Shown here in pieces: positions 1-64,000 of a stretch of 64,000 nucleotides of DNA. The translations under genes were made by a program, and so were the position numbers. The stretch is from contig JAWQEG010000365.1 of the NCBI GenBank assembly GCA_033782935.1, forward strand, positions 62,001 to 126,000, given 5' to 3'. The notes under the pieces were generated by a model. That model searched no databases and had not been told where the DNA came from. It saw nothing but the letters and a program-made list of their open reading frames with translations. Source of the stretch: Petrolisthes cinctipes. Lineage: Eukaryota > Arthropoda > Malacostraca > Decapoda > Porcellanidae. How positions within the stretch are numbered: the stretch's first letter is position 1; every line of letters begins with the position of its first letter.

Positions 1-786
1 CTTGATCATACGTGCGCATACCAGCTCTACACCACTCTCCCGCAGCAGCTACGACCCTCTCACCACGTTACCATGGCAGGCAGGAAACCTATACTTACCT
101 GTGTGTACCTTGTACTTACCAATAAAGTGTTACCATGTATAATAGAGTCTGTTCACCCCCAGGTAGTAACGCAAGGGCCTCTTTGTCGTTATAACTGCTA
201 CAATTGGTTTCTTATGAAGATGTTGAGGCTTTGGCACAAAATAGGATTTCCTAGCTCTGAAATATGCATTTTGTATGAACAAACATGAGTACATTAAGTT
301 TAAGAATACTTTACCTTTACAATAGGATAGAAAAAGAAATGAAAATGCTGAAAAAACTTTATTTGTTTTAAAATATGACATTAAGTTCAATTTTATAAAG
401 AGAATATTTGCACATGCTATTTTCACTCTCATCCAATTGTTAGTGCACGAATTTTTCTACACTAATGGCACAGTTGACAAATAATCATAAGACTAACTGA
501 TATTTCCAGCAAGGAAGTGCGATTGTCGATTAAATTTCAAGGGGAAAGTTGATGATACGATTGTGTTTATTAACTTTTTTTTTTTTTTTGTCATGTCGTT
601 CAGCAGTCTGAATGTTTTAATCAATTTATACCAAATGGTCTAAACTCCGTTGAAGATAAGGGACAAGCAGTAGAAATTTACATCCGTGTTTAAACATTAA
701 TCTTGTCAGAGAACTAAATTTGATATGTGGTTGGTACTGTAGCCTTGGTGACGACAGTTGATTAGAAATACACAGATTATATCGAC
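1..786. other. AT-rich flank without recognised gene
   Basis: I see no recognisable gene here. The reading frames on both strands are short and have no family motif. The stretch lies downstream of the minus-strand CUB gene and probably starts just past its poly(A) site. There is a short T run near 577-589. Confidence 0.5.
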
Positions 787-792
787 TTTATT
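787..792 (-). terminator. Possible poly(A) signal of the CUB gene
   Basis: AATAAA on the minus strand, about 340 bases beyond the stop codon of the CUB gene at 1130. The position suits a 3' UTR end, but the surroundings are AT-rich, so a chance match is quite possible. Confidence 0.3.
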
Positions 793-929
793 TGTTACTG
801 AAATACCACTGCAATATTTCCACATAATATGACGCCTGCTTATGATCAAAACGTTTCCAGATGTATGCGATATTAATGAGGCATGATACTGTATTTTCCT
901 TTAAGGTGAGCAAAACCTTTTGGTATTTT

Positions 930-1034
930 GGAGGGCTATTGATTCCTCCACACTATCCCAGAAAACAAATCACCTCAAAATTACTAAGAGGGAATCTGTT
1001 TCATGACATAGTTTACAGAATTCTATAGCCCTCC
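930..1034. repeat. Short palindromic MITE, copy 1
   Basis: The two ends are inverted copies of each other: it begins GGAGGGCTATTGA and ends with TCTATAGCCCTCC. The arms of about 40 bases remain alignable (CTAT.TC then GAAACA on each side). A related copy sits at 3646-3742 in intron 1 of the CUB gene. It falls inside the predicted 3' UTR of that gene. No coding capacity. I could not define a target-site duplication. Confidence 0.5.
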
Positions 1035-1129
1035 AATCTACCGTCCAGAGTTTCTCCTCTTCAAACACAAAAATAGCTGTCAGAGGGTTTGTGTTGGCAT
1101 TATGTTGTCCACGGCAATGTTGTTTATGT

Positions 1130-4002
1130 TTAGCAGATGCAAGGTAGGTTGATGGTTCCGGGTTTAGGGTGGCACCAGATGTGACAACGGAAACCCTTGG
1201 CCGTGGTATCCTGGACAATGTTGCTCCAGAAGGTGAGTCTCATCCACCCATCCACCGTCGTCGTACCGTCAGGGTTGTCGTCCCCACAGATTCTGAGGAC
1301 AGACATCAAGCAAGTCATTGAATTTACATTTGAGGATGGAAACCCCGTCGAGCGAGGAAGGTGTTGGGTGGTGAATAGGGACGGCAAGCATGAAGGCAAT
1401 AGAAAGTGGAAAATTAAAAGGGAGTATCTGGAGTCCAGGGTCCAAAGTGTGCCCAAACCCTTAGAGTACTGCCCTAGAGTAAAATATGTGTGAGGACGTA
1501 ACCCCAATGTTTAACCTTGTACTTACCAGACAGGGAAAAATATTGAACGAACTAATTACATTTCTCCTGGTAGGAAAATTGATTATGATGTAGCCAATCT
1601 TATCCAATAAACAAATGATCTAAATGTTGATAATGGATCTGTTTTGTGACATTTATTGTCGGAATTAGTAGCCCTGCAATTACTCGACACAAAATAACCC
1701 CCTGAATTACTAAAGATATAATGAAATGGGAAGTGGAAAAAGAATTTTATATATGAAATAAAAAATGATTAAGTGTTCAATAATTATAATATATTGAATG
1801 TGAATACATTGAAAAATATATTTAATATAATTTATTTAATCTATTATATCCGAGAAATAATTAAAATTGAAAGAAAAGAGCTTCATCTCAGAATTAAAAG
1901 GAGAAATTTCTCTTAGAGAAATATAAGAGTTTAATGGGAGTTGTCGAAAAAACATAAGAAGGTATACTGTAGATATCTTGTGAAACAGATACTGAACGAA
2001 TACACATGTTTTTAATGAAATTTAAGGGTACAATCACGGTCAATACTACTGCATCAGATAATTGAAACTTGAGCCATTTGAGTGAACTTCATGAATTGAT
2101 ATTCCAGTTATAGTTTAACATTAATTTATTTTAGGGTGGTTAATTCGATAGTGTTGCATGAGTACTGAGCGGGGCTATACACTCGTGATACATAATTTCT
2201 GACCAAAGTGTGAGGAGCAGAAAGCTTCGAATTCGCCTGGTATTGCTCATTTCCCCACCCAGTACACCTATAGAGGCTGATGAGTTCGAATGCAGGGTAT
2301 GTGTGTGTGTGTGGTGCCTGCTGTTCGTCTCTGGTCAGGGATTACGTATCACGACTGTACATCGTGATGAAACCCAATGCTGCTTATCATTAAACTTTTC
2401 ATAATATTAAAGCAGAACTTACAAATTTCGATCAGAATAAACGAATATACTTTGAGAATAACAGAGAAAGCGACGGGAAGGCGAATAAATTATTAAATAT
2501 TTCTCAAAGAGGTGCAATTGAGAGAGTTAATTAAGTCTACGAATGGAATGCATTATATTTTTCAGATGCATCAAACTATGGTCGCAGACATTGGTTATGA
2601 TACACATAGAAGTGACTCACACAGATATAGGCCGTTTTTTCGAATATTCTTATGATAAACTTACTTTGATTAGGATGTGACTGTTTACTGGAAAGTACAG
2701 CCACAATCAAATAACCATCGACACTTTCCTTCCATCGTGCAAATGAATCAGTATCATATCAAAATATAATCATACAACACCTTCCGTCAACCCAACTCCC
2801 TCAAATAGTATTATGAGGTGCTGCAAAATCATACAAGATATTTACTACAGTGAAAAGAAAATGTCAGTGGATATTTAATTGTCGCTGTACGTACATACTG
2901 CTTTCTTAACTTATAGGATTTTTTTATACCTCACTACAAGACGAATAAAGCTGTAAAATGCTTACATAAGAGGGTAATACACTTTTGATGCATTGGAGCG
3001 CCTTGATTCCTCCAAAATATGCATGGAAACAAGACCAGATGAGCAAATATAATGGAGTCCTATTGCCTGAAACTCTTTGGAGGTTTCACTTACTCTAAAT
3101 TTACTACCACTGCACTATCACCTTAAATCCCCCCTTTGTGCATAAAAGCTATTGGAAACGACTACTCTTACACATCGCGGCTGTCGTGGTCTTTGATGAT
3201 AAGTCGGTCAGCATTGCAGTTAGCAGAGTCTTCAAGCTCGAAATCTGGACAGCTCATCGTCAGCGTGGTGTTCTCGACACTGTTACAGTATATCTCCCAC
3301 TGACACCTGGAGAAGAGAACGACTGTCTTATTTGCTGTGGAGGAGCAGGACAATTTCTGCTGTTATGCTTCAGGAAGATTTGAGGAGGAAAGAAATCCTA
3401 CCTAGGCCTGGATGTCTGCAGGACGAGGGAGAAAGAATCTAAAAAGAGAAACAGCAAGCACAAAGGAAATAGAAAGAAAGGAGAGACACTGGAATAATTC
3501 ATAGGGGATGGTTGTTGAACCGAAGGGGCACTGTAACTCATAAAATACTGGCCACAGAATCGCAGGCCATACAGTACCCCTTTACGGGAAAACATTATTG
3601 AATGGACAAATTAAATTAATAATCACCTATGACCCCCATCATCGTGGGTCCCAATTCCTCCAAACTATGTCAAAAAACAGTTTAGTATCCCTCAGTGGGG
3701 AATCTGATTTGCAACATAGTTTGAAGCTATTAATAGCCCTCCAGTTCAACCACATTACTCGTGTTCCCACACATTATTAAATGAAAATATTAAAATAATA
3801 ATCACCTGTAACTCTCATCATAGTCGTTTGGGTAGTTGGGAGTCTGAATGGTAACACGGGTGTTGGGAGTCATGGCATGGATTCCACAGTCGAGCGTGAC
3901 GACCGATGAGCTACTCCCACTCCCACTCCCCCACGTCCTCATTTCTAACGACCCCACCCCAATAACAAACAGCAACAACACCGACAGCTTTCCAACCTCC
4001 AT
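1130..4002 (-). CDS. Secreted CUB-domain protein, three exons
   Basis: Exon 1 is 4002-3806, exon 2 is 3306-3172 and exon 3 is 1292-1130; both junctions join in phase 2 and together give 164 codons plus a TAA. The start has a strong context (GCAAAATGG). Residues 3-18 are a signal peptide (KLSVLLLFVIGVG). A single CUB domain follows: a first Cys, then the hallmark TPNYPNDY, CQWEI, CPDFELEDSANC, DRLII, ICGDDNPDG and LTFWSN, ending KGFRC. Splice signals are good: CAG/GTGATT, TTCTCCAG/GTGTC, GT/GTAAGAG and CTGTCCTCAG/AATC. In arthropods the GFRC ending is often followed by a trypsin domain, but here a short Cys-rich tail and a stop follow, so this is probably a small secreted CUB protein. The partner and exact role are unknown. 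Introns are 499 and 1879 bases and hold a SINE and MITEs. I am confident in the exon chain; the terminal exon could be alternative. Confidence 0.82.
1293..3171 (-). other. Intron 2 of the CUB gene
   Basis: AT-rich intron with donor GTAAGAG and a pyrimidine-rich acceptor. It contains a degenerate relic of the same small MITE family near 2991-3085 (GATTCCTCCAAA followed by GGAAACA). Reading frames inside it show no family motif. Confidence 0.6.
3375..3592 (-). mobile_element. SINE family S, copy with tail type B
   Basis: Read on the minus strand it starts CCCGTAAAGGGGTACTG, continues through GCCCCTTCGG and a pyrimidine-rich middle with GTGCTTGCTG, and ends AGGCCTAGGTAGG then TTTCTTTCC. The head matches the copies at 18196, 18904, 20070 and 58021. 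The tail differs from the first three and matches those at 58021 and 22625. It lies in intron 1 of the CUB gene. No RNA polymerase III B box is visible. Confidence 0.6.
3646..3742. repeat. Short palindromic MITE, copy 2
   Basis: Arms TTCCTCCAAACTATGT and ACATAGTTTGAAGC are inverted copies of each other and the right end is TAGCCCTCC, as in the copy at 930-1034. It lies in intron 1 of the CUB gene. A segment just left of it (3598-3640) resembles the exon 1 donor region near 3790-3825. Confidence 0.5.
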
Positions 4003-4023
4003 TTTGCTGGTTGTTGTAGTCAA

Positions 4024-5040
4024 TTCGTAGAACTGGATCCGCCAAGTTTCTAACCGACAAAAATAAAAAGGTATATGAAGCAGATAAAAAAAAAAAAAAA
4101 ATTACTGAACGACAGACAAGTACTTTTCCTGTCAACAGGCCAGATGCCATAGCATCAATCAATCCTGTCAAAAGTAAAACAATTATTTAATAAATATATA
4201 AATATACAGATAAATGAATACACAAATAAATAAATCGACTGCTCGAAGTATTTAATCACGTTATACTGGATCAGCCAAGTTACCCTTCTGGTTTAAAATA
4301 ATTTTACTATCGAACAATACACAGCCCTAGTTAACCAATATGTCTATCTAGTGTATTTCCTTCCATTCTGAACTATTTTAATACTTATTCCATTCAGAAA
4401 GGGAACATTATGGAGTAAAATCCTACCAACCTATCCAACACACATATTCCACATATTTAGATATAATTTTGTATTAATGACATGCAATAAACCAATGTTC
4501 TTCAAACTTTTTTACCCTAGATTCAATATTATATAATCCTTCAAGACCCTACAGCCAGTGAAACACCAGACTGCAACATTTTATTTTTTTAAATTACTAT
4601 ATCTACTGTATATGATAATGATGTTACGTGGCAGTTTTTTGCTTTCTTGCATATTTGTATGCAAAATTTATATTTTTCTGTTTTACCCGTCCCTAAGGCT
4701 TGAACTCTTGCAGGATCTGGTAACTTACTGTGTGAAAAATTCTTCTTGGAATTGATGCATAAGGTAGCGTAGCAGGCGTGGGTGTTTCAAAGTGATAGAA
4801 TTCAAACTTCACAATTAAATAGACTTAATTTATTACATATATATAACTCTATGGGAATAATGTGCCTGTCTTGTCTTGTGTCCCAGAGTATTTGCCCTCT
4901 ATGGAGTCAGAGTAGGTTAACCTAAGTGTAAGTCTAATTCCTATGTTTATATTTGTTTCCAACCCTTGAGTTGTCAGAAATGTCGAGAATACAGTATTGC
5001 TGTCTTAGTGCTCTGATATTTAGTATGGGTCAAGTTTGAC
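4024..5040. other. Upstream region of the CUB gene, no gene seen
   Basis: AT-rich sequence upstream of the minus-strand CUB gene. A weak TATA-like stretch lies near 4069-4078 on the minus strand (CTTCATATAC). I see no coding sequence; the 65-codon frame at 4558-4755 has no motif. A TTCTTCAAACTTTTTTACCC stretch at 4499 recalls the end of the hAT-like MITE at 17485, but I cannot delimit a copy. Confidence 0.45.
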
Positions 5041-5073
5041 CCTTTTCTCTCTCTCTCTCTTATTCGAATTAGT

Positions 5074-5076
<3 letters not shown>

Positions 5077-5158
<82 letters not shown>
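5077..5158. repeat. (CT)n microsatellite
   Basis: About 80 bases of uninterrupted CT dinucleotides, with a shorter CT run just upstream (5047-5060) and a (GT)n tract at 5261-5288. Confidence 0.95.
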
Positions 5159-5160
<2 letters not shown>

Positions 5161-5260
5161 TGTGTGAAAGGAAAGGTTAATGGTTTCTGGTAAGTCCTCT
5201 TACCACAGCTGCAAGCTGAGAGAGATGTTACTGCTGTCTGGTCAGGTCAAGAGAGGGTGA

Positions 5261-5288
5261 CTGTGTGTGTGTGTGTGTGTGTGTGTGT
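5261..5288. repeat. (GT)n microsatellite
   Basis: About 14 GT units, followed by GA-rich sequence. Confidence 0.9.
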
Positions 5289-5435
5289 TTGTGGAGAGAG
5301 AGAACAGCTGTGTTGAATTGTCTTGTGTCTCCGAGTGTCCTGTAGCTGTCCTCCCTATTAATGGCTTGTAATCTGATCTGTTCTTCCTTCTTGATTATAG
5401 CTACTTGAGGATAATATTTATTATAATTTTCACCA

Positions 5436-5579
5436 TGGTTGTTTAATATTTATATGGACGGTGTGGTTAGAAAGGTAAATGCTAGGGTGATGGAGAGAGG
5501 ACTGAGCTTGGTGGACAGCAGAGGTAGAGAGTTGGGCCTAAACCAATTACTGTTTGCTGATGATATGATATGTTGGTGA
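5436..5579 (+). pseudogene. Reverse transcriptase fragment
   Basis: The frame from 5436 reads WLFNIYMDGVVRKVNARVME, then LLFADDM, and stops at 5577-5579. LFADD at 5550-5564 is the RT catalytic box (motif C, with F in place of Y). The upstream WLFNIYMD part matches the stretch just before the box in many non-LTR reverse transcriptases. Nothing else of the element can be placed with confidence, so this is a short relic of a LINE family different from LINE-A to LINE-D here. Confidence 0.65.
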
Positions 5580-5867
5580 CAGAGTCAGAAAGGGAACTGA
5601 GTATGTTAGTGCAGGTATGTTAGTGTGGAGCAAGGCAGAGTGATTGCGAGTGAGAGAAACGAGTGGAGGAGGATGGTGAATGCTTGAAGAGTGGACACGA
5701 CTTTACAGTCCTTGGGGGAGGAGGGGCATGCATTGAGTGTGGCCCACAGACCGGTTGGATACGGGAGGGGAATTTGCTCTGTAGTGAAGTGGCAGGGGTA
5801 AACCAGCTTTTGCTGTCGGGCAGATCCTGTTGTGCTGTGGGGGTTGCTTCCTCCTCCAACAGGAATA

Positions 5868-6340
5868 GGGAGTTAATGACTTCCAAATTTGTCCTGTGTG
5901 GGTTCCCAGGGTGGCTCCATGGCTTCTCCAAGATGTTCAAAAATGCACTTGCTTTTCAGACAAGAAAGAAACCCTTCCTCCTCCATGCTTCCTCTCACAA
6001 GGCCACCCCAGTGGGAGCCGCCTTGTCGTGGTGAAGGGGGGGGGGAGTAGTCTACGTGTCTCTGAGACCTGGCATACTAGACTAGAGGGGGCTTCGGCCC
6101 CTGTTCTGCCCCAATTTCGACATGAGAGGGCTTCGAATGCTAGAAAGGTCGCCAGTGAGAGACAAGACTAAATGGATCCCATGCAATAGGCTGCCAATAC
6201 GAGCCAACAGTGCTGCCCACCAGAGGGACCACCCTCTAGGGGCCGTCCTGTGTTAGATGGTTGGGTGTTTGGGCCTGGGATTTTTGGGAAGGGGGTTTCA
6301 GCATCGTTGTGGGCAAACTTTTGAGCCATTGCGGCTTGTT
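5868..6340 (+). mobile_element. LINE-A chimera: ORF2 fragment joined to a LINE-A 5' UTR
   Basis: Bases 5868-5996 translate as part of LINE-A ORF2 between RT and RNase H (VPRVAPWLL, then CFSDKKE), matching 43264-43390. From about 6003 the sequence switches to the LINE-A 5' UTR (GGGAGCCGCCTTG, then CTCTGAGACCTGG), matching 38135-38440, and breaks off near 6340. So either one copy inserted into another or a template jump occurred. It sits just outside the 3' end of LINE-A copy 1, in the opposite orientation. Confidence 0.6.
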
Positions 6341-6745
6341 GGGACCAACATGCACCCCTGTATTAACAGACACGTCCGAAGCATTAGAAAAAATGGTAGA
6401 GGAACAAGGAGACCTACACAAAGAGATGATCAATTAGAGAGAATGATTGATTAATTACTGGATGCCAGTAGACATCTGTCGGGGCAACAGCTAGGGTCAT
6501 ATACCACCCAACATAATATTAAATTCTAAGGATTTTAAAATATGGTCAATTTCATCACCAATAAAATACATACACATACCAGCCAGGCTTCATTACCGCA
6601 AAAGGGAGAAGCACATGATAAAAAGGACATATCAACAACAACAAAAATCAAATTTTTACTAAAATAACCTGAGTAACTTAAGTAAAATATATAAAAGAAT
6701 CGAAATTAAAAACATTGTACTATCTAAAAAATGAAGCCATAAACA

Positions 6746-9700
6746 TCATAATATTAACAATTTGTGGAGGAGGCCAGCCTTCTCCACATAGGAGAGGGTG
6801 CTCCCTCCCACACCACATGCCTCCTCCCTGAGCACCTGGGAGAGACTGTAAGAGCCGTCCCTCACCCAGTACTCGGAGAGGTGCTTACGACAAAGGTCCC
6901 CAAGCCTGGGACACTCCATAGGGACCAGACAATCATCACAGTAGGGAGGGTGAGTCCTCTCCATTAAATATCCATGAGTAAAACGTGAGTGGTCAATGCA
7001 AAGATGGGCAAGAGCCATCACCCACTGTAGCTCCACAAACCCGGGCGCTGGCGGATGCTGCGTAGCTTGTTAGCCTCGACGGCGTCCCATCTGTTCTGCC
7101 AGCAGGAATGAACAGCAGCATCTATGAAGGGTCGAAGGTCCACTGCAGGTACGGGATGACGCCTGGCAGGAGGTCGAGAACTGGAGACCGCAGCCTTAGC
7201 CAGGGCAACAGCGCACCCATTCCCATCGACACCCACATGAGCCGGAACCAAACAAAATGTGACTCTGCGGCCACGACGACCCAAGAGGACAAGCCATTCG
7301 AGAATGGCCAACACCAGGAGATTGCAAGAGTTAAAATTGCCCAGAGCCTGCAAGGCACTACAGGAATTCCCAAAAATAGTAAAAGAAGGCTGAGGGAGAG
7401 TAAAAATCACTTGGAAGGCAAATATAATGGCCGAGAGCTCGGCAGGAAAAATTGACATGACAGAAGGGAACCTGCCACCATGACAAAAGTCAGGAAAGAC
7501 AACTCCAAAACTAACTTCAGCATCAGACTTTGACCCATCAGTGTACACAGGGAGGGACTCCCTGTGAGTGAAGGCATGTTCTAAAAAGAGGGAACGAGCC
7601 ACTAAAGGAGGAAGAGATTCCTTGTTTGAAAAGCAGGTGCAGGGAAAAACTTCTGGAAGAAGCCATGGAGCCACCCTGGGGACCCGCACAGGACAAATCT
7701 GGAAATCATCAATGCCCATCTCCTCCATAGCCTTCCTGACCCGGAAGCCAAAGGGCCATGGTGTACGAGAATGTGAAAGGTAGTATTGAGACATGATATC
7801 AGATGACACCGCCAAGCAGGGAAGGGAGTCAGGAAGTCGATGTAATCGATGCCAACAACGAACCATCAAGGACTGGCGACGGAGATCAAGAGGTGGCTCA
7901 TCAGCGTCCACCAGGAGACTGGGGATTGGGGACGACCTGATGGCTCCAGTCGCCAGACGTACTCCAGAATGATGAACAGGGTCCAAGACTCTGAGATGGG
8001 CATCCGTGGCAGAGGAGTACACCACACACCCATTGTCGAGTTTTGACCTAATAACAACATGGTATAGGCGGAGGAGGGTGGCCCGATCAGCCCCCCAGGA
8101 CGTATGGCTCAGGACCCTCAACAGGTTAAGAGCCTGGAGGCAAGAGACCTTAAGTGAATGTAAGTGGGGAACCCAAGTCAAACGTTTGTCAAAAAGTCTC
8201 CTCGACACAACATATCCGGTGACCATACATGAATAAGCCTCGATAGGGATGAATGCCTCGGATGCAGAACTGCATAGCAACTGTCTTGATAGGAGAAAAT
8301 CGAAACCCATGAGAAACAGCCCAATGTGACATCCTGTCGAGGGCAAGCTGCATGCGCCTCTCCGCCACTGACATTCAGAAAGCAGCAAACCAGACCGCCA
8401 AGTCGTCAGCGTACATGGAATTGGCTATACCGTCCGTAAGGGATGAGGCAATGGCACTAATTGCTACTGCAAACAATGTGACACTGCAGACACTTCCCTA
8501 GGGGACACCCTCCTCCTGTGCAATGGATGCTGAGAGGGCTGTACAAACCCTCACAGAAAAACTGTGACCACTGAGAAACTCCTTAAGAAAGCGAGGAAGG
8601 CGACCCATATGCATGTAGTTGCTGCATGATGCCATATTGCCATGTAGTGTCATATGCTTTCTCTAAGTCAAAGAATACACAGACAATGTGTTGATGTCAT
8701 GCAAAAGCCTCACATGCATGATGCAGCAGCTTCCAACCTGACCAGAGCATCTGTAGTGGAATGGTGTTTACGAAAGCCAGACTGGGATGGAGACAGATAA
8801 AGACCCCGTTCAAGGAAGTATACCAGTCTGACATTCACTATCTTCTCAAATAGTTTACCAAGACAGGTGGTCAAGGCAATTGGTCTGTAATTGAGGGCAA
8901 CACAAAAGTCCTTGCCCAGCTTGGGGAAAGGAAGGAAGGTAGCAACTCTCCACCCAGAAGGGAAGACACCCTCCAGCCTGATTCTGTTATAAAAAGCTAG
9001 AAGAAATGAGATCGCCTTCTTACCCAAGTGTCACAACATTGCATATGGGATGTTGTCTGGCTCAGGAGAAGTGTCGCCACAGAGAGAGAGAGAGAGCTGA
9101 GTACTTGTTCCCCCCAAAAACCAGGACAGTGCATTAGTGGGCTCCCAATTCATGACTGCAAATGCATCTGCCATGGTATTGGCCACTGTTAAACCATCCA
9201 TGATCTTAATTCCATTGACCTTAAGAACAGGTGCAGGACTAGGAGAAACCTTCCCCGCCATCTTACGGACTCGACTGAACACTTGGGTGAGTGGGGTTTT
9301 AGTATTAATTGAAGGCACATAGGCCTTCCAAGATGCACGTCGTGCCTCTTTTAAAACTCGTCTAGCCCGAGCCCTTGCCCATCAGAGGTCCTCTAAAAGA
9401 GTTGGGTCCCCACGACTGTGAAGGCGAGAGAAAGCAGCGCGCTTCTCCCACACAGTAGTGGTGCAGACTGGTAACCACCAAGGGATAGGATGTTTGGGAG
9501 AGTGGCCAGAAGTCTTAGGGACATGCAGAGTTGAGAGCATATCAGTGAAATATGTTACAGCCTCTTCAGAGCGACTAAAATCTACTACACAAGAGACCAG
9601 AGAGTATAGGGAAGTGGTCACTACCATATACATTGGGCAACACACTCCAAGTAAAATCCAACCGAGCACTGGGTGAGCAGAGGGAAATGTCAATGGTGGT

Positions 9701-10265
9701 AAAAGGCCCAGTACAGCTATTAAAATGTGTCACAAATCCTGTATTTAAAACCCCTAATCCCTCATCTTCAATAAAAATGCCAATAAAACACCCCTGGGGT
9801 TGACCGAACTGTCACCCCACAGAGGATGACGACCATTAAAATCACCCAATAAAATAAAGGGAGAGGGAAGGTCCCGTACAAGACGGTGGAGATCACCCCT
9901 CTCAACTGCAACACTGGGAGGAAGGTATAGACTGCACACAGTGTAGGGGCAGTCCATAAAAACCTTAACTGCAACAGCCTGGAGCGGAGTGTCAAGCTCC
10001 AGGCTCGTGTATGGAACATCTCGCCGAACTTTGATGGCAGAGCCACCATGGTGGCCCTGCCCTTCAAATTAATTGGAATAAAATGCAGAGTATGCTGGAG
10101 AACTGGCAGGAATGTAGTCCCCAAGCATTGTTTCTTGGAGAGAAACACATGCAGGAGAGAAGTGAGAGAGAAGAACATGCAGTACTTCCCAAGAGGCACG
10201 CAAGCAACGGCAATTCCACTGAAGGACCTTGAACAATGTTACTTTTGTACAGATTTTTGGGATGC
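6746..10265 (-). pseudogene. LINE-A ORF2 (endonuclease, RT, RNase H), broken
   Basis: In element order: an endonuclease part around 10199-9754 (VCSLYLPPSVAVERGDL, LLGDFNGRHPLWGD), a connector around 9693-9030, an RT part from 9027 (GWRVATFLPFPKLGKD, then NYRPIALT, SQSGFRKHHSTTDAL), then a 456-codon open stretch 8388-7018 covering the RT thumb and RNase H (YTDGSKSDAEVSFGVVFPD, LVPAHVGVDGNG). The conserved GNERADA of RNase H has become GNGCAVA, so catalysis would be impaired. The YVDD RT box lies around 8400-8430 but is interrupted by frameshifts. A GA-dinucleotide run at 9081-9094 falls at the same RT position as the CT run in copy 2. This is a dead copy. Confidence 0.85.
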
Positions 10266-11240
10266 CTAACGGAGGAACTTCCCACTACCACCTTGACCAG
10301 AGGGTTTTCTCAAACTACAAGTTTTGTTTAATTCTGGGCCACTAGAAGAAGAGTGAACCTGAGGAGTAGTAGTTGGGGCAGTAATTGGGACCCGTAGACG
10401 AGTCCCTGAAGCATCTGATATGTTAGAAGAAGGTGAAGGCAGATGAGCAGGGATATTCTTTGTAACAACCACATTGGTATTGTCCTGTACAGCAGTATTG
10501 GTATCACTGATACAGGCAGATACATCAACATCCATAATACAGGTGGAAGAATCGCTCCGCTGCTCAAGCGGAAGAGAAACTGTATCTTTTGAAGTCACAA
10601 TATCCGAGGCATCCACATTCACATCACGCCATTCCGATGTTCCCAAAGAAAGCTTGCAAGGAGTAACATAACATCTGTTGAATCAAGAGATTCATCAGAG
10701 CCACGAGAACGCTTCTGGTGAAATTGAGAGGAAAATAGGGATGAGTCTACAGAGACGGTTGCTTTGCAAGGATGAACGTCCATGGAGTCAAGTGATTCAG
10801 AGGATCCACGAAGACGTTTCTGTTGCAATTTAGTTGACTTAGGTTTCCTTTTTGGAGAGCGTGTTGCAGCGTGAAGTTAAAGCCTGAGAATTATCATCAG
10901 CTGAAGGGTTACCAGAATGAATGTTTGGCAGCAGTATTTGTAGTAAAAGTAATATAGCACCAATTAGATCTGTAGTCACTGTCATAGGTGATTCGGATAC
11001 GAAGAACCACTCCCAAACACGTAAAAATGGAGTGAATAGCGCCATAGCAAAAGGGATGCAAGCACATTAGTCAGCATTATCGTGTCCAAACCGCTAACAA
11101 GGTTCGTCGATACAACACCAGACCTGCTGGGTCTTCTCTTATTTGCAGTCTTCTGCATCCACCACGACCAGAGAGTGACGTCTCGAGGGCCTGGTCGACC
11201 ACTGCTCGAGGAAGAGAAAGGGGCTTTTCGTTTTCCATAT
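10266..11240 (-). pseudogene. LINE-A ORF1 (gag-like), broken
   Basis: The minus strand at 10646-10266 reads VTSKDTVSLPLEQRSDS and ends with LRKPSGQGGSGKFLR, matching the ORF1 C-terminus of copy 2 (40201-40558). Further parts lie at 10828-10619 (KRSRGSDESLDST) and 11275-10982. The three CCHC knuckles seen in copy 2 are missing here, so the middle of ORF1 has been deleted. ORF1 of this LINE group is an RNA-binding protein. Confidence 0.7.
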
Positions 11241-11689
11241 AACATTGTTATTATTAGAATGGCCCCAGGAGCCAAGAGCTACTACCTACCAGGCAGATGA
11301 GAGGACCGAGCGCTGGTTGCCATGGGCGGGGTACCTCGTCCCCCACAGGGCCACTCGTTTTAAAAAGCAGCTCCAATGGCTCGTATGTTTGCCCACGACG
11401 GTGCTGAGACCCCCTTCCCCAACATCTCTCGGCCCAGACATCCAACCATCCAACACAGGACGACCCATAGAGGGTGGTCCCTCTGGAGGGCAGCACTGTT
11501 TGCTCGTACTGGCAGCCTATTGCTTGGGATCCATTTAGTCTGGTCTCTCACTGGCGACCTTTCCAGCATTGGAAGCCCTCTCATGCGTAAATTGGGGCAG
11601 AGCACGGGCCGGAATCCTCTCTAGACTAACTCACCAGGTTTTAGAGACACGCAAGCTCCCCCATCACTACAAAGCTCTTCCCTCGTGTA

Positions 11690-12504
11690 GGAGAGAAAAA
11701 AATTACTATGTGTTGGTGGATCAGAGAGAGATAGAGGAGGCCGGAGTTGTTGCAAGGAAAATATATTGTTAACCTAACTAATATATTTGGTTGCGAGAGT
11801 GAGAGAGCAGACATGACATGATGGACGTTAGAGGTGGTAGTAGTAGTTGTGGTGGTGGTGTTTCTCATATCTATAACAACTGTAATTTTTTAATCAGTAG
11901 AAAAAATAACAGGAAATGAGAATTACTAGGTAATTCGTTTTATGTGTTCAGAAAAACAATAGAGGGATCCAGTAACGAGGGTTTGTTGAGAAAGTAGTAA
12001 GAAGGATGGATACATCTGTGACTCAGGGACTGGTCATTGGGTCTCTCCTTGCTATAACTCCACACTATCCACTCCGAAGAGACAGAGAAACCAACAACTA
12101 CTCCACAACCACCCAACTACAACTCCATCACGCTACCTACCAGCCATCTTCGTGTTTCTAAGGTAACCGCTACCCTTGAACAAGCTTATCTTCGATAGAG
12201 TGAAATGTGCACTTCAACACGTCACAGTTATGTTAATATTTCACATAATGACATCAGACTGATGACAAAACAATTGTGATAAAATGGACTTCTTTTATAA
12301 ATGACGAGATACTTAATTTTATTTATAAATATAATAATATAATGAAAATATTAGCAACAAATCTTTTCCACTTAACCACATTTCCTTATTTTCAAGTACA
12401 AACGACTTTACTTTTTAATATAGCTGAGTCAATTGTACATCAAATATCAGCTAGTAAAATGTAGTATACATTAAGACGTAAAATACTGTTGTATCCTATA
12501 TGCT
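11690..12504. other. Region without recognised gene
   Basis: A GTA/GTG trinucleotide stretch lies at 11832-11861. The rest is AT-rich with short frames only; I see nothing coding or repetitive that I can name. Confidence 0.5.
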
Positions 12505-14557
12505 CTGGGGCGGGATACTCAAAACATGCAAAGGCGCCTCTTGTTCAGAAAGCGCTTTTCCATCTCGCCTGTTCCCAAACGACCCATACTCAAAACCTCT
12601 ACTGGGTGCGGCCATCTTGGAAACAACTGTTAGTTAGCGTCTTGGAACAACGGCTGGGTCAGAGCAGCCTTATGAATGGAAAGGCTCCATTTGATGAATA
12701 AAAATAACAATACATTGCCGGTGATTGTTGCGCCCTTTACTCCTAATTAGATATTATACTGTCTCAATACTTTGTTAAGAGAGTAATGGTTGCTATAGAA
12801 TATATCTATTACATAGTAAGTTATGATACACTAAAGAAAATGAGTTATATGTGAAGGTACAGTACGTATGGTACTATCCGACTCTTATAGATTCCCACTT
12901 ATCCGCGCCCTCATCACGACCGCTACACGCCCATGGGTGGAGGAAAATACAGTTAGAATTTTTAAATCAGGTCACATACCTATCAGGGCCCCATAGACTA
13001 AACATCCTGAGTTTTGCTGACTTCAACAGTGTGATCGGTACTTTCCCTGCTGAGGCCTTCATTGCCAGACCTCACCCTCTGATTTATTTCCATGATATAC
13101 TCCATGCTATAGCAGTCACCATATTGTCGCCTTGTATGTAGAGAAAGAGACAATATATATTTACTCATATTATTCTTATATATGCTTGTATCCAACATGT
13201 ATATATTTCAAATATAATCCTCGCTTAATCCAAGCCTCCGTTACAATCTGTCACGTACGGTTAGCATGGGAGTTCAGTGAGAAGTGAGAGGAACACGGCA
13301 CTTTACCCTTTGACGATTACGGAGAGAAGGAAAGCCCCGTTTCCTATCTCTTCTTCACTCTTGTTTAACTTGTACATATTTTTGAACAGACACGGAATTA
13401 GTGTTTTATATAATCAGTAAATTTGTAATCCTGATATACGGTACCTCAATAAATAGAGACAAGTCCAAGTTTATATTCTAAACCTTGAGTTCCCAAGTAG
13501 ACAGCGGGTGGTATTCTGCCACCAGCCCCATCTGAGTAAGTGAGAGTTTGGCAGGTATTCTTACAGGTACGCCAACGCAGCAGCCGACGACACCACGGAT
13601 ACAAATGTATGTCATGTAACTCATGTAATTATACGGCTATTTGCAGTATGTGTATTTTGATATACTACCGGACATGTCTGTATTTATTTATTTCTTTTAC
13701 CTTTTCCTCCTTACAATAAATCCTGGCTGTCCCTGTATAATTAAGTGGTAGGCTTATATGATAGCCAACTCTTGTAAGAGTTTGCGCCATAGACTGATTG
13801 TGGCTTCGTGAATATATTATACATAGCCAAAATAAGGTAATAATGGCTATATCAGTGTACTGTAAATGAAATGGATGCCATTTTTTTGGTGAACAAAGTG
13901 AAACTGAAACTGATGATGGACTTTGAAGATTTATATTCTTGTGATATAGATGGCAATTATAGTTGGTCAGCCAGAGGAAGAGGATAGTGAGGAGTATAAT
14001 AATGACTCTGACGATGCTTGCCCACCCAGAAAAGGCAGAAAAAGAGTAGGTCCAGGAAGAGGAGGGGTCCCGCTCCTGTTACCACAACTGCTGACCCTGC
14101 CACCCCTGGCCACTTTCCTGACGACCTTTTCCCATCACCCGTGCTGCTTTATACGGAAACCTTTGTAACTATTAATCATTTGAGTTACTAAGATGTTAAG
14201 ATCATGGTAAATTTTCCGAGTCAATTATATATACTGTCTATATTATCATTGTTGTGTCATTTGTCCTGTCATTATATGTTTGTTTAATGTTAATATCTGT
14301 TATCAGCTCAGACCGCTCTTCGAAATTCTAGATTGTGATTGGTTTACTGTTCCTAAGCACACTTTGATAAGTCTGCTGTGATTGGCTGGAGTATCAAAAG
14401 GCGCATTTTGAGGATTTGGCGCAAAGTCGGCGAAAGGTACACCAAAGGCGCATTTGAAATTTTGACTATAGGAATCGGGCCTTACTGAAAGGCGCCTTCG
14501 ACCTGCCGAATCAAAAGGAGCCTTCAGTGAAGGTGCCATTTAAGTATCCCGTCCCTG
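12505..14557. mobile_element. Candidate non-autonomous DNA transposon, about 2 kb
   Basis: The left end CTGGGGCGGGATACTCAAA and the reverse complement of the right end CAGGGACGGGATACTTAAA match at about 16 of 19 positions. Both subterminal regions are rich in AAGGCGC-type motifs (left near 12529 and 12551; right near 14399, 14447 and 14490). The interior has no intact ORF; at 13950 an acidic stretch EEEDSEEYNNDSDD followed by RKGRKRVG is reminiscent of transposase N-termini but stops soon after. No convincing target-site duplication. The superfamily is not assigned. Confidence 0.4.
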
Positions 14558-15860
14558 TTTAAGACATGCGAAAATTATATATACTGCGAAGGTAAATTAA
14601 ATTTGTTTATTTTGCAACAGTATCGGATCCCTTCTATAACCTTCTTCACAGTCATAAACGTTTTAAAGTCATGTTCCTAACTTACAAAACCAGAAAATTA
14701 CTCTACAACCTTTTGTTTTCATTTATATTTATTTCCCACTGATATTCACAATCAGTAAGCAGTATAGAGAGAATAATATTTGCTTCTATACAAGACTTAT
14801 TGGAAACGCTTCAATGACATAGCCAAGCTACAGGTATTGTACAGTTGGCCTCGGCAATTCGTATACACCACGATGACATCAAGGGTTCGTAACAACTACA
14901 AATTTTACTACTTCAATTTCTTAACACCAAACTTTTCTAGTAATGTTTTTTGTCGAATAGTTGAATCAGTCAGCAGAACAATGCCTACAGTATGTGCAGA
15001 ATAAAGATACCTTTTAAATCATGCTCTGTGTATGAATTCCTGAGGCCGACTGTACGTCATCACTGGCTGGGAGTTCATGTTGTTGATTGGCCGACATGGT
15101 TAGTGCCGAGTCAGTATACAATATACAGAGTGTAATAATGCTCCCCGGCCTTACGATTCCTGCGGTTACACTAAGTCATTAATTAATTAAGGTGTAGGAT
15201 ATAAAATTTAAAAATTATTCTGGCATATCACATTTAAATGTATTCACCCATGTCTACTGCCTCAGCGGTAGTGAGTCACTACAGCTATAGTGCCTGAGGT
15301 GCAAGATTGTGATGAAGTTTCCTCTGTTTGCACCAGTTGCAGTTTTAATTGTTAAAGCAGTGAACCTTTTTAGACATTGCTGTGTTCTGCCTTCTGTTTT
15401 TAGGTATAGTAAATGTGATTTATTGCGTATTTATCGCGTGGACAATATAGGTCCCCATTCTTGGGGACCCATGGCCGACAGGTTGAAGACCACTGCATTA
15501 GAACAAGAGAGGTGGTTCGGCAAACACGGATGAAATAGAAGGAAAATATGGAAAACTTTGCTAAAACTTAGGGACCGATTGATATCTCTGCTTACCAGTT
15601 GGTGTGCGAGTAGTATGAGGAATGAATTGCGCGTGTGTGGCTCTGATGAGTGCTCACAAGAAATTAACCCCTGATATAAGCAACCGTCCGTCTAGGTGGA
15701 ATCAAGAAGGAACACCTGTTAATGAAATCCTTGGTTGTGAACTAAGATAGCGTGCAGTAAACATCGGTCGTTTAGTCACGTAAGCAACAACTTCATGTTC
15801 ATGGATGGTTCGGAATGAAAAATGCAATGTGCATTTACACTACAGATATTTCTATCAATA
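14558..15860. other. Region without recognised gene
   Basis: AT-rich. At 15460-15503 the stretch GACAGGTTGAAGACCACTG looks like the outer end of a hAT-type element (the reverse complement starts CAGTGGTCTTCAACC), but I cannot find its partner end. No coding sequence recognised. Confidence 0.4.
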
Positions 15861-15861
15861 G

Positions 15862-15992
<131 letters not shown>

Positions 15993-16171
15993 CACGGAAT
16001 TGACTGAGATTGTGATGGGTAGTTGTTCACTTAGAACCAGTATTGTTTGGTTAATTAATGGTTTGATTAGCAGAAAATGCTTCGTCAAAGATTAATAAAA
16101 AAAAGAAGACATTAGGTAGAAGGTAACATCCCTCCTTATGCTCAGACTGTTACACGAGGGAACCCACCTAC

Positions 16172-16575
16172 AATATTGTAATGATGTGTGAGTCTTGGGT
16201 CCATATTATACAAGTATATAACAGTAAAGTTCACTCTTAATATTATAATGATGTGTGAGTCTTGGGTCCATATTATACAAGTATATAACAGTAAAGTTCA
16301 CTCTTAATATTATAATGATGTGTGAGTCTTGGGTCCATATTATACAAGTATATAACAGTAAAGTTCACTCTTAATATTATAATGATGTGTGAGTCTTGGG
16401 TCCATATTATACAAGTATATAACAGTAAAGTTCACTCTTAATATTATAATGATGTGTGAGTCTTGGGTCCATATTATACAAGTATATAACAGTTAAATTC
16501 ACTCTTAATATTATAATGATGTGTGAGTCTTGGCTCCATATTATACAAGTATATAACAGTTAAATTCACTCCTAA
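16172..16575. repeat. 67-bp tandem repeat, about six units
   Basis: The motif ATGATGTGTGAGTCTTGG recurs at 16181, 16248, 16315, 16382, 16449 and 16516, exactly 67 bases apart. Units are almost identical; the last two differ at a few bases (GTTAAA for GTAAAG). This looks like a recent local amplification. No coding meaning is visible. Confidence 0.95.
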
Positions 16576-16721
16576 GCTCATTTTTGTTGGTAAAATTAAT
16601 GTTCATTCATAGCAATGACTAGAATCAGACACTGCTTTATAATCCTAATATAGACTCGTACAGTACAGTACTTCAAGAGGAATAAAATAGTCCACTGCTC
16701 CGAGATGAACCTAAAACATTT

Positions 16722-17166
16722 GATTGATTGATTTGTTAATGCCATGAGGCATTTGGCGGCGCAACAGCTAGGGTCATATACCGCCCAATATAAAATAGTC
16801 ATCTACATCATTAATAAAATATTTACACACACCAAACTGGCTTCACCACCACGAAAGGGATAGGTAGCATGATTAAAAGAACATATAAACTAAAAGGCAC
16901 ATTTATACTAAAAGAATCTGATTAACTCAAGTAAAATATATAAAAGATCAAAAAAACAAAACAAAAAAAACATTGAACTATCTAAAAAGCCATAAATATT
17001 ATAAAATTCACAATTTTGCTCTCCCCGAGCACCTGGGAGAGACTTTAAGAACCGTCACCCACCCGGTACTCGGAGAGGTGCCTACGACGAAGGTCCCCAA
17101 GGCTGGGACACTCCACAATAAGATGTCGTACTGTCAGAGGGACCAGACAATCATCACAGTAGGGAG
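16722..17166 (-). mobile_element. LINE-A, 5'-truncated insertion with 12-bp TSD
   Basis: Minus-strand 3' end of LINE-A: the tail (GATT)n at 16722, the 3' UTR motif GGCGGCGCAACAGCTAGG, and the last part of the RNase H domain (translating as on 44110-44060). The host sequence CCTAAAACATTT is present on both sides (16710-16721 and 17167-17178), a perfect 12-bp target-site duplication. 5' truncation plus TSD is the signature of target-primed reverse transcription. Confidence 0.93.
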
Positions 17167-17476
17167 CCTAAAACATTTAATCGAAAGTCAGTAGCTAATG
17201 CAATACTACCGGCCCTGATAAACTGAGGATTATCATTGTATAGTAAGGTACAGCTCCGGACAGATCAAGGGTCCACACCCCATCCATCAGCGACTTGGTT
17301 TGGGCCTCGTCGGATCTGGTAACAGTTGCAGGTGGAGGGAGGGGGGATGTTAGTGGGAGAGGAGGAGAGAAATGTGGGTGGAGCTATATAGGAGGGTAAC
17401 GAATGATCAGGTAGAGAGACGTGTGTCAGGAGGAATGAATGAAGCATACACTGTGAACGGTATCGAATCACCAATA

Positions 17477-17926
17477 GTATAAAGCATGGTTCTTTAAACT
17501 TATTCAGTCGTGACCCAGTTTATACTATGACATCATTCTCGCGACCCATACAGAAAGATCTTTTACAAATGATCAGAATTATCAACCAAAGAAAATACAA
17601 GGCCAGAAACTGAAACGTAATATTTATGATTAAAAGGAATTCTAACCAGAATTATAAACACTGCCTCACCTACCCCTCCCTCTCTCTCTCTCTCTCATTC
17701 TCTCTCAAGAAGGCTAATATTTGTGCAATGATTTTGTTTTATTGATAATTAAATTAATGAATATTCGATTATAAAAATATGTTAGGTGGATTCATGTATG
17801 AACTTCATATTTATTTTATTGTCACGAACATTATTATTCTATTTTATTCATGTATTTATTTTTGTGAGCCTGCGACCCAGTTTGGAGGAATTCGGGACCC
17901 GTAGTTTGAAGAATCCTGGTTTAAAG
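17477..17926. mobile_element. hAT-like MITE with 8-bp TSD
   Basis: The element itself is 17485-17918 (434 bases). Ends CATGGTTCTTTAAACT and, inverted, CAGGATTCTTCAAACT agree at 13 of 16 bases. Flanking octamers GTATAAAG (17477-17484) and GTTTAAAG (17919-17926) agree at 7 of 8, the TSD length of hAT elements. The GTGACCCAG and GCGACCCA motifs near both ends are also typical of hAT-derived short elements. No coding capacity; a CT microsatellite lies inside at 17676-17706. Confidence 0.65.
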
Positions 17927-18182
17927 AAGTGCATACTGCATTAACGTAGGTGGATATAGGAGAGAAGAAATGTGATGATTTGAGGCGAGGGTGAGGGGGA
18001 AGAGGGTAAGAAAAATGAAGGTGATTAGTTGAAAAGTAATAACAAACAAATATAATTAGAATATATGTTACATTATATCCTTTAAATAAAGGCACTGTCT
18101 TTTGTTCACCATCGTAGTGGGATAGACTACTGATTATATATTATCCTTTGTATACTAGACAGCTATCCCTGTATTCCTTTTA
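17927..18182. other. Spacer and relic of an older SINE
   Basis: The sequence flanking the SINE at 18196 on both sides (TTTTATCCCTCGTGCTTG before, CGTGCTTGTAGTCCACC after) itself resembles the SINE middle (compare 58151-58190). So the younger copy probably inserted into an older one. The rest shows no gene. Confidence 0.4.
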
Positions 18183-18195
18183 TCCCTCGTGCTTG

Positions 18196-18395
18196 CCCCG
18201 TAGGGGGGTATTGCCTGTAATGATGTGGGCAATACTTTAAGGGTTTTGGCGCCCCTTCGGCCCCCGACACTAGCATATATTTCTTCAACTGTCCCTCCTT
18301 TCTTCCTATTTCCATCTTGCTTGCTGTCACACCTCTCTATCACCTTTTCCTGGTGCTAAATGACCTCGCTGTTGCGCCACCTAATATCAATCAAA
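18196..18395 (+). mobile_element. SINE family S, copy with LINE-A-like tail
   Basis: Starts CCCCGTAGGGGGGTATTGCC, continues GCCCCTTCGG, a pyrimidine-rich middle, and ends ATGACCTCGCTGTTGCGCC then ATATCAATCAAA. The last part matches the LINE-A 3' end at 44434-44495. Flanks TCCCTCGTGCTTG (18183-18195) and TCCTTCGTGCTTG (18396-18408) form a 13-bp TSD with one mismatch. No A or B box recognised in the head. Confidence 0.85.
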
Positions 18396-18408
18396 TCCTT
18401 CGTGCTTG

Positions 18409-18890
18409 TAGTCCACCCTATTTATCACCTTCTCCCAAGCCCAGCTGTTTTGTTTTCTTTTTCGGCAGAAGACTGTTTAATTTTCTAACTTTTTTAATAA
18501 TCATATTTGTCAACAAATTCATTAAGCTATTTACCAGGATTTTTTCTTCTAAATATGCATTTCCTTAAAAATAATCTATGCTAAACTTAAATAGGCGCCG
18601 CTATATGGCGTTTTCAATAAACTTGGTCTAATTTTATGCATAGGCTATATATATTACAGTATCTCTCAAGTAACTGGCAACCTTACACATCCTCCCTACT
18701 GTCTTATCCCTCTCTCGCTTGCCCTTCCCTCCTTTCTTACCGTTTATCTTTTCTTTCTCATATTTTTATCCTTCTCATTCGTTCTTAAAAAGTTTTAATG
18801 ACATTGGCCTTTCTCTCTTATCACTTATAGTCCAATTATATGATTCGAAAAACTACGGCTGAGATTATGTTGTTGATCGCATTTTGGTTC
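18409..18890. other. Region without recognised gene
   Basis: Pyrimidine-rich in places (18680-18790, possibly another worn SINE middle). No coding sequence recognised. Confidence 0.4.
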
Positions 18891-18903
18891 TCAATATGTA
18901 GAG

Positions 18904-19114
18904 GTTGATTGATTGATTGATATTAGGCGCCGCAACAGCGAGGTCATATAGCGCCAGAAAACGGTGATAGAGAGGCGAGACAGCAAGAAGGAAGGAAATA
19001 GAAAGAAAAGAGTGGTAGTTGAAAAACTAAAAGCTAGTGGCTGGGGCCGAAGGGGCGCAAAAACCCTTAAAGTATTGCCCACATCACTAATGCAGGCAAT
19101 ACCCCCCTACGGGG
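18904..19114 (-). mobile_element. SINE family S, copy with LINE-A-like tail and perfect TSD
   Basis: Minus-strand copy of the 200-bp SINE: tail (TTGATTGATTGA) at 18904, GGCGCCGCAACAGCGAGG, head CCCCGTAGGGGGGTATT at the right end. The host sequence TCAATATGTAGAG is repeated at 18891-18903 and 19115-19127, a perfect 13-bp TSD that fixes both ends. The element is 211 bases. Confidence 0.92.
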
Positions 19115-19127
19115 TCAATATGTAGAG

Positions 19128-19634
19128 AATTTAGAAAACAACTAGAGATTTATGAGGAAAGATATATGAATTATTTAGAATTAAAGTGTTGGCAGATACG
19201 CATTATTATCCCAGCCACATCATTTCGCCTTCATAAAACTGAAGGACTATAGGTTTCATGCATTGCCATTTGCTAGTTTGTTGCTAGTCAGAATGTTAAC
19301 TTGTTAAACCCATTTACAGGAAAGAGAAATATATTATATCTTTCTTTTTAAATTACTTATAGGTATTCTATATTAAAGTCTGTTTCGATATACATTACCT
19401 TACTTTTTCTAGTTCCAGCATTACTGCGTAGAACACCATATGACACAATAAGGACCACAAGGACAGTAATGGTGATCAACGTGATGCTCATGTATCTCTC
19501 TATAGGTTACTGAACACAGTGTTTTATGCTCAACTTCAGAATTATGTTCTCAGCATCACAATGATAGGCAAAAATAATAAAAACAATATATGAAATGATC
19601 TTTTATTATACGACAAATATTCAACTGCCTCGGT
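19128..19634. other. Region without recognised gene
   Basis: AT-rich sequence with short frames only. Nothing coding or repetitive that I can name. Confidence 0.5.
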
Positions 19635-19915
19635 GCATGTACAGTACGTAAGTTATAAATACAACACGCATGTATGTACAGTACGTAAGTTATAAATACA
19701 ACACACATGTACAGTACATAAGTTATAAATACAACACGCATGTACAGTACGTAAGTTATAAATACAGCATGCATGTACAGTACGTAAGTTATAAATACAA
19801 CACACATGTACAGTACGCAAGTTATAAATACAACATGCATGTACAGTACGTAAGTTATAAATACAACACATATGTACAGTACGCAAGTTATAAATACAAC
19901 ATGCATGTAAGGTAC
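19635..19915. repeat. 33-bp tandem repeat, about eight units
   Basis: AGTTATAAATACAACA recurs at 19651, 19688, 19721, 19754 and 19787 and onwards, mostly 33 bases apart, with CATGTACAGTACG between. Because 33 is a multiple of three, frames stay open on both strands and give long repetitive pseudo-proteins (VLYMHVVFITY on minus, MHVQYVSYKYN on plus). These are artefacts. Confidence 0.93.
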
Positions 19916-20069
19916 CCATGAGCGAGATTGTTAAGATTATGATAAACGAAATCTTCTGAAAAATTATATGAAAATGTAAGTATTGATAAAGTACAGCCAA
20001 AATCAAGATTTAGTATTAATGGATATTGTACAGCCAAAATCAAAACTCCGTAAAGATGGTTATGGTAGA

Positions 20070-20273
20070 TTAACGATTATTTCATATTAGGCGCCACAAC
20101 AGCAATGTCATATAGCGCCAAGAGAAGGTGATAGAGAGGTGAGACAGCAAGCAGCAAGGAAATAGAAAGAAAAGAGGGACAGTTGAAGAACTGAAAGGGA
20201 ATGGCTTGGGCCGAAGGGGCGCCCAAACCTTTATTTAAAAAGGCCCACATCACTCCAGGCAATACTATGAGGA
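20070..20273 (-). mobile_element. SINE family S, copy with LINE-A-like tail
   Basis: Minus-strand copy: TTAGGCGCCACAACAGC near the left end, then the purine-rich middle (GAGACAGCAAGCAG) and GGCCGAAGGGGCGCC. The right end AGGCAATAC corresponds to a slightly shortened head. TATGGTAGA on both sides (20061-20069, 20274-20282) is a 9-bp TSD. Confidence 0.8.
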
Positions 20274-20520
20274 TATGGTAGAAGCATAATCAAGCTTCAC
20301 CCAAGTTTTCCTTTAATTGGTATATTGTTATTGACAAAATAGAAACTCGTGCAAACTTACAATAATTAAAAACGGCTTCAAACGCATTGAGTGGATTTAT
20401 AAATGATTTATGTAGCCTAATATCGTGGCCAGAGTTTGCCGCCACCCTCATCTGGCCATCCCAAGGTTGTCGCATCCGTGGATATACTTGTTTCCTTTTA
20501 GACATTGTTTGTTGCGGGTT

Positions 20521-20785
20521 GCTGATGGTGTAATGGTTATCATCTTCGCCTGGCAAGAGAGAGAGATCTCGGGTTCGATTCCCGAGTCAGTGGAATTGTT
20601 GGATAATTTTTCTCAGCTCCCTATGTCCCTGTTTACCTAGTAGTAAGTAGTATCCTGCTGTAAGAGCAAGTATTGCAACCTTGTAGGCTGGGGGAAGATG
20701 TGTTGATGTAACAAGACTGACTGCCTTAATGATCAACACCATGAGTCGATAGGCATAAAGCTCTAAATATTCTTTTTCTTCTATG
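20521..20785 (+). mobile_element. tRNA-derived SINE (family T), full head
   Basis: The head is tRNA-like: an A box TGGTGTAATGG at 20526-20536 and a B box GGTTCGATTCC at 20572-20582, with a plausible acceptor stem between GCTGAT (20521) and GTCAGT. The body (AATTGTTGGATAATTTTTCT) and the 3' part (AACACCATGAGTCGATAGG, CATAAAGC) match the copy at 21684-21882. An extra AGAGAGAG in the anticodon arm spoils a functional tRNA fold, so this is a SINE and not a tRNA gene. Confidence 0.85.
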
Positions 20786-21672
20786 TTGGTAACACCTCTT
20801 AATCCATCATCTCTTCTAAATTATTTTTGATAATGCTAATATGAGTATGAAAAACTAGACTGTGATATATCGGAACATAATTATGTACGTCAATCAAAAA
20901 CGGCAATCCGTTGACCATGCAACATACACATCATAGTTAACAAAACCACATACCGGTACTACTAATGTTTATGGGAGTTTTGGAGTAATATTAGAACCAA
21001 TGAATATCATGTCTTCAGTCTTGGAAGATACAGTTCAGTCAAGAGCAGCATCTATCCTAGATAATGCATTAGGCCTGCAAGGAAATTATAAAACATATTA
21101 ACAGAAACCAATAATTGAATGGTACATAAATATTAAACACTTATTACAACAAATATAAATAAGGGAAATAACTGCAGGCCAGCTGAAACCTTAACCGGAG
21201 AGACATGAGGGACAAACGCACCTCCTCCGATGTGCTCATGATGTGTCACAGTTCCAATATGACTTTACCATCATTATCCCCGATTTTTTCTGTGCTATTA
21301 GGCAACTCATACAGACATGTTTCATTACGGAACTTCTATGGTACTGAGCACAATGAAACCCCAGATAGCAATGCCGTTCACTAAAATTATTCATATTTAT
21401 TCTACGACAAACCCATTATTATCTGGGATGTTAAATATAACAAATATGCAGATGTGAAACAAATAAAATATATTTTTGTCAAACTATTCAGGGTAGGATC
21501 TGCTATCTATCGATAATCTCACAACATATTATAAAAAAAATTTAAGAAGCAAATCTTTCTAAGATCCTGGAAAACGAGACATCAACTGTGATTCAATTAG
21601 GCATACCAACATCACAGAAGAATGTTTTATGCGATACATTCCGTTCACACAAGTATAAAAGGCTCGCCAGTG
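20786..21672. other. Region without recognised gene
   Basis: AT-rich. No coding frame with a recognisable motif, no tandem repeat of note. Confidence 0.5.
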
Positions 21673-21683
21673 TAAAGATTAAA

Positions 21684-21882
21684 CCGAATCAGTGGAATTG
21701 TTGGCCAAATTTCCCAGCCCCCTATGTCCTTGTTCACGTAGCATTAATTAAGTAGGTACCCAGCTGTAAGAGCAAGGATTACAACTTTGTAGGCTGGGAG
21801 AAGATGTGTTGATGTAACAAGACTGACTGCTTTAATGACCAACACCATGAGTCGATAGACATAAAGCCCAAAATCTTCTTTC
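21684..21882 (+). mobile_element. tRNA-derived SINE (family T), headless copy with TSD
   Basis: Lacks the tRNA head but matches 20585-20785 from TCAGTGGAATTGTTGG to the CATAAAGC end. TAAAGATTAAA occurs on both sides (21673-21683 and 21883-21893), a perfect 11-bp TSD. 5' truncation with a TSD indicates LINE-driven retrotransposition. Confidence 0.9.
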
Positions 21883-21893
21883 TAAAGATTAAA

Positions 21894-22533
21894 TATTCCG
21901 TAGCTACTCACGGTTATAGGGACCATGTCGCATACTTTTTCGGGAATAACTTATATGACAAAGAGTAATGTCTATTATGTACACTACGTAGCCAATTCAT
22001 TGTCAAAACCTTCTCCAATGATATGACTACATGTCAATGAGAGTTGGTGATACTCACCATGATACAAGCGTTACCCCTCCATTCATGAATTTTCAGTATC
22101 ACCTGCGGGTTTACTATAGGAATGGTTAACAGGGGTCGCCACTATTGTTCAGATTCTCTGTTCTCAGACTGTATGATGGTGTACAAAATTTTATTCTCTC
22201 AGTCAACCGGAGTATAACTAAATCACGTATGATTTGAACGACTGAATAACAGATGGATGGATGATGATATGTCCTTTGTCGTTCGAACTACAGGTAAATC
22301 AGTCATATTATGGCTGGTTGAGGAAATTTAATGTATACACCATGCATGAATACATGTATACATTCACGTAAATAAAATATTCATAGTTAAATTTATGTAC
22401 ATATCAACAGGTGCACTTCGACTGAATCTGGGTCATTTCTTCACACATCTGTGCATCATCCATCCATCATATAGCATGTTTACAATTCTATAATTATTCA
22501 CAACATACACACCTGTTGGCAGCTCGAAATATC

Positions 22534-22535
<2 letters not shown>
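21894..22535. other. Region without recognised gene
   Basis: No recognisable coding sequence or repeat family. Confidence 0.5.

Positions 22536-22539
<4 letters not shown>

Positions 22540-22606
<67 letters not shown>
22540..22606. repeat. (GA)n microsatellite
   Basis: About 33 GA units without interruption. Confidence 0.96.
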
Positions 22607-22610
<4 letters not shown>

Positions 22611-22624
22611 TATGATATGATGAT

Positions 22625-22725
22625 GAAAGAAAACCGCCCTAGGCCTGGAAGACCCTGTAAGGCGAGGGAAAAGGTGACAGAGAGGTAGACCAACGGACAG
22701 TTAAAAAATTGTGAGGAGAGAGCAC
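22625..22725 (-). mobile_element. SINE family S, 3' fragment with tail type B
   Basis: AAAGAAAACCGCCCTAGGCC at 22627 followed by GCGAGGGAAAAGGTGACAGA and GACAGTT matches the tail-B end and middle of the copies at 3375 and 58021. The head is missing. Confidence 0.5.
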
Positions 22726-23339
22726 GACTTCATCCAAGTCTATTACTTTTTCTTAGTGTATTTTTTCCTGAGTTAAGTAATTACAGAAATAATTTTGTAC
22801 CTAACTGAGTTGAAAAATTATAATGATATCTCCCATCTATGTGCCTGAAAATAGACTTCCTCATAATACACATATGAGATATATTTTGTTGTTGTGTCTA
22901 AGGTATTGCATAGACTCCAATGTACACATCATAAACGACACCTTTGAATGACAGTACTCTTCAGGATTCTCTACGCGATATAAATTAAACTATATACATG
23001 ACATCGAAAACCATGAAAAGAGGACATGATTAGGGACTTTGAGACTGGTACGTGGAGAGAATAGATGTGTCTGTCGAACTCTCCTCTAGCTGCCAGGGCC
23101 TGCCGCACCTGCAGCAGTTATTTTTTTTTCACCCTTCTTGTGACGACCAGGTTTAGCTAGTATTCATTCCCTCCATAGTTGTGAGGAGATACAGTAGGTG
23201 TCTATATCTAAACAATGAGATCGACTTTGCCTCCTACCTATGGTGGACTCACCCACTGATCGCTCTGGGTGTAAATAAACACAGACGGACCACCCTACTG
23301 TGGGTTGAGAGGTTAATCTCAAACATTAGTTAATTAGGG
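22726..23339. other. Region without recognised gene
   Basis: No recognisable coding sequence. Confidence 0.5.
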
Positions 23340-23585
23340 CTGGTTATAGTGGTTGCAGACGTCCCCCCAGGGCCCACTCCGTGGATGCTACCAACACCTG
23401 ATGTGAGCTTCACACCTACTTCCAAGTGGGTGCTGCCTTCTCTACAGCGGCAGTTGGCTCTGGAACACATAGAAACAGTGACGTCCTCCATCACAGACCC
23501 ATACTGCCTCTACACTGATGGCTCATTGCAGGTGGATGGTACACCCACCTACAAAAGCGCTGTCGCCTCACCAAACGGTTCTTGA
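23340..23585 (+). pseudogene. LINE-B ORF2 fragment (start of RNase H)
   Basis: The plus strand encodes a piece that on LINE-B copies lies between RT and RNase H (PSLQRQLALEHIETVTSSIT) and ends in YTDGS, the first catalytic Asp box of RNase H. It ends in a stop at 23583-23585. The same peptide is found on the opposite strand at 24461-24261. Confidence 0.75.
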
Positions 23586-23594
23586 AGTTTGGGG

Positions 23595-23869
23595 TTTAAT
23601 GACTCGTGAATCGAAACACCATACACAACAACATTTTCCAACTATGAAGCTTGTGGGGTTCATGACTCTGTGGATGAGGCGACAGTGCTTTTGTTGGTGG
23701 GTGTACACTCTGCAAGATTTCCACCTGGACCACCCCCTCACTACGTGGCTAACAGCGCTTCGCTTGTGTGCATATACAAGACAACATTTCGAATCGGCAA
23801 AGTTTCATCTTCCGTATTCGGGTCGGAGAAAGGGGGAGGGGAGGGGGAGACAGACGGCTTGGTGGGTGT

Positions 23870-23870
<1 letters not shown>
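23595..23870 (+). repeat. Duplicated segment R with a worn MITE end
   Basis: From about 23700 (ACACTCTGCAAGATTTCCAC) to 23865 (AGACGGCTTGGTGGGTG) this matches the reverse complement of 34740-34935. To its left lies a degraded copy of the 163-bp MITE end (GAGGCGACAGTGCTTTTG), in the same relative place as the intact MITE at 34938. So a MITE-plus-flank unit exists twice in the window. Confidence 0.55.
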
Positions 23871-23904
<34 letters not shown>

Positions 23905-24641
23905 TTTTTTTTATTTTATTTTTTTTATTGCGCCGTAGCGTCAGTCAACAGGCAGTCAACAATACACAAGGGTAGGCGGGACTCATGAAAATCCTATGAC
24001 TACACACACACACACACACGCACACACATCACTAAAACATAACAGAATGAAGCACAAGCATACAAACAAATATTTACCTACTTAAATCCAACAAAACGAG
24101 GGTGACGTACCAGAAGTTCCTCCAAAAGCTGGTGGTTCAGCAGGTGTCGACAAACCACATCAAGTGGCAGGCCCCGGGGCAGGAAATGTTGGACAGGCAA
24201 TAGTGCTCTATAGTGTTAGCACGAGGCGCTCGACACAAGCGACACTCAGTGAAGGGAGGCTCACCCTGCATCCCAGCAGTATGGATCTGTGATGGAGGAC
24301 GTCACTGTTTCTATGTGTTTCAGAGCCAACTGCCGCTGTAGAGAAGGCAGTTCTGACTTGGAAGTAAGTGTGAAGCTCACATCAGGTGTTGGTAGCATCC
24401 ACGGAGGGGGCCCTGAGGGGACGTCTGCAACCATTATATCTATATTAAGACTACAGAGCATAGAGGAAACAGACTTTATAAGAGTACGTCCAGCAGGCAG
24501 TATGGGAGGGACAGGGGAGTTTGGTCTAAGAAAAGTCCTGACTATCTGAGAGTAATGGGGTGAAAGATGTGGGAAATGGAGGCACTTGACAGTGAAGCAA
24601 GAAACATTACAATAAATTCTCTCGATTAATGGGGGAAGACG

Positions 24642-24832
24642 TGTAACGTGTTGTTACGATGTAGTGAAGATGTTACCTTCACTTGGGGTTAATAAATGAC
24701 AAATAAGTTTGTATTGGTCTAGTCTAGTCTATTTATTTCTTCAGGAAGCTAACATGGAATATGATCATGTGACAATATATTATAGTCAACCTGGAATATG
24801 TTCAATCATATACATAAGAGTTGCCTGCTACA
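24642..24832 (-). repeat. 3' LTR
   Basis: TG...CA ends; aligns along its length with 25890-26112, apart from a 30-base difference near the middle (the other LTR has an extra TTTTACATTGCATATAAAG stretch). Confidence 0.92.
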
Positions 24833-24839
24833 ATACTCC

Positions 24840-25510
24840 CCTCCTTAGTGACGAGGAAGGAGGAATTATACAGTCTTCTTACGGCGTCCGCTTGCGTTAC
24901 GGAGAAGTTATAGAACATATCAGTAGTGTGGAGTTGTAGGCGTAGTTGTAGTGGTCGAGGTCGTAGAGTGGAGTGTAGCAGGAAAGCTGGTGCATGTGCG
25001 CGTGCGTGTGTGAGCGTGTTGCTGCAGTGCCAATGGAACTCCATGAGTCCCTGAGCTTACGATGTTTAATGTTGACAGCAAGGTCGAAGTTTGTCAAAAA
25101 TCGGTGCTCAAAAATGGCTTGTATGTACGCGTCGTATGTGCGAGTGCGTGCGCGTGTGTGAGCGTGTACTTGCGTGCGCGTGTGGCTGCTGTGCCAATGG
25201 AAGTCAATGACCCCTGGGCTTACGATTTTTAATGTCGACAACAGGGTCGAAGTTTGTCGAAAAATAGGTGCCCAAATTGGCTTGCGTGTGCTTGCGCGCG
25301 TGCGCGTGTGTTTGTGAAGCCTGGCACTTGACACAGGTGCGAGTCCAACTCCAGACGTCTTTGTTGATGTCTGACCAAATGAATCTTGAACGTATTATTT
25401 CTGGTGAAGCTTGTATTCCAGGGTGAGAGAAGTTATTCAAGCTATGGAAAAGAGGGTACCGATGATTCTTTGGCAAGGAAGGTCTGTTAGTGCCAGTAGA
25501 TGTGTCCACA
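24840..25510 (-). pseudogene. Integrase zinc-binding fragment with 165-bp internal duplication
   Basis: Minus-strand frame 25509-25330 shows the HHCC zinc finger of a Gypsy integrase: HSLNNFSHPG, RSRFIWSDINKDVW, then CVKCQ. Past it the catalytic core is missing and replaced by GT/CA-rich sequence holding two copies of a unit (GTGCCAATGGAA... near 25028 and 25192, about 165 bases apart) that still encode pieces like FSTNFDPVVDI. So the core was lost and the remnant partly amplified. Confidence 0.7.
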
Positions 25511-25529
25511 TAGCTCTGCGAGTCAAAGA

Positions 25530-25660
25530 GACTGCTGTGATATTGCGGGATAGCGCATCTGCAGGTGCATTCTCAATTCCTTTGACATTACGAATGCCAG
25601 TTGTGAACTATGAAATGAAGTCCATTTGGCGGAGTGTAGAGGTGAGTGATCGGTAGCAAT
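25530..25660 (-). pseudogene. RNase H fragment of the LTR element
   Basis: Reverse-complement translation gives TDHSPLHSAKWTSFHSSQLA, a typical Gypsy RNase H/RT-connection motif (TDHSPL followed by a Trp-rich stretch). It joins directly to gag on one side and to the integrase finger on the other, so RT was deleted. Confidence 0.55.
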
Positions 25661-25691
25661 GACTTGTGGCATGCCTGCGTTGGTAGCACGC

Positions 25692-25880
25692 TTAATTCAG
25701 CTCCGGTGGCTGGAGGGCAGTTGCGTGGCTAGATTTTGTGAGACTAGGTTTGATGCTACTTGCTTTGAAGTTGTACTCTGGTATTGAGAACCACATAGCA
25801 GGGTCGTGAGTGCAGAATGTAGGGGCTTTGAAGGCCACTGAAGCTACATTCTTGTCGTTATTTGTCATGGTCACCCCGAG
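25692..25880 (-). pseudogene. gag N-terminal fragment of the LTR element
   Basis: Frame from 25874 reads VASVAFKAPTFCTHDPAMWF followed by SIPEYNF. The pattern (hydrophobic, P-F, DP-WF, E..F) is the start of Gypsy-type capsid proteins. It begins 16 bases past the LTR, after the primer-binding site. Confidence 0.65.
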
Positions 25881-25889
25881 GTCACCAAT

Positions 25890-26112
25890 TGTAACGCATA
25901 GTTACGATGTAGTGAAGATGTAATCTTCACTTGGTGTTAATGGTAAATAAGTTTATGTTGGTCTAGTCTTGTCTATTTATTTCTTCAGGTTTTACATTGC
26001 ATATAAAGTTTTATAGCTAACCTGGAAGCTAACCTGGAATATGATCATGTGACAATATTTTATAGTCAACCTGGAATATGTTCAATCATATACATAAGGG
26101 TTGCCTGCTACA
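25890..26112 (-). repeat. 5' LTR
   Basis: Right-hand LTR, ending CCTGCTACA next to the TSD GACG. Confidence 0.92.
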
Positions 26113-26420
26113 GACGCAACTCACGCTGCATGTTCACTATCCTGGTCGACATTGGACAGCCGAGAATTATTCTCATTGCTCTATTCTTAATTTTTTGCTA
26201 AAGTTTGCAGAGTAGCCCTAGGAAGTTGAATCAAAGCAGGGGAGAGGTAATCAACAATTGAACGGATAAAAGCAATATAGATGGTCCTGGCTACTGGGAT
26301 GGAGATGCCTGAGGAGTTGTTAGTGAGCCATTGAAGTGGTGTAAGTCGGCGCTGGAGACGACCCAATAAGTCCTGGACAATGGGATGGTCTTGAGGTCTG
26401 GCAGGGACAATCGGCCAATT

Positions 26421-26642
26421 ATTGGTATAGTGAAACCAGCACAGCTGGATTGCTATAGAATACGCCCCTTCTCAAGCCCAGGCCCCGTATAGGCATAATC
26501 TGGGTTGGAAGGGTCAATTCCGTGACGTTCATCAGAAGTAAATAAAATTCAAATCTGGCGCTGTACTGATAGTGGAGCCACCTGGTGGTGGCGTGGTGAG
26601 GTATTAAGCCCCTCCTCCGCTGAATACCGCTCGATCACTCTG
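26421..26642 (+). repeat. DIRS left inverted terminal repeat
   Basis: From GAAACCAGCACAGCTGG to CCGCTCGATCACTC it is the inverted copy of 33378-33588. Confidence 0.92.
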
Positions 26643-26699
26643 TCGCGGAACACGTCTCAGTCAACATCTACGCTCCTCGCTGCTACGCTATGGTATTGT

Positions 26700-28660
26700 G
26701 TCACGTGTTCCTGCTAATATTTTCTTTTGTGTTCTAGTGGCTAGCCTGCTTTGCAGATGTATCGTGTGTGTATTCTAGGAGGGTTTTAGGTGTTTATGGG
26801 GTTTTTTTCTTCGTTAGGACTGAGTTCTTTTTTCCTTAGCGAAGGGGGGGCTTTTCAGCCCCTTTGTTCGGAGTTTTTCTCCGTTTTTCCCCCCTTTCAC
26901 CTTTCCTCCTGCCACTAGTACATTCTTCGTGTGTATTTTATCGGGGTTTCTGGGGTTTTTAGCAAGGTTAGTGGGCGCCACGTGGGACTTCACCTCCCCA
27001 CGTGGTAAGCACATGGGGTCTTTGCAGCCCTTCCTCTTGCCTTCCCCGATTATTATGTGTCCCCTCTCGGTAAAGGGGAGTGAGAATTGTGCCCTGGTTC
27101 TCTCTTCCTCTCCCAGGTGGGGGTTTTTTATTTGATTTTTGGTGTTTTTCCAATATTTGTAGCCTGGAGTGTTTCTTCTCAGGCTAGCTTGTTGGGGGCT
27201 ACTTTTCGGGTTTTTTTCCCCTTCCCTGTCCTGCCTCCCTTCCTCCTGCCACTAGTACACGTCATTTAGTGTATTTTTCCTCGGGGTTTTTTGGTGTTAG
27301 CGAGGTTTTTTCCTCCCCACGTGGGGCTCTTTCCTCCCCACGTGGGGCTCTTTCCTCCCCACGTGGTGCGGGGGTAGGACTACTTAGCCCCTTATCGTTG
27401 TTTCCCCCGAGTGTGGTTTAGTGTTACGTGGGGTGCGGGGAGCGAGGATTGTGCCAGGTTCTCGTTTCTCCTTCCCAGCGTATTTTTGGGGGTTTTTCTG
27501 GTGTCTTCCCAGTTTGTCTGTTACCCTGGGAATTGCCCATCAGGCTGTCTGTGCCTCTCCTTTGGGGCCTGCAGACCGGAGGTTCTTTCCCAGCCCCCGC
27601 GGGGGGGGGGGGGGGGGGGGGGGGGTTTCCCGGGTTGGTGCGTGTGGGGGTTTTTTGTTTGGGGTTCGTTCCCGGGTCCGAGGGGGCTTGCTATCCCCCT
27701 CTGCCCGTGTCCTATCATTTTTGTTTGTGTTTTTGTACGCATGGCTTCACGTGTTAACCCCTTTTTTGTGAGTTTTTCTCCCGCAGTCTGGCCACCAGCA
27801 TCGTTCGCCCCACGCACCCTGCTTCACCCCCTAGGCTTGCGACCCTTTGGTGTGTAGTGTGGAAGGCCGTATGTTGTGTTTTTCTCTGCACATGGCGCGA
27901 ACACGTGTGCGTGTTTGCCCCTTGTGTGGGGATTTTCCCCGTGTGTGTGTTGATTGGTGTGTGCGCTCACGCTGTGACTGTCTTCCTCCGTGTGCGGTGA
28001 GTACTTGTTTGGGTTTTTTCTCCTGGGGTTTTTTAGCCCTGTGGAGAGTTAGGTTTTTTATTTGCACGTGTCCCTTCTACTCTGTGTCTTGGGGCCTCTG
28101 CACCTTTTTGGTGTTTTTCCTTGTCAGCTCTTTTAGTGTCTTAGGATATTATTCTGATAATGTTGCCTGCACTTCTGTAGCTGCCTTACCAAGCAACGTT
28201 TTACTCACTACACCTGCTTGACTTCTTGCTACTACTGTACTGTTCTTGTCTGCGTTGTAGCATTCTTCTTCGTGCAGTACTGTTTTTTCAACATTCAGTA
28301 CCTTCTCTTTTCTCACAATTCAGTACAGTTTTTATAGTTTTTAACATTATGCGGTAGGGTAGTAAGACTTTCTATCTTTCTTCTTACATAACTCTTACTT
28401 TGTGCTTGCCCTTATTGGGGGTAAGAGAAGCTTATTACTTTCTGGTAGAGTAACAAGTTCCTCCTTTTAAACCCTCTCCCTCCTTGGGTTTCCTAGGGTC
28501 TACTCTCGGCTTTTGGGGACCGTGTTTGCGGGGTTTTTCCCCAGCAGTGTGGGGGTGAGTATGTGTGGGTTAGTGTTTTGCCTTGGGAGTTAGTGTTTTC
28601 CTCCCTCGGGGTGTTTTGTGTTTTTCCATGTGTGTACACGTGGGTTCACGTGTTAACCCC
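26700..28660 (+). promoter_or_regulatory. DIRS leader rich in CACGTG palindromes
   Basis: CACGTG occurs at least eleven times: 26702, 26979, 26999, 27318, 27339, 27360, 27748, 27902, 28065, 28637 and 28647. Three are in tandem 21-bp units whose core is CCCCACGTGGGG. One would expect about one by chance in 4 kb. E-box-binding bHLH factors recognise this site. Whether it acts as a promoter or another structure is inference. Confidence 0.4.
27601..27626. repeat. Poly(G) tract
   Basis: A run of about 26 G inside the DIRS leader. Its length in the assembly may be unreliable. The three long open frames across it (27411-27857) are all low-complexity and do not resemble a protein. Confidence 0.9.
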
Positions 28661-28719
28661 CTTTTTTCTCCCGCAGTCCACTCGTGCCTTGTGTGCTTCT
28701 TCTGGCTGCACCGTGAGGT

Positions 28720-31300
28720 TGTTCCTCGATGTGCATCACCACTGTTCACCCCGCACATGCTTCTGCACTCCCAGGAGTACGTTCCTGCTACGTGCCTCTC
28801 GAGGTCACAGAGGATCTAACTCCTAGCACTCCGCCGAGTCCCCATCGCCTTCCCTGGATGGTTCTGTGCCTCCCTTCCATGGTTTCCCACCATTCCCGGA
28901 AGCGAGCCAGACCACCACGCTGGCCCCCCTGGCTACCTGACCGGTACCAGGACCCAGCAGAGAAGCTGCTTCGTCTCCCCCATGGGCGAGCTCCTCGAGC
29001 CGCTCTCGGGGGTGCAAGCACGAGTCCAGGAGGAGGTCTCGCCCTCAGGTCCACAGGGTTTCGGGTCCCTAGCACCCCGAGAGGCCTCCTCTCCTTCCTT
29101 TAGTCGGCTCTGATAACCCCCCCGAGGTTTCCACCTCAGCAGGAGGGGGTCAGACCGTCGGGCTGCACCCCTGGTCACCTCCCAGGTACCAGGGCCCAGC
29201 AAGGAAAGGCTCCTTCTCCCACGCGGACGCGCTCAAAGAGCCGCTCCCGAGGGAGCAAGCGTAGCACCAAATGCAGGTCCTCCTCAGCTAAGGACCCGGT
29301 GGGGTACCGACTGATGAACCTGCAGGTCCCTGCCAACTAGGCTCCGACCACAGCCTAGGGACCTACCCATGCACAACCTAGTACCAAAGAGCAGGTCCCT
29401 CTCAGCCAAGGACCCGGTAGGGTACTAACTGACAAACCTGCTAGGACCTGGCCAGCTAGGGGGCTACCCAGGCACAACCTAATGCCAAGAACAGGACCTT
29501 TTCAGCCCAGGACCCGGTGGGGGTACTAACGGGCAAGCCTGCTAGGACCTAACCAGCTAGGCTCCTACTACAGCCTAGGGTGCTACCCATGCACGACCTA
29601 GTGCCAACAGCAGGACCCACTCAGCCAAGGACCCGGTAGGGTCCCGACTGATAAACCTGTTAAGACCTGGCCAGCTAGGGTTCTACCCATGCACATCCTA
29701 GGGCCAAGAGCAGGACCCGCTCAGCCAAGGACCCGGTAGGGTACTGACTGACAAGCCTGCGAGGACCTGGCCAGCCAGTCTCCTCCACTATCTAGGTGCT
29801 GCCTATGCACAACCTAGCACCAATAGCAGGACCCGCTCAACCAACAACCCGGGAGGGTACTGACTGAGAGGCCTGCTGGGACCTAGCCAGCTAGGCTTCG
29901 ACCACAGCCAAGGTTCTACCGGTGCACAACCTAGGGGCTACCTCGGGCTCAGCCAAGGCGCTACCTATGCACAACCTAGGGCGCTACCCGGGGCTCAACC
30001 TAGTGCGACATGGTCCTCAGCCTAGGGGCTACCTGGACCTGAACCTAGTGGCTACCTGGACCTGAACCTAGTGGCTAGCTGGACCTGAACCTGGGGTCCC
30101 AGCCTAGGGGGTACCTGGGACTCAGCCTACGGCAGCTAGTTCATGAGAGTTTATAACACACGGCCTCTTTGCCGCGTGAGGGAAATAGGAGAGCGAATGC
30201 GATAACGTTTCAAAACGTTCTCAGAACTGTTACAACACTCAAACTCGGAGGTTTTTCCAGTCACTGGCCTCCCTGACAGTGACGTTTTTACGTCCCTCTT
30301 TTCCCGTAATGATTCGCAGGTGGTCACCAGGGTTCTCCGAAACGTGAATAATTCTTTACCAAGAACGAGACACCCTACCCTGTGCTGACGTAGGTTTTCA
30401 ATGGAGGTATGTCTTCCAGCGGTGGGGCAACTGTTGGTCCCCCATAATTTCCCACAGGTAACTGCTTGACCCACCAGTCTTCTGTTCTGCTTGGCTGGAA
30501 GGTTTTCAAAGTAGTTCCCTCACCTCACGGTGGTCCTTACCAAATTCAAACAAACCATTGATAAACTATACGGCTCCGGTTGTTGCCTACCGTCCTACCA
30601 AGCTGCACATGTCACTCTTGGTGTCATGTCCAAGCTCTCAAGGATGATATTACAGCTACCCTAGTCCTCGCCTCGGATCACCTGTTTTGTATCCCCATAA
30701 CAGGGAGACATGGAGCAGCAAGATTTGTGTCTTGTACACCATACTCACTCAATGGGAGCTTCTTAACTACGTCCTTAACCTTTCATCGCACGCATTCCAC
30801 TTAGGGGATGGGGGCGAGGGGATATTGGGGCTTCGGCTTTCCCTGGTCGATGCCTTGTATTAGTGCTCAGAACGGTCCTGGCGTTACACTCTCGACACTG
30901 TCCCAGACAGCCTCGTGAGATTTAAGGTTCGCCTCATTCCCTAGTGGGGGAGCCGGCCAATTATGTGCCACCCCACAGCCCCACTATTGCAACGGTACCC
31001 GTTCCTGAACCCGCCCTTCTCACCTTCCCTGCCGCGTCGCCGGTAGGGGACTCGAGTCCACCTGGGGATTTTGGAGCCGTTCCCGTTCCCCCAATCTCTC
31101 TGGGTCTCGAGTCCCCGGGGGGCACCCTGGCGGAGGAGCTGGCTGCCTCTCCTCCCCCTTTCCCGTCGCCTCATCCTGTGGACGACGGGTACCTTCCCTA
31201 CTCTTGGGCCTTTCTTCCTTCGTCCTGGACTCACTCTTCAGAGGAGGTCAGACGGGTGCGTAGTCTCCCGATCCTTCTCAACCAGAGGTTTGGGTGAGGA
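28720..31300 (+). pseudogene. DIRS gag-like region, broken
   Basis: The plus strand carries pieces of a Pro/Ser/Arg-rich protein: near 28970 a frame reads SSPPWASSSSRSRG then SRRRSRP, an SR-rich stretch; 30137-30470 reads DSDVFTSLFSRNDSQVVTRV in a frame with several stops; 30944-31297 reads GDSSPPGDFGAVPVPP and DDGYLPYSWAFLPSSW. Gag proteins of decapod DIRS elements are poorly conserved, so the assignment rests on position before the recombinase and on composition. Many stops and at least two frame changes: inactive. Confidence 0.45.
29100..30125. repeat. Tandem repeat inside the DIRS gag region (about 100/118 bp)
   Basis: AGGACCCGG recurs at 29291, 29409, 29509, 29628, 29728 and about 29845; the steps alternate between roughly 118 and 100 bases. 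Each unit also carries TGCACAACCTAG and GACCTGGCCAGCTAGG. From 29930 the units shorten to about 25 bases (CTGGACCTGAACCTAGTGG). Confidence 0.8.
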
Positions 31301-31399
31301 GGCACGACGGGCTAGTGAAGCGGGAAGCGGACGAACTTTTTGGTTTGTCCGTAGGCCACGCGCCCTTCCCCACCTACCATGGTGGAGGCGGCGGGACCC

Positions 31400-31890
31400 G
31401 TTCCTGGACCTGCTCTATCCGAGTCCCCGCGGGGGAGCGGGTACGGGATCTGGGGGGGGGGCGGGACATCCACCACATCCTTCAAGACGAGGTATCTGTT
31501 CCACTCGCTCTCCCTCACCCCCTGTGTTGCAATGGGGACTCCGCCCACCTTACCACAGGGTCCCCGTGGGAGACAGAAAAGGGGGAGGGTACGCCCGAAT
31601 GGAAAAGGTCGGACAACTTACCTTCTGTCACCAGACATCCCTTACGTCATCTCCATTCTGTACAGTCTCATGTTTAGAACATCTTGGTGTTTCTTTTCTC
31701 CTCTCGGGATATTTTACCCGAACCTAGGCCATAGCCTAGGTTCGGAGGACCCTAACAACAAAAATGGGGGGGGGGTCCTCGACCCCCTGGCCCATCCCCT
31801 CGAGGGTGTCTTTAAAGACTTACGACTTGTAACACTTTCTGGTTTTAACCGAAAGTTGTCCGTATATAATGATAATAAATTATATGCGTA
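31400..31890 (+). pseudogene. DIRS tyrosine recombinase, C-terminal fragment and 3' UTR
   Basis: The frame near 31425-31680 reads GERVRDLGG then, after a poly(G) frame slip, RTRYLFHSLS-like sequence (ACGAGGTATCTGTTCCACTC at 31488) and GRQKRGRVRP, matching the end of the recombinase of copy 2 (63240-63080). This includes the region of the catalytic Tyr. It precedes, instead of follows, the N-terminal recombinase fragment at 32100, so the copy is rearranged. Confidence 0.65.
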
Positions 31891-32099
31891 ACAACCCTTC
31901 CACAGCAGCTACCACCGTAGCTTTGGGAAATCGTTTTACGATGGTCGGCCACCTCCACTGTTCGCCTCACGCACCCTGCTTCACGCCCAAGGGTTACGAC
32001 CCTTTGGCGCGCGGTGTGTGCCGCCCCGGGGCTGAGCTGTGTCGGGAGACACCCGCCTCTGCCCGCACCCAAAACTCCCCCGCCCTTGCCTCCCTTCGT

Positions 32100-32550
32100 A
32101 ACACGGGGACTAGGGCCTGGAGAATGGCGGGCCCAGACTCCCTCCTGGCCCTTCACCGCGTCCTTTTCCTACCTGACCTTCGAGGGGGTTCCTCTGGAGG
32201 TTTGTCACCTCCTCCAGAAAGCTCTCTTCCTGCTCGCCTTAGCTACAGGGTACAGGGCCTCTCAGTTGGCAGCCCTTACCCGTCACACAGCCTTTTCATC
32301 TGTAAGCCCTAACCTTACTTCTTTAACTATCCCCCCCTCTCCCGCTTTCCCGGCTAAGAACGAGCAGGCTGACGACAGGATTGGCCCTCTCGCAGTACCC
32401 TCGTTCCTGAGGGCTGGAAGTTTCCACCCCCTCTGGCCAGTCCACGCGTTTCTACATACGTGGAGGCGACGAGAGGGGCTTCTCCGGACCACCTCTTCTA
32501 CAACTCTAGGTCCGGTAACCCTCTTTTCCCTAGGTCAATCGGATGGGTGA
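32100..32550 (+). pseudogene. DIRS tyrosine recombinase, middle fragment
   Basis: Frame 32014-32550 reads TFEGVPLEVCHLLQKALFLL and ATGYRASQLAALTRH, then NEQADDRIGPLAVPSFLR. ATGYRASQLAAL carries the first catalytic Arg of tyrosine recombinases. It matches copy 2 (63760-63400) closely, then shifts frame at about 32450 and stops before the HxxR and Tyr boxes. Confidence 0.8.
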
Positions 32551-32559
32551 CTGGATATA

Positions 32560-33160
32560 TATATTAAACACAGGATTACTGCATCCTTGTGTCCTCCTTC
32601 ATCCTCTCGGGATCGCATGACCTGAGCCGGGGCCATAGCCCTAGCTCAGAGGACTTGAATAACAAAGGGGGGGGGGGGTTGGGGGGGGGCACCCCCTCTC
32701 CTGTACCTGACCCCTCGAGTCTGCCTATATAGACTTTAGTTGGTTAACAATTCTGGTCTATAACAGAATAGTCTACGGTATATATATTTTATTATAAGCT
32801 ATTACAACACTTCCACCACAGCTAGCCCCCTAGCCATTGTTGGAAGTTGCTTTAGCTTCAGCCTCACCTTAGCTCGGTTACCTGTTATGATGGGGGGGGG
32901 GCAGGGTCACGGCTAGGGTCACCCCTCCCCCTCCTCTCCTAGACCCGACCCCTCGAGTCTGCCTTTAAAGAAGACCCGAACCCTCGAGTCTGCCTATAAA
33001 GACTTTATGTGTAACAATTCTGGTCTATAACAGAATGGTCTACGGGTATATGGGATAAGCTACTACACCCCCACCACGGCTACTCACCTAGCCAGTGTTG
33101 GGAGGTGCGTTAGCTTCTGCCTCACCGGGCTCGGTTACCTTTCCTGCCCTCCGCTCTCAA
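32560..33160 (+). repeat. DIRS 3' region with a duplicated 230-bp unit
   Basis: CCCCTCGAGTCTGCCT and TGGTCTATAACAGAAT occur twice (around 32705-32780 and 32949-33040), each followed by CACCACGGCT- or CACCACAGCT-type sequence and TTAGCTTC. Copy 2 has the unit once (62590-62760, reversed). Confidence 0.7.
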
Positions 33161-33230
33161 CCACTCTTAACTAGCACGTGATTGCCTCCACCTCACCTCC
33201 CACCTACCGCATCGCATGCATAGCAATCCA

Positions 33231-33321
33231 GCTGTGCTGGTTTCACTATACCAATAATAGTGCATTTGTCGCGGCCTCTGGCCGCTTAAATTGTATTTAT
33301 TGGTTGTGAAACCAGCACAGC
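33231..33321 (+). repeat. DIRS internal complementary region
   Basis: Reverse complement of the element's right end fused to its left end, flanked on both sides by GCTGTGCTGGTTTC / GAAACCAGCACAGC. In DIRS elements this region templates circle closure during replication. Confidence 0.85.
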
Positions 33322-33377
33322 TTTGACTGTCCCACCCACCTCCCGATGCGGCAGGCATTCACTTCTTTCTCGTTGGA

Positions 33378-33637
33378 GTGATCGAGCGGTATTCAGCGGA
33401 GGAGGGGCTTAATACCTCACCACGCCACCACCAGGTGGCTCCACTATCAGTACAGCGCCAGATTTGAATTTTATTTACTTCTGATGAACGTCACGGAATT
33501 GACCCTTCCAACCCAGATTATGCCTATACGGGGCCTGGGCTTGAGAAGGGGCGTATTCTATAGCAATCCAGCTGTGCTGGTTTCACAACCAATAAATACA
33601 ATTTAAGCGGCCAGAGGCCGCGACAAATGCACTAATA
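33378..33637 (+). repeat. DIRS right inverted terminal repeat
   Basis: Inverted copy of the left repeat, then ACAATTTAAGCGGCCAGAGG and the unique end ACAAATGCACTAAT. Confidence 0.92.
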
Positions 33638-34545
33638 TTGACTGGCGCGCCCAGGTAGCGGTACTGGGAACACATGGGAATGACAGTCCCTCCAATGGTG
33701 AACACTGGCCGAGCTTGAGGAAGGCGGCAGGTGAATATTCTGCTCTTATCTGGGGAGACAATAATGCCACAGTGAGAGGAGGCCACAGAGAAGGAGTCAA
33801 GAAACCGCTGGTGATCCCATGGTGAGGTAGAATGAACACAGATATCATCAGCATAGCACGTAATTGTAGTTCCAGGAATATCAGGGAGAGAAGTGAGCAA
33901 CCGATGCATTAGAATATTAAATAACAATGGGCTGAGAACACCCCCTTGAGGTGTACCAAGATTAAAACTGCACATAGGACTGAGCGCACCACTGAAAAAC
34001 ACACGGGAGGTCCTGTTACACAGGTAACCTCGAATCCAATGTAATAGATTACCCTTTATCCCAAAGTCAACCAGTTGATCCAAAATGACGTCTGTATTAG
34101 CAACATCGAAGGTCATTGAAGGACACCACACTGTCCCTGGAGAGGCGAGAGTACAGGTCGACTAGGCAGTGGTGTGTGCTCTGCTGGGGAAGGAAACCAA
34201 ACAGCCATGGAGAAAGGCGATATTGCAGTCAGTACATGAGACGATTGAGTAAGATTCTCTCCATAACCTTACAAAAACAGGAAGTGAGGGAAATAGGCCT
34301 GAACTTTGCAGTGAGGGCTTAGGGATGGGTATTATTGTGCTGCTGGTCCTGGCTCGTGGTACACAACCATCACGAAGACAAAGATTGTACAGTCGAAGTA
34401 GAGGGTTCCCAGGAACCTGTTGAAGTAGGCGCAGCACAGCATAAGTAATACCATCATCACCAGGGGAAGAAGCTGTACCCCGAGAGAGAGCACGATCAGT
34501 TATCTCCTCTGTTTCATCGTCATCATCCTGCAACAGAGCAGACAC
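33638..34545 (-). pseudogene. LINE-B ORF2, reverse transcriptase part
   Basis: Minus-strand frames show GDDGITYAVLRLLQQ at the start of RT, TFDVANTDVI (worn motif A; the copy at 47 kb has IDLRSAF), GTPQGGVLSPLLFNILM (motif B) and CYADDICVHS (motif C with the catalytic YADD), then SPDKSRIFTC and RYLGAPVNI, where the DIRS element interrupts. A frameshift lies near 34131. The Jockey/I-type layout and the RNase H in the other copy suggest an I-superfamily LINE distinct from LINE-A. Confidence 0.85.
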
Positions 34546-34689
34546 TAGACGTAGCCGAGTAATGAGGGATGAAGTAAACTATGTTTGGTGTCCAAGTGTT
34601 TAGTCAGGTTTCTACAAAAATGAATATATGTAAATAAATTTTGTATTACTTGGGGAATAACACATTACTAATATGTTAATAAATATATT

Positions 34690-34935
34690 AAAATGGCTGT
34701 AATGTTGCATTAGCACATGTGACTCCTGTTCTCTGCACCACCACTCTTCCTTCCACCCACCAAGCCGTCTGTCCCTCCTCCACTCCCCCTTTCTCCGACC
34801 CGAATACGGAAGATGAAGCTTTGCCTATTCGAAATATTGTCTTGTATATGCACAGGAGCTCACACAAGCGAGGCGCTGTTGCCATGTGAGCCAAGCCAAG
34901 TGAGGGGATGGTCTAGGTGGAAATCTTGTAGAGTG
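34690..34935 (-). repeat. Duplicated segment R, second copy
   Basis: From 34740 to 34935 it is the reverse complement of 23700-23865 (CATCTTCCGTATTCGGGTCG in both). It ends directly at the TA of the palindromic MITE. No protein recognised. Confidence 0.55.
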
Positions 34936-34937
34936 TA

Positions 34938-35100
34938 CAGTCGGCGGCAGAAGTCCTGTCGCCTCACCTGCTTCACCGAGACAAGCAGTGTTCATGGACT
35001 CGAGAAATACTCACGTTTTCTACACCTAATAATCTCGAGTATATGAAGATCGCGTGCCTCGTTGAAGCAAGTGAGGCGACAGGACTTTTGCCGCCGACTG
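34938..35100. mobile_element. Palindromic 163-bp MITE, copy A
   Basis: Begins CAGTCGGCGGCAGAAGTCC and ends with its complement GGACTTTTGCCGCCGACTG; the inverted arms reach almost to the centre (CTCGAGA / TCTCGAG). TA flanks both ends (34936-34937, 35101-35102), as in Tc1/mariner insertions. The copy at 36579-36741 is also 163 bases and about 94 percent identical by eye. No ORF. The autonomous partner is not in the window: the transposon at 55-62 kb has different ends. Confidence 0.92.
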
Positions 35101-35109
35101 TACATATAA

Positions 35110-36570
35110 TAAATAATTTTTATATCCTTTTGAATTTCATTAGTTTACTACCTCTAGGCAGGACTTTTATATCTTGAGGCAGACTATTGAACAATTCTGG
35201 ACCAAAATTTATAACACTGTTTTTAAATAGTTTAGTTCTGAAAAAAGGTAAGGATAAATGTACAATATTATTACAAGAAAAATCTCTAGATTCGAACACT
35301 GAATTAGGACCAATAGTTTTAAAATTCAATAACAAGGTGAAATATTTGTGTATCGAAGATACTTTGAGAATTTTTCTAAATTGGTAAATTACGTCTGTTG
35401 AATCAAATTTCTTTTTTATGGAAAAGATATCGGAAGAACTTATTTTGTGAAATGGTTAATTTTTTTTAGAAATGATGGCCAGGTGCTTGCCCATAACGAA
35501 ATACAATAAGTAAGATGCGGATAGAAAAAGGTATAGTATACACCCATCTTAGACTCCTCAGTTATATTATGTCGGACTCTGTATAAGATACCAGTTATTT
35601 TTTATTAATTAATATGCATTTTCCAATTTAAATTTTCATCAACTAGAAATTTGGTAGTGTGGACTTGGGTTATTTGCTCATCGTATAACAGTACAGTAGA
35701 AAAATATGATTTATATACCTATTTTGAAAGAATATGTAATTTGTTTTGTTAACATTAAGCTTCAAGTTATTTGATTTAATTCAAATATTGATATTATTTA
35801 GTTCAGTAGTTACAGTTGCATGTAATGTATCTAGATTCATATCTTTCATTAATAAAGTAGTATCATCAGCGTAAATAGTAAAATATAAATTGGAGCTAAC
35901 ATCATTAGTATATATCATTAATATATAATAAGCAAAGTATTGGACCCAAAATAGATCCTTATGGTACACCTTTGTTTATTTGTTTAATTGGCGAATACAT
36001 TTTATTACAATAAACACTTTGTTTTCTGTTACTCATATAATCTGGAATAACCTATATGTGACTCCTATATGAATTAATTTATAAAGTAGAATATTGTGAT
36101 CTATGGTAACAAATGCCTTTGATAGGTCAATAAAAATACCAACAACAAATTGTTTCTCCTCCAAACATTTATACTCATTATTCACGAATTGTAAAATAGC
36201 AGTTTCAATTGAATGCTGATTCCTGAAACCGTGCTGTTGTTTAATTAACAGTTTATTATCTTCAAAATATGACATTAGCCGAGAACATATTACCTTTTCA
36301 TATATTTCACTAAAAGGTGGGAGAATAGAAATCGGTCAATTATTGTTTATATCCTTTTTGTCACCAGACTTAAATACTGGCACTACTTTAGCTTGTTTTA
36401 ATTGGTCTGGAAAATAGCCTGTGGTTAAAGAAAGATTAATTGTGTGAGTCAATGGAATACTTATCAAATCAGATGTGGCTTTTAGTAATGTTGGAGGTAT
36501 ATCATCATGTCCTGGAGCATTAGTTTTAAAAAGATTCAAAATTTGCTTTACGTCATAACTTTTAGTGGGC
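35110..36570 (-). pseudogene. CR1/L2-like LINE relic (LINE-C), RT domain
   Basis: Minus-strand frames in order: NAPGHDDIPPTLLKA, then FPDQLKQAKVVPVFKSGDKK at the start of RT, QQHGFRNQHSIETAIL, GIFIDLSKAF (motif A), then YADDTTLLM (motif C) near 35860 and, past it, FGPELFNSLPQDIK near the C-terminal end. The order and wording are those of CR1/L2-group reverse transcriptases. At least four frame breaks, AT-rich, old. No endonuclease visible. Confidence 0.8.
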
Positions 36571-36578
36571 AGCATGTA

Positions 36579-36741
36579 CAGTCGGCGGCAGAAGTCTTGT
36601 CGCCTCACTTGCTTCACAGAGACATGCAGTGTTCATGGACTCGAGAAATACGCACGTTTTCTACACTTAATAATCTCGAGTCTATGAACATCGCGTGCCT
36701 CGGTGAAGCAAGTGAGGCGACAGGACTTTTGCCGCCGACTG
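36579..36741. mobile_element. Palindromic 163-bp MITE, copy B
   Basis: Same ends and length as copy A; TA at 36577-36578 and 36742-36743. It abuts the 5' end of the LINE-C relic. Confidence 0.92.
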
Positions 36742-36744
36742 TAC

Positions 36745-37290
36745 AGTACAGTCTGCTGCACGATTCCCTGAACACTCTGAGGGAGACTCTATGTGGCCAT
36801 ACACGATCAGGTTGGCATGCCTGTAGCAGCAGAAACTCGTGACTGATGACTGAACGACTGATACAGGAAGATTTGTCTCAATCATAATATGTCATATATT
36901 TTACGCTTTCTGAAGCCAATATTGCAAGCTGTGTATACGAATATGATGAGAGGAAATTTAATAATAGTTCTTTTTTATATTATAAACCCACATTAAAAAA
37001 AAGTGTTGGATTTTCTTAATTATCTTACATCCTCCATCATGAAATGTGACCCGCTGATGAGATTATAAGATGAAAGATAAAGAATAATTATGCAATTAAT
37101 ATTTCACACAATGATCTACTCATCGCATTGTAAAAAAAATAACCAAGTAAACAATACACCTGTTTACTCAACTTTAGGTAACGGTGGATTAGAAATCTAC
37201 CAGCCTCATATAATAGGGAAATAAAGTTGAATTTTCAATTTGAACAGTGTTTTTCACAATATAGGCAATTACAATACAGAAAAAAAAATT
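36745..37290. other. Region without recognised gene
   Basis: AT-rich. Bases 36745-36870 contain a repeat-like GC-richer piece I cannot assign. Nothing coding recognised. Confidence 0.45.
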
Positions 37291-37300
37291 GCGCATGTTG

Positions 37301-37308
37301 TGACGTCA
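37301..37308. promoter_or_regulatory. CRE-type palindrome TGACGTCA
   Basis: A perfect cAMP-response/ATF element in a CpG-containing patch (GTGACGTCAC, then CTCGCGTC), 157 bases before the ATG of the candidate first exon at 37465. Could belong to the promoter of the YqaJ gene; inference only. Confidence 0.35.
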
Positions 37309-37464
37309 CTACCTCGCGTCAAACTTACCAAAGCAATAACAACAAGGCCTATCTGCCTAGGCCGTGAATAACAATAACCTTCTGCCGCCCTGGAGGAAGC
37401 CAACATTTCAGTCGTCCCTTCTTATTACGGAAATATCAGTGTGTATTACTCCTATCACTGCAAG

Positions 37465-37494
37465 ATGGCCAGCAATCATCCTTCAAATGATGTG
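37465..37494 (+). other. Candidate upstream exon of the YqaJ gene
   Basis: ATGGCCAGC in good start context (AAGATGG), ten codons, then a strong donor GTG/GTAAGT. It does not join in frame to the next recognisable exon at 44605. So it is either untranslated leader, joined through a lost exon, or unrelated. The 7.1-kb gap between them is mostly LINE-A copy 2. Confidence 0.35.
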
Positions 37495-37499
37495 GTAAG

Positions 37500-38130
37500 T
37501 TTTTATTGTGTTTGTGAATAGCCTATATAAGTTGTAATTAGTAAGGAAAAAATGGATAGACGTGGACTAACTTAGTGGACCATGACGGTACGACAAGCAA
37601 GAGTTCTTTTGACTACACGACTTATTGGTAGCTCAAATGAACCTGCAATGAAATGACAATGTTTGTTTAGGTTGACAAATAGACGAACTTATAGAAAAAT
37701 AGGTAAAATAAGAGATATAACTTCCCTTCTGCCATATAAACCAAGCCTCCCACAACACTCGATTCTAGTCTAGCAAGCTTCATATCATTTAAGAATCTAT
37801 CACTGGGAAGCCATAGTCCTGTTATATTTATCTTGTGTCACAAGTAGGGTAGGTCAAACTGAAAATTTTGGTTTAAAACAGTCAACCAGTTTTACAATAG
37901 GGTTGGGATGTTTGATCAAATATATTGGGTGACCCTTCATTTCAGTGTGTGTTTTTGTTTATAATTTCTCTTTTAAGTATTGAGTTTTATTGTTCTATTT
38001 TTGAGCTAAATTTCATTATGCTAATAAAGAACGACATAATACTCAATGATGTGGTTAAGTTAGAAAGAAACAAACGTTTTCTACCAGCTGTGACCTTACC
38101 GGTACTTCCTGGTCAACCCCCCCCCCCCCC
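37500..38130. other. Intron-like spacer before LINE-A copy 2
   Basis: AT-rich, no gene recognised; ends with a run of 14 C at 38117-38130 where LINE-A begins. Confidence 0.45.
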
Positions 38131-38576
38131 AACGGGAACCGCCTTGACGTGGTGGGGGGGCTTGCGTGTCTCTGAGACCTGGCGAGCTAGACTAGAGGGG
38201 GCTCCGGCCCCTGCTCTGTCTCGATTTCGGGGAGAGAGGGCTTCCCATGCTAGTAAGGTCGCCTGTGAGAGACCAGACTAAATGGTTCCCATGCATTAGG
38301 CTGCCAGTATGAGCCAACAGTGATGCCCTCCAGAGGGACTGCCCTCTAGGGACTGTTCTATGTTGGATGGTTGGGTGTCGGGCCAGGAGATGTTGGGGTA
38401 GGGGGTCTCAGCACCGTCTTGGGCAAACTTTCGAGCCATTGGGGCTGATTTTTAAAACGAGTGGCCCCGTGGGGGAAGAGGTACCCCGCCCACGGCGAAC
38501 AGCGTTCGGTCCCCTCATCTGCCCGGTAGGTAGTAGCTCTTGGCTCCTGGGGCCATAAACATAAAATCAATGATAT

Positions 38577-40561
38577 ATGGATAAAGAAAAGCACCAATCT
38601 CTTCCTCGAGCGGTGGTCGACCAGGCCCTCGAGACGTCACTCTCTGGTCGTGGTGGTATGCAGAAAGCTGCAAATAAGGGTAGACCTAGCAGCTCGAGTG
38701 TTGTGTCGAAGAACCCTGTTAGCGATTTGGACACGTTAATGTTAACGAATGTACTTGCATCCCTTTTCTATGGTGCTATCCGCTCCATTTTTAAGTATTT
38801 GGGAGTAGTTCTTTGAATCCGAATCACATATGACAGTGATTGTAGGTCTAATCGGTGCTATATTACTTTCAATACGAATGCTGCTGCCAAAGCAGCATTT
38901 GAGGCAAAAGATTCTCTGACTGTGGGGGATACTCATTGTAAAGTTCAGATGATGTGGTCCATCAATGTAGTTGACAGTGAAAATCACTACTGCCCTAACA
39001 TATTTGATGACTCTGTAGAGCATGTCCCAAAGGAACGTCGGGTTCCTACACCCTTTTGGTTTGTGGCTTACTACAGGGAGGGACGTGGTAACCTTATCCA
39101 TGCTTCCCGGTATCTGGAGAAAGAAAATTAGATTATTACCAATGGGCCACATAAAGAAATATTGTAAGGGCGTTTTAATCAGAGCCAAAGATCTTACACA
39201 GGCCATGATCCTCAACAATCTCCCCTGTCCTTCTGGTAGCATGTTTGAATCTATTAAACCACATCGAACATTTAATTATAGCAAGGGCCGTATATATAAT
39301 AAGGACCTGTATGAATTATCAGAGGAGGACATTCTCGCTATGTGCCCAGACAGTGTCCAACGAGTAACAAAGATGAAAGGCAGTAAAAATATGATCATCC
39401 TCACTTTCTATGGCTCGCATATCCCAGATCGCATTAACATTAACCCCACCTCTTTTGAGGTGAAGCCTTTTGTTGAGCGTCCCCTACAGTGTTTCTGTTG
39501 TTATGAGTTTGGTCATAGGAGGAGGAACTGCAACAACCGTTCCCGATGTGGTAATTGTTCTGCTCTTGACTCACATCTTACTTCTGAGTGTCGGTCACAG
39601 AGTTACTGCTTTTACTGCAGAGATGCTCACCCCTTGCGTTCTCGCCAATGTAAGATGTACCTCCTTGAGCAGGATATCCTCCACTTGGCTAATACCCAAT
39701 TCATTAGCATTGGTAGTGTCAGACAGCAACTCAACTTCAGGCGACAGAAGGATGGTGGTGTGAAGACATACGCCTCCTCCCTTCGCCCTAAATGGGTTGC
39801 AGCACCCTCTCAACCCTCTAAAGAGGCAGCTGCTTTTTGCTCTAGGTTACACTACATAATAGCTTCTCTGTCTTGGAAACTTTATCAGACACTCATTCTG
39901 GTGACCCTTCAACTGATGACAATTCTCAGACTTTAGCTAAAGGTGTCCATGTGATAGAGTTTCACGCTGCCACACGCTCTTCAAAAAGGGAACTTAAGTC
40001 ACCTAAACTGCCACAGAGACGCCTTCGTGGTTCCTCTGAGGCACTTGACTCTATAGATGTTCCTCCTTGTAAGCAACCATCTCTGTGGACTCATTCATAG
40101 TTTCCTCTCAATTTCACCAGAAGCGTTCTCGTGGCTCTGATGAATCTCTTGATTCAACAGAAGTTCCTCCTAGCAAGCTTCCTTCGAGATCATCAGAGGG
40201 GCGTGAAGTTAATGTAGATGCCACGGATGTTGTGACTTCAAAAGATTCAGTTTCTCTTCCGCTTGAGCGGCGGAGTGATTCTACTACCTGTATTATGGAT
40301 GTTGATGTATCTGCCTGTGTCAGTGATACCACTGCTGTACAGGACAATACCAATGTAATTGTTTCAAAGAATATCCCAGCTCATATACCTTCATCTTCTT
40401 CTAACATATCAGATGCTTCAGGGACTCGTCTACAGGTCTCAATTCGCTCTTCTTCTAGTGGCCCAGGATTAGACAAATCATATCGTTTGAGTAAACCCTC
40501 AGGTCGAGGTGGTAGTGGGAAGTACCTCCGTGAGGCTTCCCCAAAATCAGTACTAAAGTAA
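38577..40561 (+). pseudogene. LINE-A ORF1 (RNA-binding, gag-like)
   Basis: Starts at ATG 38577 with a basic N-terminus. An RRM-like piece (CYITFNTNAAAKAAFE) follows around 38855, then 39470-39660 three Cys/His knuckles: C-X2-C-X4-H-X4-C (first Cys of QCFCCYEFGH), C-X2-C-X5-H-X4-C (RCGNCSALDSH) and C-X2-C-X3-H-X6-C (YCFYCRDAH). The C-terminal part to 40558 is Ser/Asp-rich and ends GGSGKYLREASP. Frame changes near 38790, 39130, 39870 and 40100 break it. ORF1 proteins of this group coat the LINE RNA. Confidence 0.85.
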
Positions 40562-40566
40562 CACTG

Positions 40567-43500
40567 TTCAAGGTCCTTCAGTGGAATTGTCGTTGCTTGC
40601 GTGTTTCTTCTCTCTTGCTTCTCTCCTGCATGTTTTTCTCTCCAAGAGACAATGCTTGGGGACTACATTCCTGCCAGTCCTCCAGCATACTCTGCATTTT
40701 ATTCCAATTCATTTGAAGGGCAGGGTCACCATGGTGGTTCTGCCATCCTAGTTTGCCGAGATATTCCATGCACGAGCCTGGAGCTTGACACTCCGCTCCA
40801 AGCTATTGCAGTTAAGGTCTTTATGGACCGCCCGTACACTGTGTGCAGTCTATACCTTCCTCCCAGTGTTACAGTTGAGAGGGGTGATCTCAACTGTCTT
40901 GTACGGGACCTTCCTTCTCCCTTTATTTTATTGGGTGATTTCAATGGTCGTCATCCTCTGTGGGGTGACAGTTCGGTCAACCCCACGGGTGTTTTATTGG
41001 CTTCTGTTACTGAGGATGAGGGATTCGGGGATTTAAATACGAGAGATGTGACACATTTTAATAGCCCTACTAGAACTTTTACCGCCATTGACATTTCCCT
41101 TTGCTCACTAAGTGCTCTGTTGAGTTTTACTTGGAGAGTGTTGCCTGATTTATATGGCAGTGACCATTTCCCTATACTTTTAGAAGGTAACAGGTACGAA
41201 CCACAGCCTCGTCTTCCTAGGTGGAAATTAGAGAAGGCTGACTGGCAGCTAACTTCTTCGGTCTCTACTGTAGCCGATTTTGGTAGCTCTGATGAGGCTG
41301 TAACATATTTCACTGATATGCTCCACTCTGCGGCTCTCAACTCTATCCCAAAAACTTCTGGCTACTTTCCCAAACGTCCAGTCCCTTGGTGGTCACCAGT
41401 CATCTGCACCACTGCTGTGAGGGAGAAGTGCGCTGCTTTCTCTCGCCTTCGTCGCAATCGCGGCGACCCAACTCTTTTAGAGGATTTCTGACGGGCAAGG
41501 GCTCTGGCTAAACGAGTTGTAAAAGAGGCACGACGTGCACCTTGGAAGGCCTATGTGTCTTCAATTAATACTAAAACTCCACTCACCCAAGTGATCAGGA
41601 GAGTCCGTAAGATGACGGGGAAGCTTTCTCCTAGTTCTCCACCTGTACTTAAGGTCAATGGAATTAAGATCATGGATGGTTTGACAGTGGCCAATACCAT
41701 GGCAAAGGCTTTTGCAAAGGTCTCCAGCCGTGACTCTCGACCTCTGGCTGTCAGGCATGAGTTAAGAGCCAAGGATCGCACTGTTCTGGATTTCTCAGGG
41801 AACGAGAATGAAATTTATAACCATATATTCACCCTGAGAGACCTGCATTCTGCTCTCTCTCTCTCTCTCTCTCTTTGGCGACACTTCTCCTGGGCCAGAC
41901 AACATCCCATATGCAATGTTGCGACACTTGGGTGAGGAGGCGATCTCATTTCTTTTAGCTTTATATAACAGAATCTGGCTGAAGGGTGTCTTCCCTCTGG
42001 GTGGAGGGTTGCTACCATCCTTCCTTTCCTCAAGCCAGGCAAGGACTCTGGTGTTGCCCTCAATTACTGACCAATTGCCTTGACCTCCTGTCTCTGTAAA
42101 CTATTTGAAAAGATGGTGAATGTTAGACTGGTATACATCTTGGAACGGGGTGATTTTCTGTCTCCATCCCAGTCTGGCTTTCGTAAACACCATTCCACTA
42201 CAGATGCTCTGGTCACGTTGGAAACTGCTGCATGGGAGGCCTTTGCACAACATCAACACCTTGTCTGTGTATTCTTTGATTTAGAGAAAGCCTATGACAC
42301 TACATGGCAATATGGCATCCTGCAGCAACTCCATTTATATGGCCTGCAGGGTCGCCTTCCATGCTTTCTTAAGGAGTTTCTCAGTGGTCGCAGGTTTTCT
42401 GTGAGGGTTGGTACAACCCACTCAGCATCTGTTGCACAGGAGGAGGGTGTCCCCCAGGGAAGCGTCCTCAGTGTCACATTGTTTGCAGTAGCAATTAATG
42501 CCATTGCCTCATCCCTTTCGGACGGTATTGCCAACTCGATGTACGTTGACGACCTAGCAGTCTGGTTTGCTGCTTCCCGTATGTCAGTGGCGGAGCGGCG
42601 CATGCAGCTTGCCCTTGACAGGGTGTCACGTTGGACTGGTTCTCATGGGTTTCGATTTTCTCCTTCCAAGACAGTTGCTATGCACTTTTGCCGCATCCGA
42701 GGCGTCCACCCCGATCCAAACTTATTCAAGTATGGTCATCGGATACGTTGTGTCGAGGAGACTCGCTTTTTGGGTCTCATTTTTGACAAACGTTTGACTT
42801 GGGATCCCCACTTAAGTACACACAAGGTCTCTTGCCTCCAGGCTCTTAACCTGTTGAGGGTCCTGGGCCATACGTCCAGGGGGGCTGATCGGGCCACTCT
42901 CCTCCGCCTATACCATGTTCTTATTAGGTCAAAACTCGACTATGGGTGCGAGGTGTACTCTTCTGCCACCGATGCCCATCGCAGAGTTTTAGACCCTGTT
43001 CATCATACTGGAGTACGTCTAGCGACCGGAGCCATCAGGTCATTCCCAATCCTCAGTTTCCTGGTGGACGCTAATGAGCCACCTCTTGATCTCCGTCGCC
43101 TTTCTTTGATGGTTCGTTGTTGGCATCGATTACATCGACTTCCTGACTCCCTTCCCTGCTTGGCGGTGTCATCTAATATCATGTCTCAGTACTACCTTTT
43201 GCATTCTCGTAAACAATGACCCTTTGGCTTCCGGGTCTATAAGGCTATGGAGGAGATGGGCATTGATGACTTCCAGATTTGTCCTGTGAGGGTCCCCAGG
43301 GTGGCTCCATGGCTTCTTCCAGAAGTTTTCCCCTGCACCTGCTTTACAGACAAGAAGGAATCTCTTCCTCCTCCAGTGGCTCGTTCCCTCTTTTTAGAAC
43401 ATGCCTTCACTCACAGGGAGTCCCTCCCTGTGTACACTGATGGGTCAAAGTCTGATGCTGGAGTTGGCTTTGGAGTTGTCTTTCCTGACTTTTGCCGTAG

Positions 43501-44260
43501 CAGCAGGCTCCCTTCTGTCATGTCAATTTTTACTGTTGAGCTCTCGGCCATTTTATATGCCCTCCAAATTATTTTTACTCTCCTTCAGCCTTCGTTTATT
43601 ATTTTTAGCGATTCCTGTAGGGCCTTGGAGGCCTTGTGCCAATTTAACTCTTCCCATCCCCTGGTGTTGGCCATTCTTGAGTGGTTTGTCCTCCTGGGTC
43701 GTTGTGGCCGCAAAGTCACTTTTTGTTGGGTCCCGGCCCATGTGGGTGTTGATGGGAATGAGCGGGCTGACGCCCTGGCTAAGGCTTCGGTCTCCAATTC
43801 TCAGCCTCCTGCCGGGCGTCATCCTGTTCCTGCAGTGGACCTTCGACCCTACATAGATGCTACCGTTCGTTCCTGCTGGCAGGACAGATGGGACGCCATC
43901 GGAGCTAACAAGCTCTGCGACATCCGCCAGCGCTTTCGTTTGTGGAGCTACAGTGGCCTGTCCCGCCGGTGGGAGATGGCTCTTGTCCGTCTCCGCATTG
44001 GCCACACATTATTGACTCATGGCTTTTTAATGAAGGGGGCTCACCCTCCTTACTGTGATGATTGTCTGGTCCCTTTGGCAGTACGGTATCTTATTGTCGA
44101 GTGTCCCAGCCTTGGGGACCTTCGTCGTAGACACCTCTCCGAGTACCGGGAGGGTGACGGTTCTTACAGTCTCTCCCAGGTGCTCGGGGAGGAGGCTTGT
44201 AGTGTGGGAGGGAACACCCTCTCCTATGTGGAGGAGGCTGGCCTTCTCCACAAAATGTGA
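40567..44260 (+). pseudogene. LINE-A ORF2: endonuclease, reverse transcriptase, RNase H
   Basis: Endonuclease: LQWNCR, SLQET, VCSLYLPPSVTVERGDL, LLGDFNGRHPLWGD and YGSDHFPIL (40567-41180). RT: NYxPIALT (42062), SQSGFRKHHSTTDAL, FFDLEKAYDTTW (motif A), GVPQGSVLS (motif B) and YVDDLAVWF (motif C at 42541-42567), then CRIRG and the LRLYHVLIRSKLDYG thumb. RNase H: VYTDGSKSDAGVG, SDSCRAL, VPAHVGVDGNERADALAK, all catalytic carboxylates present. In-frame stops lie at 41489, 42068 and 43217 and a frameshift in the CT run near 41855-41873. So it would give no full-length product, though the RNase H and RT blocks are individually well kept. Confidence 0.93.
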
Positions 44261-44604
44261 TTTTATGATATTTATGGTTTTTAGATGGTTTGATTTTTTT
44301 TTTTTATGTCGACGGGTTCTTTTAGTAATAATGTGCTTTTTAGTTTGTGTGTCTTTTAATCATGGTGCCTATCCCTTTCGGGTGTTCATGTTTTATTAAT
44401 TATGTAGATGACAATTTTATGTTGGGCGGTATATGACCTTAGCTGTTGCGCCGCCAGATGCTTAGTTGCATCAAAAATCAATCAATCAATCAATCCCAGG
44501 CAAGCCTTCCAACCTAACCTCACAGTAATAATAATTATCCATAGCCTAAGTGAATTTGGTTTAGTTTTCATATAATATTTTCACAATATTTACTCATTTT
44601 ACAG

Positions 44605-46138
44605 ACATGTCAGAGGGTGGCCATTCTTCCTGGATATGTGAAGGCAGAGACTCACGCAATCTACCCAAAGTAGACCCCCTGATGATCGCTGATTATTATC
44701 AGAGGCTCTGTAATCCAGCCATGAAGCATGTGAAATTGAAAAGGTACAGTCACATGTCATATTTGTAGGTACTGTATGTAGCTCATCTCAAATTATAGGA
44801 AAATAAACTATGTATTGAAATTGTTTTTTTATTTTTTTATTGTCTACAAACATTTGGTTGCAAATAAACTGAAGATTACCGGCATATCAGAAATAACTGG
44901 ACCAAGTTAATTCATACTAAATTTATGAAATAATATGACCCAACCTATTAAAAAAAAAAATTCTTATGTCCATTAATGGTATTATTGTTGTTGCCTTCCA
45001 GATCTGTGGGGGAGGATTATGGTGATGCTGTTGGCTATGTGCAGATGCAGCGAAAAGATGGAATGTGTGAGATTGCTGCACGAATATCACCAGAGCATCG
45101 AGTAACAACAAAGCCTTACCGTGTTGTTGCCGTCATCAATGAAAAGGAAGAGAAAATACTTGAGGTCAAGTGTCAAGACTGTGCAGCAGCACAGGGACCA
45201 TGTAAACATGCGGCTGCCTTTGTCGGGTGGCTTCTCAGACGCAGTGGTGAGAAATCAGTCACCTCTGTAAAATCTTTATGGAAGAAAGCTAGACTGTCTA
45301 ATGTTACTGTTGAAACAAAAAGTACGAGCCTTGCAAGTCTGAAGAAGAAGGCAAGGAGATCAAGTGCAGCTGTACAAGATATTGGTGAGCAGTTTTTTAG
45401 GGAGGTCCTTGCTCTTCCATCACAAAGTGGCCTTATATATGACTATTATGGAAACAACCTTCAATATTTAGAACTTTTTGGCATTGATCAGTTGCTACAA
45501 GCTTTCTATAAAGAACAAACTGGTGTACTGACAAGTGACGGGTTTTTGCAGTTTTGTAAAGTAAAGATGACTTCAGATATATGTAAAATGATAGAAAAGG
45601 AAACAGTTGCCCAGGCTAAGTCATCTCTTTGGCATGCTTTGAGATTTGCACGAGTAACTGCATTGGTGCTACAAAGCTAAAAGACACGGCAGCTATGCAG
45701 AGGGTTAGGGAACTGGAACCAAAAGTGCTATTAGAATTGGAGAAACAGATTGGGGGTATAAAGCAGTCTGGTGTAATTTTTGATAGAGATTTACCTGTCC
45801 TGGGTGCATCTCCAGATGGCATACCATCAGATGGAATGGCTATAGTCAAGGTTAAGTGCCCAACAAGTGAAAAGAGTTTTAGAAGATACATTAAGAAAGA
45901 TGGAACTCCAGCAGCAAAACATGTAGCACAGATACAGATGCTCATGCACATGGCTATAGGAAAAATACTGCTCTTTTCTGTGTTGCGGACCCTAACTTCG
46001 AACACAACAAGCATGTAGTAATATCAAGAGTAAAATATGACCATGAATACTGCACAGATCTCCTACAGAAGTGTATATCATTCTGGGAAAAGACTGTATT
46101 TGTAGAACTTAGTAGGTCTTATGGATTTCTGTCTTAGT
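44605..46138 (+). pseudogene. SWIM zinc-finger and YqaJ exonuclease protein (ISL2EU-type transposon gene)
   Basis: Exon 44605-44743 (ATG at 44607) joins in phase to exon 45002 onward through good splice sites (TTTTACAG; AAAAG/GTACAG; CCTTCCAG). The exon reads LPKVDPLMIADYYQRL, then EDYGDAVGYVQMQR, then a SWIM-like finger CQDCAAAQGPCKH (45169-45207) and a WKKARLS linker. A YqaJ (lambda-exonuclease-like) nuclease follows: LRFARVTA, CIGATKLKDTAAM, LGASPDGI and KVKCP. Breaks: about 20-30 residues are missing with a frame change near 45657, and one base is lost at about 45959, after which NTALFCVADPNFEHNK continues to 46138. The usual E of the E-x-K motif is K here (VKVKCP), so the nuclease would be dead. 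Such nucleases are the second gene of ISL2EU transposons. Confidence 0.85.
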
Positions 46139-46149
46139 TACTGTAGTTT

Positions 46150-46340
46150 ATTTGAATGTTGTAACATTAAGTTAGAATAGAGTTTTCCAAAAATGTTACT
46201 TGATACAGTATGTTGTTTGAATGTTGCAACATTAAGTTAGAATAGAGTTTTCCAAAAATGTTCCTTGATACAGTATGTTTTTTTAATGTTGCAACATCAA
46301 GTTAGAATATAGTTTTCCATAAATGTTCCTTGATAGTGTA
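46150..46340. repeat. 65-bp tandem repeat, three units
   Basis: GTTAGAATAGAG (ATATAG in the last) recurs at 46171, 46236 and 46301. It lies just downstream of the YqaJ stop. A 34-bp unit (CCTATTGCACCTTGTAAATA) is doubled at 46455-46512; AATAAA in it could serve as a poly(A) signal. Confidence 0.9.
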
Positions 46341-46553
46341 TCATCAGGATTGTAATAAAAAAAAATAGAAATTTTACATTTATTACATCTATAAATTATT
46401 ATTTCAGTAATAATGTATTACAGTATATGAAATATTGTTGACATATAAATAAACCTATTGCACCTTGTAAATACTTCATAAATAAACCTATTGCACCTTG
46501 TAAATACTTCATTTTACTATACAGTACTGCAAATCCATAACTTTAAACTTATC

Positions 46554-46919
46554 CTACACTTTTACGATTCTCTCCTGACTATTTATCATCCCACATGCAA
46601 TTTTGACGACATCATCCAGGAAATCCACCATTGACATTGGAACACAAGAGTGCATGCAGAGAAACTTGAAGAGCCTGACCCGTCGAATAACCCTCTCAAT
46701 GTGTATTCTGAGAGCAGCCACAGCTTTCATATCAAATACATCTTTTGATGCTAACTGCTCATTTTTTTTTTTTTTTTTTTTACACTCACAGTGCGTACTA
46801 ATTTGCAGCCCCTTGCAACCAAATCTGTTTCAATCTCTTTGAATCCTCTGTCTGCAAATACAGTTATCCCTTCCCTCAAGCACTCCAAGTTGCCTGACTG
46901 TCTCAAGAGTTCCATGTCA
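46554..46919 (-). pseudogene. DDE transposase, last exon (ISL2EU-type)
   Basis: Acceptor TTTGCAG/TGACATGG on the minus strand opens an exon reading DMELLRQSGN, EGITVFADRGFKEI (second catalytic Asp in ADRGF) and, after a 22-base A run, VAALRIHIERVIRRVRLFKF (catalytic Glu in RIHIER), SMVDFLDDVVKIACGMI, stop at 46554-46556. This is the DDE_Tnp_4/IS4-5-like fold used by ISL2EU and Harbinger relatives. The A run throws the frame off by one, so the two boxes are no longer joined. The upstream exons with the first Asp (and any THAP domain) are not visible to the right. Its stop faces the YqaJ gene tail to tail, about 415 bases apart. Confidence 0.8.
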
Positions 46920-46989
46920 CTGCAAAGATGGACATGCATTATACAATGAAAAATAATAATTTGGTATGCAAATAATATAAATATTTTCA

Positions 46990-47305
46990 ATAATATATAC
47001 TGTAACTAGTAAGCTCGGTTGGGGAGGTATACCCTTCACAAAAGATTCCTAACCAAAGTTCCAATAATGCTTATAATTTTGGTTGGCGGGCTAACAAACT
47101 GGGTCGCGAAAAACCACTGTGGAATCGGACACGTTACCAAAGGTCCTCGTTTGTTGGCTAGCCAACAAACATTGAGTAGCAAAAACTATTGTATGATCAA
47201 TATTTCTCTTCTCTGACTGTATCTCTTTTCTCTGTGTGCATATATAGACTTATATATATAAGCCAGTACAAACACACATAACAATAATGTTGGTGAGTAT
47301 TTTTC
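46990..47305. other. Region without recognised gene
   Basis: Contains a short palindrome TTTGTTGGCTAGCCAACAAA (47149-47168). No coding exon of the transposase found. Confidence 0.4.
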
Positions 47306-47309
47306 TTTT

Positions 47310-47403
47310 TTTTAATTTATTGCGCCGTGGCGTCAATCAACAGGCAGACAACAATACATAAGGGTAAGCGGGACCCATGAGAATAAAATGACTACACACA
47401 CAC

Positions 47404-47441
<38 letters not shown>

Positions 47442-49300
47442 CACGAAAACATAACAGAATGAAGCGCAAGAATATAGACAAATATTTACATTATGACCTA
47501 CTTAAATCCACCAAAACGAGGGTGACGTACCAGAAGTTCCTCCAAAAGCTAGTAGTTCAGCAGGTGTCGACAAACCACATCAAGTGGCAGGCCCCGGGGC
47601 AGCAAATGTTGGACAGGCAATAGTGTTTTATAGTGTTAGCACGAGGCGCTCGACACAAGCAACACTCAGTGAAGGGAGGCTCACCCTGCATCCCAGCAAC
47701 TTGCCACGGTGGCCGGTAGTAAAGTCTCAAACGAGCAGAGACTACATGTGCCTTTAAACCATGAGGCCTCGACGACGGTAGGAATATTTGTGACGGCAGA
47801 CAGACTCGTGATGGAGATGCTGAAGGGCCTCTCTGCATCCCTGCGTCACCGTACAGGGAATAAAGGGCAGGTTTGGAGTCACAAAAAATGGCAGCATTCA
47901 CTCCACGTTGACAAACAACACTAACAGCATCCAGAATGGCATTCAATTCACACAATTTGGAGCGAAAGTGGTTACAGAGACGACGGCCAACCCAGCCCCC
48001 TAGAGGTGACTCCATGTCAGGTGAGAAAACGGCACAACCTGCTGTACCATCCACCTACAATGAGCCATGCGTTGGTAGCATCCACGGAAGGGCCCTGGGG
48101 GGACGTCTGCCACCATTATATCTATATTAAGACTACGGAGCATAGAGGAAACAGACCTTATAAGAGCACGTCCAGCAGGCAGTATGGGAGGGACCGGGTA
48201 GTTTGGTCTAAGAGAAGTCCTGACTATCTGAGAGTAATGGGGTGAAAGATGTGGGAAATGGAGGCACTTGACAGTGAAGCAAGAAACATTAGAATAAATT
48301 ATCTCGACTAATGGGGGAAGACGCAATTCACGCTGCATGTTCACTATCCTGGTTAACATTGGACAGCTGAGAATTATTCTCATTGCTCTATTTTGAAATT
48401 TTTCTAAATTTTCCAGAGTAGCCCTAGGAAGTTGAATCAAAGCAAAGGAAGAGGTAATCAACAACTGAACGGATAAAAACAATATAGATGGTCCTGGCTA
48501 CTGGGAAGGAGATGCCCGAGGAGTTGTTAGTGAGCCATTGAAAGGTGTAAGTCGACGCTGGAGACGACCCAACAAGTCCTGGACAATGGCATGGTCTTGA
48601 GGTCTGGCAGGGACAACCAGCCAAATATTGACTGGCGCACCCAGGTAGCGGTTCTGGGAACATATGGGAATGACAGTCCCTCCAATGGTGAACACTGGCC
48701 GAGTTTGAGGAAGGCGGCAGGTGAATATTCTGCTCTTATCTGGGGAGACAATAATGCCACAGTGAGAGGAGGCCACAGAAAAGGAGTCAATAAACCGCTG
48801 GAGATCCCTTGGTGAGGTAGAATGAACGCAGATATCATCAGCATAGCACGTAATTGTAGTTCCAGGAATATCAGGGAGAGAAGTGAGCAGCCGATGCATC
48901 AGAATATTAAATAACAATAGGCTGAGAACACTCTCTTGAGGCGTACCAAGATGAAAACTGCGCAAACGACTGAGCGCACCACTGAAAAACACACGGGAGA
49001 TCCTGTTACTCAGGTAGCCTCGAATCCACCGTAGTAGATTGATTACCCTTTATCCCAAAGTCAACCAGTTGATTCGAAATGACGTCTGTATTAGCAAAAT
49101 CGAAGGCACTTCGAAGGTCAATGAAGGCCACCACACTGTCCCTGGAAAGGCGAGAGTCCAGGTCGACTAGGCAGTGGTGTGTGGTCTGCTGGGGAAGGAA
49201 ACCAAACAGCCATGGAGAATGGCGATCCTGCAGTAGGTACATGAGACGATTGAGTAACATTCTCTCCATAACCTTACAAAAACAGGAAGTAAGGGAAATA
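47310..49300 (-). mobile_element. LINE-B copy 2, 5'-truncated
   Basis: Minus-strand copy without the two insertions of copy 1; it therefore serves as the reference empty site. 3' end ATTTATTGCGCC at 47322, a (CA)n run at 47393-47440 within the 3' UTR (also in copy 1 at 24002), RNase H, thumb and RT. The 5' end breaks off at about 49300 within the start of RT. Confidence 0.9.
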
Positions 49301-49311
49301 TTTATTGTCAA
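47557..49311 (-). pseudogene. LINE-B ORF2: reverse transcriptase and RNase H
   Basis: RT from 49311: NISLTSCFCKVMERMLLNRL, FIDLRSAFDFANTDV (motif A), GTPQESVLSLLLF (motif B; the usual Gly is Glu), CYADDICVHS (motif C near 48840), DKSRIFTC, then LLGRLQRRLTPFNG. Thumb and connector at 48482-48120 (RAMRIILSCPMLTRI). RNase H at 48054-47850: DGTAGCAVFSPD, ELNAILDA and IFCDSKPALYSL, but the first box YTDGS is deleted here (present at 23508). Then SLSNICCPGACHL and a C-terminal region with HYC. Frame changes near 49020, 48490 and 48070. Confidence 0.85.
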
Positions 49312-49770
49312 TGTGTGTGTATGTGTGTGTTATCTGAGGACCTACATGCAGGGACTCACCAGGCAGGGTGTAATGGTCACTAGGGATGCCTGTGAGTCTT
49401 ATGGGAATACTGCAATGCTGAGAAATCTTATATATACCTGTCTCACACTTCATTCCTCGCACTCACTACCAACACTAATGTCTTTTGTGTGTGTGTGTGT
49501 TATGGTTCCTCACACTCACTACTACCAACACCACTGTCTTCTGTGTGTGTGTGTGTGTGAACTGTAAGGCTGAGAGATCTAATTATACACATCTCACACT
49601 TGATTTCTCACACTCACTACCACCACCACCACCACCACCACTATCCTCTGTGTGTGTGTGTGTGTGTGTACTGTAAGGCTGAGAGATCTTATTATACACC
49701 TCTCACACTTGATTTCTCACACTCACTATTACCACCACCACTATCTTCTGTGTGTGTGTGTGTATTTTCT
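49310..49770. repeat. GT-rich minisatellite, units of about 110 bp
   Basis: A block (GT)n, ACTGTAAGGCTGAGAGATCT, TATACAC, CTCACACTTGATTTCTCACA, CTCACTACCACC recurs three to four times (GCTGAGA at 49416, 49570 and 49678). Confidence 0.85.
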
Positions 49771-49789
49771 TTTGAGGGTGTTGGCACAT

Positions 49790-50340
49790 TAGTTCTTTAC
49801 ACCCATTCTTTACCACACTCTTACGGGACCCTGAGAAGTCGTCAGAAAAATGGAGATAAACGAATCATTCAAATATTGCCACGTAACAACGCCTACATGG
49901 AAGGAGCTTGTTTCGTGGCATGGTCAGGAGGAATCAGAAGCCACCAACTTTCATACACGATCACAAGGTCCTTAATTAAAGAGGAGGGGATAGCACACTG
50001 GATAGGAAATGAACGACGCCTATCAACACTAAATATCTTCTGTTTCTCGTTGTGTTTATTTTATCGATGTGATCTTTTCTGGTGTTGTAACTTGAGTTGG
50101 GTTTATGTAGGATTTTTTGTGGCGAGTTGAAGGTTACTGATTCCTCCATAGTCCCTCTCCCCCCCCAAAAAAAAAATGTATATAGACAACTAACAACAAC
50201 AAAAGGAATACAGAGGAATAAAAAAAAATAACAAGAATAATTACAGGACGAAATTACAGGCCCCCCCCCTACTCTCTCTCTCGTAGCCTATCAAGCCTTA
50301 TCGAGTTAATATGCAAATACCTGGCTCAGTGGATACCATT
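49790..50340. other. Region without recognised gene
   Basis: The plus frame to 50130 has no family motif and overlaps repeats. C- and A-homopolymers around 50158-50175 and 50261-50270. Confidence 0.45.
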
Positions 50341-50344
50341 AGGT

Positions 50345-50527
50345 GTGTGTATGTGTGTGTGTGTGTGTGTGTGTTCTGTCCCTCATGGTGTTATGTTTCT
50401 CTCACCTTCCCTTTCTTTCCCTCTCCTCTCCCTATTCCCTTCATACCTCTCCCTCTCCCTCCTCTTCTTTCCTCTCTTCCCTTTTATGGCCCTCCCTCTT
50501 ACACACACACACACACACACACCCTCC

Positions 50528-50566
<39 letters not shown>

Positions 50567-50587
50567 ATAAACACACACACCTCCCTC

Positions 50588-50618
<31 letters not shown>

Positions 50619-50625
50619 TCTCATC
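50345..50625. repeat. Cluster of GT, CT and CA microsatellites
   Basis: (GT)n at 50345-50375, (CA)n at 50502-50521, (CT)n at 50532-50562 and (CA)n at 50603-50618. Confidence 0.93.
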
Positions 50626-50639
50626 AACCGTACACTCTA

Positions 50640-51110
50640 TCCTCTCCTCCAAAGACATAATTACTAACATGCACAGAAACTCTAAAACATTGACAGTACG
50701 GGGGCGGGAACCAGGGAAATAAAATGCAAAACTGGCAACTGTCCAACTCAATCTGTCGTGAAAAAAGAGAGAAGAAATAAAGATAAGCTTCAATTGTTGC
50801 GATTCGAAGCTTCACACGTTTCGAAATGTGAGTTGGTTGGTTCGAACCGATAATATGGAGCTCTGAACTTTGGAATGGAGTGAGTTTGTGGTCAGTGTTA
50901 TGTTGAAGGTCATAGGGTGAATATCTATCTCTTATTTTCTCTCATTTTTATCTCTATCAATTTCTGCTGTTTTCTTTCTCTTTCTCTCTTTTTCTTTCTG
51001 TTGTTCTCTCTTTTTCTTTCTCTTGTGTGCCTGAGTGAGGTGTACAAATGTTCCGGTGTTGTTGGCTTGGCTGACGTGCTGTGTACCCAATGTGTGTGTG
51101 TGTGTCCTGC
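50640..51110. other. Region without recognised gene
   Basis: Low complexity, pyrimidine-rich after 50930. Nothing coding recognised. Confidence 0.4.
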
Positions 51111-51715
51111 TGCTCCTTCCCTCCTTCCCTTGTCTCTCCCTCCCTCCATCCAGCCCTACTTCCCTCCTCTCCTTCCATTCCTACTTCCCTCCTCTCCTTC
51201 CATTCCTACTTCCCTCCTCTCCTTCCATTCCTACTTCCCTCCTCTCCTTCCATTCCTACTTCCCTCCTCTCCTTCCATTCCTACTTCTCTCCTCTCCTTC
51301 CCTCCATCCATTCCTACTTCCCTCCTCTCCTTCCCTTTATAAATCCCTACTTCCCTCCCTACTTCCTTCCATCCATCCATACTTCCCTCCTCTCCCTCCC
51401 TCCCTCCATCCATCCCTACTTCCCTCCTCTCCCTCCATCCATCCCTACTTCCCTCCATCCATACCTATTTCCCTTATCTCACTCCTCTCTCCCTTCCTCC
51501 TTTTATCCCTATTTCCCTCCTCCCTTCATCCAGCCCTTTCTTCTCGACTCACTCCAGTCCTTTCTTCCCCCTTCTCCTGTCCTCCCTTCCCCCCTCTCCT
51601 GTCCTCCTTTCCCCCCTCTCTTGTCCTTCCTTCCCCCCTCTCCTGTCCTCCTTTCCCCCCTCTCTTGTCCTCTCCTCCCTCCTTGCTCTCCTCCCACCCT
51701 CACTCTTTCTTACTC
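51110..51715. repeat. Polypyrimidine tract with 25-bp tandem repeat
   Basis: CCTCTCCTTCCATTCCTACT recurs every 25 bases from about 51166 to 51316 (for example at 51191 and 51216); the rest is irregular CCTT-type sequence. The long Ser/Pro/Leu frames here are artefacts of composition. Confidence 0.92.
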
Positions 51716-53061
51716 GCATCTGACTGGAAGGAAGCAAATGTGACTCCCATATTTAAAAAGGGAGATCGCCATCTTCCTGGAAACTACCGACCAATCAGCC
51801 TTACATCTGTAGTAGGAAAGGTATTGGAGGGTATAGTTGCAGATAGAATAGGAGATCATCTTGAATCATATAATTTATTGTATGATTCACAGCATGGTTT
51901 TAGGCGTCGGCGTTCATGTTTGACCAACTTGATTGAATTTTTCCTCGGTATGCTTTCTGAGTATGACCAGTGCCGGGCAATAGACATCCTTTATCTGGAC
52001 TTTCAGAAAGCATTTGATAAAGTACCTCATCAGAGGTTGATGGCAAAAACCCGTGCACTGGGAATAAGGGGCATGCTTGCTAAATGGATTGAGAATTGGC
52101 TGACTGACTGGCGCCAAAGAGTAGTAATCAATGGGGAAGCCTCAAGTTGGGCATCAGTCACAAGTGGCGTTCCTCAAGGTTCAGTTCTAGGTCCACTACT
52201 CTTTATAATCTACATTAATGATATAGATGTGGGCATTGTCAGTCGAATTGCAAAATTTGCTGATGACACCAAGTTAGGGTGTAATGCTTCATCATTTGAA
52301 AAGGTAGAACAACTACATAAAGACCTAGAGAAAGTAGGAGAGTGGTCTGAACGATGGCAGATGCCATTCAATTTGGACAAGTGTAAAGTGATGCACATAG
52401 GTCCAGCCAATCAGAGAGCCAGTTACTCTTGTTGGGAAGTGAAATTAGTAGTACTGACTTGGAGAAAGACTTAGGTGTACTGATCAGCAGTAACCTCAAA
52501 TTCTCCAAGCAGTGCCTCGAAGTAGAGAAGAAAGCCCAGAGGCTTCTTGGTTACATAAAGGGGCAATTTAGATTTAGAAACAAAGAGAGAGTCCTCACTC
52601 AGTACAATTCTTTGGTTCGGCCACATCTGGAATATGCTGTGCAGTTCTGGTCGCCGACTCTCAGGAAAGACATTGCGAGGCTTGAGAGAGTCCAGGCTAG
52701 GGCCACCAAACTGATCCCATCAATAAAGCACATGGGCTATCAGAGAAGGCTGCAGGCACTAGATCTCTTCTCATTAGAGACGAGACGCTTGAGAGGTCAA
52801 CTAATTGAAGTTTTCAAAATCCTTCGTGGATATGAAAACATTGATTATCAGTGCCTGTTTAGCTTAAACACTAATGCAACTAGAACCATGGATTGAAACT
52901 AGACTTGAAACGCTTCCGCCATAATACGTTAGGTAATTTCTTCACATATAAAATCTGCAATGTCTGGAATCAGCTACCAGCAGAGGTAGTTGATAGTTCC
53001 TCGATAGAGCAGTTCAAGAAACAGTTAGACAAAGTTCTACCAAGCCTGTTAGAGTTAAAGT
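51716..53061 (+). pseudogene. LINE-D ORF2: reverse transcriptase
   Basis: SDWKEANVTPIFKKGDR, NYRPISLTSVVGKVLE, SQHGFRRRRSCLTNLIEF, LYLDFQKAFDKVPH (motif A), SGVPQGSVLGPLLFIIYIND (motif B), IAKFADDTKLG (motif C, FADD), then LDKCKVMHIG, a frameshift near 52432, EKDLGVLISSNLKFSKQC, and YNSLVRPHLEYAVQFWSPTL of the thumb. A second frame change near 52885 leads to NFFTYKICNVWNQLPAEVV and the stop at 53059-53061. All RT boxes are intact; only two frame errors. Wording fits the CR1 group. Confidence 0.9.
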
Positions 53062-53300
53062 GATTGTTTCCTCCTTTCCTGTACAAAAATTTCCTAGTCC
53101 GGCCTTTTTTCCTCCGGGTTAGGTACATTTCCATTTCCATACCCGCAATGCGGGTGGGAGAGGTGGGTGGGGAGAGCCTTCTCTTTACTATACTTTTCTC
53201 TCACTATTAGTTAGCAACTACTACTACACCTACGGTACCTCCTTGGTATGGGTCGTAAGACCTTTTGAGGTGCTACTTGTCCTTGTAACTCCTTGTAACT
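51716..53300 (+). mobile_element. CR1-like LINE (LINE-D), 5'-truncated
   Basis: Begins in the middle of RT and ends at a doubled CCTTGTAACT (53281-53300), a short direct repeat at the 3' end as in CR1-group LINEs. It sits between two pyrimidine-rich tracts (51110-51715 and 53301-53560), so it probably inserted into one such tract. Confidence 0.85.
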
Positions 53301-53560
53301 CCCTCCTCCAGCCATTTCTCTCCTCCTCTCCATTCAGCCCTTACCTCCTCCCTCCTTCCCTCATCCCTTCCCCTCTCCCTTCTTTCAACTCCTCCCTCCT
53401 CCAGCCCTTTCTCTCCTCCTTCCATTCAGCCCTTACTTCCTCCCTCCTTCCCTCACCTCCTCCCTCCTCTCATTCCTTCCCCTCTCCCTTCTTCCCACTC
53501 CTCCCTCCTCCTGCCATTTTTCGCTTCTCTCCTCTGCCACCTCTCCTTCCCTCACCACTG
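53301..53560. repeat. Polypyrimidine tract
   Basis: CCTCCCTCC-type sequence continuing the tract found left of LINE-D. The unit CAGCCCTTACCTCCTCCCTC at 53335 recurs in similar form at 53427. Confidence 0.85.
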
Positions 53561-53865
53561 TACTGTAACAGAAAGACAAGGCAAACCAAGAGAACAAAGA
53601 TGGAGGGATGGATACTTACTTACCTTACCAAGAAACGGTACATCGTCTGTCAATAGTGAGTAGATAGATGTCCACACTGTTCACTTTTATATTATTTGCC
53701 TAATTTGGTCAAGACCAAGGAGGTTAAATAGGATGGAGGCGCCCTGGCTTACACCTGAGTGAGGTCAGTGTGGCTGGGTGGCGGCCATCTTGGTATGGGA
53801 GCTGAGTCAGGTGTTTGGCTTTAACACCACTGCAGTTTTGTGCTTAGTTCACTGCTAGCAGCCAC

Positions 53866-55394
53866 ATGGCACGTGTCTCTACTGCCCAAACTGAAGAATG
53901 CCTACATCTTGTGCAGCATATGGTTGTACAGAGAAGCACAGCAAGCTGCATAACCCTACTGTTACATCGCTATGTTAGGAATATGTTCGACACATGTTTG
54001 CCACATCAAAGAACAATACAAAAGTGGTATGAGAGTGTTGAGGGGAAACCAGGCTTTACTGAACCAGAATTTTCAGCACTGAAATTAAAATCAGCTGCTT
54101 ATGCTGAGATGGGAAAGCTATTATTATGTGCTCTAATCATGGATGAAATGGCAATTAAACAACAGCTTCAGTGGGATGGAAAGAAAGACCATGGTTACAT
54201 AGATATGGGCACCAAACTGGATGGTGATGGTCTTCCCCTTGCAAAAGAGGCACTTGCATTCATGGTAGTATCGGTTAATGGCACATGGAAATTACCGGTC
54301 GGCTATTTCTTTATTGCAGGCCTTGGTGCTATAGAAAGAGGTAATTTGGTAAAACAGTGCTTGACTAAACTTCATTCAGTGGTTGTGAGAGTTATATCAT
54401 TAACTTGTGATGGTGCCTCATCAAATGTGTCTATGATTAAAACTCTTGGTTGCAGTATTGATCACAGCATAATAATACAGTCGTCATTTCTACATCCTGT
54501 TACAGAGCAACCGATTGGTGTTTTTTTGGATCCATGTCATATGTTAAAACTTGTAAGAAATACTTTTGGGGATAGAAAGATTCTTGTTGATGGTCAGAAT
54601 AGAGTTATCAGGTGGGATTATATAGAACAACTGCATAAATTACAAGATAGTGAACGATTACATCTGGCCAACAAACTAAGGAATGCTCATATTGCATTGA
54701 TCAAGAAAAAAAAATTAATGTAAAATTAGTTGCACAACTACTCAGTGAATCCGTTGCGACATCCTTGCAATTCTGCCTTAATGAAAACATCAGTGAATTT
54801 AAGGGATGTGAAGCAACTGTTGATTTCTTTTTAATGTTCAATGCACTGTTTGATGTAATGAATTCCAGAAATTTGTGTTCTAGTGGCTATAAACGTCCAC
54901 TGCATTATGAAAATACCAATAAAATCATCACATTTCTGAAAAGAGTTGAAACTTACATTAGAGAGCTTAAACTTTCAAACGGCCTAGAACTGTTAAAATC
55001 AAATTGTAAAACTGGCTCTCTTGGCTTCCTTGTGTGCATTAGAAGTGCAATTATGTTGTATGATAATTTGGTTGCATGCAATAACCCTCCTCTGAAATTC
55101 TTAATGACATTTAAACTGAGTCAGGACCACATTGAGTTGTTTTTTGGTCAAATCAGGAGTATGGGGGGTCATAATAATCCAACATGTTCGCAGTTTACAG
55201 CTGCATATAAAAAAATACTGGTACAGTTGCGTTCAGGAGTAATGCTACACTCTGGGCTCGTGGGAAAAAAAATCTTTGAAAAGCCGCGAGCGAACACCGT
55301 AGACTTGCATGCTCGGGAGGCAGCTGGCTGCTCGCATCTTACAGTAACATCACGTGGGGTTAGTGTAATCAGGTTGTGGACATCGGCGAGGTAA
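53866..55394 (+). pseudogene. P-element/THAP9-like transposase with one frameshift
   Basis: First frame 53866-54721 (285 codons) and second 54722-55394, out of register by one base at an A9 run (54694-54714). N-terminal part CLPHQRTIQKWYESVEGKPG is the standard P-transposase segment after the leucine zipper. The RNase H-like core has LIMDEMAIKQQ, LTCDGASSN and FLDPCHMLKLVRN. The C-terminal part has the diagnostic KLSQDHIELFFGQIRS then GGHNNPTCSQFTAAYKKIL. No THAP zinc finger is encoded at the visible start; an acceptor-like CTGCTAGCAG lies right before the ATG, so THAP may be in an upstream exon that is lost or outside what I can recognise. The frameshift is a single homopolymer indel and could be a sequencing error. 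Confidence 0.87.
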
Positions 55395-55505
55395 AGCAAC
55401 TTACTCAGTATTTGTAAAATGGAAAATCATATAAATTTAGTTCTCCAAGCAACACATGATCATAATACCATTTATTATAAATAATAGTAAAAATTAAAAC
55501 AAGAA

Positions 55506-57102
55506 TAATATTACACAGGTATTACAATAATCGAACGCATCAATACAGAAGCTTCACAGCTGTAATGGGTGACGAGTTTTTGTGTGTTAGTAATGGCCAA
55601 ACAGTCGAAATGTGAAGGGATTCTTAATATTATTGTGCTGCAATTTTAAGTGTTAACAGTACACAATTCTCGTCAATTATATGAGTAGCATATAATATTA
55701 GGGTATGGGAAGTCCATGACGATGGGGGCATGAGTTTGACGTTACTTTGGTGGTGCATGGGATGGGAGGCTGAGTGGGCCATGTGTGAGTGGTATGAGAG
55801 GCTTACTGCACGGATTAATGGTTTGGGTGACTAGATTTGAGCCATGGGTGGCCTTCTACCACTACGGCGGTATCTAGAAAGAGGATATGTTATAGGTGAG
55901 ATGTGGTGTTCATTATAAACATCACGAATTGGGAAGGAAGTTAATCAAAACAATCCTCTGGCAGCCACACTTGAACTTACGTAAATGACAAGGAATGAAG
56001 CATTGTCTCATATTATTCGTTCTATCGTTGGCAGTATATATCATACCAGTTCTGCAGGGTAAGTGAGAAAAACTGTTCTTAAAAAGATGTCAGTAGCTCT
56101 TAATAATAGGCAGTTACTTCTCATCACCCAACCCCCCCCCTGTAGATTACGTTTTATTGCCATGAGTTTCCTAGTCTTCGTTTTGCATTGACAACTTGTT
56201 TGGAGGGATCAAGATAGCTATTGGTTTGCCCTATAATCTTTCATATGCGAAATTGGATATACGGTAATTGCATAAAGCTGTTTGTCTTACATTTACGCGA
56301 TAGATAACATGGATAGAGTCTACAAACGATTCGGTTCAGATCACCAATATACCGTAAAAGAGCTGTTAAACAATGGCACCAAGGAATGCACTTAAGTAAG
56401 ATATTACCTATTTGCCTGGGAGTGACATAAGGTCCAAAAGGGCCTGATGCTATTACTCTTTTTAATGGCATTCGCCTAGGATGACACTGCATTCCAACTT
56501 GCATTTATTAATCAAACAATTCTTCACGAGACAAAAGCCAATATCAGTGTTTCTCTAAAGCTTTATCACCTTATATAAAATATGGTCTGACAGAAGTAAT
56601 GTTTTTCTTATTTATTGATATATTTATTATGCTCCTGTGTATTCCCATTTTTTTTTTTTTTTTTTTTTTTTTTTAAGTCGTGTGTATTTCAAAATTGCTA
56701 TGTCAGCAATACTCCACTGTTCGTGTCCCCTTCACCACGGCGAATAATGTAATAATATGATATAAATAACCTAATATGTATCCTATTCATAGTCAAGATA
56801 TAGTTATGAAGCAGTGGGCTTAGGCAACTGTTGAGGCATATATGATCGAATATCATAACGAGTATGTTAGAGATAGCTTCTTATGTTCACTGTAGGTGAA
56901 CACGTTGCCATGTGTTGCATGGATGATATTATATCAGCCGAATCTTACGTCAGTCATTTTTAACTATACAGGCTGATAATTTAGAAAAGGAGTTTTAATT
57001 GGGTTCGAACTAACCCAAGCTATTTCCTGAACCGATGCATAGTCAGGACTGGTTATGGGGCAAGCATTCACATCCATCACGGCCTCCACACCACACGCAC
57101 CT
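55506..57102. repeat. Left arm of the giant inverted repeat
   Basis: 1597 bases. Contains a T run at 56650-56682 mirrored by an A run in the other arm, a C run (56133) mirrored by G, and an 87-codon frame on the minus strand (56504-56241) whose mirror on the plus strand at 61088-61351 is identical. I do not recognise that peptide. The inner end is TCACGGCCTCCACACC... to CGCACCT at 57102. Confidence 0.9.
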
Positions 57103-57126
57103 CCACTCTGGTATACAGCCTTCACC

Positions 57127-58940
57127 ATGAACAGGCGCAGTGAGAAGGTAGCACAACGAGGCATGATACGTGGAATGTGGAGAGGTGGTTCAAATCCAAC
57201 ACAAATATCAAGAGAGCTGGGGATAGCACGGACAACTGTGTATCGGTGGATAAGGAGGTGGCAAGAAGAAGGAAATTTAGACGATCGACAACGTGTGGGA
57301 GGACCAAGAAAAACTACTCCTGCCCAGGATCAACGCATCATTAATTATGCTGAAGCCAATCCTTTAAAAAACGTCGTCGCTATACAGCAACATCTGCAGC
57401 TGGACGTTTCCGCAGTAACAATTAGACGACGACTGCACTCAAGTGGTATACATCATCGGACTCCAGCTGAAAAGGAAAACCTGACACCAGAGCACAAAGA
57501 AATGAGACGAGCCGTCGCCGAGCGGTATGTGGAGAAAGGGTTGGACTTCTGGGGCCGTGTAATATTTACCGACGAAAAAACCTTCGCGTCCACTTGCCAT
57601 GGTAAACAGCACTGTTGGAGGAGGAACAATACAAGGTAAGCCTGATTACTTAATATAATATTATTACTACTCTGATCCCATCTCACAAAATGAGGGTTGT
57701 GATGATAATGTTTGAACTGTGATAATGGTAGGGGAGTTGTAATGTTAGTGGGATACTGGAGGATTTTGGTATTATGATGGTGAGTCTTGTTACGATGGTG
57801 AGGATAGTGATGCAGAGTAATGATGATGAGGGGCAATTCAGAGGGCAATGAGTTCATTTGTTGGGAAAGAGCTGTAATGGACATTCGCATCTTGCCTTAA
57901 TAATGTAGGATGACAGGTCTTGCGATGGTAAGACAACAATAGTTTCTCATGTCTACAAAATGTCATGTAATGTTAATATATTTCTACATTATGATTTAAA
58001 GTAAAACATGTCATTAGTCATAGTCCCCCCCCCCTTCCCCCCCCGAAGGTAGGTATTGCCGGTTACAATAAGTCAATAGTTTAGGGTCAATGGCGACCCC
58101 TCGGACCAGAGTCAATCCCATTTCTCTCTTCAACTAACACTCCGTTCATTCTTTTATCCCTCGTGCTTGCTGTTCCACCTCTATATTACCTCCCATGGCC
58201 GATAGTGCCTTTCGGCCTAAGGAGGTTTTCCTTTCCTTCTCATCATTTCAGCTGTAGTCCAGCTGAGTCCAATCATGTAGGGTCATACCAATACAGACTG
58301 TGTTCTACAAGTGGGTTTTATTAATTTAAAAAGAGTCTTTTCTATATTTCATTGTAAACCTCCTGATGCTTAATTAATGATATCTGTAGATATATAATAG
58401 CAGAATATATTTGTTTAAACCCACAGGTTTGACGACAGGCACATCTACAAAGTGAAGCGGAGTGGCCACGTTACCGCTAATATGTGGGGATGGGTTCATC
58501 TCTATGGAATGGGGGAGCTCACACAGATAATTGGGAAGTTTAATTCAGACCAGTATCTAGAAATACTGGAAGAGGTAATGCTTCCTACTGTCCGGGCATA
58601 TGCTCTCCCGTATCCAGAGAGAATTATCTACATGCACGACCGATGCCCTGTCCACACAGCTCACGTCATCCGCCGATGGTTTGAGGATCAGAGGGATGTG
58701 GAACTCTTGCCATGGCCAAGTAAGGGTGCAGACATGAATCCCATTGAAAATATATGGGGAAATATAATAAACACATGGGAGCCTGAGAGGGAGAGGACAT
58801 CCCAACAGTTAGTGGAACCTGCAATGCGTGAGTGGGATATATTCAGGAGAAAGCCACATTTAGTGTATAACCATGTCTCTTCAGTTCCCCGACGACTGCA
58901 GTGTGTTTTACAGAGTAATGGAGGGTGGTCCAAATATTGA
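57127..58940 (+). CDS. Tc1/mariner-superfamily transposase, DD35E, with intron
   Basis: Exon 1 57127-57635 (509 bases) and exon 2 58427-58940 (514 bases) join in phase (ACAAG/GTAAGC; CCCACAG/GTTTGAC) into 340 codons with no break, the usual length for this superfamily. Residues 1-110 hold paired-like helix-turn-helix domains (ISRELGIARTTVYRWIRRWQ, then a GRPR-like GGPRKTT, then VSAVTIRRRLHSSGI). The catalytic triad is D149 (VIFTDEKTF), D241 (MHDRCPVHTA) and E277 (DMNPIENIW): 35 residues lie between the second D and E. WPSKGADMNPIE is the usual Tc1 block. The protein would bind the element ends and cut and paste it in the nucleus. Most Tc1/mariner transposases lack introns; this one has a 791-base intron carrying a SINE. 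It looks potentially functional. Confidence 0.9.
57636..58426 (+). other. Intron of the transposase
   Basis: GTAAGC donor, TTTAAACCCACAG acceptor with a T-rich tract. Phase 2. Contains a family S SINE. Frames on either strand within it show no motif. Confidence 0.85.
58021..58250 (+). mobile_element. SINE family S, copy with tail type B, inside the transposase intron
   Basis: GGTATTGCCGGTTACAATAA, GGCGACCCCTCGG, TTCTTTTATCCCTCGTGCTT and then GGCCTAAGGAGGTTTTCC. The head and middle match 18196-18360; the tail matches 3375-3420 and 22625. The start is obscured by C runs (58026-58043). Confidence 0.6.
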
Positions 58941-60489
58941 AATCTGATAAAATATCAATTATTATTATTTTTTACATTTTTGTAGTGTATTTAAAACTAA
59001 TATTTCTATCCTGTTTAGCAATAAACAGCATATCACAAAATTATATATAAGTTGTGTGGCATTCATCTCTACGTTGATATCCGTATGTGTATATACTGAG
59101 TTGCAGTGTAACTTAAAAATTTTGTTCTATTTACTTCTCCCAGTGTTATTTGTGGTTTTTGTATCATTGGCATGATTCCTGTCATTATAAATCTTTAAAA
59201 TGAAAGTCCTCAATTTGTATGTAAATATTATAGGGATCCAAAAGACTGACTTCAGTTATGATATAAACTTGCTGTATCATTTTAAAGTTTGTTGTGATTG
59301 TTTACGACGAAAATATAAAATAATCCAGACTAAAAAAATAAGTGTTTGTTAATCCCTCCGCATCCAAAGCACCAGATATCAGATTCATAGAAGTAATATC
59401 TTTAGAATTAGGATAAAGAACACATAAAAAGCTTAGAGAGAGAAAATCACAAGTCCAGGAACAAGGTGAAGCACATGTGCCCTTCTGGTTGGGATATGAC
59501 TGACAGTTCTGGTGTCCAACACAAACAGCTGGGGAGGCAATTCGATAAGTTCCTGTTCCCTCTGTCCGGGTTTCAGATTGCCAGCACTAACATATTAATA
59601 TTTCGTATGAATATCAGAGGCTCATTAAACACTGATTATGCCCGTTGGGCAAACATTGTTGCCACGTCCACATGGCGAGCTTTGCTTGGCAGTCTGTATT
59701 CGGTGTGACGTGAGAAATGGAAAAACCGCGCTTAATTCTCCATTTCTGTCGCCAAACAGGGCACAGACTACCGTGCAAAGCTCGACATTGCGGACCTGGC
59801 ATAATTACCAGGTCACGATGGGAAGCGTGAGTGAGTGGCCTGATGTTACAAGAGAGTACAATTGCATCCACTTAATATTGAGTATGTTACCTGTATATGT
59901 TTTCGTAGTTATGTGATAAGCATTACATTAATTAAACCAACCTAGTGTGTCCTTTATTACCTTAGATTACTGATAAACCAGATATTTCACAGGTGATTTC
60001 ATATCAGCTGTGATGCAACGTAGCATAACTATTATAATTTTCACGTTTGTACTGTATGTAATTAACCACACACCTGTCCCCTTTATGTTTGCCACTCCAC
60101 TAGTGAGTAAGTGTATCACACTACGTCATCCGTGGATAACTGATTTAGTAGAGAAGAAATGGGATCAAGCGTTTGTAGTGGTGGTGGTGTGGGCGGCAAG
60201 CGAGACAGGTGAGGGGGAGGGGGGATTAGGAAGTTGGGAGGATTAATTAAGGCAGTAACGTCTTACATGTTCACTATTATCTTACGGTTCCTCCTTGCCC
60301 GTTTGACACTGAATTTATCAATATCATCAAATGGGGCTGGTGGAGGAACCATAAAATAATCGTGAAGATATTAGACGAACGACACGAGATCATGATTCGT
60401 GACGTGCTCGACCGTGTGGATAAGCCTTTATAATGCATGATTATGATCAATTTCACTCTACTTTCACACCAGATAATGGTCATAAACCC
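58941..60489. other. Right part of the transposon core
   Basis: No second ORF is recognisable. An imperfect palindrome lies at 59675-59786 (GCGAGCTTTGC, AGTCTGT, GAAATGGA, each mirrored). AT-rich elsewhere. Confidence 0.5.
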
Positions 60490-62087
60490 AGGTGCGTGTG
60501 GTGTGGAGGCCGTGATGGATGTGAATGCTTGCCCCATAACCAGTCCTGACTATGCATCGGTTCAGGAAATAGCTTGGGTTAGTTCGAACCCAATTAAAAC
60601 TCCTTTTCTAAATTATCAGCCTGTATAGTTAAAAATGACTGACGTAAGATTCGGCTGATATAATATCATCCATGCAACACATGGCAACGTGTTCACCTAC
60701 AGTGAACATAAGAAGCTATCTCTAACATACTCGTTATGATATTCGATCATATATGCCTCAACAGTTGCCTAAGCCCACTGCTTCATAACTATATCTTGAC
60801 TATGAATAGGATACATATTAGGTTATTTATATCATATTATTACATTATTCGCCGTGGTGAAGGGGACACGAACAGTGGAGTATTGCTGACATAGCAATTT
60901 TGAAATACACACGACTTAAAAAAAAAAAAAAAAAAAAAAAAAAATGGGAATACACAGGAGCATAATAAATATATCAATAAATAAGAAAAACATTACTTCT
61001 GTCAGACCATATTTTATATAAGGTGATAAAGCTTTAGAGAAACACTGATATTGGCTTTTGTCTCGTGAAGAATTGTTTGATTAATAAATGCAAGTTGGAA
61101 TGCAGTGTCATCCTAGGCGAATGCCATTAAAAAGAGTAATAGCATCAGGCCCTTTTGGACCTTATGTCACTCCCAGGCAAATAGGTAATATCTTACTTAA
61201 GTGCATTCCTTGGTGCCATTGTTTAACAGCTCTTTTACGGTATATTGGTGATCTGAACCGAATCGTTTGTAGACTCTATCCATGTTATCTATCGCGTAAA
61301 TGTAAGACAAACAGCTTTATGCAATTACCGTATATCCAATTTCGCATATGAAAGATTATAGGGCAAACCAATAGCTATCTTGATCCCTCCAAACAAGTTG
61401 TCAATGCAAAACGAAGACTAGGAAACTCATGGCAATAAAGCGTAATCTACAGGGGGGGGGGTTGGGTGATGAGAAGTAACTGCCTATTATTAAGAGCTAC
61501 TGACATCTTTTTAAGAACAGTTTTTCTCACTTACCCTGCAGAACTGGTATGATATATACTGCCAACGATAGAACGAATAATATGAGACAATGCTTCATTC
61601 CTTGTCATTTACGTAAGTTCAAGTGTGGCTGCCAGAGGATTGTTTTGATTAACTTCCTTCCCAATTCGTGATGTTTATAATGAACACCACATCTCACCTA
61701 TAACATATCCTCTTTCTAGATACCGCCGTAGTGGTAGAAGGCCACCCATGGCTCAAATCTAGTCACCCAAACCATTAATCCGTGCAGTAAGCCTCTCATA
61801 CCACTCACACATGGCCCACTCAGCCTCCCATCCCATGCACCACCAAAGTAACGTCAAACTCATGCCCCCATCGTCATGGACTTCCCATACCCTAATATTA
61901 TATGCTACTCATATAATTGACGAGAATTGTGTACTGTTAACACTTAAAATTGCAGCACAATAATATTAAGAATCCCTTCACATTTCGACTGTTTGGCCAT
62001 TACTAACACACAAAAACTCGTCACCCATTACAGCTGTGAAGCTTCTGTATTGATGCGTTCGATTATTGTAATACCTGCGTAATATTA
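60490..62087. repeat. Right arm of the giant inverted repeat
   Basis: Inverted copy of 55506-57102: AGGTGCGTGTGGTGTGGAGG at the inner end and GATTATTGTAATACCTGCGT at the outer end. Differences seen: G for A next to the outer end and C for T at 61440. Confidence 0.9.
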
Positions 62088-62399
62088 GTGCATTTGTCGC
62101 GGCTTCTAGCCGCTTAAATTGTATTTATTGGTTGTGAAACCAGCACAGCTGGATTGCTATAGAATACGCCCCTTCTCAAGCCCAGGCCCCGTATAGGCAT
62201 AATCTGGGTTGGAAGGGTCTATTCCGTGACGATCATCAGAAGTAAATAAAAATTCAAATCTGGCGCTGTACTGATAGTGGAGCCACCTGGTGGTGGCGTG
62301 GTGAGGTATTAGCCCCGCTCTGTGCTCTCAGGCAATCGGTCACTCCAATGAGAAAGGGAGAAGTGAATGCCTGCCGCATCGGGAGGTGGGTGGGTCAGT

Positions 62400-62505
62400 C
62401 AAAGCTGTGCTGGTTTCACAACCAATAAATACAATTTAAGCGGCTAGAAGCCGCGACAAATGCACTATTATTGGTATAGTGAAACCAGCACAGCTGGATT
62501 GCTAT
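62400..62505 (-). repeat. DIRS copy 2 internal complementary region
   Basis: GCTGTGCTGGTTTC, then the right-end bases (GCGACAAATGCACTA) joined to the left-end bases (ATTGGTATAGTG) and GAAACCAGCACAGC: the circle junction in reverse complement, as at 33231-33321. Confidence 0.85.
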
Positions 62506-63079
62506 GCATGCGATGCGGTAGGTGGGAGGTGAGGTGGAGGCAATCACGTGCTAGTTAAGAGCGGTTGAGAGCGGTGAGCAGGAAAGGTAACCGAGGAGGG
62601 TGAGGTTGAAGCTAAAGCAACTCCCAACACTGGCTAGGTGAGTAGCCGTGGTGGGAGTGTAGTAGCTTATCCCCTATTACCCGTAGACCATTCTGTTATA
62701 GACCAGAATTGTTACACATAAAGTCTTTATAGGCAGACTCGAGGGGTCAGGTCTAGGAGAGGAGGGGAGGGGTGACCATGCACCCCCCCCCACCCCACCC
62801 CCCCTTTTATTCAAGTCCTCTGAGCTAGGGCTATGGCCCCGGCTCAGGTAATGCGATCCCGAGGGGATGAAGGAGGACACCAGGATGCAGTCATCCTGTG
62901 TTTAATAAAATATCCTGTCACTCATCATAGTTAAGTAATTGTTTGGAGAATGAATACACAAGAATTCCGTAACAATGTAATTTATTTTGTCCGCACCATA
63001 TGTACACGTATGATAGACATGGGGATGAGCATGAAGCTGTACAAGATGGGGATGAAGTATGGGATGATAGTGACGGGAC

Positions 63080-63997
63080 TTAAGTCGCCCGACCTTTTCT
63101 CTTCGGGCGGCCCCTCCCCCCCATGTGTCTCCCGCGGGGACCCTGGGGAATGGAGGGTGGAGTACCCATAGCCACACAGTGGGTAGGGGAGAGCGAGTGG
63201 AACAGATACCTCGTCCTGAAGGAGGAAGTGGAAGTCCAACCCCCCAAATCCCTAACCCTCTCCACCGAGTGAGTCCTGAGGAAGGCGAGGGAGGCGGCCA
63301 CGCCCCTAACGCTGTGAGCCCTCGGGGCGTGTCCGGGATCCCCGTTCTCTATCACTCGGCAGAGAAGGCGAGCGATTGACCTAGGGAAGAGAGGGTTACC
63401 GGACCTAGAGTTGTAGAAGAGGTGGTTCAGAGAAGCCCCTCTCGTCGCCTCCACGTATGCTAAAAAGGAGTGGACTGGGCAGAGGGGGTGGAAACTTCCA
63501 TCCCTCAGGAACGAGGGTACTGCGAGAGGGGCAATCCTGTCATCAGCCTGCTCGTTCTTAGCTAGAAACGCAGGAGAGGAGGAGATAGTTAAGGAAGTAA
63601 GGTTAGGGCTTACGGAAGAAAAGGCTGTGTGACGGGTCAGGGCTGCCAACTGAGATGCCCTGTACCCTGTAGCTAAGGCGAGCAGGAAGAGAGGTTTCTG
63701 GAGGAGGTGACAAACCTCCAGAGGGACCCCCTCGAAGGTCAGGTAGGAAAGGACGCGGTGAAGGGACCAGGAGGGCGTCTGGGCCCGGTGAGGTGCGGTC
63801 CCCGCCCGAATCCTCATCCTCAGGAGAGAGAGAGGCCTCTCCGAAACCTTAATGTTAATACCCAGGAGGAGGGGATCAGACAGGGCTGCGTGATGCGCAA
63901 GCACCGTCGCCGGGGCCCTGTTGGTGGAATCGGCGAGCCACGTGAGGAATTCCAGGACCGTGTCCTCCGAGATGACCATGGAGGGGTGTCTTCGCAA
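63080..63997 (-). CDS. DIRS tyrosine recombinase (partial at window edge)
   Basis: 305 codons are open and the frame continues past the window edge. An N-terminal SAM-like core-binding part (VLEFLTWLADSTNRAPATVL) precedes the catalytic domain. Active-site residues seen, numbered from the first visible Met: R113 (LATGYRASQLAAL), H228 and R231 (HSVRG), W254 (DLGGW) and Y264 (FRTRYLF), so the R-HxxR-W-Y set is complete. It is the integrase of DIRS-type retrotransposons: it joins the circular DNA into the genome without the DDE chemistry of LTR integrases. It is followed by a basic tail (GRGRPKRKGRAT) and stops at 63080. RT would be expected on the unseen side or in an overlapping frame. Confidence 0.9.
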   Translation of the reverse strand: MRRHPSMVISEDTVLEFLTWLADSTNRAPATVLAHHAALSDPLLLGINIKVSERPLSLLRMRIRAGTAPHRAQTPSWSLHRVLSYLTFEGVPLEVCHLLQKPLFLLALATGYRASQLAALTRHTAFSSVSPNLTSLTISSSPAFLAKNEQADDRIAPLAVPSFLRDGSFHPLCPVHSFLAYVEATRGASLNHLFYNSRSGNPLFPRSIARLLCRVIENGDPGHAPRAHSVRGVAASLAFLRTHSVERVRDLGGWTSTSSFRTRYLFHSLSPTHCVAMGTPPSIPQGPRGRHMGGRGRPKRKGRAT

Positions 63998-64000
63998 GAA

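Follow-up and report, generated by a model that had tools for sequence, protein, structure and literature searches.

Long inverted ends are scattered across DNA transposon families, and their origin is unsettled. In the excerpts of the literature considered here, the terminal inverted repeats (TIRs) of Tc1/mariner elements reach up to 1900 bp (PMC10379824), the Sailor TIRs of one fungus measure 1362 bp and those of DD41D/VS are called very long (PMC8533490); DD41D/VS and LTIR are elsewhere assigned TIRs of ~460 bp (PMC5490172). Bari carries TIRs of roughly 250 bp in some types (PMC4877112). In Galileo, a member of the P superfamily, internal DNA has been recruited into the TIR, whose length varies from 18 to 1250 bp among copies (PMC3573991). 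Intact DD35E/Traveler elements, a family described from vertebrates, have TIRs of 13-68 bp, and the words "intron" and "crustacea" are absent from the text of that paper (PMC7093834). The mollusc TLEWI, which are Tc1-like elements, have spliceosomal introns, 3-5 in the transposase (Puzakov 2020, as relayed in part by PMC10379824).

The locus compared here lies in a window of 64,000 nucleotides (C364:62001-126000) of Petrolisthes cinctipes, whose published assembly is described, in the excerpt used, as made with hifiasm from PacBio HiFi reads (read N50 12.9 kb) and spanning 1.49 Gb in 9.4K contigs (PMC10849366); the genome that we searched comprises 1.48 Gb in 9385 contigs. Inverted ends far above the usual length liken the window element to DD41D/VS, LTIR and Sailor of the IS630-Tc1-mariner group, as these are excerpted; it differs from them in having related copies with TIRs of 89 to ~250 bp and a mirror that continues outside the element. 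It shares with Bari the Tc1-mariner affiliation, a TIR of similar length (237 bp against ~250 bp) and related short copies, but no kilobase arms are described for Bari in the available part of PMC4877112. Galileo belongs to another superfamily, and its longest-TIR copies lack a transposase frame in the text consulted, whereas the window element has an open frame between its arms. DD35E/Traveler, likened here by features, has the same 35 residues from the second D to E, a transposase of ~340 residues and a TA target, but short TIRs and vertebrate hosts (PMC7093834, in part). TLEWI likewise has introns in a Tc1-type transposase, 3-5 of them in the passage cited as against one in the window copy, the relatives of which have other breaks or none. 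The initial annotation had noted the long arms and the intron as unusual and the element as the best candidate for something new; long arms and introns are both already in print, as the excerpts of PMC10379824 and PMC8533490 show. Neither is new in itself, and the less common feature is that the origin of the arms can be traced.

Results

Boundaries of the arms and of the element

Two ~1.6-kb, near-identical inverted arms had been reported initially, and the alignment of 55506-57102 with 60490-62087 upholds them (Table 1): the 1597-nt and 1598-nt arms are separated by two substitutions and one 1-nt indel, three differences in all, a resemblance far above chance. The claim that 55506 and 62087 are the ends of the element is supported on neither side. 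On the left, the tip is TA followed by CAGTTGCG at 55222, not 55506, and its sequence, TACAGTTGCGTTCAGG, we take to be Tc1-like. With a query from 54500, which started ~700 bp outside the tip, matches at 13 other loci start at 55214-55223 and none start further out (C587, C679, C1324, C906, C1537 at both ends, C112, C2652, C1993, C827 near 599 kb, C4489 and C1262 at both ends, C237 and C103); matches starting further in belong to the other arm of C1324 (55286), to C8 (55361), to the C827 arm (55506 and 55272, with X between) and to L021, where the compared stretch ends. The flanks outside the tip differ between loci.

A whole-genome search with the tip pattern, TA included and at most three mismatches allowed, returned 43 matches against 0 for the reversed control, with a single match on C364. 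No right tip of the window copy is found on C364 within three mismatches of the pattern; within this tolerance it is lost, and the described outer edge of the right arm is the insertion point of X. The window copy has its TA at the left end, the right end being lost. Two other readings of these boundaries were rejected: the 8-bp palindrome TAATATTA at 55506/62080 is not a target duplication, as the left side continues to the common tip and the right side is the X insertion point, and the arm is not the 3' end of a P-type element, as the boundary at 55221 recurs with other flanks.

Table 1. Positions of the features discussed, in window coordinates.
Feature	Positions	Strand	Remarks
Outer left flank, mirrored outside the right arm at 69394-77285	46894..53365	.	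sequence comparison; part of larger inverted duplication
Segment absent in syntenic C827	52198..59629	.	4-nt CACT overlap at joint, inside reverse-transcriptase frame
P/THAP9-type transposase frames, broken by the Tc1-type element at 55222	53848..55221	+	PF21787, PF21788, PF21789
Left transposon tip, TA then CAGTTGCGTTCAGGAGTAATGCTACAC	55222..55250	+	TA is the target dinucleotide; shared match start and genome-wide tip pattern
Family terminal inverted repeat (~237 bp including TA)	55222..55458	+	C1262 has 55222-55458 at both ends (247 bp, 94%); 57096 joined to inverse 55458 in C1262 and C1537
Left arm as first described	55506..57102	+	1597 nt, pairwise arm comparison
Transposase exon 1	57127..57635	+	HTH domains, first catalytic D
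GT-AG intron	57636..58426	+	791 nt; break at same residue (~170) in relatives
Transposase exon 2 with stop	58427..58940	+	DDE_3, D241 and E277
Right part of core, R-core, single copy in element	59630..60489	.	also in C827, partly in C1324 and C237
Joint of R-core and inverted arm	60489..60490	.	in C364, C827, C1324; absent in C237
Right arm, inverted copy of 55506-57102	60490..62087	-	1598 nt, pairwise arm comparison
Element X, start	62088..64000	.	runs to ~69155 (window-extended); defines described outer end of right arm; ORFs found

The larger inverted duplication

The inverted repeat is longer than first described. Element X, ~7.1 kb in length and presumably a reverse-transcriptase-bearing, DIRS-like element to judge from its ORFs, interrupts the right arm at 62088; past X the arm resumes, and the mirror then runs on through the outer flanks. 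In window-extended coordinates (positions >64000, on C364 beyond the right edge of the window), 69156-69396 is the inverse of 55512-55272, after which the mirror leaves the element and 53365-46894 recurs inverted, as collinear pieces, at 69394-77285. With a mirror that extends beyond the element into its flanks, as far as 46894 on the left and 77285 on the right, the arms form part of a ~10-kb inverted segmental duplication. Missing from the right copy is 53366-55271, a single piece across flank and tip that takes in the P-type gene and ~50 bp at the outer edge of the element, with GAT common at the joint; a loss in one piece is what the copying of flank and tip together, in one block, would lead one to expect. 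Left and right differ at 32 of 2624 sites in three mirrored pieces outside the inner arms (6/1149, 20/1234 and 6/241), against 2 of 1597 in the inner arms (Fisher p 2.5e-5); the count took in these three pieces, and the other mirrored pieces stand at 94-95% BLAST identity, with indels and simple repeats.

Short-ended relatives

Arm DNA occurs at C827, C1324, C587 and C237 (91-99%), and in more diverged copies. The window copy retains the left tip only of its terminal inverted repeats; elsewhere, 10 of the 43 tip matches form five inverted, two-tip pairs within 7 kb (C112, C2652, C1537, C4489 and C1262). The three pairs examined have TA at both ends, TA being part of the search pattern. The copy at C1262 is 1180 bp long with TIRs of 247 bp at 94%, that at C4489 is 695 bp with TIRs of 89 bp at 92%, and that at C1537 is 6900 bp, its TIR consisting of 146 bp at 75% and a further 109 bp at 88% beyond a LINE that splits the right TIR. 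Both C1262 and C1537 connect arm position 57096 to inverted 55458, which leaves 55459-57096 as internal, single-copy DNA in these copies. All three are diverged relatives without the window-type transposase, their matching pieces being 73-94% identical to the window; a close full-length coding copy with both tips was not found among the genome copies of arm or tip. Copies with short inverted repeats and no inverted arms, which the initial annotation had named as evidence against its reading, do exist in the form of these diverged relatives. The idea that the kilobase arms are a special end-recognition device is not supported, three two-tip relatives having inverted ends of 89 to ~250 bp. Long TIRs are not common to full-length copies: the three are short-ended, and the long-arm joint is seen at the C364/C827 locus and C1324 alone.

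The joint of core and arm at other loci

At C237, R-core continues into other DNA at the point of the joint, and no inverted arm copy is present among the C237 matches. The arm also continues into the transposase, both in the window and in C587, where exon 1 has two stop codons. C1324 has on one side a full arm (1597 nt) with the joint, its tip lost (match from 55286), and on the other side the tip and 55222-55972, with 11 of 697 aligned sites different and a 54-bp deletion. The window and C1324 arms differ at 20 of 1593 sites, near the level of the mirrored flanks. At the tip, the C1324 flank is a high-copy repeat (811 first-look candidates, of which the best 40 scored were all at 100%); it differs from that of the window, so C1324 is a different site. 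Long inverted arms at more than one locus are supported by the same joint in C1324, which, although itself incomplete, suggests that a long-armed form existed at two sites. A flank common to C1324 and C587 was rejected as proof of segmental duplication, the 71 bp in common being a high-copy repeat.

The C827 stretch 882210-911660 matches window-extended 77400 back to 59630, and then 52197 back to 41738. Its joint lies within a reverse-transcriptase frame that the window has unbroken, which makes C827 a deletion form of this locus and perhaps its second haplotype; for the same reason, and given the 4-nt overlap, C827 was rejected as the empty site of a 7.4-kb insertion. In an alignment of five arm sequences (both window arms, C827, C1324 and C587), three substitutions are common to both window arms against the other three, and none unites the right window arm with C827 alone. 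At one site the left window arm stands alone against the other four and at one site the right arm does, and a four-column homopolymer gap sets the window arms and C587 against C827 and C1324. The earlier idea that gene conversion keeps the arms alike perhaps stands: the three shared substitutions are a hint of arm-to-arm conversion, which probably keeps the inner arms nearly identical. The lower left-right difference of the inner arms, as compared with the other mirrored pieces, is read in the same way. This reading draws on few sites and takes C827 as the counterpart of the right arm.

Transposase and intron

Translation of the joined exons gives 340 residues with no internal stop, in agreement with the initial annotation of a transposase that reads through once the 791-nt GT-AG intron is removed. 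Three Pfam domains score above cut-off (HTH_32, HTH_Tnp_Tc3_2 and DDE_3; PF13565, PF01498 and PF13358), and the protein combines the DDE_3 catalytic domain with the Tc1-type HTH of Tc1/mariner; among solved structures, Sleeping Beauty SB100X is nearest to it in sequence (E 2.3e-26). The catalytic residues are D149, D241 and E277, with the previously noted 35 residues between the last two, the spacing of DD35E/Traveler. Among 85 aligned proteins (84 homologues and the window transposase), this spacing is found in 38 of the 59 scorable rows, those with both last columns filled.

The single uninterrupted frame that is usual, though not strict, for Tc1/mariner transposases is broken by one intron in the window copy. 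A genome search with the protein listed 131 matches from the best 119 of 4087 candidates; among those listed, 90 are unbroken across residue 170, 26 begin at 164-173 and 4 terminate at 170-171, counting the window's own two exons. Breaks near 170 occur at loci L007, L008, L037, L038, L040, L041, L042, L044 and L047, and L003 and L004 have a further break near 50. Judged by break position in these relatives, the intron is a family trait and not peculiar to the window copy. Of the same 90 listed matches, 42 end within 220-251, and another 10 rows begin at 232-240, which suggests a second intron site in relatives near these positions. Around the transposase gene, 2 of 20 relative loci had an inverted repeat, in one case an AC/GT simple repeat and in L046 a repeat of 76 bp, and TIRs around the transposase relatives were rejected.

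Discussion

The mirror-image ends of this element belong to a more extensive inverted copy of the DNA around it, and this copying may have made a long-ended element out of an ordinary short-ended one. The locus shows a route to long ends that can be checked at the level of single bases, namely an inverted duplication of which one breakpoint lies within the element. The joint is kept at a second locus, the genome also contains short-ended relatives, and there are hints of conversion between the arms. We lean, with modest confidence in the explanation as a whole, towards an element with ordinary TIRs that was later given palindromic long arms by inverted segmental duplication and is now probably immobile. 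A Tc1/mariner element with TIRs of ~237 bp and an intron-split transposase would have landed at a TA in a P-type transposase gene. The stretch 46894-57102, that is the left flank and the left 1.88 kb of the element, would then have been copied as one contiguous block in mirror orientation and attached to the element's own core at 60489, replacing the right end. The outcome would be a palindrome with ~10-kb arms around a 3.4-kb spacer holding the transposase, so that the element would effectively carry its own left end on both sides. Conversion between the arms would subsequently hold the inner arms near-identical, and later a deletion would have taken the right tip and the DIRS-like element would have split the right arm. 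The anatomy, the joints, the relatives and the missing tip are observed; the sequence of events, the conversion and the immobility are inferences.

The origin by segmental duplication is supported by the tip at 55222, the collinear mirror past X, the flank and tip missing as one piece, C237 without an arm after R-core, the joint in C827 and C1324, the short-TIR relatives flanked by TA, and the differences counted above between arms and between mirrored flanks. Several observations weigh against it. The C1324 joint, which has no outer flanks with it, is also compatible with a long-armed element that arose at another place and acquired its mirrored flanks here at a later time; we infer movement of a long-armed unit from a C1324 copy in which one tip and the greater part of one arm are missing; C827 could be a paralogue instead of the other haplotype; C237 may have lost its right arm; and the copies are few, two loci having the joint and one being without it. 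C1324 points either to transposition of a long-armed element or to a long-armed form as the earlier state, two readings that are not fully separable. For the former, we tentatively entertain that palindromic duplication of one transposon end with its flank made a long-armed transposon in one step, with two same ends facing outward and an open transposase between, and that the new element transposed one or more times, C1324 being one destination, before the right tip was lost from the parent copy. For the latter, which we consider rather unlikely, a long-TIR Tc1/mariner subfamily (TIR ~1.88 kb) would be older, having formed through internal DNA copied into the other TIR, and would have moved into the P-type gene, with the mirrored flank arising later by template switching between long arms. 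Such a subfamily agrees with C1324, a separate site where both arms are represented in part and the inner joint recurs, the tip there being flanked by a high-copy repeat unlike the window flank, and TIR growth through internal DNA is described for Galileo in the excerpt of PMC3573991; the loss of tip and flank from the right copy as a single block argues against it, and the mirrored flanks, being about as diverged as the window and C1324 arms, give no sign of older long arms.

It is very improbable that the arms are two short non-autonomous copies lying tail to tail around an unrelated transposase gene. The short relatives do end near the inner end of the arm (57096 against 57102), which therefore resembles such an element without its inner TIR, but both arms end at the same inner base, six past the joint of the short relatives, the inner TIR is in neither, and C587 has the same junction of arm and transposase. 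False palindromes are a known type of assembly or library artefact, yet we give hardly any credence to a false inverted duplication here: three contigs have the joint and their arms diverge by 0.4-1.3%, the window arms are not identical to each other, X lies in one arm alone, and the HiFi read N50 of 12.9 kb given in the part of PMC10849366 used exceeds the 6.6 kb of arm, core and arm.

The copy had also been thought intact and possibly active, which is not supported, given the single tip on C364 within three mismatches. With the right tip missing and the arm split by X, the window copy would be expected to be immobile, and on its sequence it probably is, though the transposase frame is open; this transposase could act in trans.

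Transposase annotation and intron variation

The database model Pcinc_004920 (201 aa; region 57127-58940) joins a reading frame from the terminal inverted repeat (TIR) of the Tc1-type element with part of transposase exon 2 and core DNA, and looks like a mis-annotation of the transposase. In a protein search of the genome, the transposase family returned more than 100 matches among those listed, some unbroken and others broken near residues 50, 170 or 240, a pattern possibly representing intron gain or loss within a DNA transposon.

Insertions and repeats around the element

Other features are listed in the table below. Element X, which splits the right arm of the Tc1-type element, is about 7 kb long, carries a reverse transcriptase, looks DIRS-like and is present twice in the window. 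A further copy sits inside the related arm on contig C587.

Other features of the window
Feature	Position	Remark
Element X, copy 1	62088-64000	continues to about 69155, past the window end
Element X, copy 2	26418-33639	
P/THAP9-type transposase frames	53848-55221	broken by the Tc1-type element
Reverse-transcriptase frame, PF00078	51743-52893	runs on in a second frame

The deletion breakpoint of the syntenic contig C827 falls within the PF00078 frame. A 71-bp high-copy repeat directly adjoins the transposon tip in C1324 (1682467-1682537) and likewise in C587, beside 68333, and a 90% copy does so near 599400 in C827; the repeat may be an insertion hotspot. Elsewhere in the window, 6044-11682 and 38134-44258 form additional long inverted copies of about 82-94% similarity.
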